This document shows, piece after piece, positions 1 to 41,196 of a stretch of 41,196 bases of DNA. The notes beneath the pieces were generated by a model that made no database searches, was not told where the DNA came from, and saw only the letters and a program-made list of their open reading frames with translations. The position numbers and the translations under genes are program-made. Numbering within the stretch: position 1 is the stretch's first letter; the number at the start of each line of letters is the position of its first letter. Source of the stretch: Myxococcaceae bacterium (lineage in GTDB: Bacteria > Myxococcota > Myxococcia > Myxococcales > Myxococcaceae); assembly GCA_019694595.1 (NCBI GenBank), contig JAIBBQ010000035.1:1-41196 (forward strand), read 5' to 3'.

Positions 1-3000
1 ACCGACTCGGTGGCGGTGGTGATGCTCGGCGCGCTGAAGGCGGGCGCGGCCTACGTGCCCCTCGACCTCGCGGCGCCCGATGCCCGGCTGTCGGCCATCG
101 CGCGCGACTCGGGCGCGGCGCTGGCCATCGTCGAAGGGCGCCCCCGGCCGGAAGGGTTCCCCGTCGACTGGGTGCCGCTGGCGCAGCTCGAGTCGAGCGC
201 GGACGAAGCGCCGCCCGCTCCGGTGACCTCCGCGCAGGCGCTCGCCTACGTCGTCTACACCTCGGGCTCCACCGGGGCGCCCAAGGGCATCGGCATTCCG
301 CACGCGGGCGTGCTGCGGCTGCTCGAGCGCACCGACTACGTGGCGCTCGGGCCCACGACGCGCATCGCCCAGCTGTCGAACCTCGCCTTCGACGCCGCAA
401 CCTTCGAGATCTGGGGCCCGCTCATCGCCGGCGGCACCCTGGTCGAGGTCCCCGAAGGCGTGGCGCTCTCTCCGGTGAAGCTCGCCGCCTTCCTGCGCCA
501 GGAGCGCATCACCACCACCTTCCTCACCAGCGCGCTCTTCAGCCTCGTCGCCAGCGAGGTGCCGTCGGCCTTCTCGGGCCTCGACACCTTGATGGCCGGG
601 GGCGAGGCGCTGGAGCCGAGCTGGGTGCGGGCGGTGCTCACCGCCGGCGGGCCGCGGCGGATGATCAACATCTACGGCCCCACCGAGACCACCACCTTCG
701 CCACCTGGTACCTCGTCGAGCAGCTCGCCCCCGACACCCGGAGCGTGCCCATCGGCCGCACCATCGCCAACACCGAGGCGCTGGTGCTCGACGCGGCGGG
801 GCAGCGGGTGCCCGCCGGGGTCGAAGGCGAGCTCTTCCTCGGAGGGCCCGGGCTCGCGTGGGGCTACCTGGGCCAGCCGCACGCCACCGCGGAGCGCTTC
901 GTGCCCCACCCGGAGCCCCGGACCCCTGGCGAGCGGCTGTACCGCACCGGCGATCGCGTCCGGTGGACCGAGGGCGGCCAGCTCGACTTCGTGGGGCGGC
1001 TCGACCATCAGGTGAAGCTCCGCGGCTTCCGCATCGAGCTGCCGGAGATCGAGCTCGCGCTGTGCGCCCACCCCGACGTGCGCGACGCCGTGGTGCTGGT
1101 GCGAGGCGCCGACCGGGCCCACCGTCACCTCGCTGCCTTCGTCGCGCTGCACCCGGGGCGCAGCGCCGCGCCCGAGACGCTCCGCGCGCACCTCGCCGCG
1201 CGTCTGCCCGACTACATGGTGCCCGGCGCCATCCGCCTCCTCGACGCGCTGCCGCTGGGCCCCACCGGCAAGGTCGACCGCGCCGCGCTGCTCGCCTTGG
1301 CCCCCGAGGTGGTGTCCGGGAGCGACGGGCTGCGCACGCAGACCGAGCGCGCGCTCGCTGCCGTCTGGTCCGAGGTGCTCGCGGTGCCGGTGACGACGCC
1401 GCAGGCGAGCTTCTTCGAGCTGGGCGGCCACTCGCTCCAGGCGACGCGCATCGTGGCGCGGGTGCGCGACCAGCTGGGGGTGGAGCTGCCCCTGCGCACG
1501 CTGTTCGACACCTCCACGCTCGAGGCGCAGGCGGCGGTGGTCGACGCGCTCCGGAATGACCGGCTGGCCCTGGAGCCGCTGCCCCGCACCGGGCCGCTGC
1601 CGCTGAGCTTCGCGCAGGAGCGGCTGTGGTTCCTGCAGCGCCTGGAACCGCGGAGCGCGGCCTACAACATTCACCTCGTCGGCCGGCTCGACCCGCCGGC
1701 GGAGCCGTCGTGCCTCGGGCGGGCCATCGACGCGCTGGTGGAACGCCACGAGGTCCTGCGCTCGCTCGTCGTCCAGTCGCCCACCGGGCCGCTCGCGCGG
1801 GTGCTGCCGTCGCCCCAGGGCGTGCTGTCGCACGAGGCGGTGGCGACCGAGGCCGAGGCGCTCCGGCGCGCGCGCGCCTTCGCCGATGCGCCCTTCGCGC
1901 TCGAGAGCGAGGTGCCGTTCCGCGCCCGGCTCTACACCGTCGCCCGCGGCCCCCAGGTGCTGGCGCTGTGCGTGCACCACCTGGCGGCCGACGGCGCGTC
2001 GGTGCCCATCCTCGTCGGGGAGCTCGACGCGCTCTACGAGGCGGCGCGGAGCGGACGGGGCTCGCCCCTGCCGGCGCTGCCCGTGCAGTACGTCGACTTC
2101 GCCGGGTGGCAGCGGCGCTGGGCGGCGTCGGGCGTGCTCGAGGCCCAGCTGGGCTTCTGGAAGGGCGTGCTCGAGGGCGCGGCGCCGGTCCTCTCGCTCC
2201 CGGTCGACCGCCCCCGGCCTGCGCTGCTCGACAGCGAGGGTGGCGTGGTCGAGGCGTCGGTCCCACTTTCGCTGCGCGATGCGGTGCACGCCTTCAGCAA
2301 GGACCGCGGCGTCACGCTCTTCATGACCTGGCTCGCGGCCTTCAAGGCGCTGCTGTTCCGCCTCGGCGGCCAGCGGGACGTGGTGGTGGGCACCCCCGTG
2401 TCGGGGCGCCTGCTGCCGCAGGTGGAGCCGCTCGTCGGGTGCTTCGTCAACACGCTGGCGCTGCGCGACCAGGTGTCGGGCGACCAGACCTTCGAGGCGC
2501 TGCTCGACGCGGTCAAGGAGACCTGCCTCGGGGCCTACGCCCACGCCGACGTGCCGTTCGATCGCGTGGTGGAGGCGCTGCGGCCCGAGCGCGCCACCAG
2601 CCACGCCCCGCTCTTCCAGGTGATGTTCACCTACCACCAGGGCCTCGCTGCCGAGGTCCAGCCGCGCGCGCTCGGGCTCACCGCCCTGCCGGTCGAGTCC
2701 CGCACCTCGGCGGTCGACTTCACGCTCACCGTCGACGAGCGCGCCGGCGAGGTCCAGCTCCACGGAGAGTTCGCCTCCGCGCTGTTCGACGCCGCGACCA
2801 TCGGCCGGTTCCTCGGCGCCTACGCGCGGCTCATGCGCGAGGCCCTGGCCCACCCGTCGAGGCCGCTGCGCGCGCTGCCGCTGTGGGACACCCCCGCGCC
2901 CGGGGCAGGGCGGGCGCTCGAGGAGGCTCCGGGTCAGACCGTCCTCGACGTGCTGGCGAAGCGAGTGCGCGCGCAGCCCGGGTCCATCGCCGTCCGCGCG

Positions 3001-5439
3001 GGGGAACGTCGCCTCTCGCTCGAGGAACTCTGGCGGCAGGCGGGATCGCTGGCGGCGCGACTGCGCGCGGGGCCGCCCGAGCCGCGGCCCATCGTCGCGG
3101 TGTGCGTCGAGCGCTCGGTGGAGCTGGTGGTCGCGCTGCTCGGCGTGCTGCGGGCGGGCGCGGCGTACCTCCCGCTCGACCCTGCCTTCCCCGACGAGCG
3201 GCTGCTCCAGGTGCTGCGGGCGGCCAAGGTCGGCCGCGTGGTCACCGGACCTTCGACCGACGCCCGCCTGCGCGCGCTCGGGGTGAGCACGGTGCCGGTG
3301 CACGGCGCGGGGGCCACGGGGCACGGGCTCCCGTCGGTGCCGGTGGAAGCGCCCGCCTACGTCATCTTCACCTCGGGCTCGACGGGAGAGCCGAAGGGCG
3401 TCGTGGTGTCGCACCGCGCGCTCTCGAGCTACGCGCGGTCGGCGCTCGCGACGTACGGCCTCACCGCGGCCGACCGCGTGCTCCAGTTCGCGTCGGTGGG
3501 CTTCGACGCCAGCGTGGAGGAGATCTTCCTCGCGCTGTGGGTGGGCGCCGAGCTGGTGATGCGGCCGGCTGGCCCGGTGCCGGGCGCGAAGGACCTGCTC
3601 TCGCTCTGCGACCGCGAGCAGCTGAGCGTGCTCGGGCTGCCCACCGCGTACTTCGCCGCGCTGGTGTCCGAGATGAAGCTGGGCGCGGTGCCGCTGCCCG
3701 CGGCGGTGAAGACGGTCATCGTCGGCGGTGAGCAGCTCGACGCAGAGACCGCGGCGACCTGGCGGCAGGTCGGCGGCGAGGGCGCCCGGCTCTTCAACAC
3801 CTACGGCCCGACCGAGGCGACGGTGGTGGCCACCGCGTGCGAGGTCGAGCCCGGCGCGACGCTCGGCGACCCGCCCATCGGCCACCCGCTGCCCCACACC
3901 GTCGCCCGGGTGTTCGACGCATACCTCGCGGCGCTGCCCCCAGGCCTCCCCGGCGAGCTGTTCCTCGGTGGGCCCGGCCTCGCCGACGGGTACCTCGACG
4001 ACCCCGCGCTCACCGCGGAGCGCTTCGTTCCCGACCCGGAGTCCGTGACGCCCGGTGCGCGGCTCTACCGGACCGGGGACCAGGTGCGGCGCCGGCCCGA
4101 CGGCCAGCTCGAGTTCCTGGGCCGGCTCGACGGCCAGCTCAAGATTCGGGGCCACCGCGTGGAGCCGCGCGAGCTCGAGGCCGCCGTGCTCGCCCACCCC
4201 GGGGTCCGCGCCGCGGTCGTCGTTCCCCGCCGCGTGGACACCAACGACGTGCGGCTGGTCGCGGTCGTCGTCGCCGCGCCGGGCGCCGGGCCGGGGCTCG
4301 AGCCGCTCCTGCGCGCGAGCCTCCTGCGCAAGCTCCCCGGCTTCCTGGTCCCCTCGGAGTTCGTCTGGGTGGAGCAGCTGCCGTTGACGGTGAACGGCAA
4401 GGTCGACCGGGCCGCGCTGGCCCGGCTCCCCTCGGCGGCTCCTGCTCCGGTGGCCGCGACCGATGGCGACCCGCTCGTCGCCTCGCTGTGCGCCCTGTGG
4501 TCCGAGGTGCTGGGCATTGCTGGCCTCGGGCCGGACGCCGACTTCTTCGCGCAGGGGGGACACTCGCTCTCCGCGCTCCGGCTCCTGTCGGCCGTGGAGC
4601 GCCAGCACGGCGTGACGCTCGGCTCGGAGGTCCTCTTCAGCGAGGCGACCCCTCGCGCCATCGCCCGGTGGATCCGCGACGGCTCCGCGACCCTAGCGCG
4701 CCGGCCGTCGCTGGTCCGGCTGCGCGACGGCGGGACGCAGGCGGTGGTCTTCGTGCACGCGGTCGACGGCGAGGTGCTGGTCTATCGGGCGCTCGCCTCC
4801 TCGCTCGGCCCCGAGTGGGCGTGCTGGGGGCTGCAGGCCGACCCGGCGCGCGGACAGCGCTCGCTGGAAGAGCTGGCGCGAGACGCGGTGCGAGCGCTCG
4901 AGGCCCTGGAGACGGTGGCGCTGGTCGGCTGGTCGTTCGGCGGCGTGCTGGCCTACGAGATCGCCCGGCAGCGCCGCGCTGCGGGGCAGGCCGTCGGTCC
5001 GCTGGTGCTCCTGGACTCCGCCCTCTGGGACCCCGACGACACCGAGGAAGATCCGGTGGAGCGCGAGCTCGCCCAGCTGGTGGAGCAGGGTGCCGGTCCC
5101 GCGGAGCTCGCCGCCAAGCTCCCTGCGGCGCTCGCGCTCACGCTCGAGGCGGTGTCTCCCGCGCGCGCCGCCCAGCTCTGGGAACGGGTGCGCCACCACT
5201 CCCGCGCGCTCGCCTCCTACCGGCCCGAGCCCTCCGACCTTCGCGCGTCCTTGCTCCTCGCCGAGATCCCGAGCGGTGCGCCGGGCCAGCTCGAAGCGCA
5301 GTGGCGCGCCCTGGCACTCGGTGGCCTCGCGGTGGGGCAGGTGCCGGGAGCGCACTACGCCATGTTCGAGCGGCAGCACCTGGCGTCGCTCGGCGCTGCG
5401 GTGCGCAGCGCGCTCGGGTCTCCGGTCGCGAGGCCCTGA
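1..5439 (+). CDS. Non-ribosomal peptide synthetase, terminal modules A-PCP-C-A-PCP-TE (5' partial)
   Basis: The frame is open from base 1, so the true start lies left of the window. Domains in order: an adenylation (A) domain from A2 (LKAGAAYVPLD) through A3 (YTSGSTGAPKG), A5 (NIYGPTE), A7 (YRTGD) and A10 (PTGKVDR); a PCP with GGHSL, phosphopantetheine Ser codon 1432-1434; an LCL-like condensation domain starting LSFAQERLWFLQ with HHLAADG at 1975-1995; a second A domain (FTSGSTGEPKG, NTYGPTE, NGKVDR); a second PCP (Ser codon 4564-4566); and a thioesterase with GWSFGG (Ser codon 4933-4935) and a late His at 5353. By alignment to GrsA the first pocket reads D-A-F-F-M-G-I-T-F-K, one change from a published Ile code (DAFFYGITFK). 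The second reads D-A-E-G-I-G-T-V-V-K, which I cannot assign. No epimerase domain is visible. The TE marks this as the last enzyme of the assembly line. Confidence 0.95.
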   Translation, partial: TDSVAVVMLGALKAGAAYVPLDLAAPDARLSAIARDSGAALAIVEGRPRPEGFPVDWVPLAQLESSADEAPPAPVTSAQALAYVVYTSGSTGAPKGIGIPHAGVLRLLERTDYVALGPTTRIAQLSNLAFDAATFEIWGPLIAGGTLVEVPEGVALSPVKLAAFLRQERITTTFLTSALFSLVASEVPSAFSGLDTLMAGGEALEPSWVRAVLTAGGPRRMINIYGPTETTTFATWYLVEQLAPDTRSVPIGRTIANTEALVLDAAGQRVPAGVEGELFLGGPGLAWGYLGQPHATAERFVPHPEPRTPGERLYRTGDRVRWTEGGQLDFVGRLDHQVKLRGFRIELPEIELALCAHPDVRDAVVLVRGADRAHRHLAAFVALHPGRSAAPETLRAHLAARLPDYMVPGAIRLLDALPLGPTGKVDRAALLALAPEVVSGSDGLRTQTERALAAVWSEVLAVPVTTPQASFFELGGHSLQATRIVARVRDQLGVELPLRTLFDTSTLEAQAAVVDALRNDRLALEPLPRTGPLPLSFAQERLWFLQRLEPRSAAYNIHLVGRLDPPAEPSCLGRAIDALVERHEVLRSLVVQSPTGPLARVLPSPQGVLSHEAVATEAEALRRARAFADAPFALESEVPFRARLYTVARGPQVLALCVHHLAADGASVPILVGELDALYEAARSGRGSPLPALPVQYVDFAGWQRRWAASGVLEAQLGFWKGVLEGAAPVLSLPVDRPRPALLDSEGGVVEASVPLSLRDAVHAFSKDRGVTLFMTWLAAFKALLFRLGGQRDVVVGTPVSGRLLPQVEPLVGCFVNTLALRDQVSGDQTFEALLDAVKETCLGAYAHADVPFDRVVEALRPERATSHAPLFQVMFTYHQGLAAEVQPRALGLTALPVESRTSAVDFTLTVDERAGEVQLHGEFASALFDAATIGRFLGAYARLMREALAHPSRPLRALPLWDTPAPGAGRALEEAPGQTVLDVLAKRVRAQPGSIAVRAGERRLSLEELWRQAGSLAARLRAGPPEPRPIVAVCVERSVELVVALLGVLRAGAAYLPLDPAFPDERLLQVLRAAKVGRVVTGPSTDARLRALGVSTVPVHGAGATGHGLPSVPVEAPAYVIFTSGSTGEPKGVVVSHRALSSYARSALATYGLTAADRVLQFASVGFDASVEEIFLALWVGAELVMRPAGPVPGAKDLLSLCDREQLSVLGLPTAYFAALVSEMKLGAVPLPAAVKTVIVGGEQLDAETAATWRQVGGEGARLFNTYGPTEATVVATACEVEPGATLGDPPIGHPLPHTVARVFDAYLAALPPGLPGELFLGGPGLADGYLDDPALTAERFVPDPESVTPGARLYRTGDQVRRRPDGQLEFLGRLDGQLKIRGHRVEPRELEAAVLAHPGVRAAVVVPRRVDTNDVRLVAVVVAAPGAGPGLEPLLRASLLRKLPGFLVPSEFVWVEQLPLTVNGKVDRAALARLPSAAPAPVAATDGDPLVASLCALWSEVLGIAGLGPDADFFAQGGHSLSALRLLSAVERQHGVTLGSEVLFSEATPRAIARWIRDGSATLARRPSLVRLRDGGTQAVVFVHAVDGEVLVYRALASSLGPEWACWGLQADPARGQRSLEELARDAVRALEALETVALVGWSFGGVLAYEIARQRRAAGQAVGPLVLLDSALWDPDDTEEDPVERELAQLVEQGAGPAELAAKLPAALALTLEAVSPARAAQLWERVRHHSRALASYRPEPSDLRASLLLAEIPSGAPGQLEAQWRALALGGLAVGQVPGAHYAMFERQHLASLGAAVRSALGSPVARP

Positions 5440-5521
5440 TCTCCCCGCGCATCACCGGAGCGACACCCGGGCCGGGAGGCCTGCGCTCCGGCTGCAGGGT
5501 CGGTGTTATTGGCTCGACGGC

Positions 5522-6076
5522 ATGGCCTCGGTCCCCGAAAGCGCCCAGCGGTACTTCACCGAGTGGCTCCCTCGCCAGGGGGGCGCGCGGGTGGCCGGGC
5601 CGGCGACGGCCCGGATCCGCGTGGTGGTCACCGGCGACGGCGGCGGTGCGTGGGACCTCGAGGCCGGCCCCTCGGGGCTCACGGCCGGGCCTCAGGGGAC
5701 GGCCCCCGCCCAGGCCTCGCTCGAGCTGTCCGTCGAGGACTTCCGCGAGCTCTTCCTCGGGACCTCGCTGGCGCCCGCGGGCGTCGAGCGCAGCGACCTC
5801 TGCTTCCTGAACCCGCAGGTCCGCTCGCTCATCGGCGCGGCCCCGGGGGTGGTGCAGCTGGAGATCGACGGCGTCGCCGGGCGCACCTGGCGCATGCGTG
5901 TCGTCTTCGGCGACGGCGCGGGCACCGAGCCGACCACGGTGACGCTGCCCCGCGAGGCCTTCACCCGGCTGCTGACGCGCGAGTCGGTGCCGCCCGCGCT
6001 GATGGAGTCGGGCGACCTGCAGTTCACCGGGGAGCCGCACCTCGCCATGCAGCTCGCCCTGGGGTTGGTGCCGTAG
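5522..6076 (+). CDS. SCP2-like (sterol-carrier fold) protein
   Basis: A 184-aa protein starting at the ATG 82 bases after the NRPS stop. I chose this ATG because the reading frame upstream overlaps the NRPS thioesterase region. The C-terminal part (PPALMESGDLQFTGEPHLAMQL) resembles the SCP2 pattern in which an 'a..G.l.v.Gd..la..l' segment closes a lipid-binding pocket. The N-terminal half (VVVTGDGGGAWDLEAG ... LELSVEDFRELFLG) resembles the start of the same fold, so it may hold two SCP2-like halves. SCP2 proteins bind acyl chains or hydrophobic ligands. Its place between the NRPS and the tailoring genes suggests a role with a lipidic or carrier-bound intermediate, which is inference. No signal peptide or membrane segment is seen. 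Confidence 0.55.
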   Translation: MASVPESAQRYFTEWLPRQGGARVAGPATARIRVVVTGDGGGAWDLEAGPSGLTAGPQGTAPAQASLELSVEDFRELFLGTSLAPAGVERSDLCFLNPQVRSLIGAAPGVVQLEIDGVAGRTWRMRVVFGDGAGTEPTTVTLPREAFTRLLTRESVPPALMESGDLQFTGEPHLAMQLALGLVP

Positions 6077-6083
6077 CCACGCC

Positions 6084-6665
6084 ATGCGAATTCGCCCTGC
6101 CGAGCGCGCCGATCTCCCGAGCATCGCCCGCGTCTTCACGCAGACGACGCGGCACGCCTTCAACGCCTTCACGCCCGGCGGCCGCACGGAATCGGGGCTC
6201 GGCGCAGAAGCCATGGTCCCCGAAGGTCAGGCGCTCATCGAGTTCGCCTGGGACCTCTGGTGGGGCCAGTGGTTCGCGTACGTCGCCGAGCTCCGTCCGG
6301 GCGAGGTGGTGGGATTCTCTTGCGGCGGCGCCGAGGCCACCGAGACCACCGAGCACCGGGTCCAGATGCGAGGGCTCTACGTGCTGCCCGAGCACCAGGG
6401 CGGCCTCGTCGGGCGCTTCCTGGCCAGCGCGGTCGCCTCGCGCTTCCTCGAGCTCGGTCACCGCAGCCTGATGTCGTGGGTGCTGGAGCAGAACGTCGCC
6501 GCCCGCGACTTTCACGTGGGCCTGGGCGGCGAGCCGCGCTACCGCGTGGAGAGCGTGGGGTACTTCGTCCGTGAGGTCCCGCCGGGACCCGAGGTCCACG
6601 CGCTGGTCGGCTACGTGTGGGACGACGCGTCCGCGCTCGTCATTCGCCGGCGGGCGAGGAGCTGA
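6084..6665 (+). CDS. GNAT-family N-acetyltransferase
   Basis: A 193-aa protein beginning 7 bases after the SCP2-like gene. The GNAT motif A is clear at residues about 95-113 (RGLYVLPEHQGGLVGRFL), the acetyl-CoA pyrophosphate-binding loop. A motif-B-like stretch follows around SWVLEQNVAARDFHVGLGG. The N-terminus (MRIRPAERADLPSIARVF) is typical of the family. Length is normal for a single-domain GNAT. The acceptor cannot be read from sequence; in this operon it may acylate an amine of the product, act as self-resistance, or be unrelated. The stop overlaps the start of the next gene (TGATG), indicating translational coupling. Confidence 0.85.
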   Translation: MRIRPAERADLPSIARVFTQTTRHAFNAFTPGGRTESGLGAEAMVPEGQALIEFAWDLWWGQWFAYVAELRPGEVVGFSCGGAEATETTEHRVQMRGLYVLPEHQGGLVGRFLASAVASRFLELGHRSLMSWVLEQNVAARDFHVGLGGEPRYRVESVGYFVREVPPGPEVHALVGYVWDDASALVIRRRARS

Positions 6666-7666
6666 TGTCCGCGGCGTCCACGCCTGCAGCCGCCTCCACC
6701 GGCGCGGTCGATCGCCGGCCGCCGGAGCTCGAGCGACTCGACTTCAAGCTGCTCGACTGCCTGGAGGTCAACGTCGCGGCGCTGCTCGAGCTGCGCGGCG
6801 CCCCGGACCTGCGCGCACCCTTCGCCTGCGAATGGCACTTCGACGTGGAGCCGGGGCAGCTGTCGCCCGTGCTCGAGCGCACGCCGCTGGCCAGCCGCCT
6901 CGCAGCCACGACCGCCTTCACGCTCGAGGTCCGGCAGAGCACCCCGGCGCGAGTGCTCGCGGACTGCCTCCCGCTGGTGCGCTCGGGCCAGCGCGTCCTG
7001 GTGCGCGGCGACGCCATGTCGATGGACTGGCTGCCGTACTTCGGGCGGGAGTCGATGGACCACAGCCTGGTGCTGGAGTCCGTCGACCCCGACGGGCGCC
7101 GCCTGCAGGTGCTCGACGCCTACGACAACGTCACCGAGTGGGGCGAGGCCAGCCCGGTGCGGCTCCAGGTCGACGCCTCGCTGGTGGAGCGCGCGGTGGG
7201 CTCGCTCGGTACGCCCTTCGCCGGCTGGTGGGCGACGCTCGAGCCGAAGCCGACGGCGCCGCGCTTCGACGCCTTCCAGGTGCTGCGCGCCAACGCCGAG
7301 GCGATGGCGTCTCACGCGGGCCGCATCGCCCGCTTCCGCGACACGGCCTTCGAGGCGCGCGGCGACGGCGAGGCGATGAAGCGCTTCTCGCTCGCCTGCT
7401 GGCTCGTCCACCGCGCGAGGACCCTGCACGGGCTCTGGCTCGGCGATCTCGCCGCGGGTGGCTGGACGGAAGGGACTTCCTTCGCCCGGTCCTTCCAGGA
7501 CGAGGTCGCCGGTCGCTGGAAGCGGGTCAACGAGCTCGCGTACCTGGTGTACCGGCGGGCGCGGCTCGGCAAGCCGGCGCCCCAGGTGGTGTTCGACGTG
7601 CTGGGCGAGCTCGAGGCCGTGGAGCGCGACCACGCGCAGCGGCTGGGGGCGGCGTTGCCCCGCTGA
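6665..7666 (+). CDS. BtrH_N-like papain-fold acyltransferase candidate
   Basis: A 333-aa protein started at the ATG that overlaps the GNAT stop codon. Its layout resembles the BtrH N-terminal family (butirosin acyl-ACP:aminoglycoside acyltransferase): an early Cys in LLDCLEVNVAALLELRG (Cys32), then a VLVRGDAMSMDWLPYF segment, a His in MDHSLVLESVDPDG (His133) and an Asp in LQVLDAYDN (Asp151). That is the Cys/His/Asp order expected of a papain-like fold, and 'D..YLPY...H.LVL...D......V.D' is the feature I used. In butirosin this enzyme moves an ACP-bound acyl group to an amine. Here free carrier proteins and a BtrK-like decarboxylase lie just downstream, which supports an acyl-transfer job. The assignment is by pattern memory, not by search. 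It could instead be a divergent cysteine peptidase-like protein. Confidence 0.55.
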   Translation: MSAASTPAAASTGAVDRRPPELERLDFKLLDCLEVNVAALLELRGAPDLRAPFACEWHFDVEPGQLSPVLERTPLASRLAATTAFTLEVRQSTPARVLADCLPLVRSGQRVLVRGDAMSMDWLPYFGRESMDHSLVLESVDPDGRRLQVLDAYDNVTEWGEASPVRLQVDASLVERAVGSLGTPFAGWWATLEPKPTAPRFDAFQVLRANAEAMASHAGRIARFRDTAFEARGDGEAMKRFSLACWLVHRARTLHGLWLGDLAAGGWTEGTSFARSFQDEVAGRWKRVNELAYLVYRRARLGKPAPQVVFDVLGELEAVERDHAQRLGAALPR

Positions 7667-7683
7667 CGGGGCCGGCGGGCGCG

Positions 7684-9270
7684 ATGGGCATCACGATTCA
7701 CCAGCGGGTCCTCGAGCAGGCCGAGCGGACGCCTCGGGCCGTCGCGCTGCGGGGGCCTGGCGGCGCGTACACCTACGCCGAGCTCGCCCAGCGGGTGCGC
7801 GCGCTCGCGCACGGCCTGGCCGCGGCGCTCCCGCCCGGCGCGCGGGTGGCGATTCACCGCCCGAAGAGCATCGACGCCATCGTCGACCTGCTCGCCTGTC
7901 TTTGTGCCGGCTGCGCGTACGTGCCGCTCGACGCCGCCAGCCCGATGCCGCGCACCCGCTTCGTGCTCGAGGACAGCGGGGCCGACGCGCTCGTCACCGA
8001 CGAGCACACCGCGGCGCTGTGGTCGCAGGCGCCGGACGCGCTCGAGCGCCTCGCGCTGGTGGTGATGCCCGACGGTCACGGTCCGGCCCACCCGCGCCGC
8101 CGCACCCACGCGGCGCTCGCCGAGCCCGCCCCCGCCACGGAGGCGGTGCGCCCCGTCGCCGCCGAGGCGCTCGCCTTTCTCCTCTACACCTCGGGCTCCA
8201 CCGGCACGCCCAAGGGCGTGGCCATCACCCACGGCAACGCGTCGGCCTTCGTGGAGTGGGCGCTCGAGGCCTTCGACGTGGGGCCGGGCGACACCGTGGC
8301 GGTTCACGCGCCGCTGCACTTCGACCTCCCGGTGTTCGACCTCTACGTGAGCCTCGGACGTGGGGCCACCGTCTGTCCCGCCGACGAGGCGACGCTCAAG
8401 TTCCCCGAGGCTTTCCTGCGCTGGCTGCGCAGCGAGCGGGTGAGCGTGCTCTACGCGGTACCCTCCGCGCTCCTCGCGCTCCTCAAGCGCAGCACCGTGG
8501 CCAAGGGTGGCCTGGGCGACCTGCGGCTCCTGCTCTACGCGGGCGAGGAGTTCCCCGTGCCGCGGCTCCGCGAGCTGCGCGCGCTGCTGCGGCCCGACGC
8601 CCGGGTCTTCAACCTCTACGGCCCGGTGGAGACCAACGTCGTCACCTGCTGCGAGGTCGGCCCCGCGGAGCTCGCGCTCGCCCGCGTGCCCATCGGCACC
8701 GCGGTGAGCCAGGCGCGGCTCGTCCTCGTCGACGAGGCGCGCGCGGTGATTGCGCCCGAGCGCACCGGCGTCGAAGGCGAGCTGCTGGTCAGCGGGCCGA
8801 GCGTCTCTCCGGGCTACTGGCGTCGTGACGACCTCACCGCCGCGGCGCGCGAGGTGGTGAACGTCGCCGGCGAGTCGCTGCGCTGTCACCGCACCGGCGA
8901 CTTCGCGGCGTGGGGGCCCGGTGGCCGGCTCGACTTCCGCGGCCGCCGCGACGGCATGGTGAAGAGCCGCGGCTACCGCATCGACCTGGGAGAAATCGAG
9001 TCGGTGCTGGCCGACGCTCCCGGGGTGGCGGAGCTGGCGGCGGTCGGCGTGCCGCACCCCGAGCGCACCACCGAGGTGGTGGCCTTCGTGGTCGCCCGCG
9101 ACGGCTCGGCGAGGGACGAGGTGCCGCTGCTCGCCCGCTGCCGGGAACGGCTCCCGCCGTACATGGTGCCTGCACACGTCTACTGGCGCGACGCTCTGCC
9201 GCACACCACCACCGGCAAGGTCGATCGCGTGCAGCTGGTGGCGTGGGCGCAGGAAGGGGCCCGGCGATGA
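7684..9270 (+). CDS. Free-standing adenylation enzyme, probable L-prolyl-[PCP] ligase
   Basis: A 528-aa stand-alone A domain starting 17 bases after the BtrH-like gene at MGITIHQRVLEQAERTPRAVAL, a normal A-domain N-terminus. Core motifs are complete: A2 (CAYVPLD), A3 (LYTSGSTGTPKGVAITH), A4 (HFDLPVFDLY), A5 (FNLYGPVETN), A7 (HRTGDF), A8 (GRRDGMVKSRGYRIDLGEIE) and A10 (TTGKVDR). The ten pocket residues by GrsA alignment are D-L-F-Y-L-A-L-V-V-K. From memory the code of proline-activating enzymes of pyrrole pathways (PltF, RedM, CloN4/CouN4) is DLFYLALVCK, a single C-to-V difference. Hence it probably makes prolyl-AMP and loads proline on the PCP encoded next. Its stop overlaps that PCP start (ATGA). 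The A-domain call is certain; the substrate is inference. Confidence 0.9.
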   Translation: MGITIHQRVLEQAERTPRAVALRGPGGAYTYAELAQRVRALAHGLAAALPPGARVAIHRPKSIDAIVDLLACLCAGCAYVPLDAASPMPRTRFVLEDSGADALVTDEHTAALWSQAPDALERLALVVMPDGHGPAHPRRRTHAALAEPAPATEAVRPVAAEALAFLLYTSGSTGTPKGVAITHGNASAFVEWALEAFDVGPGDTVAVHAPLHFDLPVFDLYVSLGRGATVCPADEATLKFPEAFLRWLRSERVSVLYAVPSALLALLKRSTVAKGGLGDLRLLLYAGEEFPVPRLRELRALLRPDARVFNLYGPVETNVVTCCEVGPAELALARVPIGTAVSQARLVLVDEARAVIAPERTGVEGELLVSGPSVSPGYWRRDDLTAAAREVVNVAGESLRCHRTGDFAAWGPGGRLDFRGRRDGMVKSRGYRIDLGEIESVLADAPGVAELAAVGVPHPERTTEVVAFVVARDGSARDEVPLLARCRERLPPYMVPAHVYWRDALPHTTTGKVDRVQLVAWAQEGARR

Positions 9271-9527
9271 GCGAGGGGCGCGCCAGGCTGCTCGCCACGG
9301 TGCTCGCCGTCGTCGGCGAGACGGTGCCCGACCGTGCCGCCTCGCTCACCGCGGAGACGCCGCTGGTGGAGACGGGGCTGCTCGACTCGGTGGCCATCAT
9401 GAACGTCGTGGAAGAACTCGAGCGGCGCGTGGGGCGCGACTTCCCCGCGGAGCTCCTGTTGCCGGAGACCTTCGCCACCGCCGCGGTCCTCACCGACGCG
9501 CTGCTCGCTTCAGGGGGCTTCGCATGA
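9267..9527 (+). CDS. Free-standing peptidyl/acyl carrier protein 1
   Basis: An 86-aa single-domain carrier protein. The phosphopantetheine attachment motif is ETGLLDSVAIMNVVEELE, with Ser41 as the modified residue. The GLLDS form is common in stand-alone carriers loaded by discrete A domains such as the PltF/PltL pair. It overlaps the adenylation gene before it and the ligase gene after it by 4 bases each (ATGA at both ends). By context it is the likely acceptor of the prolyl group and the platform for the dehydrogenase. Confidence 0.9.
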   Translation: MSEGRARLLATVLAVVGETVPDRAASLTAETPLVETGLLDSVAIMNVVEELERRVGRDFPAELLLPETFATAAVLTDALLASGGFA

Positions 9528-11005
9528 GGCTGCTCCACGACCTCCTCGATTCGGCCGCCGCCGCCTTCCCCGAGCGCATTGCGGTGCGCGACGGTGCCGC
9601 CGACGTCACCTACGCGGCGCTGCAGCGTGACTCGCGTGCGCTCGCCGCCTGGCTCTCGGCGCGGGGCATCGGCCGCGGCGCGCGGGTGGCGCTGTTGCTC
9701 CCCAGCGGCGCCGGCGCGGTGACGTCGCTCTTCGCGGTCTCGCGCCTGGGCGCGCTCTTCTCGCCGCTGCACCCCGAGCTCAAGCCGCGGCAGCTCCAGT
9801 ACGTGCTGTCGGACATGGCGCCCGCGGCGGTCATCACCACCGAGGCGCTCCAGCAAGCGCACGGCCTCGCCGCCCACCCGCTGGTGCTCACGCTGGGCTC
9901 CGCGGCGTGGACCGAGGCGCTTGCGTCGAGCGCGGCGCCGCCTCCGTTCCCCGGCGTCTCCTTCGACCCGGTGTGCCTCCTCTACACCTCGGGGAGCACC
10001 GGGCTGCCCAAGGCGGTCATCTCCGCCCACGCCAACGTGGTGTTCGCGGCCGGCGCCATCCAGTCGCGGCTGCGCATCGAGTCGAGCGACACCATCGGCA
10101 GCTTCCTGCCGCTGTCCTTCGACTACGGGCTCTACCAGTGCTTCCTCGCCTGCCTCGCCGGAGCCACGCTGGCGCTGGGCCAGCCGGGGCAGGCCGGCCC
10201 CGGCATGGTGCGCAAGCTCGCAAGCTTCGGCGCCACCTTCGTGCCGCTGGTCCCTTCGCTGGCCACGGTCATCGTGCAGCTGTCGCGCAACATGAAGGAG
10301 CGCCCGCCGTTCCGCGCCTTCACCAACACCGGCGCGCACCTCTCGCGCGCGCAGATCGACGACCTCACCGCGCTGTACCCCGAGGCCAAGGTCTTCGTGA
10401 TGTTCGGCATCACCGAGTGCAAGCGGGTCTCCATCCTCGACCCCGCCGACTACCCGCGGAAGCCGGACTCCGTGGGCCGGCCGCTGCCCGACACCGAATG
10501 TCTCATCGTCGACGAGGCGGGCCAGCCGCTGCCGCCCGGCGAGCGGGGAGAGCTCGTGGTGCGCGGGCCGCACGTGATGCGCGGCTACTGGAACGCGCCC
10601 GAGCTCACCGCGAAGCGCTTCCGCCGGGTGGGCCCCGGGCTCGAGCACGCGCTCTTCACCGGCGACACCTGCAGTCTCGACGCCGACGGCTTCCTCTACT
10701 TTCACGGGCGCAACGACGACATCTACAAACAGGGCGGCTACCGGGTCAGCGCGCTGGAGGTGGAGGCCGCCGCCCTCGACGTGCCCGGCGTGGTGGGCGC
10801 GGCGCTGGTGCTGCGCGGAGAGTCCCCGCCGGTGCTCTTCGTCACCGGCACCACCGAGGGGCCCCAGGTCGTCGCCGGGCTGCGCGAGCGGCTGGAGGAC
10901 TTCAAGGTGCCGCCCACCGTCGAGCGGCTCGAGTCGCTCCCGCTCACCGGCAACGGCAAGGTGGACAAGGCGGCGCTGCGAGCGCGCGCGGACGGTGCGC
11001 CGTGA
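9524..11005 (+). CDS. AMP-dependent acyl/aminoacyl ligase (exosortase-A-associated type)
   Basis: A 493-aa ANL-superfamily enzyme. The phosphate-binding loop is LLYTSGSTGLPKAVISAH, the A5-like motif FGITECKRVS, the ribose-binding Asp in LFTGDTCSLD, the hinge GRNDDIYKQGGYRVSALEVE, and the catalytic Lys in GNGKVDKAAL. FGITE in place of YGPTE and the overall style resemble the 'acyl-CoA ligase (AMP-forming), exosortase A system-associated' family, which sits with an ACP and a PLP decarboxylase in that system, the same partners as here. It probably loads a carboxylic or amino acid on the second carrier protein (12249-12503), but CoA as acceptor is not excluded. It overlaps both neighbours by 4 bases. 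Confidence 0.85.
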   Translation: MRLLHDLLDSAAAAFPERIAVRDGAADVTYAALQRDSRALAAWLSARGIGRGARVALLLPSGAGAVTSLFAVSRLGALFSPLHPELKPRQLQYVLSDMAPAAVITTEALQQAHGLAAHPLVLTLGSAAWTEALASSAAPPPFPGVSFDPVCLLYTSGSTGLPKAVISAHANVVFAAGAIQSRLRIESSDTIGSFLPLSFDYGLYQCFLACLAGATLALGQPGQAGPGMVRKLASFGATFVPLVPSLATVIVQLSRNMKERPPFRAFTNTGAHLSRAQIDDLTALYPEAKVFVMFGITECKRVSILDPADYPRKPDSVGRPLPDTECLIVDEAGQPLPPGERGELVVRGPHVMRGYWNAPELTAKRFRRVGPGLEHALFTGDTCSLDADGFLYFHGRNDDIYKQGGYRVSALEVEAAALDVPGVVGAALVLRGESPPVLFVTGTTEGPQVVAGLRERLEDFKVPPTVERLESLPLTGNGKVDKAALRARADGAP

Positions 11006-12252
11006 GCGACCTCCTCGCCCTCGTCGAGCAGTACGGCAGCCCGCTCTACGTCTACGAGCTCCCCGAGGTGCGGCGCGCCTGCCAGGCGCTGCGCGCCGCG
11101 CTCCCCGACGGCAGCCACCTCTTCTATTCGCTCAAGGCCAACCCGCACCCCGAGCTGGTGCGGGCGCTGGCCGAGCTCGGCTGCCGCGCCGAGGTCTCTT
11201 CACTCGGAGAGCTCGAGGCCGCGCTGTCCGCGGGGTGCGCCGCCAGCGAGATGCTCTACACCGGCCCCGGCAAGTCGCGCCGCGAGGTGGACGAGGCGCT
11301 CGCCGCGGGCGTCACCCAGTTCTCCTTCGACTCCCCGGTGCAGGGCGCGGTGGTCGGCGCGGCTGCGAAGGCCGCGGGGCGCACGGTGCGCGGCGTGCTG
11401 CGGGTGAACCCCGACGGCGGCTCGAGCGCCTTCGGCCTCGCGATGGGCGGAGGCCCGTCGCCCTTCGGCTTCGATGCGTCCGCGGTGCGCAAGGCCGCGC
11501 GCGAGTTCGCCTCCGATGGCTGGGTGGACCTGCGTGGCTTTCACTTCTACGTGGGCACCAACGCCGACCAGCCCGAGGCGCTGCTGGCGACCTTCGAGAC
11601 CGCCATCGCCACCGCCGTCGAGCTGCAGACGGCGCTGGGCATCGAGCTCGAGCTGCTCGACCTGGGCGGAGGCTTCGGCCAGGCCTTCGCCGCGCCGGGC
11701 GCGCGGGTGGATTTCACCGCACTCAAGGCGCCGCTGGAGCGAATGCTCGACGCCAGGCTGCCCGGCTGGCGGCGGCAGCGTCCGCAGATTGCCTTCGAGT
11801 CCGGCCGCTACCTCGTCGGCGCCGCGGGCACGCTGGTGTGCACGGTGGAAGACGTGAAGGCGAGCGGCGACCGCACCTTCGCGGTGCTGGACAGCGGCGT
11901 GAATCACCTCGGTGGGCTGGGCGGCCTGCGGAAGATCACCCCCGGCCAGGTGAAGGTCGAGCTGCTCTCGCCGGGCGCGGACGCACCTTTGGCCCCCGTC
12001 GACGTCGTGGGGCCGCTGTGCACTCCGGCCGACGGCTGGGCGCGCAACGTCGCATTGCCCCGACTCGCTCCGGGCCAGCGCCTCGTCGTGCGCAACGTCG
12101 GTGCGTATGGCATCACCGCCAGCCTGCTGGCCTTCCTCAGCCGCGAAGCGCCGGTGGAGGTCGTGGTGGACGGAGCGCGGGTCTCGGCCTCCCGGCTCTC
12201 GGTACAGCGCAGCAGCGTGGCCCATGCAGCACCCTCGAGGAGACAACCGTGA
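11002..12252 (+). CDS. Fold-III PLP-dependent decarboxylase, BtrK/exosortase-A-associated type
   Basis: A 416-aa alanine-racemase-fold decarboxylase, starting at a GTG inside the previous stop (GTGA). The PLP lysine is Lys45 in FYSLKANPHPE. The phosphate-binding Gly-rich loop LDLGGGFGQ lies near residue 220, the substrate-side FESGRYLVGAAG near 265, and the active-site Cys from the partner subunit is Cys340 in GPLCTPADGWA. The GPLCTP...D and SGVNHL segments resemble the subgroup holding BtrK (which decarboxylates a glutamyl-ACP) and the exosortase-A-associated decarboxylases, more than free diaminopimelate or arginine decarboxylases. The directly adjoining ligase and ACP support a carrier-bound substrate. 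A free amino acid substrate (ornithine, lysine, diaminopimelate) is the alternative. Confidence 0.85.
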   Translation: MSDLLALVEQYGSPLYVYELPEVRRACQALRAALPDGSHLFYSLKANPHPELVRALAELGCRAEVSSLGELEAALSAGCAASEMLYTGPGKSRREVDEALAAGVTQFSFDSPVQGAVVGAAAKAAGRTVRGVLRVNPDGGSSAFGLAMGGGPSPFGFDASAVRKAAREFASDGWVDLRGFHFYVGTNADQPEALLATFETAIATAVELQTALGIELELLDLGGGFGQAFAAPGARVDFTALKAPLERMLDARLPGWRRQRPQIAFESGRYLVGAAGTLVCTVEDVKASGDRTFAVLDSGVNHLGGLGGLRKITPGQVKVELLSPGADAPLAPVDVVGPLCTPADGWARNVALPRLAPGQRLVVRNVGAYGITASLLAFLSREAPVEVVVDGARVSASRLSVQRSSVAHAAPSRRQP

Positions 12253-12503
12253 GCGTTCCTTCGGAAGAGAAGTTCGTGGCGGTGCTGCGGCCCCACCTGC
12301 GGTTCCTGGCGCCCGGTGCTCCGGTCGACTGGGAGCGGTCGCTCAAGGACCTCGGCCTCAACTCGCTCTCGTCGGTCAACCTGCTCGTCGACCTCGAGGA
12401 GGCGTTCGACCTCACCTTCTCCGACGACCAGCTGGCGCCGGAGTCCTTCGCCACCGCGCGGACCCTGTGGAAGGCCGTCTCCGGCGGAGCGGGGCCGGCG
12501 TGA
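12249..12503 (+). CDS. Free-standing acyl carrier protein 2
   Basis: An 84-aa carrier protein with GTG start overlapping the decarboxylase stop. The attachment motif is KDLGLNSLSSVNLLVDLEEAF, with Ser39 as the phosphopantetheine site. The residue before it is Asn38, where most carriers have Asp; such DSL-to-NSL forms occur in some specialised carriers. An acidic helix II and the LTFSDDQLAPESFAT region are typical of an ACP. The position between the decarboxylase and the flavoproteins makes it the likely platform for both. It overlaps the next gene by GTGA. Confidence 0.9.
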   Translation: MSVPSEEKFVAVLRPHLRFLAPGAPVDWERSLKDLGLNSLSSVNLLVDLEEAFDLTFSDDQLAPESFATARTLWKAVSGGAGPA

Positions 12504-13666
12504 GCGAGCCGCTGCTGGAGACCGCGGACCGCCTGGCCAAGGTGCTGGCGGAGCACGCCGCCTCGGTGGACGCGCAGGCGCGCTTCCCGGTCGAAGGCGT
12601 GCGCGCGCTCCGCGAGAGCGGTTTCCTCGGGCTGCTGGTGCCGCGCGCCTTCGGTGGCCTCGAGGCGGACCTCCCCACCTTCTCCGCCATCGCGCAGCGG
12701 CTCGCCGGCTCGTGCCTGTCGACGGCGATGGTGTGGGCGATGCACTGCCAGCAGGTGGCGATCCTCGTCGCGCACGCGGGCCCCGAGCTCGAGGCTTCGC
12801 TGCTCCCGCGGCTCGGCGCCGGCAAGGTGTACCTGGCGTCCATCACCACCGACCCGTCGAACGGCGGCGACCCGCTGGTGGCGCAGAGCCCGCTCCTCGA
12901 GCGCGGGGCGAACGTCGCCTTCTCGCGCGAGTCCCCGGTGGTGACCGGCGGGGAGAACGCCGACGGCTACCTGCTCACCCTCAAGGCGAGCGAGGCCGCC
13001 ACGCCGGCGCAGGTGGTGTTCGCCTACGCGGACCGCGCCCAGGTGGAGCTCACCCAGGTCGAGCCCTGGGCGCTGATGGGCATGCGCGGGACCCGGAACG
13101 TGAAGCTCACCATCAGCGGACAGGTGCCGCGCACCCAGGTGCTGGGGCTCGGCGGGGCCGGCCCGGACATCGTCGCCGACACGCTGGTGCCCATGGGCCA
13201 CATCGCCTGGGCGTCGTGCTGGCTCGGCGCCGCCCGAGGGCTCCTCGTGCAGATGCTCCAGGCGCTCCGGGCGGATCCCCGCCGGCGCCGGGCGCTCGCC
13301 TCCGACCTCCTCGCGGTGAAGATGGGCGACGTGGAGCTGAAGCTCGACGCCGCCGAGGTGTACCTGCGCCGCGTGGTCGACGACTACCAGCGCGTGCGCA
13401 CCTCGCCCCAGGGCACGGCGGAGCTGCGCTCCTACGAGTTCCATCGGCGCCTCAACGGCCTCAAGGTGCTCGCGGCCAGCACCGCCTTCGCCGCGGTCGA
13501 TGCGCTCCTCGAGGACGCGGGCTTCCGCGGCGGCTACCTCCAGAGCGCGCCCCTGCCGGTGGAGCGCGTCTTCCGCGACCTCCGCTCGGCGAGCCTGATG
13601 GTGCCCAACGAGCGCCTGCTGCTGCTCAACGGGCGCACGCTGCTCATGGGCTGGGGGGCGCAGTGA
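12500..13666 (+). CDS. Acyl-CoA dehydrogenase-like flavoprotein 1 (divergent)
   Basis: A 388-aa acyl-CoA dehydrogenase/group-D flavin monooxygenase family protein. The N-terminal segment (LRESGFLGLLVPRAFGGLEADLPTFSAIAQRLAGSC) is characteristic. The usual TEP.AGSD flavin motif is degenerate (ASITTDPSNGGDP), and the position matching the catalytic Glu in its neighbour is Ala238 (HIAWASCW against HIATERLAG). It also ends without the EGT/GGT..I segment. So it may be the non-catalytic partner of a heteromeric dehydrogenase, or a DszC-like monooxygenase with other chemistry. GTG start within the ACP stop; GTGA overlap with the next gene. Substrate is probably carrier-bound, by context. Confidence 0.75.
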   Translation: MSEPLLETADRLAKVLAEHAASVDAQARFPVEGVRALRESGFLGLLVPRAFGGLEADLPTFSAIAQRLAGSCLSTAMVWAMHCQQVAILVAHAGPELEASLLPRLGAGKVYLASITTDPSNGGDPLVAQSPLLERGANVAFSRESPVVTGGENADGYLLTLKASEAATPAQVVFAYADRAQVELTQVEPWALMGMRGTRNVKLTISGQVPRTQVLGLGGAGPDIVADTLVPMGHIAWASCWLGAARGLLVQMLQALRADPRRRRALASDLLAVKMGDVELKLDAAEVYLRRVVDDYQRVRTSPQGTAELRSYEFHRRLNGLKVLAASTAFAAVDALLEDAGFRGGYLQSAPLPVERVFRDLRSASLMVPNERLLLLNGRTLLMGWGAQ

Positions 13667-14835
13667 CGACCGCCGCAGCCCCCGAGGGCGCGCTGGCCAG
13701 CTTCCGCGCGCTGGTTCGCGAGCTGGTGGCCCGCGAGGTGACGCCGCACGCCGCCGCGTGGGACCGGGCGGGTGCCTTCCCGCGCGCGGTGCTGGAGTGC
13801 CTGGGCGACGCGGGCGTCATCTCCGCCTGCTTCGAGAACGTGCCGTCGGGGCGGAGCGCGGTGCCGCTCGACGTCGCCCGCTACGCGGTGCTGGTCGAGG
13901 AGCTCGCCCACGCGCGCTGCTTCGGGCTCTCGCTCAGCGTGGCGCTGCACGTCGGCGTCTACCTGCCGCTGCTGTCGAGGCTGGGCACCCAGGCCACGCG
14001 CGAGCGGTTGCTGCCTCCCGCGCTCTCGGGCCGCGCGCTGGGCGCCTTCGCCACCACCGAGGGCGAGGTGGCCGGCTCCGACCTCCTCGGCCTCGCCACC
14101 ACGCTCGAGCCGCGCGACGGCGGCTTCCGCCTCACCGGCGAGAAGGCCTACGTGTCCAGCGTCCCCGGAGCGGACCAGGTGGTGGTGCTCGCCCGCACCG
14201 CGCCGGGCCGGCACTTCGCCAACCTCGCCCTGGTGGTGGTGGACGCGAAGGCCAAGGGCGTCCACGCCGAGCGCCAGCCGCTCCAGGTGATGCGCGCCGC
14301 GGCGGTGGGCCGGCTGCGCTTCGACGCCGTGGAGCTCGACGCCGACGCGCTCCTGGGACGCCGGGAGCTCGGCCTCGCCTACTTCCAGGACCACATCGCC
14401 ACCGAGCGTCTCGCCGGCGCCGTGTGGGCGTGCGCGGTGGGCGAGCGCTGCGTCGAGGAGGCCCGTCAGCACTGCCTCGCGCGGCGGCTGGGCGAGGACA
14501 CCCTGTGGGGGAACGCCGCCGTCCGCCAGCGCCTGGGAACGGCCCAGGTCCAGCTGGCGCTCCTGCGGGCCCTGGTGGAGAAGACGGTGCGCCTGGCGCA
14601 GGCCCAGGGCCGCGTGCCGTCGCTCGAGGCCGCCGAACTCAAGGCCGCCGTGGCCCCGACGATGGAGACCGTCATCGGGACCTGTCTGCAGCTGCAGGGC
14701 GCGGCCGGCTTCGTGGACGGCAGCCCGCTGCTCCAGCTGCTCGCCGACTTCCGAGTCTTCGGCGTGGCCGGGGGCAGCACCGAGACGATGCTCGAGCAGG
14801 TCGCCGACCTCTGGTCGAGACCGACGCCCCCCTGA
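13663..14835 (+). CDS. Acyl-CoA dehydrogenase-like flavoprotein 2, candidate prolyl-PCP dehydrogenase
   Basis: A 390-aa acyl-CoA dehydrogenase. It shows the flavin/substrate motif ATTEGEVAGSD, the GFRLTGEKAYVSS strand (LNG.K.WITN equivalent), and Glu248-Arg249 in HIATERLAG, which matches the catalytic Glu of the isovaleryl-CoA dehydrogenase type (also WERA in PltE, from memory). At the MCAD-type position it has AGGSTE rather than YEGT, consistent with that type. Together with a proline-code A domain and free PCP in the same operon it is the best candidate to oxidise prolyl-PCP to pyrrolyl-2-carboxyl-PCP. Action on the second ACP-bound substrate is the alternative. Last gene of the plus-strand operon; 12 bases before the convergent desaturase. 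Confidence 0.85.
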   Translation: MTTAAAPEGALASFRALVRELVAREVTPHAAAWDRAGAFPRAVLECLGDAGVISACFENVPSGRSAVPLDVARYAVLVEELAHARCFGLSLSVALHVGVYLPLLSRLGTQATRERLLPPALSGRALGAFATTEGEVAGSDLLGLATTLEPRDGGFRLTGEKAYVSSVPGADQVVVLARTAPGRHFANLALVVVDAKAKGVHAERQPLQVMRAAAVGRLRFDAVELDADALLGRRELGLAYFQDHIATERLAGAVWACAVGERCVEEARQHCLARRLGEDTLWGNAAVRQRLGTAQVQLALLRALVEKTVRLAQAQGRVPSLEAAELKAAVAPTMETVIGTCLQLQGAAGFVDGSPLLQLLADFRVFGVAGGSTETMLEQVADLWSRPTPP

Positions 14836-14847
14836 ATCGGCGTCGCG

Positions 14848-16284
14848 CTACTGCAGCGCCGCGCCCAGGTGTCCGAGCGCGCGGTCGAGGCCCGCGAGCA
14901 GCGCGGAGCGCGGCGGAAGCGACGACGGCCGGCTGCGCTCCTCGAGGAGCCGCGCCAGCGCCGCCGGGTCCTTCGCCTCGCCGGGAATCGCCATGCCCTG
15001 CGCCAGCGCGTCGAAGCGGCGCAGCCACATCAGCGCCAGGAAGCGCTCGCCCAGCACGGGGTCCAGCTCCAGCGCGCCCTGCGCCCGGTGGGTCGCCTGG
15101 GTGGCCTCGGCGTCGGCGTGCAGCTTGCTCCAGTGCCGGCCGGGGTTGAGGTGGTGCTCGATGTGGGCGCCTTGCCCGAGGTTGTACGGCGCGGTCGCGA
15201 GGCTCGAGTTGACCGTGTTGCGGTAGGTGTTCGCCAGGTCGCGCGGGTCCGCCAGGGCATGCCAGGTGAAGTTGAGCGCCGCGGCCATCGCCCCGGAGAA
15301 GAAGCGGGCGAGCCAGACGAAGAGCGCGAAGCGCCAGTTGAGCAGCGCCAGCGCCAGCAGCATCACCACGTAGACCGCCAGACCGCGCAGCAGCTGGGCG
15401 AGGTACGCGCTGCGCCCGTGCCTGCGCAGGTAGGGAATCACCCCGGCGCCGGTGACGTAGTCGACGCCGAAGCTGAGCGCGGCGCGGCAGAAGGCGAGGT
15501 GGCTGGTGCGGTCCTCCGCGAGGATGCTCTGGGAGTCCTCCGCGCTGCCGTTCTCCACGTGGTGCACCGCGAGGTGCTGCACGCGGTACCAGTTCGGCAC
15601 CCGGTTGCAGATGGGCGTGAGGACCCAGTCGAAGGCGAAGGAGAGCAGCTGCATCGCGCCGCGGTCGAAGCCGGAGAGCCCGGTGGGGCTGAAGAGCCCG
15701 TTGTGCATGGTGGTGTGGTCCACCAGCTCGAAGGTGGACGCGATGGTCGCCAGCGCCACCGTGTGCACCACCAGCAGCAGCCACAGGTTTCCCCAGCCCG
15801 GCACCAGCGCCGCCAGGAAGGCGGGCGCGGCGACCAGCGCGCAGCTGAAGGTGAGCCGCACGAAGATGGCGTCCAGCGGGACGCGCATGCGGTGCGCCCA
15901 GCGGCGCTCCGGCCACCGCGTCGCCACCGAGGTCTCGATGTCCGGCAGCGTCTTGGGCGCCGCGCCGAGCAGCGTCCCCGACAGGAAGAAGAGGCCGAGC
16001 AGCGCCACGAAGAGCAGCGGCCACCACCACTGGCCCAGGGGGAGCGCGACCAGCCAGGCGCGGCCCGCGTCGGAGCAGACGAAGAACAGACCGGCCTGGG
16101 AGACGGGCACCATCAGCCAGGGGAGCGCGCGCGCCACGCGGTCGAGCCCCAGCGCCTGCCAGCCGAGCGCCGCGGCGCCCACCGGCAGCATCAGCGCCTT
16201 GAGCACCAGGAAGAAGAGCGTGGTGTACGCCCAGCCTGCCAGCGTGAAGAGGCCGAGGCCGAGCGCGCGGAGGAACTTCACCAC
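14848..16284 (-). CDS. Membrane fatty-acid-desaturase-family enzyme
   Basis: About 478 aa, taking the GTG at 16284 (the next GTG, 16281, is equally possible; the frame stays open upstream but that part does not look like protein). Three histidine clusters of the di-iron membrane desaturase/hydroxylase family are present: HTTMH (residues 190-194), HLAVHH (237-242) and HIEHH (374-378). Several hydrophobic segments flank them (for example LFFLVLKALMLPVGAAAL, WWPLLFVALLGLFFL, YVVMLLALALLNW). Such enzymes use O2 to desaturate or hydroxylate acyl chains or carrier-bound groups. It is convergent with the biosynthetic operon, so membership of the cluster is likely but not shown. Substrate unknown. 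Confidence 0.88.
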   Translation of the reverse strand: MVKFLRALGLGLFTLAGWAYTTLFFLVLKALMLPVGAAALGWQALGLDRVARALPWLMVPVSQAGLFFVCSDAGRAWLVALPLGQWWWPLLFVALLGLFFLSGTLLGAAPKTLPDIETSVATRWPERRWAHRMRVPLDAIFVRLTFSCALVAAPAFLAALVPGWGNLWLLLVVHTVALATIASTFELVDHTTMHNGLFSPTGLSGFDRGAMQLLSFAFDWVLTPICNRVPNWYRVQHLAVHHVENGSAEDSQSILAEDRTSHLAFCRAALSFGVDYVTGAGVIPYLRRHGRSAYLAQLLRGLAVYVVMLLALALLNWRFALFVWLARFFSGAMAAALNFTWHALADPRDLANTYRNTVNSSLATAPYNLGQGAHIEHHLNPGRHWSKLHADAEATQATHRAQGALELDPVLGERFLALMWLRRFDALAQGMAIPGEAKDPAALARLLEERSRPSSLPPRSALLAGLDRALGHLGAALQ

Positions 16285-16554
16285 CCCAGAGTTACACCCG
16301 GGGCAGGGCGCCTGCGAAGTCGTACTGCCGACGACTGTCGCCCCTGCGGCCACTCCCGGTCCGTCCGCGGTCGGCAACAGCTTCCGAGCGGGGAGGGGAC
16401 GACCCGGTAGAGTCCGGCCGATGGGCCCCCCACCGAGCGCCACCGGCACGCCTGCGGCGCCAGCCGGCGCGTTTCGGCAAGGAGTGCAGAGTCAACTTGC
16501 ACGCAACGGTATTCTCCAGAGTTGCCGGGTCACACACACTCTGTCTCGTAGTCG
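16285..16554. other. Intergenic region upstream of the desaturase; composition boundary
   Basis: No gene supported. The left part is GC-rich like the host; base composition falls from about 16480 onward, continuing into the low-GC AlbA_2 gene. It should contain the desaturase promoter, but no clear -35/-10 pair stands out. One inverted repeat is listed separately. Confidence 0.5.
16318..16336. promoter_or_regulatory. Short inverted repeat upstream of the desaturase
   Basis: AGTCGT and ACGACT form perfect 6-base arms around a 7-base spacer, 34 bases upstream of the desaturase start. It could be an operator half-site pair or chance; the GC-rich setting makes chance plausible. Confidence 0.2.
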
Positions 16555-17529
16555 TTACTTTGACAGCCACGGCGCCGAAGCCATGGTGAGGATCTGCTCC
16601 TTTGAATGAGGCTCGCCAATCCGAAAGCCCACGAGCGGGTCTGATTCGACGATCTGGAATCGCCGAATCGGATCGCAGCCAGGCGAGATGATCTTCCATC
16701 TGATGGCCGACGCTGCCCTGCCCTTGGCGCGCTCAAGCTTCAGGCTAAACGGCACCTCGGCAGGGCACCCCGCAAAGCAAGGCACGCCAGATGCGGCGGA
16801 CCAGTCAACGTTCATCTGGTCCATTTTGATCAGCCCGAACTGAGATCGAAGGAACACAGGCTTGCTCTCCAGGAAGAGCCAAGTTTCGCCCCGAAGCCCG
16901 TTGGTGTTCAGCTTCAGCCGAGTATCAATCCAGAGGTTAAGGCGGGCGGCAGTGCATGGCGCCTGTGATTCGTTCTGGAGGTGAAATGTCAAGAAGGACT
17001 CCTTCTTGAGCGAAACGACATTTAGCAGGACGGAAAGTTCGGGGGCCGCTTGGCGCCTTGAGGTATCTCGGATTTCGTAGTCTTCCATCGGAACAGACTG
17101 GAAATTGAACCGCTTGTAGTAGCGCTTGTCAGGGGCCTGGTGAGGAGCCTGAGGACTAGGCGGAATTTGGACTGCATAGGCTACCCGACGCGGGGAGGAA
17201 CCAAGTTGGATCTGAACGATGCGCAGGCCAGGTATCCGACGCTGAACCCCTGAATTGATGACCTGTTCTATCCACTCAGGAGAAATGATTACCGGGTCAG
17301 CTCCCTCATCGAGGGAGAGCGGTACCTGATTCTTCTCTCGAATGCCGAAGACGATGGTTCCGCCAGCAGAGTTCGCAAATGCCGAAACGTCCTTTGCGAG
17401 TTCCTTCTTTGCCTTGTCAGTCACAACTAATGCGTCGGAGCTCTTGTACTCGAGCACGATGGACTCGGGCGTTTGATTGGAAATCAGCTGCAAAAGGTCA
17501 TCCCTCGTCCATTTTTCTACTGGGTTCAT
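16555..17529 (-). CDS. AlbA_2/Schlafen-type putative DNA- or RNA-binding protein
   Basis: A 324-aa protein read from the ATG at 17529, preceded by a good ribosome site (AAAGG, 6 bases before the ATG). The N-terminal third carries the AlbA_2 (Schlafen AAA_4) signature: ESIVLEYKSS (Glu and Lys of the E..xE.K motif), then KELAKDVSAFANSAGG and TIVFGIREKN, residues about 22-72. The remaining ~200 residues match nothing I recognise. The family includes regulators and Schlafen-like nucleases, some linked to phage defence. GC is about 50-57% in lines I counted, against more than 70% around it, so it is almost certainly a recent import. It stands alone, without a helicase or toxin partner. Confidence 0.8.
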   Translation of the reverse strand: MNPVEKWTRDDLLQLISNQTPESIVLEYKSSDALVVTDKAKKELAKDVSAFANSAGGTIVFGIREKNQVPLSLDEGADPVIISPEWIEQVINSGVQRRIPGLRIVQIQLGSSPRRVAYAVQIPPSPQAPHQAPDKRYYKRFNFQSVPMEDYEIRDTSRRQAAPELSVLLNVVSLKKESFLTFHLQNESQAPCTAARLNLWIDTRLKLNTNGLRGETWLFLESKPVFLRSQFGLIKMDQMNVDWSAASGVPCFAGCPAEVPFSLKLERAKGRAASAIRWKIISPGCDPIRRFQIVESDPLVGFRIGEPHSKEQILTMASAPWLSK

Positions 17530-17579
17530 CTCAGGCCTTTCTTGGGAGCGCATCCTAGGGCAGGGCCGCGCCGCACCGA

Positions 17580-17607
17580 TGGCAGCTCGTGAGGGGATTG
17601 AGCCCCC
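17580..17607 (-). other. tRNA 3'-end-like fragment (possible attachment-site remnant)
   Basis: On the minus strand, 17607 to 17580 reads as a T-arm plus acceptor end: stem GGGGG, 7-base loop CTCAATC (T-C-A-A in the TpsiCRA positions), stem CCCTC (one G-T pair), a 7-base acceptor strand ACGAGCT, discriminator G and CCA. No matching 5' acceptor strand (AGCTCGT) follows at the right distance, so it is not a complete tRNA. Integrated elements often end at a copied tRNA 3' end, and it lies 50 bases from the low-GC gene's start. Confidence 0.35.
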
Positions 17608-17628
17608 GCCGCCGCGGGTAACGGGGCG

Positions 17629-19983
17629 GTGGTGAAGGCCCGACAACCGCGGTGGCTGGGCCCCGCCGCGGCCGGGTCCGCCACGGCGCTCTTCTTCTGG
17701 AAGCTCGTGCTCGGCGCCCGCGTCCTCGGAGCGCGTGACGTGCTGCGCGTCTACTACCCGGTGCGCGCCGCCTGGGCGCAGCGGCTCGCCGAGGGCCACT
17801 TCCCGGAGTGGTACGGCGCCGACGGGCTGGGGCAGAGCTTCGTGGGGATGACGGTGTCCGGCGCGTTCCACCCGTCGAACCTCCTCTTCCTGGTGCTGCC
17901 GCTCGAAGCGGCGATGACGCTCGGCGTGCTCCTGGCCTTCGTCGCCGCGTTCTGCGGCGCCTTCGCGCTCGCGCGGCGCTTCACCGACGCTCTCGCCCCG
18001 GCGCTCCTCGCGGGCGTGCTCTTCGCGTTCAACGGCTACCAGGCGAGCCTCACCAACAACCTCGCGTACCTCTTCGCCGCTGCCGCGCTCCCGTGGGTCG
18101 CCTGGGCCGCCGACCGGCTCTGCGAGGCGCCCTCGGTGCAGCGCGCCGGCGCGCTCGCGGGCCTCCTGTGGCTCGTGCTCACCGCGGGTGACCCGCAGAC
18201 CTTCGTGGTGGCCGCGGGGCTCACGCCGCTGTCGCTCGCGCTCCGGCCGGGGCCGCGCGGGCGGCAGGCGGCCGCGCTGCTCGGCGCCCTCGCGCTCGCG
18301 GGGCTCTGGGGCGCGGTGCAGATCCTCCCGTCGCTCGGGGCGGTGGGCGACTCGGTGATGGCGCAGCAGACCGCGGCGAGCGCGCTCACCTGGTCGACCC
18401 ACCCCGTGCGCTGGCTGGAGCTCGCCTTCGGCGCCTTCTTCACCGGAGAGCCGAGCACGCCGATGGCGCGCGACCTCTCTCGGCAGCTGCTCGACACCGA
18501 CCAGGACCAGCTGTGGGCGGACTCGCTCTTCCTCGGGCTCCCGGCGGTGGTTCTCGCGGTGGCGGGCGCGGTGCAGCACCGGACCCGCGCGGGCGTGCGC
18601 TGGGCGCTGGGCGCGCTCGCGCTGGTCGCCGTGCTGGCGATGGGGAAGCACGCGGGACTCTACCGCCTCGTCCGCGAGCTGGTGCCGCTCTTCAAGAGCT
18701 TCCGCTACCCCGAGAAGCTGGTGCCGTTCGTCATGCTGGCGCTCGCCGCGCTCGCCGCGGCGGGGCTCTCGTCTCTGGAGGGCCAAGGGGCCGCGCGCCG
18801 CAGGGTGGCCGCGGTGCTGGGGAGCCTCGGCCTCGTCGCCGCCGCCGGTGCGCTCGCGGCCGGCACGGTCGCCTCCACGCTGTTCACAGCGGTGTGGCAC
18901 GGCGCGGCCCCGTCCGCTGCGGTCGCCGCGCAGCTCGAGGCGGGGCTCTCCGCGGCGCTCTGGCCCACCGCGCTGCTGTCCCTCGTGGGGGCGGTGGTGC
19001 TCTGGCCGGCGGCCGTGCCGGGCCGCGCGCTCGTGCTGGTGTCGCTGTCGGCGGCCGGGTTGTGGCTCGGGAACCAGGCGGCGGTGCACCTGATGGACCC
19101 CGCGGTGCTCCACGAGGCGCCCCGGTTGGTGCAGCTGGTGAAGGAGCGCAGCGGCGGTGTGCTCCCCGGGCCGCGCGTGCTGGGCGCGAGTGACGCCTAC
19201 GCAGTGCCGAAGCTCAAGGGAGCCGAGTACCGCGACGTCTACGCCCGCGCCGTAGCGAGCGCCTTGGAGCCGGTGACGCCGACGCTCTTCGGCCTCGAGG
19301 GCGCCAACGCGTACCTGCCCGCGGCGCCGCGCCGGGTGCGTCTGCTCGGCGACCGCGTGCCGCAGTGTCCGACCTGCGCGGCCGCGCTCGGCGTGGGCTT
19401 CGTCGCCTTCTCCACGGCCGTGCACCCGCTGTCGCCGTGGCAGCAGGCCGCCGTGGTGGAACAGGACCCCACCTTCAAGCTCGCGCTCGTCGCGCCGCCG
19501 GGGGCGGGGACTCGCCTCTTCGTGACCGACCGGCGCTGCGTGGCGGGCCCCGACGAGGCCGTCGGCGCGGTGATGGCGCCCACCTTCACCCTCGAGGGCG
19601 CCACGGTCGTCGAGTGTCCACCGCAGCCCGCGGCTCCGAACGAGGAGGAGCCCGCGGGAGACGCCCGGTTCGTCATCTACGAGCCCGAGCGCGTGGAGCT
19701 CGCTGCCACCGCGCGCCGGCCTGCCGTGGTGGTGCTCAACGACGCCTTCGCGGCGGGGTGGTCGGCCACCGTCGACGGCGCGCCGGCGGAGCTCCTCCGC
19801 GCCAACGGCGTGGCCCGCGCGGTGGCACTCCCCGCGGGGCAGCACCAGGTGGTCTTCACCTACCGGACGCCCGGCCTGCGCAGCGGGTTCGCGCTGGCGC
19901 TCCTGGCCCTGCTCGGCTTCGCGGCCGCGCTGGTCCTGGAGCGGCGGCGGTCAGGAACGCCCGCCCTCGCGCGTCCCGGGTGA
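17629..19983 (+). CDS. YfhO-family multi-pass membrane protein
   Basis: About 784 aa (GTG at 17629 or the adjacent GTG at 17632). Many hydrophobic segments run from residue about 10 to 500, typical of the YfhO/GT-C-like family, including conserved WYGADGLGQSF and LFKSFRYPEKLVPFV regions. The C-terminal soluble part has the family's closing motif: VVVLNDAFAAGWSATVDGAPAE ... NGVARAVALPAGQHQV. It ends with a last membrane helix near FALALLALLGFAAALVL. YfhO proteins are thought to act in glycosylation of envelope polymers. The enzyme's donor and target cannot be told here. It is followed 4 bases later by the phosphatase gene, suggesting one transcript. Confidence 0.85.
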   Translation: MVKARQPRWLGPAAAGSATALFFWKLVLGARVLGARDVLRVYYPVRAAWAQRLAEGHFPEWYGADGLGQSFVGMTVSGAFHPSNLLFLVLPLEAAMTLGVLLAFVAAFCGAFALARRFTDALAPALLAGVLFAFNGYQASLTNNLAYLFAAAALPWVAWAADRLCEAPSVQRAGALAGLLWLVLTAGDPQTFVVAAGLTPLSLALRPGPRGRQAAALLGALALAGLWGAVQILPSLGAVGDSVMAQQTAASALTWSTHPVRWLELAFGAFFTGEPSTPMARDLSRQLLDTDQDQLWADSLFLGLPAVVLAVAGAVQHRTRAGVRWALGALALVAVLAMGKHAGLYRLVRELVPLFKSFRYPEKLVPFVMLALAALAAAGLSSLEGQGAARRRVAAVLGSLGLVAAAGALAAGTVASTLFTAVWHGAAPSAAVAAQLEAGLSAALWPTALLSLVGAVVLWPAAVPGRALVLVSLSAAGLWLGNQAAVHLMDPAVLHEAPRLVQLVKERSGGVLPGPRVLGASDAYAVPKLKGAEYRDVYARAVASALEPVTPTLFGLEGANAYLPAAPRRVRLLGDRVPQCPTCAAALGVGFVAFSTAVHPLSPWQQAAVVEQDPTFKLALVAPPGAGTRLFVTDRRCVAGPDEAVGAVMAPTFTLEGATVVECPPQPAAPNEEEPAGDARFVIYEPERVELAATARRPAVVVLNDAFAAGWSATVDGAPAELLRANGVARAVALPAGQHQVVFTYRTPGLRSGFALALLALLGFAAALVLERRRSGTPALARPG

Positions 19984-19987
19984 CGTC

Positions 19988-20692
19988 ATGTCCCGCACCA
20001 TCGTCATCGGAGATCTCCACGGGTGTCACGAGGAGGCGCTCGCGCTCCTCGACCGCGTGGGGGTGACTCGCGAGGACCGCGTCATCTTCGCGGGTGACCT
20101 CGTCGACCGTGGCCCCAAGCCGCGCGAGTGCGTCGAGCTCGCGATGCGGCACGAGGCGATCCTCGGCAACCACGAGGAGAAGCACCTCCAGCAGCGCCAC
20201 CGCGCGGCCGAGAAGCTGAGCCCGGACCACCTGCGGACCCGCGACGCGCTCGGGCCCGAGCACTTCGCCTACTTCGAATCGCTGCCGACCCTCATCCGCC
20301 TGCCGGAGTTCAACGCCGCGGTGGTGCACGCGGGGGCGCTCCCGGGGCTCGCGCTGGAGGCGCAGTCGCCGTACCACCTGCTCCACGTGCAGTGCGTCTC
20401 GCCGCCGAGTCCGAAGAGCTTCTGGCCGTCGAAGGCACCGGCCGGCTTCACCTTCTGGACCAACCACTGGCGCGGCCCGGAGCGCCTCATCTTCGGCCAC
20501 ACCGTGCTCGACCGGCCGCTGGTCACCGAGCACGCGGTGGGCATCGACACCGGCGCCGTCTACGGCGGCGGCCTCACCGCGGTCATCCTCCCCGGGTGGG
20601 AGCTGGTGACCGTGCCGTCGGTGGCCAAGGTCCCGCCGAAGGGCGAGGTGGCGCAGTACCCGGTGCACGGCGACGTGCGCTGCTTCTCCTGA
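19988..20692 (+). CDS. PrpA/ApaH-like metallophosphatase
   Basis: A 234-aa calcineurin-fold phosphoesterase. The metal-binding motifs are in the standard order: GDLHG (residues 8-12), GDLVDRG (36-42), GNHE (60-63), a His in VVHAGALPG, and GHT near residue 170, followed by IDTGAVYGG. This pattern fits bacterial Ser/Thr protein phosphatases (PrpA/PrpB) and Ap4A hydrolases; which one cannot be settled by sequence alone. Cytosolic. Close behind the YfhO gene, with 32 bases before the next gene. Confidence 0.88.
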   Translation: MSRTIVIGDLHGCHEEALALLDRVGVTREDRVIFAGDLVDRGPKPRECVELAMRHEAILGNHEEKHLQQRHRAAEKLSPDHLRTRDALGPEHFAYFESLPTLIRLPEFNAAVVHAGALPGLALEAQSPYHLLHVQCVSPPSPKSFWPSKAPAGFTFWTNHWRGPERLIFGHTVLDRPLVTEHAVGIDTGAVYGGGLTAVILPGWELVTVPSVAKVPPKGEVAQYPVHGDVRCFS

Positions 20693-20724
20693 AAACCGCG
20701 AGCCGGGGCTAGGCTGCCCGGCCC

Positions 20725-22479
20725 ATGGCGACCCCCACCGAGCAGAAGACGCCGTCCTTCATGACCTCGATGTGCTTCGGCACCATCGAGGAAGAGCAGA
20801 TCCTCCCGTACCCCAAGACGCGCCCGCAGGACGTGGAGCTGCTCAAGAACGTCATCACCTCGCTCGACCAGCTGCTCAAGCCGCACGAGAAGGACTTCCG
20901 CGCCTGGGACCGCGCCGGCGAGATGCCGCCGTCGATGATCGAGGAGCTGAAGCAGTTCGGCATGTTCTCGCTCATCATCCCCGAGTCGCACGGGGGCATG
21001 GCGATGAACGCCACCTGCTACTCGCGCACCCTGCAGGAGATGGCGAAGTACGACGGCTCGGTCGCCGTCACCGTCGGCGCCCACAGCTCCATCGGCATGC
21101 GCGGGCTCGTGCTCTTCGGCACCGACGCCCAGAAGCAGCAGTACTTCGCCAAGCTCGCCAGCGGCGAGATGATCGCCGCCTTCTGCCTCACCGAGCCCGG
21201 CTCCGGCTCCGACGCCGCCAGCATCAAGACCACCGCGGTGAAGGACGGCGACCACTGGGTGCTCAACGGCAACAAGCTGTGGATCACCAACGGCGGCATC
21301 GCGAGCTTCTTCACCGTCTTCGCCAAGACGGGCGGCCAGGCGGAGCGCGGCAACATGACCGCCTTCATCGTCACCAAGGACATGCCCGGCGTCAGCGTGG
21401 GCCCCCACGAAGACAAGATGGGCCTGCGCGCCTCGAGCACCACCACGGTCCACTTCGACAACGTGCGCATCCCCGCCGCCAACGTGCTCGGCGAGGTCGG
21501 CAAGGGCTTCAAGGTGGCGATGAAGATCCTCAACTCCGGGCGCAGCGGCCTGGGCGGCGGCACCATCGGGGTGATGAAGAAGCTGCTCGCGCTGGGCACC
21601 AAGCAGGCGAAGGACCGCACCCAGTTCGGCAAGCCCATCGCCGAGTTCGGCCTGGTGAAGCAGAAGCTCGGACACCTGGTGGTCGACTGCTACGCCACCG
21701 AGTCCACGGTGAACATGCTGAACCACTTCGTCGACTCCGGCGTCGAGGAGTACGCGGTGGAAGCCGCCATCGCCAAGGTGTTCGGCTCCGAGGCGATGTG
21801 GCGCAGCTGCGACGAGATGCTGCAGGTGGCCGGCGGCAACGGCTACATGTGCGAGTTCCCCTACGAGCGGATCATGCGCGACGCGCGCATCAACCGCATC
21901 TTCGAGGGCACCAACGACATCCTGCGGCTCTTCATCTCCCTCACCGTGCTCAACGAGGTGGGCAGCTCGCTCAAGGAACTGTCCGACTCGCTCAAGGGCA
22001 TCTTCGACAACCCCATCAAGGGCTTCGGCGTGCTGTCCGACTACGCGCGGCGCCGCGCTGCCATCGCCACCGGGGTCAAGCGCGAGAAGAGCCACTTCAC
22101 CAAGCTCCACCCCGCGGTGCAGGAGAAGGGCACGCTCGTCGAGGAGCTCACCCGCGACCTCGCCGCCGCCGCCGATCGCATCCTGCGCAAGCACGGCAAG
22201 AACATCATCGGCAAGCAGTTCGCCACCAAGCGGCTCGCCGACATCATGATCGACCTCTTCGTGCTGAGCTGCACGCTCTCGCGCGTGTCGACCGCCGTGC
22301 AGGACAAGGGCGCCGGCAACTGCACCAAGGAACTCGAGATCCTCGAGGTGCTCTCCGGCCAGGTCCGCCGCCGCGTGAAGTCGAACTTCAACAAGATCGA
22401 CGACAACGACGACGAGCACATCAAGTCGCTCGCCAACCACGCGCTCGAGCTCGAAGGCTACGCCTGGGACAACATCTGA
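20725..22479 (+). CDS. Acyl-CoA dehydrogenase, VLCAD/ACAD9-like with C-terminal extension
   Basis: A 584-aa enzyme, longer than the usual ~380 aa because of a C-terminal extension of about 180 residues as in very-long-chain acyl-CoA dehydrogenases. FAD/substrate motifs: AFCLTEPGSGSD (about residues 153-164), LNGNKLWITNGG, DRTQFGKPIAEF. The catalytic base is Glu394 in RIFEGTNDILRLF. It starts beta-oxidation by forming trans-2-enoyl-CoA. This canonical enzyme contrasts with the two divergent dehydrogenases of the biosynthetic operon. It converges with the following lipoprotein gene with only 9 bases between. Confidence 0.93.
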   Translation: MATPTEQKTPSFMTSMCFGTIEEEQILPYPKTRPQDVELLKNVITSLDQLLKPHEKDFRAWDRAGEMPPSMIEELKQFGMFSLIIPESHGGMAMNATCYSRTLQEMAKYDGSVAVTVGAHSSIGMRGLVLFGTDAQKQQYFAKLASGEMIAAFCLTEPGSGSDAASIKTTAVKDGDHWVLNGNKLWITNGGIASFFTVFAKTGGQAERGNMTAFIVTKDMPGVSVGPHEDKMGLRASSTTTVHFDNVRIPAANVLGEVGKGFKVAMKILNSGRSGLGGGTIGVMKKLLALGTKQAKDRTQFGKPIAEFGLVKQKLGHLVVDCYATESTVNMLNHFVDSGVEEYAVEAAIAKVFGSEAMWRSCDEMLQVAGGNGYMCEFPYERIMRDARINRIFEGTNDILRLFISLTVLNEVGSSLKELSDSLKGIFDNPIKGFGVLSDYARRRAAIATGVKREKSHFTKLHPAVQEKGTLVEELTRDLAAAADRILRKHGKNIIGKQFATKRLADIMIDLFVLSCTLSRVSTAVQDKGAGNCTKELEILEVLSGQVRRRVKSNFNKIDDNDDEHIKSLANHALELEGYAWDNI

Positions 22480-22488
22480 GGCCGCGGC

Positions 22489-24891
22489 CTACGGGGTCAG
22501 CCAGTTGAGGAAGGGGAAGGTGGTCGCGCTTCCCCCGTCTGGACCCGCCTGGAGGCCACCGATCCGCACATCCGCCGTTGCGTCATTCAGCAGCACGAAA
22601 CCGCCGCTGGGATTGGTGATGAGGCGCCTGGCGTAGGCCGTCGACATCGCCGTTGAGGAACCCCAGCAGGCCAGGAAGTCGGGCTGGGCGTTGTCGGCAG
22701 CGACGGTCGCGAGGGCGAGCTGGGTCGAGTTCGAGCCAGCACCACCCGAACAGCTTGCAGCCGGCCCGTTCGGAACGAACTGAACGCCACCACGCATGGT
22801 GGAGAACCCGAGCCCAACGCGGTTGCGCAGAGCATCGTAGGCAGTGAAGAGCGGGCCTGGGTTCACGCTGAGAGCAGTCCCGGGGCGCCCTGCAAACTGT
22901 TGCAGCCAGGTGAGCTGATTCTCTTGATCGAGGCTGAAGGCGATGCCGTCGTAGCTGGAGGAGGAGCTGGGGCCCGAGACCAGGGTCCCCTTCACGAACA
23001 CGGATCCCAGCGTCGCTCCTGCCACGACCGCGCTGCCGTTCGGCAGCATGGTCACATCACTCACCCAGAGGGCCCGCGCTGTGTTCCCGACGGCAACCAC
23101 CTGAGAGTTTTTGCAGTCGAGGTTTCGATCGAGCCGCCCAAGGAACGCGGCTTGGAGTGGAGGAACACCGGCATCCAGTTCTCCACAGCCGAAGTTGGGC
23201 GAGTCGAGAAATGTGCCAACCAAGAGGAACCCACCGTCGGCTGTCTCCGCAGGTGGTCTCGCGTTGGTGTCGAGCCGCGGGAAAGCGTGCAACGCGAGGA
23301 AGGTGAGCTGCGAGTCGAACTCAGCCACCACGACCGTCGGCGTGCTTCCAGCATCGAAGACCGAGGTGCCGAAGTCGATCGACTGATTCGTCCCCAGGGT
23401 CAGCAACAGGCGCCCATCGCGCGCAGCTTGAAGACCGTAAATCGAGGTCAGGCTGCTCCCGAAGCGAATGACAGTTGCCTTTGCGACGTGCCTGCTCTGA
23501 TCGAGCTTCAAGATGTACGCGGCCTGATTCGGAATTGGCGAGCCTGTGGAAAACGAAATCGAGCCGACCTGCACGGTTCCGAAGAAGCGCCCAGCCACGA
23601 ACACCTCGTCGTTCGTTGATACCGCAACCCGTTCGGCGTCAGCGCCGCTGCCGCCATCGTTTCCCGATTGAACCAACCACCGCGTGAGGCCGTCACGGCC
23701 AGTTCCCGCGACGAGGAGTTCGTGTGCCGCTTGCGGGCCGACGGAGATCGGTTCGCCTCCAAGCACACCACTGCCGTTCAGCTGTGCGGCGAGCGCCACG
23801 CCCCCGTCTGGTTCGAGCGCGATGTCTCGTGCGGCGACCGATGCCGGGAGCAGGCTCTGAGCGCGGAACACTGGAGCGAACTCGACGCTCACGCTTCGGT
23901 CCTGGGACAGGTCGAGCGCACACGTCATCCCTGAACAGTCTCCCGAGAACGAAACGAAGCGTGACCGAGGATCGGCGGCTGGGCGGAGAGAGAGAAGCGT
24001 GCCGCCATCGAAACGCATCGAACAGTTCGATGTGCACGAGAGGCCGCCGGGCTCCCCCAAGACCGCTCCGCCGCCATCACCCACGTAGCGAAGGTCGAGC
24101 GAATGCTCGATCGCGAAGTCGACCTCCACGACGCTGTCAGCCTGAATCGAGAACTCGCACACGGGCCCGCTGCAATCTGCTCTCGACCATCGGATCGTCT
24201 GTTGCGCGGTCGGAGTGGCGACCAGTTCGACTCGTGAGCCAGACGTCATTCGATAGGTGCAATGCGGAACCGAGCAGGTTGAGCCGAGTGAGCGCACTTG
24301 GACGGTTCCGTTTCCGACGAGCGAAAGGTCGAGGGATACGTCCGTTGGGATGAATTCAATCTTTGCGGAGTGAGCCCGATCGCCGGCCAGCACGCAGGCC
24401 TCGAGAGCGCCTGCACAGTCTCCACCCCAGCGGACGGTGGATCCTGCGTCCGCCGAAGCACGAAGCACCGCCGTTTGCCCGACCAAGATCTCGAGGTCAC
24501 AACGAGGTGAGCAGGTCTCGAGAGCGACTGAGTTGAGCTGGACTCTGCCCAGCTGTGGAGCGATGACTTCAATCGAGAGCGGCCAGGAGGTGCGAGTGAA
24601 GTGTGCGGTGACGCTGCCGCTCTTCCCCCGGGCGTCGCAGGCTGCTGTGCCGTCGCAGAGGCCACTCCAGCCATCGAATCTGCAGGACGCCCCCGGCGCA
24701 GCCGTGAAGACCGCCAAACCAGGCGCTACGGCGCAGTCGTTCGCACAGGAATTCTCGCCGAACGTCACGAGTGCGGCGGAACAGTCCCCAGTGACGTGAA
24801 GGTCGACAACGCGCGATGTGGTGGAGCAAGCCGCACCGAGCAGTGCCAGGGCCCAAGCGAACCGGGCCCACGGTTGGCTTGATTGAGACAT
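22489..24891 (-). CDS. Large lipoprotein with GWSGDC-type repeats and beta-propeller-like region
   Basis: An 800-aa secreted lipoprotein: a hydrophobic signal (FAWALALLGAAC) gives lipidation at Cys22. Residues about 30-340 hold four Cys-paired repeats of the bacterial 'divergent InlB-like' kind, each with a C..C pair and a closing W.G.C segment (FDGWSGLCDG, VRWGGDCAG, IRWSRADCSG, VSFSGDCSG) followed by a V.F strand. The rest has short repeated beta motifs such as ARDIALEPDGG, ADGGFLLVGTF and LPNGSAVVAGA, typical of SBBP/propeller-like surface proteins of myxobacteria. GC is near 60%, below the neighbourhood. Role unknown; outer-surface display is likely. Confidence 0.75.
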   Translation of the reverse strand: MSQSSQPWARFAWALALLGAACSTTSRVVDLHVTGDCSAALVTFGENSCANDCAVAPGLAVFTAAPGASCRFDGWSGLCDGTAACDARGKSGSVTAHFTRTSWPLSIEVIAPQLGRVQLNSVALETCSPRCDLEILVGQTAVLRASADAGSTVRWGGDCAGALEACVLAGDRAHSAKIEFIPTDVSLDLSLVGNGTVQVRSLGSTCSVPHCTYRMTSGSRVELVATPTAQQTIRWSRADCSGPVCEFSIQADSVVEVDFAIEHSLDLRYVGDGGGAVLGEPGGLSCTSNCSMRFDGGTLLSLRPAADPRSRFVSFSGDCSGMTCALDLSQDRSVSVEFAPVFRAQSLLPASVAARDIALEPDGGVALAAQLNGSGVLGGEPISVGPQAAHELLVAGTGRDGLTRWLVQSGNDGGSGADAERVAVSTNDEVFVAGRFFGTVQVGSISFSTGSPIPNQAAYILKLDQSRHVAKATVIRFGSSLTSIYGLQAARDGRLLLTLGTNQSIDFGTSVFDAGSTPTVVVAEFDSQLTFLALHAFPRLDTNARPPAETADGGFLLVGTFLDSPNFGCGELDAGVPPLQAAFLGRLDRNLDCKNSQVVAVGNTARALWVSDVTMLPNGSAVVAGATLGSVFVKGTLVSGPSSSSSYDGIAFSLDQENQLTWLQQFAGRPGTALSVNPGPLFTAYDALRNRVGLGFSTMRGGVQFVPNGPAASCSGGAGSNSTQLALATVAADNAQPDFLACWGSSTAMSTAYARRLITNPSGGFVLLNDATADVRIGGLQAGPDGGSATTFPFLNWLTP

Positions 24892-24999
24892 TCGCGTGAA
24901 CCGTACCCGCTCGGCCTCAGATTGCCGAGGCGGCCCGAGCCGCAACCTGACGGAACGACGCGGCCCGCGACTGGCCCGACGACTGCACTCGCGGCAGCC
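24892..24999. promoter_or_regulatory. Divergent intergenic region between two lipoprotein genes
   Basis: This 108-base gap separates divergently transcribed lipoprotein genes and should hold both promoters. GCCTC and GAGGC flank an 8-base spacer near its middle. No convincing -35/-10 pair was seen. Confidence 0.3.
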
Positions 25000-25437
25000 A
25001 TGCGCCGCCGCCTCGCCTTCGTCCTGCTCGTCGCCGCCTGCGGCCGCACCGGGCTCATCACCACGACGACCCAGCCGAACCCCGCGCCGGCCCCGTCTCC
25101 TTCGCCCCCGCTGCCCTCGCCCTGCGGCACCGTGGCGCCCGACTGCGTCACCGGGAGCCCCTTCGAGCTCCAGGAGTCGACCTGCCCCGAAGGCCAGCGC
25201 TGCCTGCCGCTCGACTCGCTGCCCCGCTCGCCGCCCGACTCCGGCGTGCTCGATGGCCTCTGCACCCCCGCCCGGGCCGACAACGCCTACGCCCGGCTGC
25301 AGGGGAGCTGCGACGCCTGCGGCCACTGTTCCTTCTGGTGCGACGGCCTCGTCGGCGCCCACTGCCCGGTCGGCTACCGGTGCAAGAGCAGCCCCGAGTG
25401 CTGCGACAACGCAGGGGAGTGCCTCGCGGGACCGTGA
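25000..25437 (+). CDS. Small cysteine-rich lipoprotein
   Basis: A 145-aa protein. I chose the ATG at 25000 because it directly precedes a signal peptide (MRRRLAFVLLVAAC) with lipobox Cys14; the longer frame upstream has no signal-like start. A Pro/Ala/Ser linker (residues about 24-40) leads to a Cys-rich domain with CGTVAPDC, CPEGQRC, CDACGHCSFWC and CPVGYRCKSSPECC, suggesting a disulfide-bonded surface module. Not a family I can name. Such small Cys-rich lipoproteins are common in myxobacteria. Confidence 0.7.
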   Translation: MRRRLAFVLLVAACGRTGLITTTTQPNPAPAPSPSPPLPSPCGTVAPDCVTGSPFELQESTCPEGQRCLPLDSLPRSPPDSGVLDGLCTPARADNAYARLQGSCDACGHCSFWCDGLVGAHCPVGYRCKSSPECCDNAGECLAGP

Positions 25438-25463
25438 CGTGGCCCCGCGAGGACTGACCGCCC

Positions 25464-26516
25464 TCAGTGGCGGCGGATCTCCGGCACCACCACCGGCGCC
25501 GGCTCGCGGCGGATCGGCAGCTCCGGGCCGCCCGCGGGGTGCCACGGCAGCGGCTGGAAGGTGAGCCCCGCGCGGCGCTGCGACTCCGCGTCCAAGATGG
25601 CGAGCTTCTCCCTCGCTTCCTTCGCCGCCTTGGGGTCGCGATCCGCGCCCGAGGTCGCCTCGGTCAGCACTTCCTTCCACTTCGCGGTCTCGCTCTTCAG
25701 GGCCTCGTCCGAGCCCAGGTGCACCTTCAGCGCGTACTTGGGGTCGCTGCTCTTCTCGAGGCTCTTGCGCACCGCGAGCTCCGCCTCGATGGCGCGCGCC
25801 TTCGCCTGGTCGTTCGCCGCCTCCACCTTGTCCCGCGACGGCCCGCTCGACGCGTCCTTCGCCTTCGCCTGCAGCCGCTTGAGCTCCGCCTCGAGCTGCT
25901 TCGCGTTCGGCTGGCTGCGGATGCCGTCCTTGAAGGCCTTCATTTCCTCCGGCGTCACCGGCTTGGTCTGGGGGAACGACTCCAGCCGGTCGTTCAGCGC
26001 CGCCTCGCGGTCGCGCGTGGCGAGCTCGCTGGTCGCCGCGGCGATGGCCTTGCGCGCCTCGGCCGCCTTCTTGGGGTCCTGCGCCGCGCCGGTGGTCGCT
26101 TCCTGGAGGCGCTCCTGCTGCCGCGCGAGCTCCTTCTTCAGGTCGGCGGTGTCCAGGCGGTGGTACTTGCCCGCGGTGCTGTTCCCCAGCTTCTTGCGCG
26201 TCGCTTCCTCGGCGGCGATCAGCTTGAGCTGCTCGCGCGAACGCTTGGCGACCTCCGGGCTCTTGTGCGGGCCGCTCTCCGCGTCCTTCACCCGCGCCTC
26301 GAGGTACTTCTTGAGCTCCGCGAGCGCCTTGGGCGTCTTGCCGCGCAGGTTGTATTCGAACTGCGCCGCCGAATCCTTGTCGCCCGTCTTCGGCTCGAAG
26401 CCCGGCTCGTAGCTGCCGTCGGTGGGCGGGAAGAGCCGGCTGCGGTCGAAGATGGGCGGCGTCTGCCCAGGGTTCTCGGGGGCGCGGAAGTTCGAAGAGG
26501 CAGCGGCGGTCTTCAT
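25464..26516 (-). CDS. Hypothetical repeat-containing coiled-coil protein
   Basis: A 350-aa highly charged protein with a good ribosome site (AGGAG, 8 bases before the ATG). No signal peptide or membrane helix. After a Pro-rich N-terminus (about 40 residues) it is mostly helical, with four copies of a degenerate helix-SG-helix unit centred on DAESGP (79-83), EATTGA (139-144), DASSGP (221-226) and EATSGA (286-291), each followed by a D/K-rich helix with AR/EA patterns (DPKKAAEARKAIAA and DPKAAKEAREKLAI in copies 2 and 4). The C-terminus is Pro-rich. Not recognised. A structural or secreted-effector role is possible but unsupported. Confidence 0.7.
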   Translation of the reverse strand: MKTAAASSNFRAPENPGQTPPIFDRSRLFPPTDGSYEPGFEPKTGDKDSAAQFEYNLRGKTPKALAELKKYLEARVKDAESGPHKSPEVAKRSREQLKLIAAEEATRKKLGNSTAGKYHRLDTADLKKELARQQERLQEATTGAAQDPKKAAEARKAIAAATSELATRDREAALNDRLESFPQTKPVTPEEMKAFKDGIRSQPNAKQLEAELKRLQAKAKDASSGPSRDKVEAANDQAKARAIEAELAVRKSLEKSSDPKYALKVHLGSDEALKSETAKWKEVLTEATSGADRDPKAAKEAREKLAILDAESQRRAGLTFQPLPWHPAGGPELPIRREPAPVVVPEIRRH

Positions 26517-26762
26517 CGGTCACTCCTGGGTTTCGGATGGAACGGCTGATCCGACCTTGAGCAAGCGACGTGCGCGGCCAACTCCTCACTTTCTCGACTT
26601 CTGGACTGTCGTCTCGCGTGGACAGGCGAGGGCCCAGATGACAGGTGGGTGTTTCAGCGCTCGAAGCGCACGCCCCTGTGCAGTGGAGATGACGACACGC
26701 CGCCGCGACGCAGCGGGCAGGTGACAGTGGAGGGGGAACCCGCTCCTGCCGAACATCACCGC
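26517..26762. promoter_or_regulatory. Divergent intergenic region
   Basis: This 246-base gap lies between the coiled-coil gene (minus) and the DPBB-like lipoprotein gene (plus), so both promoters should be here. I see no gene, repeat or clear promoter box in it. Confidence 0.3.
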
Positions 26763-27734
26763 ATGGGCACTCGGAGCGAACGCGCCGCGCTGGTGGTGGG
26801 CATCCTCGTCGGCCTCGCCGCGGCGTGCGGCCCGGTCGACTCGATCGGCGGGGGCGACGGCGGAGGAACTCCATCGAGCGGGGGCGGCTCGGGCGCCGAT
26901 GGCGGCGGCACCGCGCTGGCGGCCGGAGGGCAGGGCGGATCCGGCGGAGGCGCCGAGGAACACGGCGGAGGCACCGCTGCACCCGGGGGCGGCACCACCT
27001 CCAGCGGCGGCGGTCTCGTCGACGCCGGCCACTCGGACGCCGGAACCACCGACGCCGGGCACCACGACGCGGGCTCACCGCCGAGCGACGCCGGCGCCCC
27101 CGACGCGGGGTGCGGCCCGTACGCGAGCTACTCCATCTACAACTGCTCCGGCGACGGCAACGCCCGCCTCAAGTGCGCGGGGAACCAGCTGTCCACCCAG
27201 AGCTGCGCCAACGGCTGCCTGCGCGAGCCCACCGGCACCGAAGACGTGTGCATGGGCACCACCACCAGCTTCTCGTGCACCGGCAGCTACGGCACCACCA
27301 AGGCGCGCAACGGCGACTACTTCATCACCGCCTTCGGCTGCTGGAAGGACGCCAACGGCGTGGCCCACGGCGACCCGGGCGACAACTGCATCCCCAGCTG
27401 CCTGTCGACGCTGAAGACCATGGGCCTCTGCCCCGCAGGCGACACCGGCAAGGCCTGCGAGGAACGGCTCACCTGGTACACCGCCGACGCCGCACGCTTC
27501 GGCTGCGGCAACCGGGTGCGCATCGAGAACCCCAAGACGGGCAAGAAGGTCGTCGCGGTGGTCATCGACCTGGGCCCCGCGTGCTTCGTGGAGAACGGCG
27601 TCAACAAGGCCGTGCTCGACACCTCGGGCCGCATCGACCGCCTGCTCTTCGGCGCCGATCAGGGCGCCGTCGACAAGTCGCTGGTGCACGTGGTGGAGGT
27701 CGACCGCGCCACGCCGCTGGGCCCGGTCCCCTGA
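26763..27734 (+). CDS. Lipoprotein with Gly-rich/DAG linker and double-psi-barrel-like C-terminal domain
   Basis: A 323-aa lipoprotein. The ATG at 26763 was chosen because it opens a signal peptide (ALVVGILVGLAAAC, lipidated Cys22). A long linker follows: GGGS/GGGT-type repeats (residues about 30-80), then five or more DAG units. A Cys-rich module (YNCSGDGNARLKCAGNQLS ... CANGC) comes next. The last ~110 residues resemble a double-psi beta-barrel (RlpA/expansin-like): VRIENPKTGKKVVAVVIDLGP, VLDTSGRIDRLLFG and VHVVEV. Such domains bind or modify cell-wall glycans. Presumably exposed on the envelope. Function is inference. Confidence 0.75.
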   Translation: MGTRSERAALVVGILVGLAAACGPVDSIGGGDGGGTPSSGGGSGADGGGTALAAGGQGGSGGGAEEHGGGTAAPGGGTTSSGGGLVDAGHSDAGTTDAGHHDAGSPPSDAGAPDAGCGPYASYSIYNCSGDGNARLKCAGNQLSTQSCANGCLREPTGTEDVCMGTTTSFSCTGSYGTTKARNGDYFITAFGCWKDANGVAHGDPGDNCIPSCLSTLKTMGLCPAGDTGKACEERLTWYTADAARFGCGNRVRIENPKTGKKVVAVVIDLGPACFVENGVNKAVLDTSGRIDRLLFGADQGAVDKSLVHVVEVDRATPLGPVP

Positions 27735-27759
27735 TGGGCGAGAACCGCGCGAGGCGTCT

Positions 27760-28764
27760 TCAGCCCTTGATGTGCACGTGCCCCACCAGCAGCGGGTGGT
27801 CGGAGGCGTAGCGGACGCGCTTGCTGTGGTCGCGCATGAAGTCGGTGAACTTCACCGCCGGCGAGCCGTACATGTGGTCGATGCCCGCCGGGCGCCCGTC
27901 GCTCGCCGCGTGCAGGTTGGAGCCCGCCGCCACGTGCTGGTTCGCTTCCGTGGTCTCGTTGAAGTCGCCGGTGAAGAGCACCGGCAGGCCGGTGGTCTGC
28001 TCCATGCGCTTCGCCTCCGCGAGCTCGATGGCGGTCGCCTTGTCCCGGTACGCCTCCTGGTTGTGGAAGCGCTTGGTGTCGGCCGGGTTGTGCACGTTCA
28101 TCATCACCACTTCCTGCCCGGTGTCCTTGTCGCGCAGGGTGACCACCGGCATCTTCCGCATGTTGCCGTTGAAGTACGGCACGTCGATGGTGTGTGCCTC
28201 GACCAGGTCGTACTTCTCCTTGTTCCAGGCGATGGAGTTCTCGGTGTCGCGCTTGCCGAGCTTGAAGCCCGGGTAGACGCCGTACTTGCCGTCGGTCAGC
28301 TTCATGAACTCCTTGAGCTGCGGCGCCTGCATCTCCTGGAAGCCGATGACGTCGAGCTTCTGCTTCTTGATCTCCTTCACCGCCGCCTTCATCCGCGGAA
28401 TGGCGCCCGGCTGATCCGGGTGCTCGCCGCCCGGCGTGGTGTGGCTCGCGCCCAGCACGTTGAAGCTGCCGAGATTGAGGTCGGTGCCGCCCGTCGTGCC
28501 GTCGCCCGCTCCGCCGGCGTGGTGGCCGCCGTGGCCCGCATGGTGGTGGTGGTGGTGGTGCTTGTCCGAAGGCTGCGTGTCCTGCGGCGAGTGGGTGAAG
28601 GGCTGCGCGTCGGGCGGCGCCGCGGTGAAGCCGTCGGTCGCCCACGGGGTGAGCGTCGTCTCGCCCTGGTGGGGCTGCCGGGGACCGAGGTTCGCCGAGT
28701 CCGCCGCCACGCGACCGGACTGGTGGGCAGGCGAGTTGCGGTGCGGCGCGAGAGGTCGGGTCAT
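27760..28764 (-). CDS. Endonuclease/exonuclease/phosphatase (EEP)-family hydrolase with polyhistidine tract
   Basis: A 334-aa protein whose C-terminal ~240 residues carry EEP motifs in order: LGSFNVLG (Asn), DVIGFQEMQ (metal Glu), MNVHNPAD, FTGDFNETTE (Asp/Asn) and ASDHPLLVG (catalytic Asp-His). This superfamily includes DNase I, sphingomyelinases and inositol-phosphatases; the substrate cannot be told. The N-terminal ~85 residues are Pro/Gln-rich, disordered, and contain seven consecutive His (69-75) plus HGGHH. No signal peptide is evident and no Shine-Dalgarno is seen before the ATG. Convergent with the DPBB-like lipoprotein gene, 25 bases apart. Confidence 0.8.
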   Translation of the reverse strand: MTRPLAPHRNSPAHQSGRVAADSANLGPRQPHQGETTLTPWATDGFTAAPPDAQPFTHSPQDTQPSDKHHHHHHHAGHGGHHAGGAGDGTTGGTDLNLGSFNVLGASHTTPGGEHPDQPGAIPRMKAAVKEIKKQKLDVIGFQEMQAPQLKEFMKLTDGKYGVYPGFKLGKRDTENSIAWNKEKYDLVEAHTIDVPYFNGNMRKMPVVTLRDKDTGQEVVMMNVHNPADTKRFHNQEAYRDKATAIELAEAKRMEQTTGLPVLFTGDFNETTEANQHVAAGSNLHAASDGRPAGIDHMYGSPAVKFTDFMRDHSKRVRYASDHPLLVGHVHIKG

Positions 28765-29048
28765 GGAGAGGGGTGCGGCGCAGGGAGCGAGGAGCAGCGG
28801 ACTGAAGGGATTCTCGCTTTCTGAAACGGCTGGGTTTCACCCCGCTCTGCGGGTAGCCCTTACAGTGTCCTCTCCCGAGGGACAGCCGGAGCGGTCGCAC
28901 CGAAAGCGCCCTCATCTCGCGCTGATGTCCGCCGAGGGCCTCCGCGTGCAGCCGGCTGAGCCAGCGTCTGCCGCGGTGCGGCACGCACACCCGGAACGGC
29001 GTGGATCCGCCCTTCACAGGCCTGCGCCCGCGCTATACGCCTTGGGCC
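28765..29048. promoter_or_regulatory. Divergent intergenic region between EEP and aconitase-type genes
   Basis: This 284-base gap separates divergent genes. No conserved small gene was recognised. A possible sigma-70-like promoter for the plus-strand operon lies at its right end and is listed separately. Confidence 0.35.
29013..29039 (+). promoter_or_regulatory. Possible promoter of the aconitase-type operon
   Basis: TTCACA (29013-29018) and TATACG (29034-29039) are separated by 15 bases, short of the ideal 17 but standing out in GC-rich DNA. A start of transcription near 29046 would put the ATG at 29049 almost at the 5' end of the mRNA; the downstream ATG (29073) would then have a ~26-base leader. 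Confidence 0.3.
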
Positions 29049-31025
29049 ATGGGTTCCCCGACTCGCACGCCGATGACGCTGACGCAGAAGATCCTCGCCC
29101 ACCACGCCCGGGGCCTCACCCGGCCGTACGTGCAGGCCGGCGACATCCTGCAGATCGCCGTCGACTGGACCATCGCCTCCGAGCTCGCCTGGAACGGCAT
29201 GGATCGCACCTACGCGCTCCTCGGCCGCCCGAAGATCCACGACGCCGACCGCTTCTTCCTCGCCGTCGACCACACGGTGGACCCGGTCACCCTCGCGAAC
29301 GACCCCCGCGCCCGCAAGCTCGCCCAGCTGTCCCGCGACTTCGCCGGCGAGGCCAAGCTCAAGCACTTCTACGACTCCAACGTCACCATCCTGCACACCA
29401 AGTTCTACCGGGACCTCGTGCAGCCCGGTCAGGTCGTGCTCGGCGCCGACTCCCACACCAGCTCGCACGGCGGCCTGGGCGCGTTCTCCATCGGCCTCGG
29501 CGGCGCCGACATCACCGCCGCCATGGTGCTCGGCCAGTCGTGGATCGAGGTCCCCGAGGCCATCGCCGTCGACTACGCCGGCGAGCTGCCCTTCGGCATC
29601 GGCGGCAAGGACGTCATCCTCAAGACCCTCGGCGACCTCGGCCGCAACACCGTCGCCATGGAGCGCACCGTCGAGTACCGCGGCGAGGCCACCCGCAAGT
29701 GGTCCACCGACGTGCGCTTCACCATCGCCAACATGACCGCCGAGTTCGGCGGCCTCAACGGCATCTTCGAGGCCGACGGCACCGTCGCCGCCTGGCTGGA
29801 GACCCGCAAGAGCGAGAACCAGGGCGCGCTCTACTTCCGCGCCGACGACGACGCGCCGTACGTCGCCCGCTACCGCATCGACCTGTCCAAGCTCGGGCCG
29901 CTCATCGCCAAGCCCTTCTCGCCCGACAACGTGCACCCGGTGGAACAGGTGCTGGGCCTCGGCATCCAGGGCTGTTTCATCGGCGCCTGCACCACCACCG
30001 AAGAAGAGCTGGTGCTCGGCGCGCTCGTCCTCGAGCAGGCCTTCAAGGACAAGCCCGCGCGTCCCGCCCACCCCAAGCTCCTCGTCGTTCCCGGCGACCT
30101 CTCCATCCAGGAACGCATGCGCCAGGGCGGCCTGTGGCAGCACTACGAGAAGGCGGGCTTCCGCATCGGGCCCCCGGGCTGCTCGATGTGCCTCGGCGTC
30201 GCCAGCGAGAAGGCGAGCCCCGGCGAGACCTGGCTCAGCTCGCAGAACCGCAACTTCGAGAACCGCATGGGCCAGGGCTCCTTCGCCCACCTCGCGTCCG
30301 CCGCGACCGTCGCCGCGTCCTCGGTGGACATGAAGGTGCAGGACCCGCGGCAGTTCCTGTCGCGCATCGACCAGGGCCGCTACGAGAAGCTCCTCTTCCG
30401 CGACTCCAGGAAGCCGCTGCCCGAGGTGCGCACCCGCGAGCCCGAGGTCGCCGTCGCCGGCGCCAAGGCCCAGGGCAAGGCGCAGGGCGCCGCCCAGACC
30501 GCCCGCATCGAAGGCAAGGTGCAGCGCTTCGCCGACGCGGTGGACACCGACGCCATCATCCCCGGGCAGTTCTGCCACCTCACCTCGCTCGAGGAGCTGG
30601 GCGCCAAGGCCTTCCACTTCGTGCGCCCCGAGTTCCCCGCCAAGGCCAAGGCCGGCGCCACCATCATCGTCGCCGGTGAAGGCTGGGGCTCGGGCAGCTC
30701 GCGCGAGCAGGCGGTGTGGGCGCTCCAGGGCGCCGGCATCCAGGCGGTCATCGCCCGCAGCTACGCCTTCATCCACAAGCGCAACCTGGTGAACGAGGCG
30801 CTGCCGTACCTCGTGGTGCGCGACGACGCCTTCTTCGCCCTCGCGAAGGACGACGAGGCCGTGGCCGTCGACCTCGCCAAGGGCCAGGTCACCCACCTCG
30901 CCTCCGGCAAGACCTTCACCGCCGAGTCGCCCAGCGCCATCGTCCAGGCGCTGCGCTCCGAAGGCGGCCTGGTGCCCGCGGTGAAGCGGCACGGGCCCAA
31001 GGTCTTCGAGGCGCTGTCGGCCTGA
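29049..31025 (+). CDS. Aconitase-superfamily dehydratase, fused large and small (LeuC-LeuD-type) domains
   Basis: 658 aa from ATG 29049 (ATG 29073, giving MTLTQKILAHHARG, matches LeuC-like starts better). The large domain has LGADSHTSSHGGLGAFSIGLGG and the three [4Fe-4S] ligands Cys314 (IGACTTT), Cys378 and Cys381 (GCSMC). A linker rich in Lys/Gln/Ala leads to a swivel domain with DTDAIIPGQF and the substrate-binding GSGSSREQ loop (about 547-554). Isopropylmalate isomerase is usually two proteins in bacteria; here both are one chain, as in aconitases. Likely reaction: dehydration-rehydration of isopropylmalate, homocitrate or a similar hydroxy acid. An HMGL synthase gene 2 kb downstream supports a chain-elongation role. 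Confidence 0.88.
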   Translation: MGSPTRTPMTLTQKILAHHARGLTRPYVQAGDILQIAVDWTIASELAWNGMDRTYALLGRPKIHDADRFFLAVDHTVDPVTLANDPRARKLAQLSRDFAGEAKLKHFYDSNVTILHTKFYRDLVQPGQVVLGADSHTSSHGGLGAFSIGLGGADITAAMVLGQSWIEVPEAIAVDYAGELPFGIGGKDVILKTLGDLGRNTVAMERTVEYRGEATRKWSTDVRFTIANMTAEFGGLNGIFEADGTVAAWLETRKSENQGALYFRADDDAPYVARYRIDLSKLGPLIAKPFSPDNVHPVEQVLGLGIQGCFIGACTTTEEELVLGALVLEQAFKDKPARPAHPKLLVVPGDLSIQERMRQGGLWQHYEKAGFRIGPPGCSMCLGVASEKASPGETWLSSQNRNFENRMGQGSFAHLASAATVAASSVDMKVQDPRQFLSRIDQGRYEKLLFRDSRKPLPEVRTREPEVAVAGAKAQGKAQGAAQTARIEGKVQRFADAVDTDAIIPGQFCHLTSLEELGAKAFHFVRPEFPAKAKAGATIIVAGEGWGSGSSREQAVWALQGAGIQAVIARSYAFIHKRNLVNEALPYLVVRDDAFFALAKDDEAVAVDLAKGQVTHLASGKTFTAESPSAIVQALRSEGGLVPAVKRHGPKVFEALSA

Positions 31026-31026
31026 C

Positions 31027-31671
31027 GTGACGCTCGGCGACGTCCTCGAGGTGCTGGCGCTCCTCGCGCTCGCGGGGTTCGTCCTGCGCTTTCACCTGTG
31101 GCGTGCGCTCCTCGTGCTGCGCCCCGCGTCGATGCACCTCGAGGCCGACGCCCCCGCGGATCAGCTCAAGCTGCCTTCGGAGCTCACCGTGCTCGGCACC
31201 GGGCTGCTCAAGCTCGGCTTCGTGCCGCTGGGCAGCCACCTCGAGAAGGCCCGCTTCGGGCCCGAACAGGTGAGCTACGACTTCGCGCACGCCGAGACCG
31301 GCACCTACGCCACGCTCTACCTGGGCCCGTCCGACATCGGCCGCCTCTACTTCCTCACCGCCGTGCAGGGCGGGAAGCTGGTGCTCACCGCCAACCACCG
31401 CAGGCCGTCACGCGAGGTGCCCGGGCAGTACCTGTCCGGCAGCCTCGAGCACCTGCCGGTGGAGCGGGTCTTCAAGGCCCACGCCCGCCGCGCGCAGGAG
31501 CTCGGGCCCTTCGACGGCGCGCCCACCCTCGAAGGTCGCGTCGCGCTCGGGACCCGCTGGTTCGAAGGGCCCGGCGCCGCCGAGGTGCGCGCCATTCACG
31601 CGCTTGGGCTGTTGTGGACCGCGGGCACTGTTGGCATGGTCCTCGCCGCGTTGCTGGGCCGCCGCGGCTGA
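31027..31671 (+). CDS. Hypothetical membrane protein
   Basis: A 214-aa protein with GTG start 1 base after the preceding stop, so probably in the same operon. It has a hydrophobic helix at the N-terminus (VLEVLALLALAGFVLRF) and another at the C-terminus (LLWTAGTVGMVLAALLG), with a soluble middle of about 155 residues between. No family recognised. Confidence 0.65.
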   Translation: MTLGDVLEVLALLALAGFVLRFHLWRALLVLRPASMHLEADAPADQLKLPSELTVLGTGLLKLGFVPLGSHLEKARFGPEQVSYDFAHAETGTYATLYLGPSDIGRLYFLTAVQGGKLVLTANHRRPSREVPGQYLSGSLEHLPVERVFKAHARRAQELGPFDGAPTLEGRVALGTRWFEGPGAAEVRAIHALGLLWTAGTVGMVLAALLGRRG

Positions 31672-31692
31672 TCCGAAATCCTCCACCAGTGC

Positions 31693-31698
31693 AAGGAG
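31693..31698 (+). promoter_or_regulatory. Ribosome binding site of the thiolase gene
   Basis: AAGGAG lies 4 bases before the ATG at 31703. It fixes that ATG over upstream in-frame starts, which would add a non-thiolase N-terminus. Confidence 0.7.
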
Positions 31699-31702
31699 CA
31701 AC

Positions 31703-32899
31703 ATGAAGAGCGCGTCGAAGCACGAAGAGATCTGGTTCCTGTCCGGCAAGCGCACCCCGTTCGGCACCTTCGGTGGCGCGCTGAAGGACCTCTCGGCCAC
31801 CGACCTCGCGGTGGAGTCCGCCAAGGCCGCCTTGAAGGCCGCCAACCTCTCGCCCGAAGACGTGCAGCACGTCGTCTACGGCAACGTGATGCAGACCAGC
31901 GCCGACGCCATCTACCTGCCGCGCCACGTGGGCCTGAAGTCGGGCGTGCCCGTCGCGGTGGGCGCGCTCGGCGTCAACCGCCTCTGCGGCTCGGGCTTCC
32001 AGGCCTTCGCCACCGCCGCCGAGCTCATGCTCACCGAGCAGGCGAGCGTGGTGCTCGCCGGCGGCACCGAGTCGATGTCCCAGGCGCCTCACCTCATCCG
32101 TGGCGCGCGCTGGGGCATCCCGCTCGGCAAGGGCGGCCTCGAGGACATGCTGTGGTCGGGCCTGTCCGACACCTACGCCGGCATCCCCATGGGCATGACG
32201 GCCGAGAACCTCGCCGAGCAGTACAAGATCTCCCAAGCCGAGGTCGACGAGTTCTCCGTCTCGTCCCAGAAGCGCTTCGCCGCCGCGCAGGAAGGCGGCC
32301 GCTTCGACGCCGAGCTCTCGCCCGTCGAGCTCAAGACCAGGAAGGGCGTCACCCTCTTCGCCAAGGACGAGCACAACCGCCCCGACACCACCGTCGAAGG
32401 CTTCGCCAAGCTCCCCAAGGCCTTCAAGAAGGACGGCGTCATTCACCCCGGCGCCGCCAGCGGCATCTGCGACGGCGCCGCCAGCGCGGTGCTCGCCACC
32501 CGCTCGTGGGCCGAGAAGAAGGGCCTCAAGCCCATCGGCAAGCTGATCAACTGGGCGTCTGCCGGCTGCGACCCCAAGGTCATGGGCATCGGCCCCGCCC
32601 CCGCCATCCGCAAGCTCCTCGAGCGCGCGGAGTTCAAGCTCGGCGACGCCGACCTGGTCGAGGTCAACGAGGCCTTCGCGCCCCAGTACCTCGCGGTGGA
32701 GAAGGAGCTCGGCCTCGACCGTCAGAAGACCAACGTCGACGGCGGCGCCATCGCCGTGGGCCACCCCCTGGGGGCCTCCGGCGCGCGGATCACCATTCAC
32801 CTCCTGCACGAACTCAAGCGCCGCGGTGCCCGGTACGGCATCGGCAGCGCCTGCATCGGCGGCGGTCAGGGCATCGCAGTACTGGTGGAAGCGGTCTGA
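31703..32899 (+). CDS. Acetyl-CoA acetyltransferase / beta-ketothiolase
   Basis: A 398-aa thiolase of normal length. The nucleophile is Cys95 in NRLCGSGFQA; the other active-site residues are His354 in AVGHPLGASGAR and Cys384 in GSACIGGGQG, with the NEAFAPQ loop in place. It condenses two acyl-CoAs or cleaves a 3-ketoacyl-CoA. Sequence does not separate the biosynthetic (acetoacetyl-CoA) from the degradative (FadA) type with certainty; the full set of motifs near the C-terminus and length fit the acetyl-CoA acetyltransferase class. Start supported by AAGGAG. Confidence 0.94.
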   Translation: MKSASKHEEIWFLSGKRTPFGTFGGALKDLSATDLAVESAKAALKAANLSPEDVQHVVYGNVMQTSADAIYLPRHVGLKSGVPVAVGALGVNRLCGSGFQAFATAAELMLTEQASVVLAGGTESMSQAPHLIRGARWGIPLGKGGLEDMLWSGLSDTYAGIPMGMTAENLAEQYKISQAEVDEFSVSSQKRFAAAQEGGRFDAELSPVELKTRKGVTLFAKDEHNRPDTTVEGFAKLPKAFKKDGVIHPGAASGICDGAASAVLATRSWAEKKGLKPIGKLINWASAGCDPKVMGIGPAPAIRKLLERAEFKLGDADLVEVNEAFAPQYLAVEKELGLDRQKTNVDGGAIAVGHPLGASGARITIHLLHELKRRGARYGIGSACIGGGQGIAVLVEAV

Positions 32900-32919
32900 A
32901 AGGAGCTAATGGGCTGCCC

Positions 32920-33156
32920 ATGAGTGACACCACCGACGCCAAGAGCATCCCGGACCCGAAAGAGGCCCGCGAGAAGGCGAAGCAGATCGCCGAAGCGCGC
33001 CGCGCCGAGCTGCGGAACAAGAAGCGCAAGTGCGCACTGTGCGGGCTCGAGGAGTCCGACAAGACGCCGTTCTTCGCCCACCCCGACGGCATCGGCCCCA
33101 CCTGCCGCGAGCCCACGCTCTGCGAGCACTACCGCCAAGGCCCCCGCTTTCGATGA
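32920..33156 (+). CDS. Small CxxC zinc-binding-like protein
   Basis: A 78-aa protein between the thiolase and HMGL genes. A charged helix (residues about 12-36, many Lys/Arg/Glu) is followed by CALCGLEESDKTPFF, then C and C in GPTCREPTLCEHY: a C-x2-C ... C-x5-C set able to hold zinc. A Shine-Dalgarno-like AGGAG lies 14 bases before the ATG, rather far. Its stop overlaps the next start (ATGA), so it is coupled to the HMGL gene. No function recognised. Confidence 0.65.
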   Translation: MSDTTDAKSIPDPKEAREKAKQIAEARRAELRNKKRKCALCGLEESDKTPFFAHPDGIGPTCREPTLCEHYRQGPRFR

Positions 33157-34466
33157 GCCGCGGTGACGAGGCGCGCCCCGACGCCGGGCACCTGATTCAC
33201 GACTGGAACGCCGGCGCGGCGCGCCCCAAGCCTCCCCAGCCGTTCGACCTCAACGACGAGACCCTGCGCGACGGCGTGCAGTCGCCGTCGGTCGTGGACC
33301 CCGGCATCGACGACAAGCTCGAGCTCCTCGAGCTGATGGACGCGCTGTCCATTCGCTCCGTCAACATCGGCCTGCCCGGCGCGGGCAAGCGTGCCTTCGA
33401 CGACGTGGTCGCCCAGGCGCGCTACATCAAGTCGAAGAAGCTGAAGCTCTTGCCCAACTGCGCGGCGCGCACCGTCGCCCAGGACATCCGCCCGGTCGCC
33501 GAGGCCTCGCAGAAGGCCGGCATCCCCATCACCGTCTACACGTTCATCGGCAGCTCGCCGATTCGCCAGTGGGCGGAAGACTGGTCGCTCGACTTCATCA
33601 AGAAGACCTCCGCCGACGCCATCGCCTTCGCGGTGAAGGAAGGCCTCGAGGTCGCCTACGTCACCGAGGACACCACCCGCTCCAAGCCCGAGAGCCTCGA
33701 GGTGCTCTTCCAGAGCGCGCTCGACGCCGGCGCCAGCCGCCTCGTGCTCTGCGACACCGTGGGCCACGCCACCCCCGAAGGCACCGCCGCCCTCGTCGGG
33801 TGGACCCGGGCGCTCCTTTCCCGCCTCGGCTCCGACGCGGCCATCGACTGGCACGGCCACAACGACCGCGGCTTCGCGGTGCAGAACGCGCTGGCGGCCC
33901 TCGAGGCCGGCGCCCAGCGGCTCCACGCCTGCGGCCTCGGCGTCGGTGAGCGCGTGGGCAACACCTCGATGGACCAGCTGCTGCTCAACCTCAAGCTGAT
34001 GGGGTGGATCGACACCGACGTCTCGCGGCTGGTCGAATACGTGCGCAAGGTGTCGCAGGCGACCAAGGTCGCCATTCCCGTCAACTACCCGCTGTCGGGC
34101 TCCGACGCGTTCCGCACCGCCACCGGGGTGCACGCCGCCGCCATCATCAAGGCCAAGCGCAAGGGCGACGACTGGCTCGCCGACCGCATCTATTCGGGCG
34201 TGCCTGCGGGGCTCTTCGGCCGGCAGCAAGACATCGAGATCGGCCACATGAGCGGCATGAGCAACGTGCGCTACTGGCTCGAGCAGCGGAAGCTCCCGGT
34301 CACCGACGAGGTGTGCCAGCGCATCCTCGCGCGGGCCAAGTCGACCTCCTGGACCTTGAGCGAGCGCGAGGTGATGGCGCTGGCCCGCCCCAAGCGTGCG
34401 GTGGCGAAGGCGAAGGCGAAGGCGAAGAAGCCGGTGAAGCGACGCGGCGCTGCAGCGCGCGCGTGA
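33153..34466 (+). CDS. HMGL-like acyltransferase (2-isopropylmalate/homocitrate synthase-like)
   Basis: A 437-aa TIM-barrel enzyme. The signature NDETLRDGVQSPS places Arg39 and metal-binding Asp40; WHGHNDRG gives His234 and His236, with GLGVGERVGNTSMDQLL following. A post-barrel subdomain (GVHAAAIIKAKRKGD) resembles 2-isopropylmalate and homocitrate synthases, which condense acetyl-CoA with a 2-keto acid. The C-terminal allosteric (leucine-binding) domain of IPMS is absent; instead there is a Lys/Ala-rich tail (KAKAKAKKPVKRR). HMG-CoA lyase-type cleavage is the alternative. Coupled by ATGA to the small Cys protein. ATG 33153 chosen for that overlap. Confidence 0.85.
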   Translation: MSRGDEARPDAGHLIHDWNAGAARPKPPQPFDLNDETLRDGVQSPSVVDPGIDDKLELLELMDALSIRSVNIGLPGAGKRAFDDVVAQARYIKSKKLKLLPNCAARTVAQDIRPVAEASQKAGIPITVYTFIGSSPIRQWAEDWSLDFIKKTSADAIAFAVKEGLEVAYVTEDTTRSKPESLEVLFQSALDAGASRLVLCDTVGHATPEGTAALVGWTRALLSRLGSDAAIDWHGHNDRGFAVQNALAALEAGAQRLHACGLGVGERVGNTSMDQLLLNLKLMGWIDTDVSRLVEYVRKVSQATKVAIPVNYPLSGSDAFRTATGVHAAAIIKAKRKGDDWLADRIYSGVPAGLFGRQQDIEIGHMSGMSNVRYWLEQRKLPVTDEVCQRILARAKSTSWTLSEREVMALARPKRAVAKAKAKAKKPVKRRGAAARA

Positions 34467-34493
34467 GCGGTGGCGGTCTGACGGAGGAGCGGC

Positions 34494-34694
34494 ATGGCGA
34501 GCAGCGCGAACAGCTTCACCGGAATGAAGGTCTTCTCCACCACCCTGGCGCGCGACCGCGAGCAGATGGGCGAGAAGATCACCGCGTGGATCAAGGACAA
34601 CCCGAACCTGGAGATCGTCGATCGCCAGGTCACCCAGAGCTCCGACAAGGAGTTCCACTGCCTCACCATCTCGCTCTTCTACCGGCAGAAGTGA
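34494..34694 (+). CDS. Small conserved-looking protein of unknown function
   Basis: A 66-aa protein with a strong ribosome site (GGAGGAG, 5 bases before the ATG). The sequence is a plausible small alpha/beta fold (MKVFSTTLARDREQMGEKITAWIKDN, then two strands). No motif recognised. It follows the HMGL gene by 27 bases. Confidence 0.6.
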   Translation: MASSANSFTGMKVFSTTLARDREQMGEKITAWIKDNPNLEIVDRQVTQSSDKEFHCLTISLFYRQK

Positions 34695-34714
34695 CCCTGC
34701 CAGGCTGACCCGGC

Positions 34715-35452
34715 ATGCGACCTCGTTCGGCAGGCGGTGGCGGCGGCGGCATGCGGGTGGTGATGCCCCCGGTGCGCAACGCGTCGACCGCGCTCGCGCT
34801 GGTGGTGTTCGTCACCTCCATCGTCGCCTGGGTGCTCAAGGACATCGGCGTCTCGCTGTACCTGCAGCCCGCTGGCGTCATCGCCGGCGAGCAGCTCTGG
34901 CAGCCGCTGACGTGGATCCCCACCGACTACGGCACCGGCGTGCTGTGGACCATGCTCATCGTGTGGATGACCGGCGGCTCGCTGGAGTCGCTGTGGGGGC
35001 GCTGGCGCTTCGTGCGCTTCGTGGTGGGCGTGGTCTTCCTCACCGGTCTCGCGCTCCTGCCCATCGCCCTGGTGATGCCCCGCGCCGCGGGCGGCATCCA
35101 CATGGGCGGCTCGCTCCTCGCGACCTGCTGCTGGGTCGGCTACGGCTGCGCCATCTGGAACCGCACCACCAACGTGTGGGGCTTCGAGGTCACCGGCCGC
35201 ACCATGGCGATGTTCGGCGTGCTCCTCACCACGCTCACCGCCTTCTTCAGCTCGCCCTTCGCGGTGGTGGCCCAGGCCATCGCGCTCGCCTTCACCTTCG
35301 CCTACGCCCGGTTCGGCTGGCCGAGCCACCTCTTCACCGCCTTCGGTTCGTGGCGCCTGCGCCGGGAACTCGACCGCCGCAGCAAGCACCTCAAGGTCAT
35401 CAGCGGCGACGAGCCCCAGGGGCCGCGCGGCTCCGACAAGTACCTGCACTAG
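34715..35452 (+). CDS. Rhomboid-like multi-pass membrane protein
   Basis: A 245-aa protein (ATG 34715; a second ATG at 34751, after a Gly run, is possible). About five to six membrane helices, with the rhomboid/derlin-like layout GEQLWQPLTWIPTDYG then MTGGSLESLWGRWRFVRF. The catalytic GxSG Ser motif of rhomboid proteases is not evident: the matching helix reads HMGGSLLATCCW, and no clear His follows. So it may be a non-proteolytic family member. The C-terminal tail is charged (RRELDRRSKHLKVISGD). Confidence 0.65.
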   Translation: MRPRSAGGGGGGMRVVMPPVRNASTALALVVFVTSIVAWVLKDIGVSLYLQPAGVIAGEQLWQPLTWIPTDYGTGVLWTMLIVWMTGGSLESLWGRWRFVRFVVGVVFLTGLALLPIALVMPRAAGGIHMGGSLLATCCWVGYGCAIWNRTTNVWGFEVTGRTMAMFGVLLTTLTAFFSSPFAVVAQAIALAFTFAYARFGWPSHLFTAFGSWRLRRELDRRSKHLKVISGDEPQGPRGSDKYLH

Positions 35453-35458
35453 TTCCTG

Positions 35459-35485
35459 TCTCGCGCCTGCTCCCGCAGCGCGAGA
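35459..35485. terminator. Hairpin 1 between convergent genes
   Basis: TCTCGCGC (35459-35466) pairs perfectly with GCGCGAGA (35478-35485); an inner TGC/GCA pair closes a TCCC loop. It starts 7 bases after the rhomboid-like stop. No T-run follows. Confidence 0.5.
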
Positions 35486-35486
35486 C

Positions 35487-35505
35487 GGCGAGGCTTCGCC
35501 TCGTC
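35487..35505. terminator. Hairpin 2 between convergent genes
   Basis: An 8-bp stem (one G-T) around a TTC loop: GGCGAGGC with GCCTCGTC. One base separates it from hairpin 1. Confidence 0.45.
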
Positions 35506-35516
35506 CCACGGGTGGG

Positions 35517-35537
35517 GTTCGGATCGAGAGACCGAAC
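35517..35537. terminator. Hairpin 3 between convergent genes
   Basis: GTTCGG (35517-35522) pairs with CCGAAC (35532-35537); a bulged A and a TC/GA pair lead to a GAGA loop. It lies 34 bases beyond the end of the minus-strand lipoprotein gene. Confidence 0.4.
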
Positions 35538-35570
35538 GCTTCGAGCTTCGTGAGGGTGGCGGCCCGGCGC

Positions 35571-36089
35571 TCAGCGCGACGCTGGTTGGAGCGTGTCCAG
35601 GTCCGGGCGGCAGCGGAACAGCTCGACGTCGAGCACGTTGCACTCCGCGGTCCCGCTCGATGCGCTCAGCGTCCAGGAGAAGTAGCCCGTCTGCTCCGCC
35701 TTCGCGTCGGCGCCGAGCCGGGCGCGGGAACGCTCCATCAGCGCGGGCAGTGCCTTCGTCAGGCGGTTGGCCCGAGAGTCCGGCGTCTCGTGGCACTCGC
35801 CCGGCCCGGGCTCGGGCTGCGCCGTCTCGCGCTCGCACACCACCGTGAGACCGCAGCCCTTCCAGTACTCTCCCCGGCGCGGCGCCGTCGCAGCCAGCAG
35901 CGGGCGCTCGGTCAGAGGCAACAGCAGCAGCGCCTTGACCACCGCTTCGGTCGGAGGGGCAGGAGCCTCGACCGACTCGAGCGACGCCTCGGGGCACTGC
36001 ATCGCCTTCGCCGCCAGCGGCCGCGTCGTCGCGCACCCGGTCGACCACAGTGCCAGCAGGAGACCGACGCTCAGCGTGTGCTTCAACAC
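35571..36089 (-). CDS. Cysteine-rich lipoprotein of unknown function
   Basis: A 172-aa protein with signal peptide and lipobox (LLLALWSTGC, lipidated Cys19). The mature part holds at least seven further Cys (MQCPE, KGCGLTVVCE, ECHE, ECNV, FRCRP), probably disulfide-linked. No known domain recognised. It overlaps the end of the PilZ gene by 7 bases, so the two are likely co-translated. Confidence 0.7.
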   Translation of the reverse strand: MLKHTLSVGLLLALWSTGCATTRPLAAKAMQCPEASLESVEAPAPPTEAVVKALLLLPLTERPLLAATAPRRGEYWKGCGLTVVCERETAQPEPGPGECHETPDSRANRLTKALPALMERSRARLGADAKAEQTGYFSWTLSASSGTAECNVLDVELFRCRPDLDTLQPASR

Positions 36090-36418
36090 GCCGACAAGAA
36101 GCCCTTGAGCGCCGCGCGGTCGAGCTGTGCCATCTCGGCTTCCGAGAACGACACGCCCAGGCCCTTCAAGATGCCGCGGCCGTCGCGGTCGACCCGCGCC
36201 ACGTTGCCCACCAGCGTGCAGTAGTGCGGGCTCTCTTCCGCCGGCAGCGCCAGCGCCACGCGCACCGGCGTGCCTTCGCGCGCGGGCTCGCGCGTCTTCA
36301 GGTACAGGCCACCTTCGGAGAGGTCGGCGACGGCGTCGCGAATGAAGCGATTGCCGATGCGGCAGTGGGCGGTCAGCGTGACGTTGATTCGAGGTGAACT
36401 CCGCCGCTCAGCTGACAT
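36083..36418 (-). CDS. PilZ-domain protein (c-di-GMP receptor candidate)
   Basis: A 111-aa single PilZ domain. The c-di-GMP-binding residues are present: an RxxxR-type stretch at the N-terminus (RRSSPRINV) and D-L-S-E-G-G-L-Y (the D/NxSxxG motif). The family binds cyclic di-GMP and controls motility, exopolysaccharide or development. It lies 81 bases downstream of the 1192-aa low-complexity gene on the same strand and overlaps the lipoprotein gene. Confidence 0.88.
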   Translation of the reverse strand: MSAERRSSPRINVTLTAHCRIGNRFIRDAVADLSEGGLYLKTREPAREGTPVRVALALPAEESPHYCTLVGNVARVDRDGRGILKGLGVSFSEAEMAQLDRAALKGFLSAC

Positions 36419-36499
36419 TCGTGAACCTCCGGCCGTGTGGCACGACAGGCGCGAATGTGGGCCAAGAGGCCACCTCGAGTCAAACCGCAGTGCGTCAGA

Positions 36500-39400
36500 T
36501 CAGCCCGGGGCGATGGCGTCCACCGCGTGGCGAAACACGAAGATCCGCGCGGTGTTGGTGCGGGTGTCGGCCGGCACCACGAAGAACCCGATGCCTTCCT
36601 GGTTGGCGTCCATCGAGAAGCCCGCCACCTGGCGGCCGTCGCTGAACGTCACTTTCACTTTCGAACCCACCGGCGCCGGGCCCTTCTCTCCGGGCGGCAG
36701 CATGAAGAAGACCGCCTTCACCCGCGAGCTGGGCAGCTCCTCGGTCGTCCCTGGCGTCGTCTCCAGGTGCACCGTGCTCGCGTTGAAGTCCGCGTCGCGC
36801 AGGGTGCCGCGGCGGACCTGGCCCTCCACGGTGTGGAGGATCACCTTGTGCTCGCCCGGCACCCGGATGGGCCCCGTGCTCAGCGTCGCCTGGCGGACCT
36901 TGGGCGCCGGTGCCAGCGGCGCGACCGACGGCGGCGGCTTGGGCGGCTCCACCACCATCGGCCGGGGCGGAGGCGGAGGTGCCGGCGGCGAGAAGCGCGG
37001 CGGAGGCGGCGCGGCGGGCGCCCGGTACGCGGGCTCCGTCGGCGGCGTCATCATCGGCGGCGGCGGCGGGCGCGCGGGCTCCGTCACCGCGGAGATCTCC
37101 GGCTCCTCCTCGATGATCTCGCCTTGGATGATGTCCGCGTCCTCGCTCGGCAAGTCCACCGACTCGGTGCGCGCGGTGAACGCCTCGCCCTGCGCCTGGA
37201 CCTCCGGCATCGCGAGGAAGTCGACGTTGGTCGCCAGCGGCACCTCGGTGCCTGGCTGGGTGCCGTCGGGGTCGGGCGGAGGCGCCGGCTCGGTCGGGTT
37301 GGCGAAGTCGCTCAGCGCCCCCGTCTGCAGCAGGCCGGCACCGTCGTCACTCGCCGAGAACGCCGAGACGTCGCTCGCGCTGCCTGCTGGCGTCCCCAGG
37401 AAGTCGGCGTTCGGCGCCAGCTCCACCGTCTGCGAAGGGTCGCCGCTCAGGTCGAGCTGCTGCTCCTCGGGCAGCGGCCGGTCGTCGATCGCCACGTCGA
37501 AGTCCATCGGCGTGGCGTGGGCCTCGACCAGCGGAATCGGCTCTTCCTGGTGGCTCGACGGCAGGCCGAACATGGAGCGATCGGCCATCAGGCCCGGCGT
37601 GGACACGTCGGTCGGGTGGTCGTCGCCACCGTCGGGAGGCGCCTCCACCGTCACCGGGAAGTCGGGGACCGACGGAGGAGGTGGCGGCGGCGGCCGCTGG
37701 AGCTCCTTGGTCTGAAAGTCCGAACCATCGTCGTCGTCGAGCGTCACCCCGGGGTGCGCTTCGCCCTGCGGCTGCGTGGGCACCGGGTCGAACAGCGACG
37801 GGTCGACCAGGATGGTCGGCGAAGGCCCCTGCGGCGGAGGAGGCGGCGGGGGCGCCACCTCGCGCGGAGGTGCTCCGTGCGCGGGCTCGATGGTGGCCGG
37901 CGCGGGCGGCTCGTCCCAGGGCGAGCGCTCGGGGACCGCGGCCGCCGCCACGTCGATGTTGAGCTCGTCGGTGTCGTCGCTCGGGCTGGGACCACGCGCG
38001 GCCCGCGGAAGCCGGATGGGCGCCGTCACCGCCGCCGGGCTCTGGTCTGCCGCCGGAGTGCTGCCCATGGAGACGACCGCGAACGGGTCGGTCGAGGGCA
38101 CCGGCGCGCCGAACAGCGAGTCGGTGTCGGAGGACACCGCCGGCGCGGGCTCGGGCGCGAGCGGCGCCGGGGCCTCGGTCATCGCGAACCGCTCGGTGTT
38201 CGGGTTGAACGCGGGCTGCTCGTCGGTGACCGTCTCGTCGCGCGTCGAGCCCAGGATCGTCGGCGCCTGCACCGGCTCCGGTCCGAAGAGCGCATCCGCG
38301 CTGGGGACGTCTTCCGGCGCCAGCACGGGAACCGGGGTCGGCGCCGCCGGCGCGTCGAACGAAGGGAGGCGCTGGGTCTCGCGGCGGCCGCGCTCCGCCG
38401 CCTCGGCCTCGAGGTCGCTGATCGCCGGCGCCGCGACGGCGGCGAGGGGCTCGGGCTCGACGACCGGCTCGGGTTCGATGACGGCGGCGAGGGGCTCGGG
38501 CTCGACGACCGGCTCTGGCGCCGCGACGGCGGCCAAGGGCTCGGGCTCGACGACCGGCTCTGGCGCCGCGACGGCGGCCAAGGGCTCGGGCTCGACGACC
38601 GGCTCGGGCGCCGCGACGGCGGCCAAGGGCTCGGGCTCGACGACCGGCTCGGGCGCCGCGACGGCAGCCAAGGGCTCGGGCTCGACGACCGGCTCGGGCG
38701 TCGCGACGGCGGCCAAAGGCTCGGGCTCGACGACCGGCTCGGGTTCGACGACGGCGGCGAGGGGCGCGGGCTCGACGACGGGCTCGGGCGCCGCGACGGC
38801 GGCGATGGGCTCGGGCTCGACGACCGGTTCCGGCGCCGCGACCACGGGCTCGACGACCGGGGCAGGAACCGCCGGCGCCGGCGGAGCGGCGGGGATCACC
38901 GCCGAGCGAATGATGGCCGACTCCTCCACCATCGCGAAGTCGCCCGTGGCCGCCTCCGGCACTTCCTCCGCGACCGGGGCGGTGGTGACGAGTCCTCCGA
39001 GCGCGACCGCTCCCTTGGGCGCAGTGCTGCTCGACGCGGAAGGCTTGCGCAGCAGCAGCGGCGGCGCCGACTCATCGTCGAGCGCGCTGCGCAGCGCCTC
39101 CATCGGATCCGCGCTGCTGAGTCGAGCCTCGGGCTGGACACCGCTCGCGGGGGCGCTGCGGGTCAGCGGCCGCTCGGCCTTGAGGCTTCCCGTCACCGGG
39201 GACGCGGTCGGGCCGCGCGTGGCGAGCGACGGCGACGCGTCGAGGAGCGTGACGTCCTCGTCGCTGACCTCCATCACCTCGTCTTCCGACACCTCCATCG
39301 GCGCCGCGTCGACGGCCTCGGCCTGCGACGGCTCGGGCTCGGGCTCCGGCTCGGCGTGCGGCGCAGCCGCCGGGGCCTCCCACGGCTGGCCCGAAGGGGC

Positions 39401-40078
39401 GTCGTAGTCGGGCTGCGCGTACTGCGGCGTCCCGGTCTCGGGCGGATACGCCTGCTGGGGGTAACCCGCCTGCGGGTACTGAGGGGCCCCGTAGCCCTGG
39501 GGCGGGTAGCCGGCCGGCGGATACCCGGCGGGGGGATACCCAGGCGGTGCATACGGCTGCGGCGGGTAGCCCGGCGGTGCGTAGCCAGGAGGCGGGTAGC
39601 CTGGCTGGGCGTAGCCCTGCGGCGGATACCCCGGAGGCGGGTAGCCCCACTGGGCCTGCGGCGGATACCCGGGGGCCTGGCCGTAGGCCTGCGGGTCGAC
39701 GTAGCCGCTCGAGTCTTCCGGTGACGGGTACGCGGCGGGGTCGTACGGCTGACCGGTCGCAGGATCGACGGGGTACTGGGGCGCATACGGCTGACCCGTG
39801 GCGGGGTCGACCGGGTACTGCGCGTACGGCTGACCCGTCGCGGGATCGTAGCCGCCGTAGCCCGGCGCGGGCTGACCGTAGGACTGCGCGTACGCCTGGG
39901 ACTGATCGTACGGATACCACTGGCCGTCAGGGCCGTAATACCCAGCGGGCGGCGCAATGATCCCCAGCGACTGCCCGAGATCGCTCCAGCGCTGCTCTTC
40001 GTCTGGTGAAAGGCCCGTCGTCTTCCGCTTGTCGTCCAGAAAGCGGAACTCGCGCATCGCGGCCTGCGTGTCCGACAT
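36500..40078 (-). CDS. 1192-aa low-complexity protein with tandem Pro/Glu repeats and C-terminal beta-domain
   Basis: The N-terminal ~40 residues form a charged helical segment ([21 protein letters not shown]). Then come three DPATGQPY repeats (about residues 75-115) and a PGYPP/QGY-rich tract (about 130-215). A nine-copy 15-residue [15 protein letters not shown] repeat occupies residues 416-550, inside a Pro/Ala/Glu/Val-rich disordered middle. The last ~130 residues are folded ([22 protein letters not shown] ... [15 protein letters not shown] ... [15 protein letters not shown]) and look like a small beta-barrel, perhaps of the DUF6982/PilZ-like kind seen in myxobacteria (from memory). No signal peptide or membrane helix: a cytosolic scaffold is likely. 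Probably co-transcribed with the PilZ gene. Confidence 0.75.
38429..38833 (-). repeat. Nine tandem 45-bp units inside the 1192-aa gene
   Basis: The marker TCGGGCTCGA-type decamer recurs at exactly 45-base spacing (38451, 38496, 38541, 38586, 38631, 38676, 38721, 38766 with one change, 38811). Each unit encodes [15 protein letters not shown] with few substitutions (I, A, VE, AT, IE). The inner units are almost identical at DNA level, pointing to recent unit duplication. Confidence 0.95.
39455..39865 (-). repeat. PGYPP and DPATGQPY coding repeats
   Basis: Degenerate Pro-Gly-Tyr-Pro-Pro units (about 39455-39690) and three DPATGQPY units (about 39735-39865) in the N-terminal part of the same gene. 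Such tracts are disordered and often mediate multivalent contacts. Confidence 0.8.
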
Positions 40079-40143
40079 TCGCCCGAAAGCTTAGGGGTGA
40101 ATGTCGGGCAGGGGAATCTTTGAAGCGCGCTTCCTCGTTTTGG

Positions 40144-41196
40144 TCACTGCTGCAAGCAGTACAGGTGCGACGCCTGGAAGTCGCAGGGCACCGTGCTGTG
40201 TGAGAACCAGCGGTCGAGGTAGCAGGATGCCCCATACCGGGCGCTCGCCTGGCCGTTGGTCGACGTCCAGTCCATGCAGGTCTGGGTGCCGACCACGGTG
40301 GGGGAGAGCGCGCCGGTCCAGTACGCCGGACCGCAGGTGTACGTGCCCGCGTCGGGCGTCACGTTCATGCCGGCCTGCAGGAAGCCGGTGGTGAAGACCT
40401 CGGCCGCGGTGGGCATCAGGGCCGCGTTGTCCGGGCGCACCCAGGTGCCCGCGTCGGTCTTGAACCGCGAGGCCGCCGAACCGCCGTCGGTGCTCAGCAG
40501 CGCGAGGAAGGTCCCCGGGAGGCCCGCGGCCGCCGCCTCGTTCGCGCAGAGCTGATCCGCGGCGACCAGCCCTGGCCCCAGGAGGTACGTGCCGTTGGTG
40601 ACGAACGCCACCCGGGCATCGGCCGGGCGCACCGGAGCCACGGGGACCGCGCGGTCGTAGCCCATGCAGAACAGCGGCCTCGGCTGGTTGCAGCCGGCCG
40701 GGGTGTTGTGGGTCCAGCCACGCCCGAGGTCGTCGGGCGACCCCGCGTAGCCCGTGCTCCCGGCGTCGGCCGTGGACCAGTCGATGCAGTTCTCGGCCGT
40801 CCCGGTGCCGTTGTCGTCGGTTCCGGTCCACACGTACGAGGTCGCGTACGGCGTCGTGGTGCCGCGCTCGGTGATCATCATCGGGTAGAAGATGCGGTGC
40901 TTCGTCAGCAGCCCGTCCAGCGTGTCGGTGAACGGCTTGCCGTCGGGCCGGATCCAGCCTCGCGCGCCCGCGAATCGGGTCGCGGCCGAGCCGCCATCCA
41001 CCGACAGCCAGGCGCGGTAGGCGCCCGAGAGCCCCGCGTCCGCGGCGGCGTTCTGGCAGGCAGTGTCCGCGCCGGCGATTCCGCCCAGCGCGCCGGTGAA
41101 GATCTGCGAGGTGACGAAGGCGAAGTTCGGACCCGCGTCGGTGACCGCCGTGCCGCCGCCGGAGGCGCTGGTGCCGCCGCCGGAGGCGCTGGTGCC
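40144..41196 (-). CDS. Protein with two DUF1554-like (C-type-lectin-fold) domains (5' partial)
   Basis: The frame is open to the right edge, so the start lies outside. The visible 350 residues begin with GTSASGG repeats, then two tandem domains of the same pattern: FVTSQIFTGALGG..ADTACQNAAADAGLSGAYRAWLS ... VWTGTDDNG ... NCIDW ... CNQPRPLFC, and FVTNGTYLLG..ADQLCANEAAAAGLPGTFLALLS ... YWTGALS ... CMDW ... HLYCLQQ. Conserved Cys pairs, the AGL.G..(A/L)LS strand and the WTG and (I/M)DW motifs fit the DUF1554 family known from Leptospira surface proteins. Surface location is inferred from the linker style. It lies 65 bases upstream of the 1192-aa gene on the same strand. Confidence 0.75.
   Translation of the reverse strand, partial: GTSASGGGTSASGGGTAVTDAGPNFAFVTSQIFTGALGGIAGADTACQNAAADAGLSGAYRAWLSVDGGSAATRFAGARGWIRPDGKPFTDTLDGLLTKHRIFYPMMITERGTTTPYATSYVWTGTDDNGTGTAENCIDWSTADAGSTGYAGSPDDLGRGWTHNTPAGCNQPRPLFCMGYDRAVPVAPVRPADARVAFVTNGTYLLGPGLVAADQLCANEAAAAGLPGTFLALLSTDGGSAASRFKTDAGTWVRPDNAALMPTAAEVFTTGFLQAGMNVTPDAGTYTCGPAYWTGALSPTVVGTQTCMDWTSTNGQASARYGASCYLDRWFSHSTVPCDFQASHLYCLQQ
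41151..41196 (-). repeat. 21-bp tandem repeat coding GTSASGG, cut by the window edge
   Basis: GGAGGCGCTGGTGCCGCCGCC occurs at 41161-41181 and starts again at 41182, continuing past the edge. It encodes the Gly/Thr/Ser linker of the preceding entry. Confidence 0.8.

What the first reader, a model, noticed from the sequence alone, without database searches (positions are those of the whole stretch)
7684..14835. Proline-to-pyrrole carrier-protein cassette inside an NRPS operon
A free A domain with pocket residues D-L-F-Y-L-A-L-V-V-K (seen by alignment to GrsA) is one change from the code I recall for proline-activating PltF/RedM/CloN4 enzymes. A free PCP overlaps it, and an acyl-CoA-dehydrogenase with an ERL-type catalytic Glu (13663-14835) is in the same operon. 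These are the three parts known to make pyrrolyl-2-carboxyl-PCP in pyoluteorin, prodiginine and aminocoumarin pathways. Here the dehydrogenase is separated from the A-PCP pair by a second carrier system, and a BtrH-like transferase sits upstream. A pyrrole-capped peptide is a reasonable product guess.
Basis: partly seen in the sequence, partly recalled or inferred. Interest (0 to 1): 0.8.

Follow-up and report, generated by a model that had tools for sequence, protein, structure and literature searches.

The report
Prolyl–beta-alanine two-carrier cassette, not pyrrole
A myxobacterial gene set first read as a proline-to-pyrrole unit looks instead like a small assembly line that loads proline on one carrier protein, makes beta-alanine on a second, probably joins them with a BtrH-type transferase instead of the usual condensation domain, and then oxidises the product.

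Summary
The observed genes are real. The A domain (7684-9270) has pocket code DLFYLALVVK, one change from DLFYLALVCK, the commonest code among about 80 PltF-type A domains fetched. The pyrrole reading fails its own test: 63 dehydrogenases found beside PltF-type A domains form one clade, which in a subset tree also holds AnaB (4irn) and prolyl-PCP dehydrogenase 5zw0, and neither window enzyme falls in it (AU p 0.001 and 8e-6). The same genome has two true prolyl-type dehydrogenases on contig C131, one in a PCP-dehydrogenase-A cassette.

The rest follows another logic. A2 is VinN-like, the PLP decarboxylase BtrK/VinO-like and ACP2 their carrier: aspartate to beta-alanyl-ACP, as in vicenistatin, bolagladin and AFC-BC11. 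The block BtrH-A1-PCP1-A2-DC-ACP2-ACAD1-ACAD2 recurs in the same order in Streptomyces litmocidini. Many Streptomyces keep BtrH, ACP2 and ACAD1 without A1, mostly with BtrH fused to a carrier domain. ACAD1 lacks the catalytic Glu (monooxygenase-like); ACAD2 keeps it.

Best reading: BtrH joins Pro-S-PCP1 and beta-Ala-S-ACP2, and the product is then oxidised, perhaps to dehydro-beta-alanine. Proline loading by A1/PCP1 is supported; pyrrole formation is not. Substrates, joining direction and ACAD chemistry are inferred.

The parts
1..5439 (+). NRPS, 5' end cut by the contig start: A (code DAFFMGITFK)-PCP-C-A (code DAEGIGTVVK)-PCP-TE
   Evidence: Pfam domains; codes; contig starts at window base 1
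5522..6076 (+). SCP-2-like protein, role unknown; not seen in the related loci
   Evidence: PF02036 35.4 bits; absent from relatives
6084..6665 (+). GNAT acetyltransferase, role unknown; not seen in the related loci
   Evidence: PF00583 36.3 bits; absent from relatives
6665..7666 (+). BtrH-type acyltransferase with Cys32/His133/Asp151, proposed amide-forming enzyme between the two carriers
   Evidence: homologue L007 hits PF14399; Cys in 21/21 readable rows, His 22/22, Asp or Glu 22/22 of 22 homologues
7684..9270 (+). A1: free A domain of PltF type, predicted L-proline
   Evidence: code DLFYLALVVK; best single-domain solved match 6o6e; own clade with L007/L120/L125
9267..9527 (+). PCP1: free carrier for A1 (LLDS site)
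   Evidence: PF00550 25.7 bits; equivalent of the carrier fused to BtrH in Streptomyces
9524..11005 (+). A2: VinN-like A domain, predicted to activate the side-chain carboxylate of aspartate or a close relative
   Evidence: VinN 3wvn 353 bits, D230 and R331 kept, S299 is T; code DYYPTTMRVK identical in L007, L120, L125
11002..12252 (+). PLP-dependent decarboxylase, BtrK/VinO-like, acts on carrier-bound amino acid
   Evidence: PF02784/PF00278; best solved matches BtrK 2j66 and 7ru7
12249..12503 (+). ACP2: carrier for the beta-amino acid (GLNS site)
   Evidence: PF00550 34.9 bits; best NCBIfam model AmcB cispentacin ACP, below its cut-off
12500..13666 (+). ACAD1: acyl-CoA dehydrogenase fold without the catalytic Glu, closest to FadE16/HsaA/SfnB-type; possible flavin monooxygenase
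   Evidence: NCBIfam; Glu absent 22/22; own clade
13663..14835 (+). ACAD2: acyl-ACP dehydrogenase-like with helix Glu (TERLAG); possible beta-alanyl desaturase
   Evidence: MbtN 117.9 bits vs RedW 92.8, both below cut-off; Glu kept 18/18; not in prolyl clade

Best explanation
This is a two-carrier building-block assembler attached to an NRPS, not a pyrrole maker. (1) A1 activates L-proline and loads PCP1 (strong prediction). (2) A2 activates aspartate through its side-chain carboxylate and loads ACP2; the BtrK/VinO-like enzyme removes the alpha-carboxylate, leaving beta-alanyl-S-ACP2 (strong prediction by homology to reconstituted systems). (3) The BtrH-type Cys/His/Asp enzyme forms the amide between the two carriers without a condensation domain, most simply Pro-S-PCP1 + beta-Ala-S-ACP2 to Pro-beta-Ala-S-ACP2 (inferred; the direction could be the reverse, since butirosin BtrH takes its donor from the decarboxylase's ACP). 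(4) ACAD2, and possibly ACAD1, oxidise the ACP2-bound group: ACAD2 to dehydro-beta-alanine, ACAD1 perhaps as a flavin monooxygenase (inferred). (5) How the unit connects to the NRPS, whose start is missing, is unknown.
For: Whole block in the same order in S. litmocidini L007: BtrH 30%, A1 46%, A2 49%, DC 45%, ACP2 34%, ACAD1 46%, ACAD2 39%. In 20 Streptomyces BtrH loci ACP2 and ACAD1 are in all 20, ACAD2 in 16, DC in 11, A2 in 10 (an 11th weaker), A1-clade domains in 2, so the ACADs belong to the BtrH/ACP2 unit. 14 of those 20 BtrH proteins carry a C-terminal PCP-type domain and L127 reads into an ACP2-type one, which ties BtrH to a carrier. A2 code identical in window, L007, L120, L125; VinN D230 and R331 kept. 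Aspartate loading and on-carrier decarboxylation by this enzyme set were reconstituted for AFC-BC11 (PMC12186527); bolQ deletion turns dehydro-beta-alanine into beta-alanine (PMC7756342); VinN/VinO do the same on 3-methylaspartate (PMC11284099). ACAD2 keeps the Glu in 18/18.
Against: No enzyme of this block has been assayed. VinN S299 is T in A2, so a close relative of aspartate is possible. L120/L125 A1-clade domains have another code, DMFYMSIAVK, so the clade is not strictly prolyl. BolQ and AfcE sequences were not obtained, so their kinship to ACAD1 or ACAD2 is untested. A VinM-like A1 could add proline straight onto beta-Ala-ACP2 and leave BtrH another job. AlphaFold models were too poor to test the BtrH fold.
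Confidence: 0.55

Rival explanations
1. Proline-to-pyrrole cassette: A1 loads PCP1 with proline and ACAD2 (or ACAD1) oxidises it to pyrrolyl-2-carboxyl-PCP1.
For: A1 code and PltF similarity; ACAD2 has the catalytic Glu and a RedW model score of 92.8 bits, far under the 650-bit cut-off. A clade of the whole ACAD2 family with the prolyl enzymes is not rejected (AU p=0.118).
Against: W_ACAD2 and W_ACAD1 each rejected from the prolyl clade (AU p=0.001, 8e-6). ACAD2 occurs in 14 Streptomyces BtrH loci without any A1 and is missing from the two Streptomyces loci L120/L125 that have an A1-clade domain. MbtN model scores higher than RedW.
Confidence: 0.1
2. A1 loads proline and one of the genome's true prolyl dehydrogenases (contig C131) oxidises it in trans, so a pyrrole-capped unit is still made.
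For: Two PltE-type enzymes, C131:64713-65849 (48% to L005) and C131:19001-20164 (47%); the first lies between a PCP and an A domain with code DLFYIAWVCK.
Against: These enzymes have their own carrier; S. litmocidini has no such enzyme in the ~55 kb around its copy of the block.
Confidence: 0.08
3. A1 is a VinM-like amide-forming ligase that caps beta-Ala-S-ACP2 with proline directly, as VinM adds alanine in vicenistatin; BtrH then moves the dipeptide to another amine or carrier.
For: The VinN/VinO/VinL trio in macrolactams is always followed by such a step (PMC11284099); butirosin BtrH moves a capped acyl group off the decarboxylase's ACP (own knowledge of the butirosin pathway).
Against: A dedicated PCP1 is encoded next to A1 and its equivalent is fused to BtrH in most Streptomyces relatives, which is not needed by a VinM-type ligase; A1 scores best against PltF, a carrier-loading enzyme.
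Confidence: 0.15
4. The ACP2-bound beta-amino acid is hydroxylated (isoserine) or N-oxygenated by ACAD1 acting as a two-component flavin monooxygenase, with ACAD2 doing a separate desaturation; the block is a butirosin-like unit with an ACAD-fold oxygenase in the place of BtrO.
For: ACAD1 lacks both dehydrogenase Glu positions in 22/22 and lacks the GSD loop, scores best with FadE16/SfnB/HsaA/DszC-type models; a flavin reductase gene lies in 8 of 20 Streptomyces loci and in L007 and L141. ACAD1 is the constant partner of BtrH and ACP2, ACAD2 is optional.
Against: No homologue of that flavin reductase in the window's genome at E<=1e-6, though no positive control was run. No substrate is known.
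Confidence: 0.25

Closest known systems
Bolagladin (bol) and AFC-BC11 (afc) dehydro-beta-alanine units, Burkholderia
   Same: VinN-type A domain for Asp, free ACP, BtrK-like PLP decarboxylase, ACAD-family enzyme (PMC7756342, PMC12186527)
   Different: There the amine is capped by a fatty acyl group through KAS III- or FAAL-type enzymes; here a prolyl A-PCP pair and a BtrH-type enzyme stand in that place, and there are two ACADs
Vicenistatin VinN/VinO/VinL(/VinM)
   Same: A2 is closest to VinN among solved structures; decarboxylation on the carrier
   Different: No macrolactam PKS, glutamate mutase or VinK-type acyltransferase in the block; a PCP goes with A1
Butirosin BtrI/BtrJ/BtrK/BtrH
   Same: BtrK-like decarboxylase, free ACP and BtrH-family transferase
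   Different: A2 is an A domain rather than BtrJ-type ligase; no aminoglycoside; ACAD-fold oxidases in the place of BtrO/BtrV (BtrJ, BtrO and BtrV from own knowledge)
PltF/PltE/PltL-type prolyl cassettes (pyoluteorin, prodiginine, aminocoumarin, anatoxin)
   Same: A1 and PCP1
   Different: No PltE-type dehydrogenase in the block
Autucedine/enamidonin/olenamidonin, Streptomyces
   Same: Contain a dehydro-beta-alanine unit (PMC11204786)
   Different: Cluster sequences not held; relation to the Streptomyces loci found here is untested

Membership tests
Prolyl-PCP to pyrrolyl-PCP cassette | Free A domain specific for L-proline | tested here: inconclusive
   Code one change from the commonest proline code, best solved match PltF, but A1 lies in its own clade that also holds a different code, DMFYMSIAVK; substrate not assayed
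Prolyl-PCP to pyrrolyl-PCP cassette | Free PCP beside the A domain | tested here: met
   PCP1 9267-9527, PF00550
Prolyl-PCP to pyrrolyl-PCP cassette | PltE/RedW/AnaB-type dehydrogenase | tested here: not met
   Neither ACAD in the 63-member clade nor in the subset clade with AnaB and 5zw0; AU p 0.001 and 8e-6
[quoted passage not shown]
   D230 and R331 kept, S299 is T
Carrier-bound Asp to beta-Ala unit (VinN/BolO/AfcQ type) | BtrK/VinO-type PLP decarboxylase and a free ACP in the same operon | tested here: met
   gene order and overlaps
Carrier-bound Asp to beta-Ala unit (VinN/BolO/AfcQ type) | Aspartate is loaded and decarboxylated on the carrier | not testable with these tools
   needs protein assay
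Dehydro-beta-alanine (BolQ/AfcE) desaturase | Homology to BolQ or AfcE | not tested
   no Burkholderia bol or afc sequence reached
Dehydro-beta-alanine (BolQ/AfcE) desaturase | Catalytic Glu of an alpha,beta-dehydrogenase | tested here: met
   ACAD2 18/18; ACAD1 0/22
BtrH family (PF14399) | Match to the family model above its cut-off | tested here: inconclusive
   window protein no match; L007 homologue 39.1 bits, above cut-off; L120 homologue 23.5, below
BtrH family (PF14399) | Cys/His/Asp active site | tested here: met
   Cys 21/21 readable, His 22/22, Asp 20 and Glu 2 of 22; papain-like fold itself not confirmed

The most novel reading that the evidence does not exclude
A condensation-domain-free dipeptide synthase in which a BtrH-type transferase couples an amino acid on one carrier (proline, on PCP1) to a beta-amino acid made on a second carrier (beta-alanine, on ACP2), followed by on-carrier oxidation by a Glu-less ACAD-fold oxygenase; present in Myxococcota and, with other first amino acids and with BtrH-PCP fusions, in about 9% of sampled Streptomyces.
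Probability: 0.4. Interest if true: 0.65.

Novelty: new variant of a known kind. Interest (0 to 1): 0.5.

Why it matters
It corrects a tempting product guess (a pyrrole-capped peptide) and points to a different one (a Pro-beta-Ala or Pro-dehydro-beta-Ala unit). It also shows a conserved Streptomyces/myxobacterial gene block, often hidden under names such as 'acyl carrier protein', 'alanine racemase' and 'acyl-CoA dehydrogenase', in which a BtrH-type enzyme may replace the condensation domain. That makes a clear, small test of C-domain-free amide formation between two carriers possible.

Tried and rejected
Pyrrole cassette: rejected by ACAD trees, AU tests and context. First genome-contig scan with A1 alone found nothing; the scan with an alignment worked. 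BtrH-like in 195 Myxococcota genomes: only the window's own genome. More A1-clade loci in 395 Actinomycetes genomes: only S. litmocidini at E<=1e-85. Attempts to reach Burkholderia bol/afc genes through order and family searches and plasmids failed, so BolQ kinship is untested. AlphaFold models of BtrH (pLDDT 48) and ACAD1 (54) were too weak for a fold search, which was therefore not run. Literature: no paper found on this gene block; the autucedine paper is not held. Considered and set aside: A2-DC-ACP2 as an exosortase-type set (TIGR03098/TIGR03099 match but far below cut-off).
Full report
Observation. The window is the whole of contig C82 of a 7.3-Mb, 394-contig genome placed by the tool within a 195-genome phylum group that includes Myxococcota loci. 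A1, PCP1, A2, the PLP decarboxylase (DC), ACP2, ACAD1 and ACAD2 follow each other with 4-base overlaps; the BtrH-like gene ends 18 bases before A1. Upstream are a GNAT enzyme, an SCP-2-like protein and an NRPS A-PCP-C-A-PCP-TE whose 5' part is lost at the contig start; downstream a fatty acid desaturase faces the other way.

A1. The pocket reads DLFYLALVVK. In the alignment of 161 A domains the PltF-type ones read DLFYLALVCK or DLLYLALVCK in most cases, so A1 differs from the commonest code only at the ninth place. The best solved single A domain is PltF, 6o6e, 292 bits against 194 bits for the LgrA A domain alone. In the tree A1 lies in a fully supported clade with A1 of L007 (Streptomyces litmocidini, code DLYYLALVVK) and of L120 and L125 (unnamed Streptomyces genomes, code DMFYMSIAVK); its branching next to the proline enzymes is not resolved. 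Proline is therefore likely for the window and L007, not proven, and not the rule for the clade.

The dehydrogenases. Of the 80 loci fetched with A1 as a lead, nearly all have one ACAD directly beside the PltF-type A domain. Sixty-three of these (61 of them from that scan, plus L005 and L006 from two Myxococcota genomes) form one clade (SH-aLRT 95, quick tree). In a smaller tree with the solved prolyl-ACP dehydrogenase AnaB (4irn), the prolyl-PCP dehydrogenase 5zw0 and eight ACADs of the window's own genome, AnaB falls beside the Cuspidothrix locus and the prolyl clade is again one (100). ACAD1 and ACAD2 lie in two other clades with their Streptomyces homologues. Holding W_ACAD2 or W_ACAD1 with the prolyl enzymes is rejected (p=0.001 and 8e-6). 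A deep union of the whole ACAD2 family with the prolyl enzymes is not rejected (p=0.118), so a remote shared origin stays possible. Catalytic Glu: 65/65 prolyl enzymes, 18/18 ACAD2, 0/22 ACAD1. The genome's own two PltE-type enzymes sit on contig C131; the first lies between a PCP and an A domain with code DLFYIAWVCK.

The conserved block. L007 carries BtrH-A1-PCP1-A2-DC-ACP2-ACAD1-ACAD2 in the window's order. In 393 sampled Streptomyces genomes 37 have a BtrH-like match at E<=1e-6. In the 20 best of these, taken out with about 20 kb each, ACP2 and ACAD1 homologues occur in all 20, ACAD2 in 16, DC in 11, A2 in 10 with an eleventh weaker, and A1-clade domains in 2 (L120, L125). These two have no ACAD2 and no PltE-type enzyme in the stretch fetched. 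Fourteen of the 20 BtrH proteins have a C-terminal carrier domain with a conserved Ser (GF[TSD]SF), and in L127 the frame runs on into an ACP2-type domain. In the window, L007, L120 and L125 BtrH stands alone and PCP1 is separate. The 20 loci were chosen by BtrH, so the counts say what travels with BtrH, not how often the cassette lacks it. Cys, His and Asp/Glu of the presumed active site are kept.

A2, DC, ACP2. A2 matches VinN (3wvn) at 353 bits, 70 bits over the next, with D230 and R331 kept and S299 replaced by Thr. Its code DYYPTTMRVK is identical in the window, L007, L120 and L125. DC matches BtrK best. Published work shows this trio loading an aspartate-type substrate by the side-chain carboxylate and decarboxylating it on the carrier: VinN/VinO/VinL (PMC11284099) and AfcQ/AfcP/AfcK, reconstituted in vitro (PMC12186527). 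In bolagladin, deletion of the ACAD gene bolQ replaces dehydro-beta-alanine by beta-alanine (PMC7756342), and the AFC-BC11 authors argue that the desaturase needs an N-acylated beta-alanine.

Mechanism. Shown: gene content, order, conserved residues, phylogeny. Predicted from close families: proline on PCP1; aspartate to beta-alanine on ACP2. Inferred: BtrH joins the two, because it is the only constant partner of the carrier pair, because its relatives are fused to a carrier, and because no condensation domain stands in the block; the direction is open. Inferred: ACAD2 desaturates the ACP2-bound group. ACAD1 looks like a flavin monooxygenase rather than a dehydrogenase, and a flavin reductase gene lies in 8 of the 20 Streptomyces loci and in L007 and L141, but no such homologue was found in the window's genome (without a positive control). 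No name for the final product is proposed.

Verdict. The block is best filed as a new variant of the carrier-bound beta-amino acid unit, combined with a prolyl A-PCP pair and a BtrH-type enzyme.

Noticed in passing
L157:6389-9328 (G000 contig C131:64388-67327): The same genome has an ordinary prolyl cassette, PCP then PltE-type dehydrogenase then A domain (code DLFYIAWVCK), in another NRPS region; a second PltE-type enzyme lies at C131:19001-20164.
   Followed up: partly
L123, L126, L131, L134 and others (Streptomyces): BtrH-PCP fusions occur with TrpB-like, ProA-like, SDR and NRPS C-A genes, an uncharacterised Streptomyces cluster type; L140 (plasmid NZ_CP109002.1) is an annotated copy.
   Followed up: partly
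L120, L125: A different cluster type with an A1-clade domain (DMFYMSIAVK), a DAO-like FAD oxidase, a cupin, an AurF-like diiron protein and, in L120, a fused PDH E1 alpha/beta protein.
   Followed up: no
L142:12988-16927 (Paenibacillus cellulosilyticus plasmid NZ_CP054609.1): VinN-like A domain, BtrK-like decarboxylase and carrier beside a 310-aa hypothetical protein in the place of BtrH; no ACADs. Suggests the core also exists in Bacillota.
   Followed up: no
36500-40078 (-): Long protein with many near-identical [15 protein letters not shown]-type repeats and a PilZ-like C-terminal part (by eye).
   Followed up: no
1-5439: The NRPS is cut at the contig start; its A domain codes are DAFFMGITFK and DAEGIGTVVK, and upstream modules were not located.
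   Followed up: no

Follow-up and report, generated by a model that had tools for sequence, protein, structure and literature searches.

What does a ligase, a PLP-dependent decarboxylase and an acyl carrier protein (ACP) make when encoded together beside a non-ribosomal peptide synthetase (NRPS)? This question is raised by an operon in a 41,196-nucleotide stretch of myxobacterial DNA, hereafter the window, which is the complete contig C82. The AMP-forming ligase, the fold-III PLP decarboxylase and the ACP are successive genes with 4-base overlaps between neighbors, and lie 3' of a two-module NRPS whose N-terminus is truncated at the contig start (Table 1). The gene coordinates confirm this arrangement, which had been recognized earlier from the sequence, as do the family assignments, with TIGR03098, TIGR03099 and PF00550 as the respective best models. 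The chain of overlaps is in fact longer than had been claimed, linking the adenylation (A) enzyme and its carrier (9267-9270), carrier and ligase (9524-9527), ligase and decarboxylase (11002-11005), decarboxylase and ACP (12249-12252), ACP and ACAD1 (12500-12503), and ACAD1 and ACAD2 (13663-13666). Beyond the trio, the operon encodes a BtrH-like acyltransferase and a second adenylation enzyme with a carrier upstream, and two acyl-CoA-dehydrogenase-fold flavoproteins (ACAD1 and ACAD2) downstream. The reading that we favor, with a probability of roughly 0.7, is that a VinN/VinO/VinL-type module makes a β-aminoacyl thioester on the ACP and passes an oxidized unit to the NRPS pathway.

Table 1. 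Genes of the operon, with positions in the window and the basis of each assignment
Feature	Position	Strand	Basis
NRPS, two modules visible, A-T-C-A-T-TE	1..5439	+	Pfam: 2 AMP-binding, 1 condensation, 2 PP-binding, 1 thioesterase
SCP2-like protein, same operon direction	5522..6076	+	PF02036, 35.4 bits
GNAT-family acetyltransferase	6084..6665	+	PF00583, 36.3 bits
BtrH-like acyltransferase, candidate acyl mover between carriers	6665..7666	+	Homology via L071 protein
Free-standing amino-acid adenylation enzyme	7684..9270	+	TIGR01733, 333.2 bits (cutoff 317.4)
Carrier protein 1, Ser in GLLDSV	9267..9527	+	PF00550, 25.7 bits
VinN-type ligase, predicted to activate a side-chain carboxylate (L-Asp)	9524..11005	+	3wvn, 353.5 bits; VinN clade
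VinO-type fold-III PLP decarboxylase, GTG start, predicted ACP-bound substrate	11002..12252	+	Clade; BtrK/DAPDC matches
ACP (carrier 2), GTG start, Ser in LGLNSL, partner of ligase and decarboxylase	12249..12503	+	PF00550, 34.9 bits
ACAD1, acyl-CoA-dehydrogenase-fold flavoprotein, monooxygenase-like	12500..13666	+	Both usual catalytic Glu sites missing
ACAD2, putative acyl-thioester dehydrogenase	13663..14835	+	Glu aligned to LCAD QERL

The best PDB match of the ligase is VinN (Table 1), and in a tree of 67 ligases minus two fragments (L081 and L105), an 11-row clade with support of 100/97 holds the window ligase, VinN and the macrolactam-type loci, with 41 exosortase-type rows branching off at 100/99. 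Judged by these relatives, the ligase belongs with the VinN (vicenistatin) type. The recognition residues of VinN are given as Asp230, Ser299 and Arg331 (PMC7756342). In VinN numbering, the window ligase keeps D230, K330 and R331 and shows a conservative replacement of Ser299 by Thr, and its position 229 is a Phe as against the Trp of VinN and of three mutase-bearing loci. The sequence does not discriminate between Asp, Glu and another amino dicarboxylate. Further, the ligase displays an ECKR motif and not the EAFR of exosortase-A-type ligases, and within the set examined ECKR/EAKR versus EAFR splits natural-product from exosortase-A pairs, a signature that helps in asking what the exosortase-A pair makes. 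The extended form TECKR was rejected as a stand-alone diagnostic; it is also found in ligases without an adjoining decarboxylase and, hence, is by itself no proof.

One proposal would make the trio an exosortase-A accessory set that has become displaced, and these observations bear on it. The best NCBIfam models for the ligase (TIGR03098, 342.3 bits, cutoff 592.35) and the decarboxylase (TIGR03099, 271.1 bits, cutoff 478.45) do come from that set, but both scores fall far under the cutoffs, the ligase motif differs and the clades are separate. Additionally, the claim that no exosortase is present in the window holds genome-wide: a PF09721 search returned 0 matches in the genome concerned (99% complete), the same search gave matches in 15 of the 20 genomes taken for comparison, and exosortase is present in 10 of the 11 EAFR genomes tested. 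We regard this proposal as hardly credible. The zero count of a PEP-CTERM search in this genome shows nothing, since its control was likewise without any match.

Among solved structures the decarboxylase is closest to BtrK (166 bits), followed by diaminopimelate decarboxylase (DAPDC; 140 bits). Phylogenetically, an 18-row clade with support of 100/99 unites it with the mutase-bearing macrolactam-type loci, VinO itself not being among the rows of the tree, and by sequence affinity it belongs to this VinO-type clade. AU tests on 39 rows, which were chosen from 98 after inspection of the 98-row tree so that the p-values are not blind, rejected its grouping with BtrK (p 1.28e-6), with the exosortase set (p 8.9e-5) and with DAPDC (p 0.003), and all three memberships were discarded. 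The original prediction had called this enzyme BtrK/exosortase-A type, which does not stand; the clade assignment that it proposed places both ligase and decarboxylase with the VinN/VinO type, apart from BtrK and exosortase-A.

The same data address whether the decarboxylase might act on a free amino acid (diaminopimelate, lysine or ornithine) with its neighbors being coincidental. The TIGR01048 lysA model does score 228.7 bits, but this is under its cutoff of 297.9, a further homologue is encoded elsewhere in the genome (contig C39), and the ligase and ACP neighbors are conserved. The enzyme was not found among the free lysine, ornithine or diaminopimelate decarboxylases, the grouping with DAPDC being rejected as noted above, and we consider such an activity very improbable. 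The view that carrier-bound rather than free amino-acid decarboxylation has been recruited to a peptide pathway is supported.

With regard to the substrate, the butirosin pathway offers a glutamate version, in which L-Glu is loaded via its γ-carboxylate, decarboxylated to GABA-ACP and then desaturated or hydroxylated. The match to BtrK, the BtrH-like protein in the operon and ligase pocket residues compatible with Glu agree with this version, but the grouping of both enzymes with the VinN/VinO types and the rejection of the BtrK grouping count against it. Moreover, the window ligase is AMP-forming whereas BtrJ, the loading ligase of butirosin, is of the ATP-grasp type. In sum, we find the glutamate version quite unlikely. 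The methylaspartate (glutamate) mutase PF06368 adjoins the decarboxylase in three annotated macrolactam-type loci (L154, L158 and L160) and has 0 matches in the present genome, by a search whose control was itself weak (1/14, below cutoff), which points to Asp rather than 3-methyl-Asp. The substrate is most likely L-Asp or a close amino dicarboxylate.

The gene structure, the family and clade memberships and the cassette recurrence are direct results of the present analysis. In the pathway that we favor, the ligase would first adenylate an amino dicarboxylic acid at its side-chain carboxylate and load it onto carrier 2, L-aspartate being the most likely substrate. The PLP decarboxylase would then strip the α-carboxylate from the ACP-bound substrate to give β-alanyl-ACP. 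For Asp, these two steps are modeled on the published relatives AfcQ/AfcK/AfcP, as dehydro-β-alanine formation is on BolQ; we infer here the substrate, the three subsequent steps and the order of these. In the third step, the second adenylation enzyme would charge carrier 1 with an amino acid, and the BtrH-like transferase would link both units, probably by acylating the new β-amine.

The BtrH-like protein has no Pfam match, PF14399 being absent even at E 0.1, and a structure model with a mean pLDDT of 50.3 was too poor for a structure search. Its 31% identical homologue in L071 scores 30.0 bits with PF14399 (BtrH_N) against a gathering threshold of 29.7. Inspection of the alignments shows conservation of C32, H133 and N155, and in L150 and L153 the protein is fused to a carrier domain. 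The subfamily is sparsely distributed: among 195 Myxococcota genomes only the genome of the window itself has it (0 of the 194 others), and all 3 occurrences in 72,556 plasmid records lie in such a cassette.

In the fourth step, ACAD1 and ACAD2 would oxidize the carrier-bound unit, the simplest outcome being an enamide (dehydro-β-alanine, cf. BolQ), with ACAD1 possibly adding oxygen; the NRPS would finally use or release the product. In ACAD2, the Glu of TERL aligns to the QERL of LCAD (QQRL in entry 8w0z). In ACAD1, the catalytic Glu is missing at both the MCAD and the LCAD/IVD positions, with an H in GHIAW, and VPN replacing the YEGT-type stretch. The top structural matches of its model (mean pLDDT 67.9) are TdsC, DszC, MsuC and MAB_4123, the FMN monooxygenases TdsC/DszC reaching Z of about 35 versus up to 33.7 for dehydrogenases. 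The missing Glu and the slightly better monooxygenase match weaken the case for plain desaturation. With the first two steps unchanged, ACAD1 could instead act as a flavin-dependent monooxygenase and oxygenate the β-amine unit on its carrier at N or C (a hydroxylamine, oxime, nitro or nitrile type of product). Flavin reductases are annotated in L150 and L153, in agreement with this, but profile scans identified none among the window operon genes, the Z margin is just 1-3 units on a model of such pLDDT, and the best PDB sequence match of ACAD1 is butyryl-CoA dehydrogenase (66.5 bits). We view a monooxygenase as possible, though with the odds somewhat against it. A Myxococcus-type trio (L046) adjoins an AurF-type N-oxygenase domain, which is likewise in keeping with oxygenation. 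In favor of the main reading, a decarboxylase-ACAD fusion occurs in Tritonibacter (L155).

A bolder and more doubtful scheme is that a BtrH-type (papain-like) enzyme, and not a condensation domain, joins an aminoacyl group on one carrier to a decarboxylation-derived β-amine on a second, forming the amide, and that an ACAD-fold flavoprotein of monooxygenase type then adds oxygen to the tethered unit, e.g., on N, all within a horizontally shared cassette. If true, the resulting building block would be warhead-like and without a known counterpart in bolagladin or vicenistatin.

Ligase and decarboxylase are found paired in different phyla, and a Streptomyces locus has the same five genes (BtrH-like protein, A enzyme, carrier, ligase and decarboxylase) in collinear order, with one cupin gene inserted there; together these indicate an arrangement that is more than chance. 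L153 has ligase, decarboxylase, ACP, ACAD1 and ACAD2 in the order of the window, L150 combines the BtrH-like gene with ligase-decarboxylase-ACP-ACAD1, a set that recurs in Streptomyces, and L071 has the BtrH-like gene, A enzyme, carrier, ligase and decarboxylase, with ACP and ACAD1 on the opposite strand. The BtrH-like gene with ligase-decarboxylase-ACP-ACAD1 is a recurring, genome-minable cassette in Actinomycetota and Myxococcota. No bol or afc locus was recovered among the best 80 of 471 relatives in a genome-contig scan or in the plasmid search; a Burkholderia plasmid match (L152) was not accepted as an AFC locus since its ligase carries EAFR.

The original prediction held that the trio beside an NRPS was not a described combination, a position overturned by the publications on bolagladin and AFC-BC11. 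A ligase, ACP, decarboxylase and ACAD beside peptide assembly genes, the feature common to these two, are also present in the window. A literature search for the cassette found its chemistry matched only by these systems and a macrolactam review. In Burkholderia gladioli, bolagladin is specified by BolO-BolC-BolN-BolQ beside the NRPS BolH. As in the window, a modular NRPS is accompanied by a VinN-like ligase, a free ACP, a decarboxylase resembling BtrK and VinO, and an acyl-CoA dehydrogenase; the bolagladin set makes dehydro-β-alanine. According to that report, bolN deletion is not rescued by β-alanine, and bolQ deletion leads to β-Ala in place of dehydro-β-Ala (PMC7756342). Bolagladin differs in its citrate-primed fatty acid and the KASIII-like BolM/BolP, proposed there to act in acylation (PMC7756342); a scan of the operon genes at positions 1-14835 found no such KASIII-type gene, and the window has instead the BtrH-like transferase, the second A enzyme with carrier and two ACADs. 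For AFC-BC11 of the Burkholderia cepacia complex, in vitro loading of L-Asp by its side chain on AfcK by AfcQ and decarboxylation there by AfcP are reported; AfcQ-AfcK-AfcP(-AfcE) differs in being iterative on one carrier, with a FAAL-supplied acyl group and no C-domain NRPS (PMC12186527). Solanimycin was set aside as a dehydro-β-alanine case, dehydro-α-alanine residues being reported for it instead (PMC10204066), and BtrH, acyl-CoA dehydrogenases and BtrK are mentioned in other gene neighborhoods in another paper (PMC2922099).

Butirosin, with BtrK/BtrH, shares carrier-bound α-decarboxylation and a BtrH-type transferase with the window, but differs in decarboxylase clade and ligase type, and the exosortase-A set is a related ligase-decarboxylase pair of separate clades with the EAFR signature. 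Vicenistatin, i.e., VinN-VinL-VinO(-VinM-VinK), shares the ligase and decarboxylase clades, a free ACP and a second A enzyme, which there aminoacylates the β-amine, but uses mutase-made 3-methyl-Asp and feeds a PKS (PMC11284099), in contrast to the NRPS and mutase-free genome seen here. What is new is the cassette, the core chemistry being already known from a few antibiotics; with it, carrier-bound Asp-type decarboxylation, known from macrolactams of Streptomyces and lipopeptides of Burkholderia, would extend to an NRPS operon in a myxobacterium.

The gene set is a real and probably functional beta-aminoacyl-carrier cassette, comprising a BtrH-like protein, a ligase, a fold-III PLP decarboxylase, an ACP and ACAD1, the first of two acyl-CoA-dehydrogenase-fold flavoproteins. 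The 4-base overlaps originally noted between neighbours in the ligase-decarboxylase-ACP trio are borne out, and the overlap chain extends both ways, from the adenylation enzyme to ACAD2. The window is an entire contig from a genome of 7.28 Mb that is 99% complete. At 14848-16284 on the minus strand, convergent with the end of the operon, is a His-box-rich membrane protein that by eye resembles fatty-acid desaturases.

Genes of the operon in the window
Feature	Coordinates	Position
NRPS, A-T-C-A-T-TE, cut by contig start	1-5439	upstream of trio
SCP2-like protein	5522-6076	upstream of trio
GNAT	6084-6665	upstream of trio
BtrH-like protein	6665-7666	upstream of trio
adenylation enzyme	7684-9270	
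carrier	9267-9527	
ligase	9524-11005	
decarboxylase	11002-12252	
ACP	12249-12503	
ACAD1	12500-13666	
ACAD2	13663-14835	

Against NCBIfam, the decarboxylase scores 271.1 bits with TIGR03099 (cutoff 478.45) and 228.7 bits with lysA (cutoff 297.9), and its PDB matches are BtrK (166 bits) and DAP decarboxylases (<=140 bits). In a tree of 98 rows it belongs to a group of 34 (SH-aLRT 99) that excludes BtrK and almost every row whose ligase carries the motif EAFR; the EAFR locus L088 does fall inside this group. In a 39-row tree, hand-picked from those rows, 18 VinO-type decarboxylases form a clade at 100/99, and placing the window protein with BtrK (p-AU 1.3e-6), the EAFR group (8.9e-5) or DAP decarboxylase (0.003) is rejected. 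The initial BtrK/exosortase-A-type label thus gives way to a VinO-type assignment. The macrolactam type is represented here not by VinO itself but by L154, L158 and L160, all with annotated methylaspartate mutase genes; the gene lists of L154 and L160 also include PKS genes.

The top solved-structure match of the ligase is 3wvn (353.5 bits; named in the table only 'Non-ribosomal peptide synthetase'), which we take to be VinN. Numbered as in VinN, the window ligase carries Asp230, Thr299, Lys330 and Arg331; the VinN recognition residues are Asp230, Ser299 and Arg331, according to PMC7756342. The ligase tree has 72 rows: 65 from loci, four from other genomes, VinN, and two from the window (this ligase and the other A enzyme). 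The window ligase shares an 11-row clade (100/97) with VinN and the macrolactam-type loci, and 41 exosortase-type ligases form a separate one (100/99). The motif at positions 328-331 is EAFR in 40 of the 65 locus rows, ECKR in 19, EAKR in three, ECHR in two and EAHR in one; in the set examined, EAFR goes with ligases of the exosortase-A type, and ECKR or EAKR with those of the VinN type. ECKR is insufficient alone, because some ECKR ligases have no directly adjoining decarboxylase; the three of these in the tree fall outside the window's 23-row clade. ECKR-type trios also occur in Verrucomicrobiota MAGs (L072, L075, L079, L083, L084, L086) and cyanobacteria (L073, L074), where the type likewise coexists with exosortase.

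Profile searches of the window's own genome found neither exosortase (PF09721) nor methylaspartate mutase (PF06368); as a control, PF09721 was found in 15 of 20 other genomes (10/11 EAFR, 5/9 ECKR). Given the missing mutase, aspartate is the likelier predicted substrate over 3-methylaspartate, with glutamate also a candidate. For a case built on sequence alone, confidence is high in the prediction that an amino dicarboxylate is decarboxylated while bound to the carrier.

Decarboxylases at E 1e-45 or better occur in 16 of 195 Myxococcota genomes, the window's own included. The closest (45-48%) come from a single genus, represented by five genomes; in each, the ligase directly adjoins the decarboxylase by coordinates, and the other gene neighbours differ from the window's. 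At L046:6882-12798, in a Myxococcus-type genome, the trio follows a protein of 1025 aa that combines a reductase domain (NAD_binding_4) with alpha/beta-hydrolase and AurF N-oxygenase domains, and no NRPS was seen at that locus; its product may be an N-oxygenated C3 unit, and L047, L048, L054 and L106 are similar.

Among the matches listed, the closest cassettes are actinobacterial. Streptomyces MBT53 (L071) has BtrH-like, A, carrier, cupin, ligase and decarboxylase genes on one strand and ACAD1 and ACP on the other. The Streptomyces NBC_00704 plasmid (L153) runs from ligase through ACAD2 in the window's order, and also holds an NRPS, a PPTase and a flavin reductase; an S. californicus plasmid (L150) has carrier, BtrH-like, ligase, decarboxylase, ACP, ACAD1, PPTase, A and flavin reductase. 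L157 has decarboxylase-ACP-ACAD1-ACAD2 with no adjoining ligase of this type, and in Paenibacillus (L151) ligase and decarboxylase match at 45-46% and ACAD1 goes unmatched. In Lentzea albidocapillata subsp. violacea (L070:728-12660), ligase-decarboxylase-ACAD1-ACP adjoins genes for a YcaO protein and for a stand-alone condensation-domain protein, and might supply a YcaO-type product with a beta-amino-acid cap.

ACAD2 looks like a working acyl-thioester dehydrogenase, since its Glu aligns with the LCAD residue (Gln in entry 8w0z). ACAD1, the one common to cassettes, has no Glu at either known catalytic site in the alignments. Its AlphaFold model (mean pLDDT 67.9) matches TdsC/DszC monooxygenases at Z ~35 and dehydrogenases at up to 33.7, a small gap at that pLDDT; desaturation and oxygenation are both candidate reactions. 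A natural decarboxylase-acyl-CoA dehydrogenase fusion on a Tritonibacter mobilis plasmid (L155:11968-14403) supports a general coupling of the two chemistries, with its ACAD part missed by both the ACAD1 and ACAD2 profiles; KASIII-like and adenylation genes lie nearby. A Pantoea stewartii plasmid (L156:9765-11137) has a carrier-ACAD1 pair (37%) without ligase or decarboxylase, adjoining EPSP-synthase-like and adenylyl-sulfate-kinase genes.

The window's BtrH-like protein has no Pfam match, and its L071 homologue (31%) barely attains BtrH_N (30.0 vs 29.7 bits); C32, H133 and N155 are invariant in all four aligned copies. It occurs in one of 195 Myxococcota genomes, its own, and in three of 72,556 plasmid records, every one with the cassette. 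This exclusive linkage, together with carrier-domain fusions in L150 and L153, suggests that it acts between carriers, where, by analogy to BtrH and VinM, it would form an amide on the beta-amine.

The central idea of the original prediction, carrier-bound decarboxylation for a peptide pathway, holds in kind, although its pairing with an NRPS, which the prediction did not know as described, had been published before. Related chemistry is known from bolagladin, AFC-BC11 and vicenistatin. BolO, BolC, BolN and BolQ adjoin the tetramodular NRPS BolH, beta-alanine gives no rescue of a bolN deletion, and bolQ deletion yields the bolagladin analogue that carries beta-alanine (PMC7756342); AfcQ loads Asp on AfcK and AfcP decarboxylates it in vitro (PMC12186527); and VinN, VinL and VinO act before VinM (PMC11284099). 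The window cassette is a variant of the same kind as these VinN/VinO/BolN systems.
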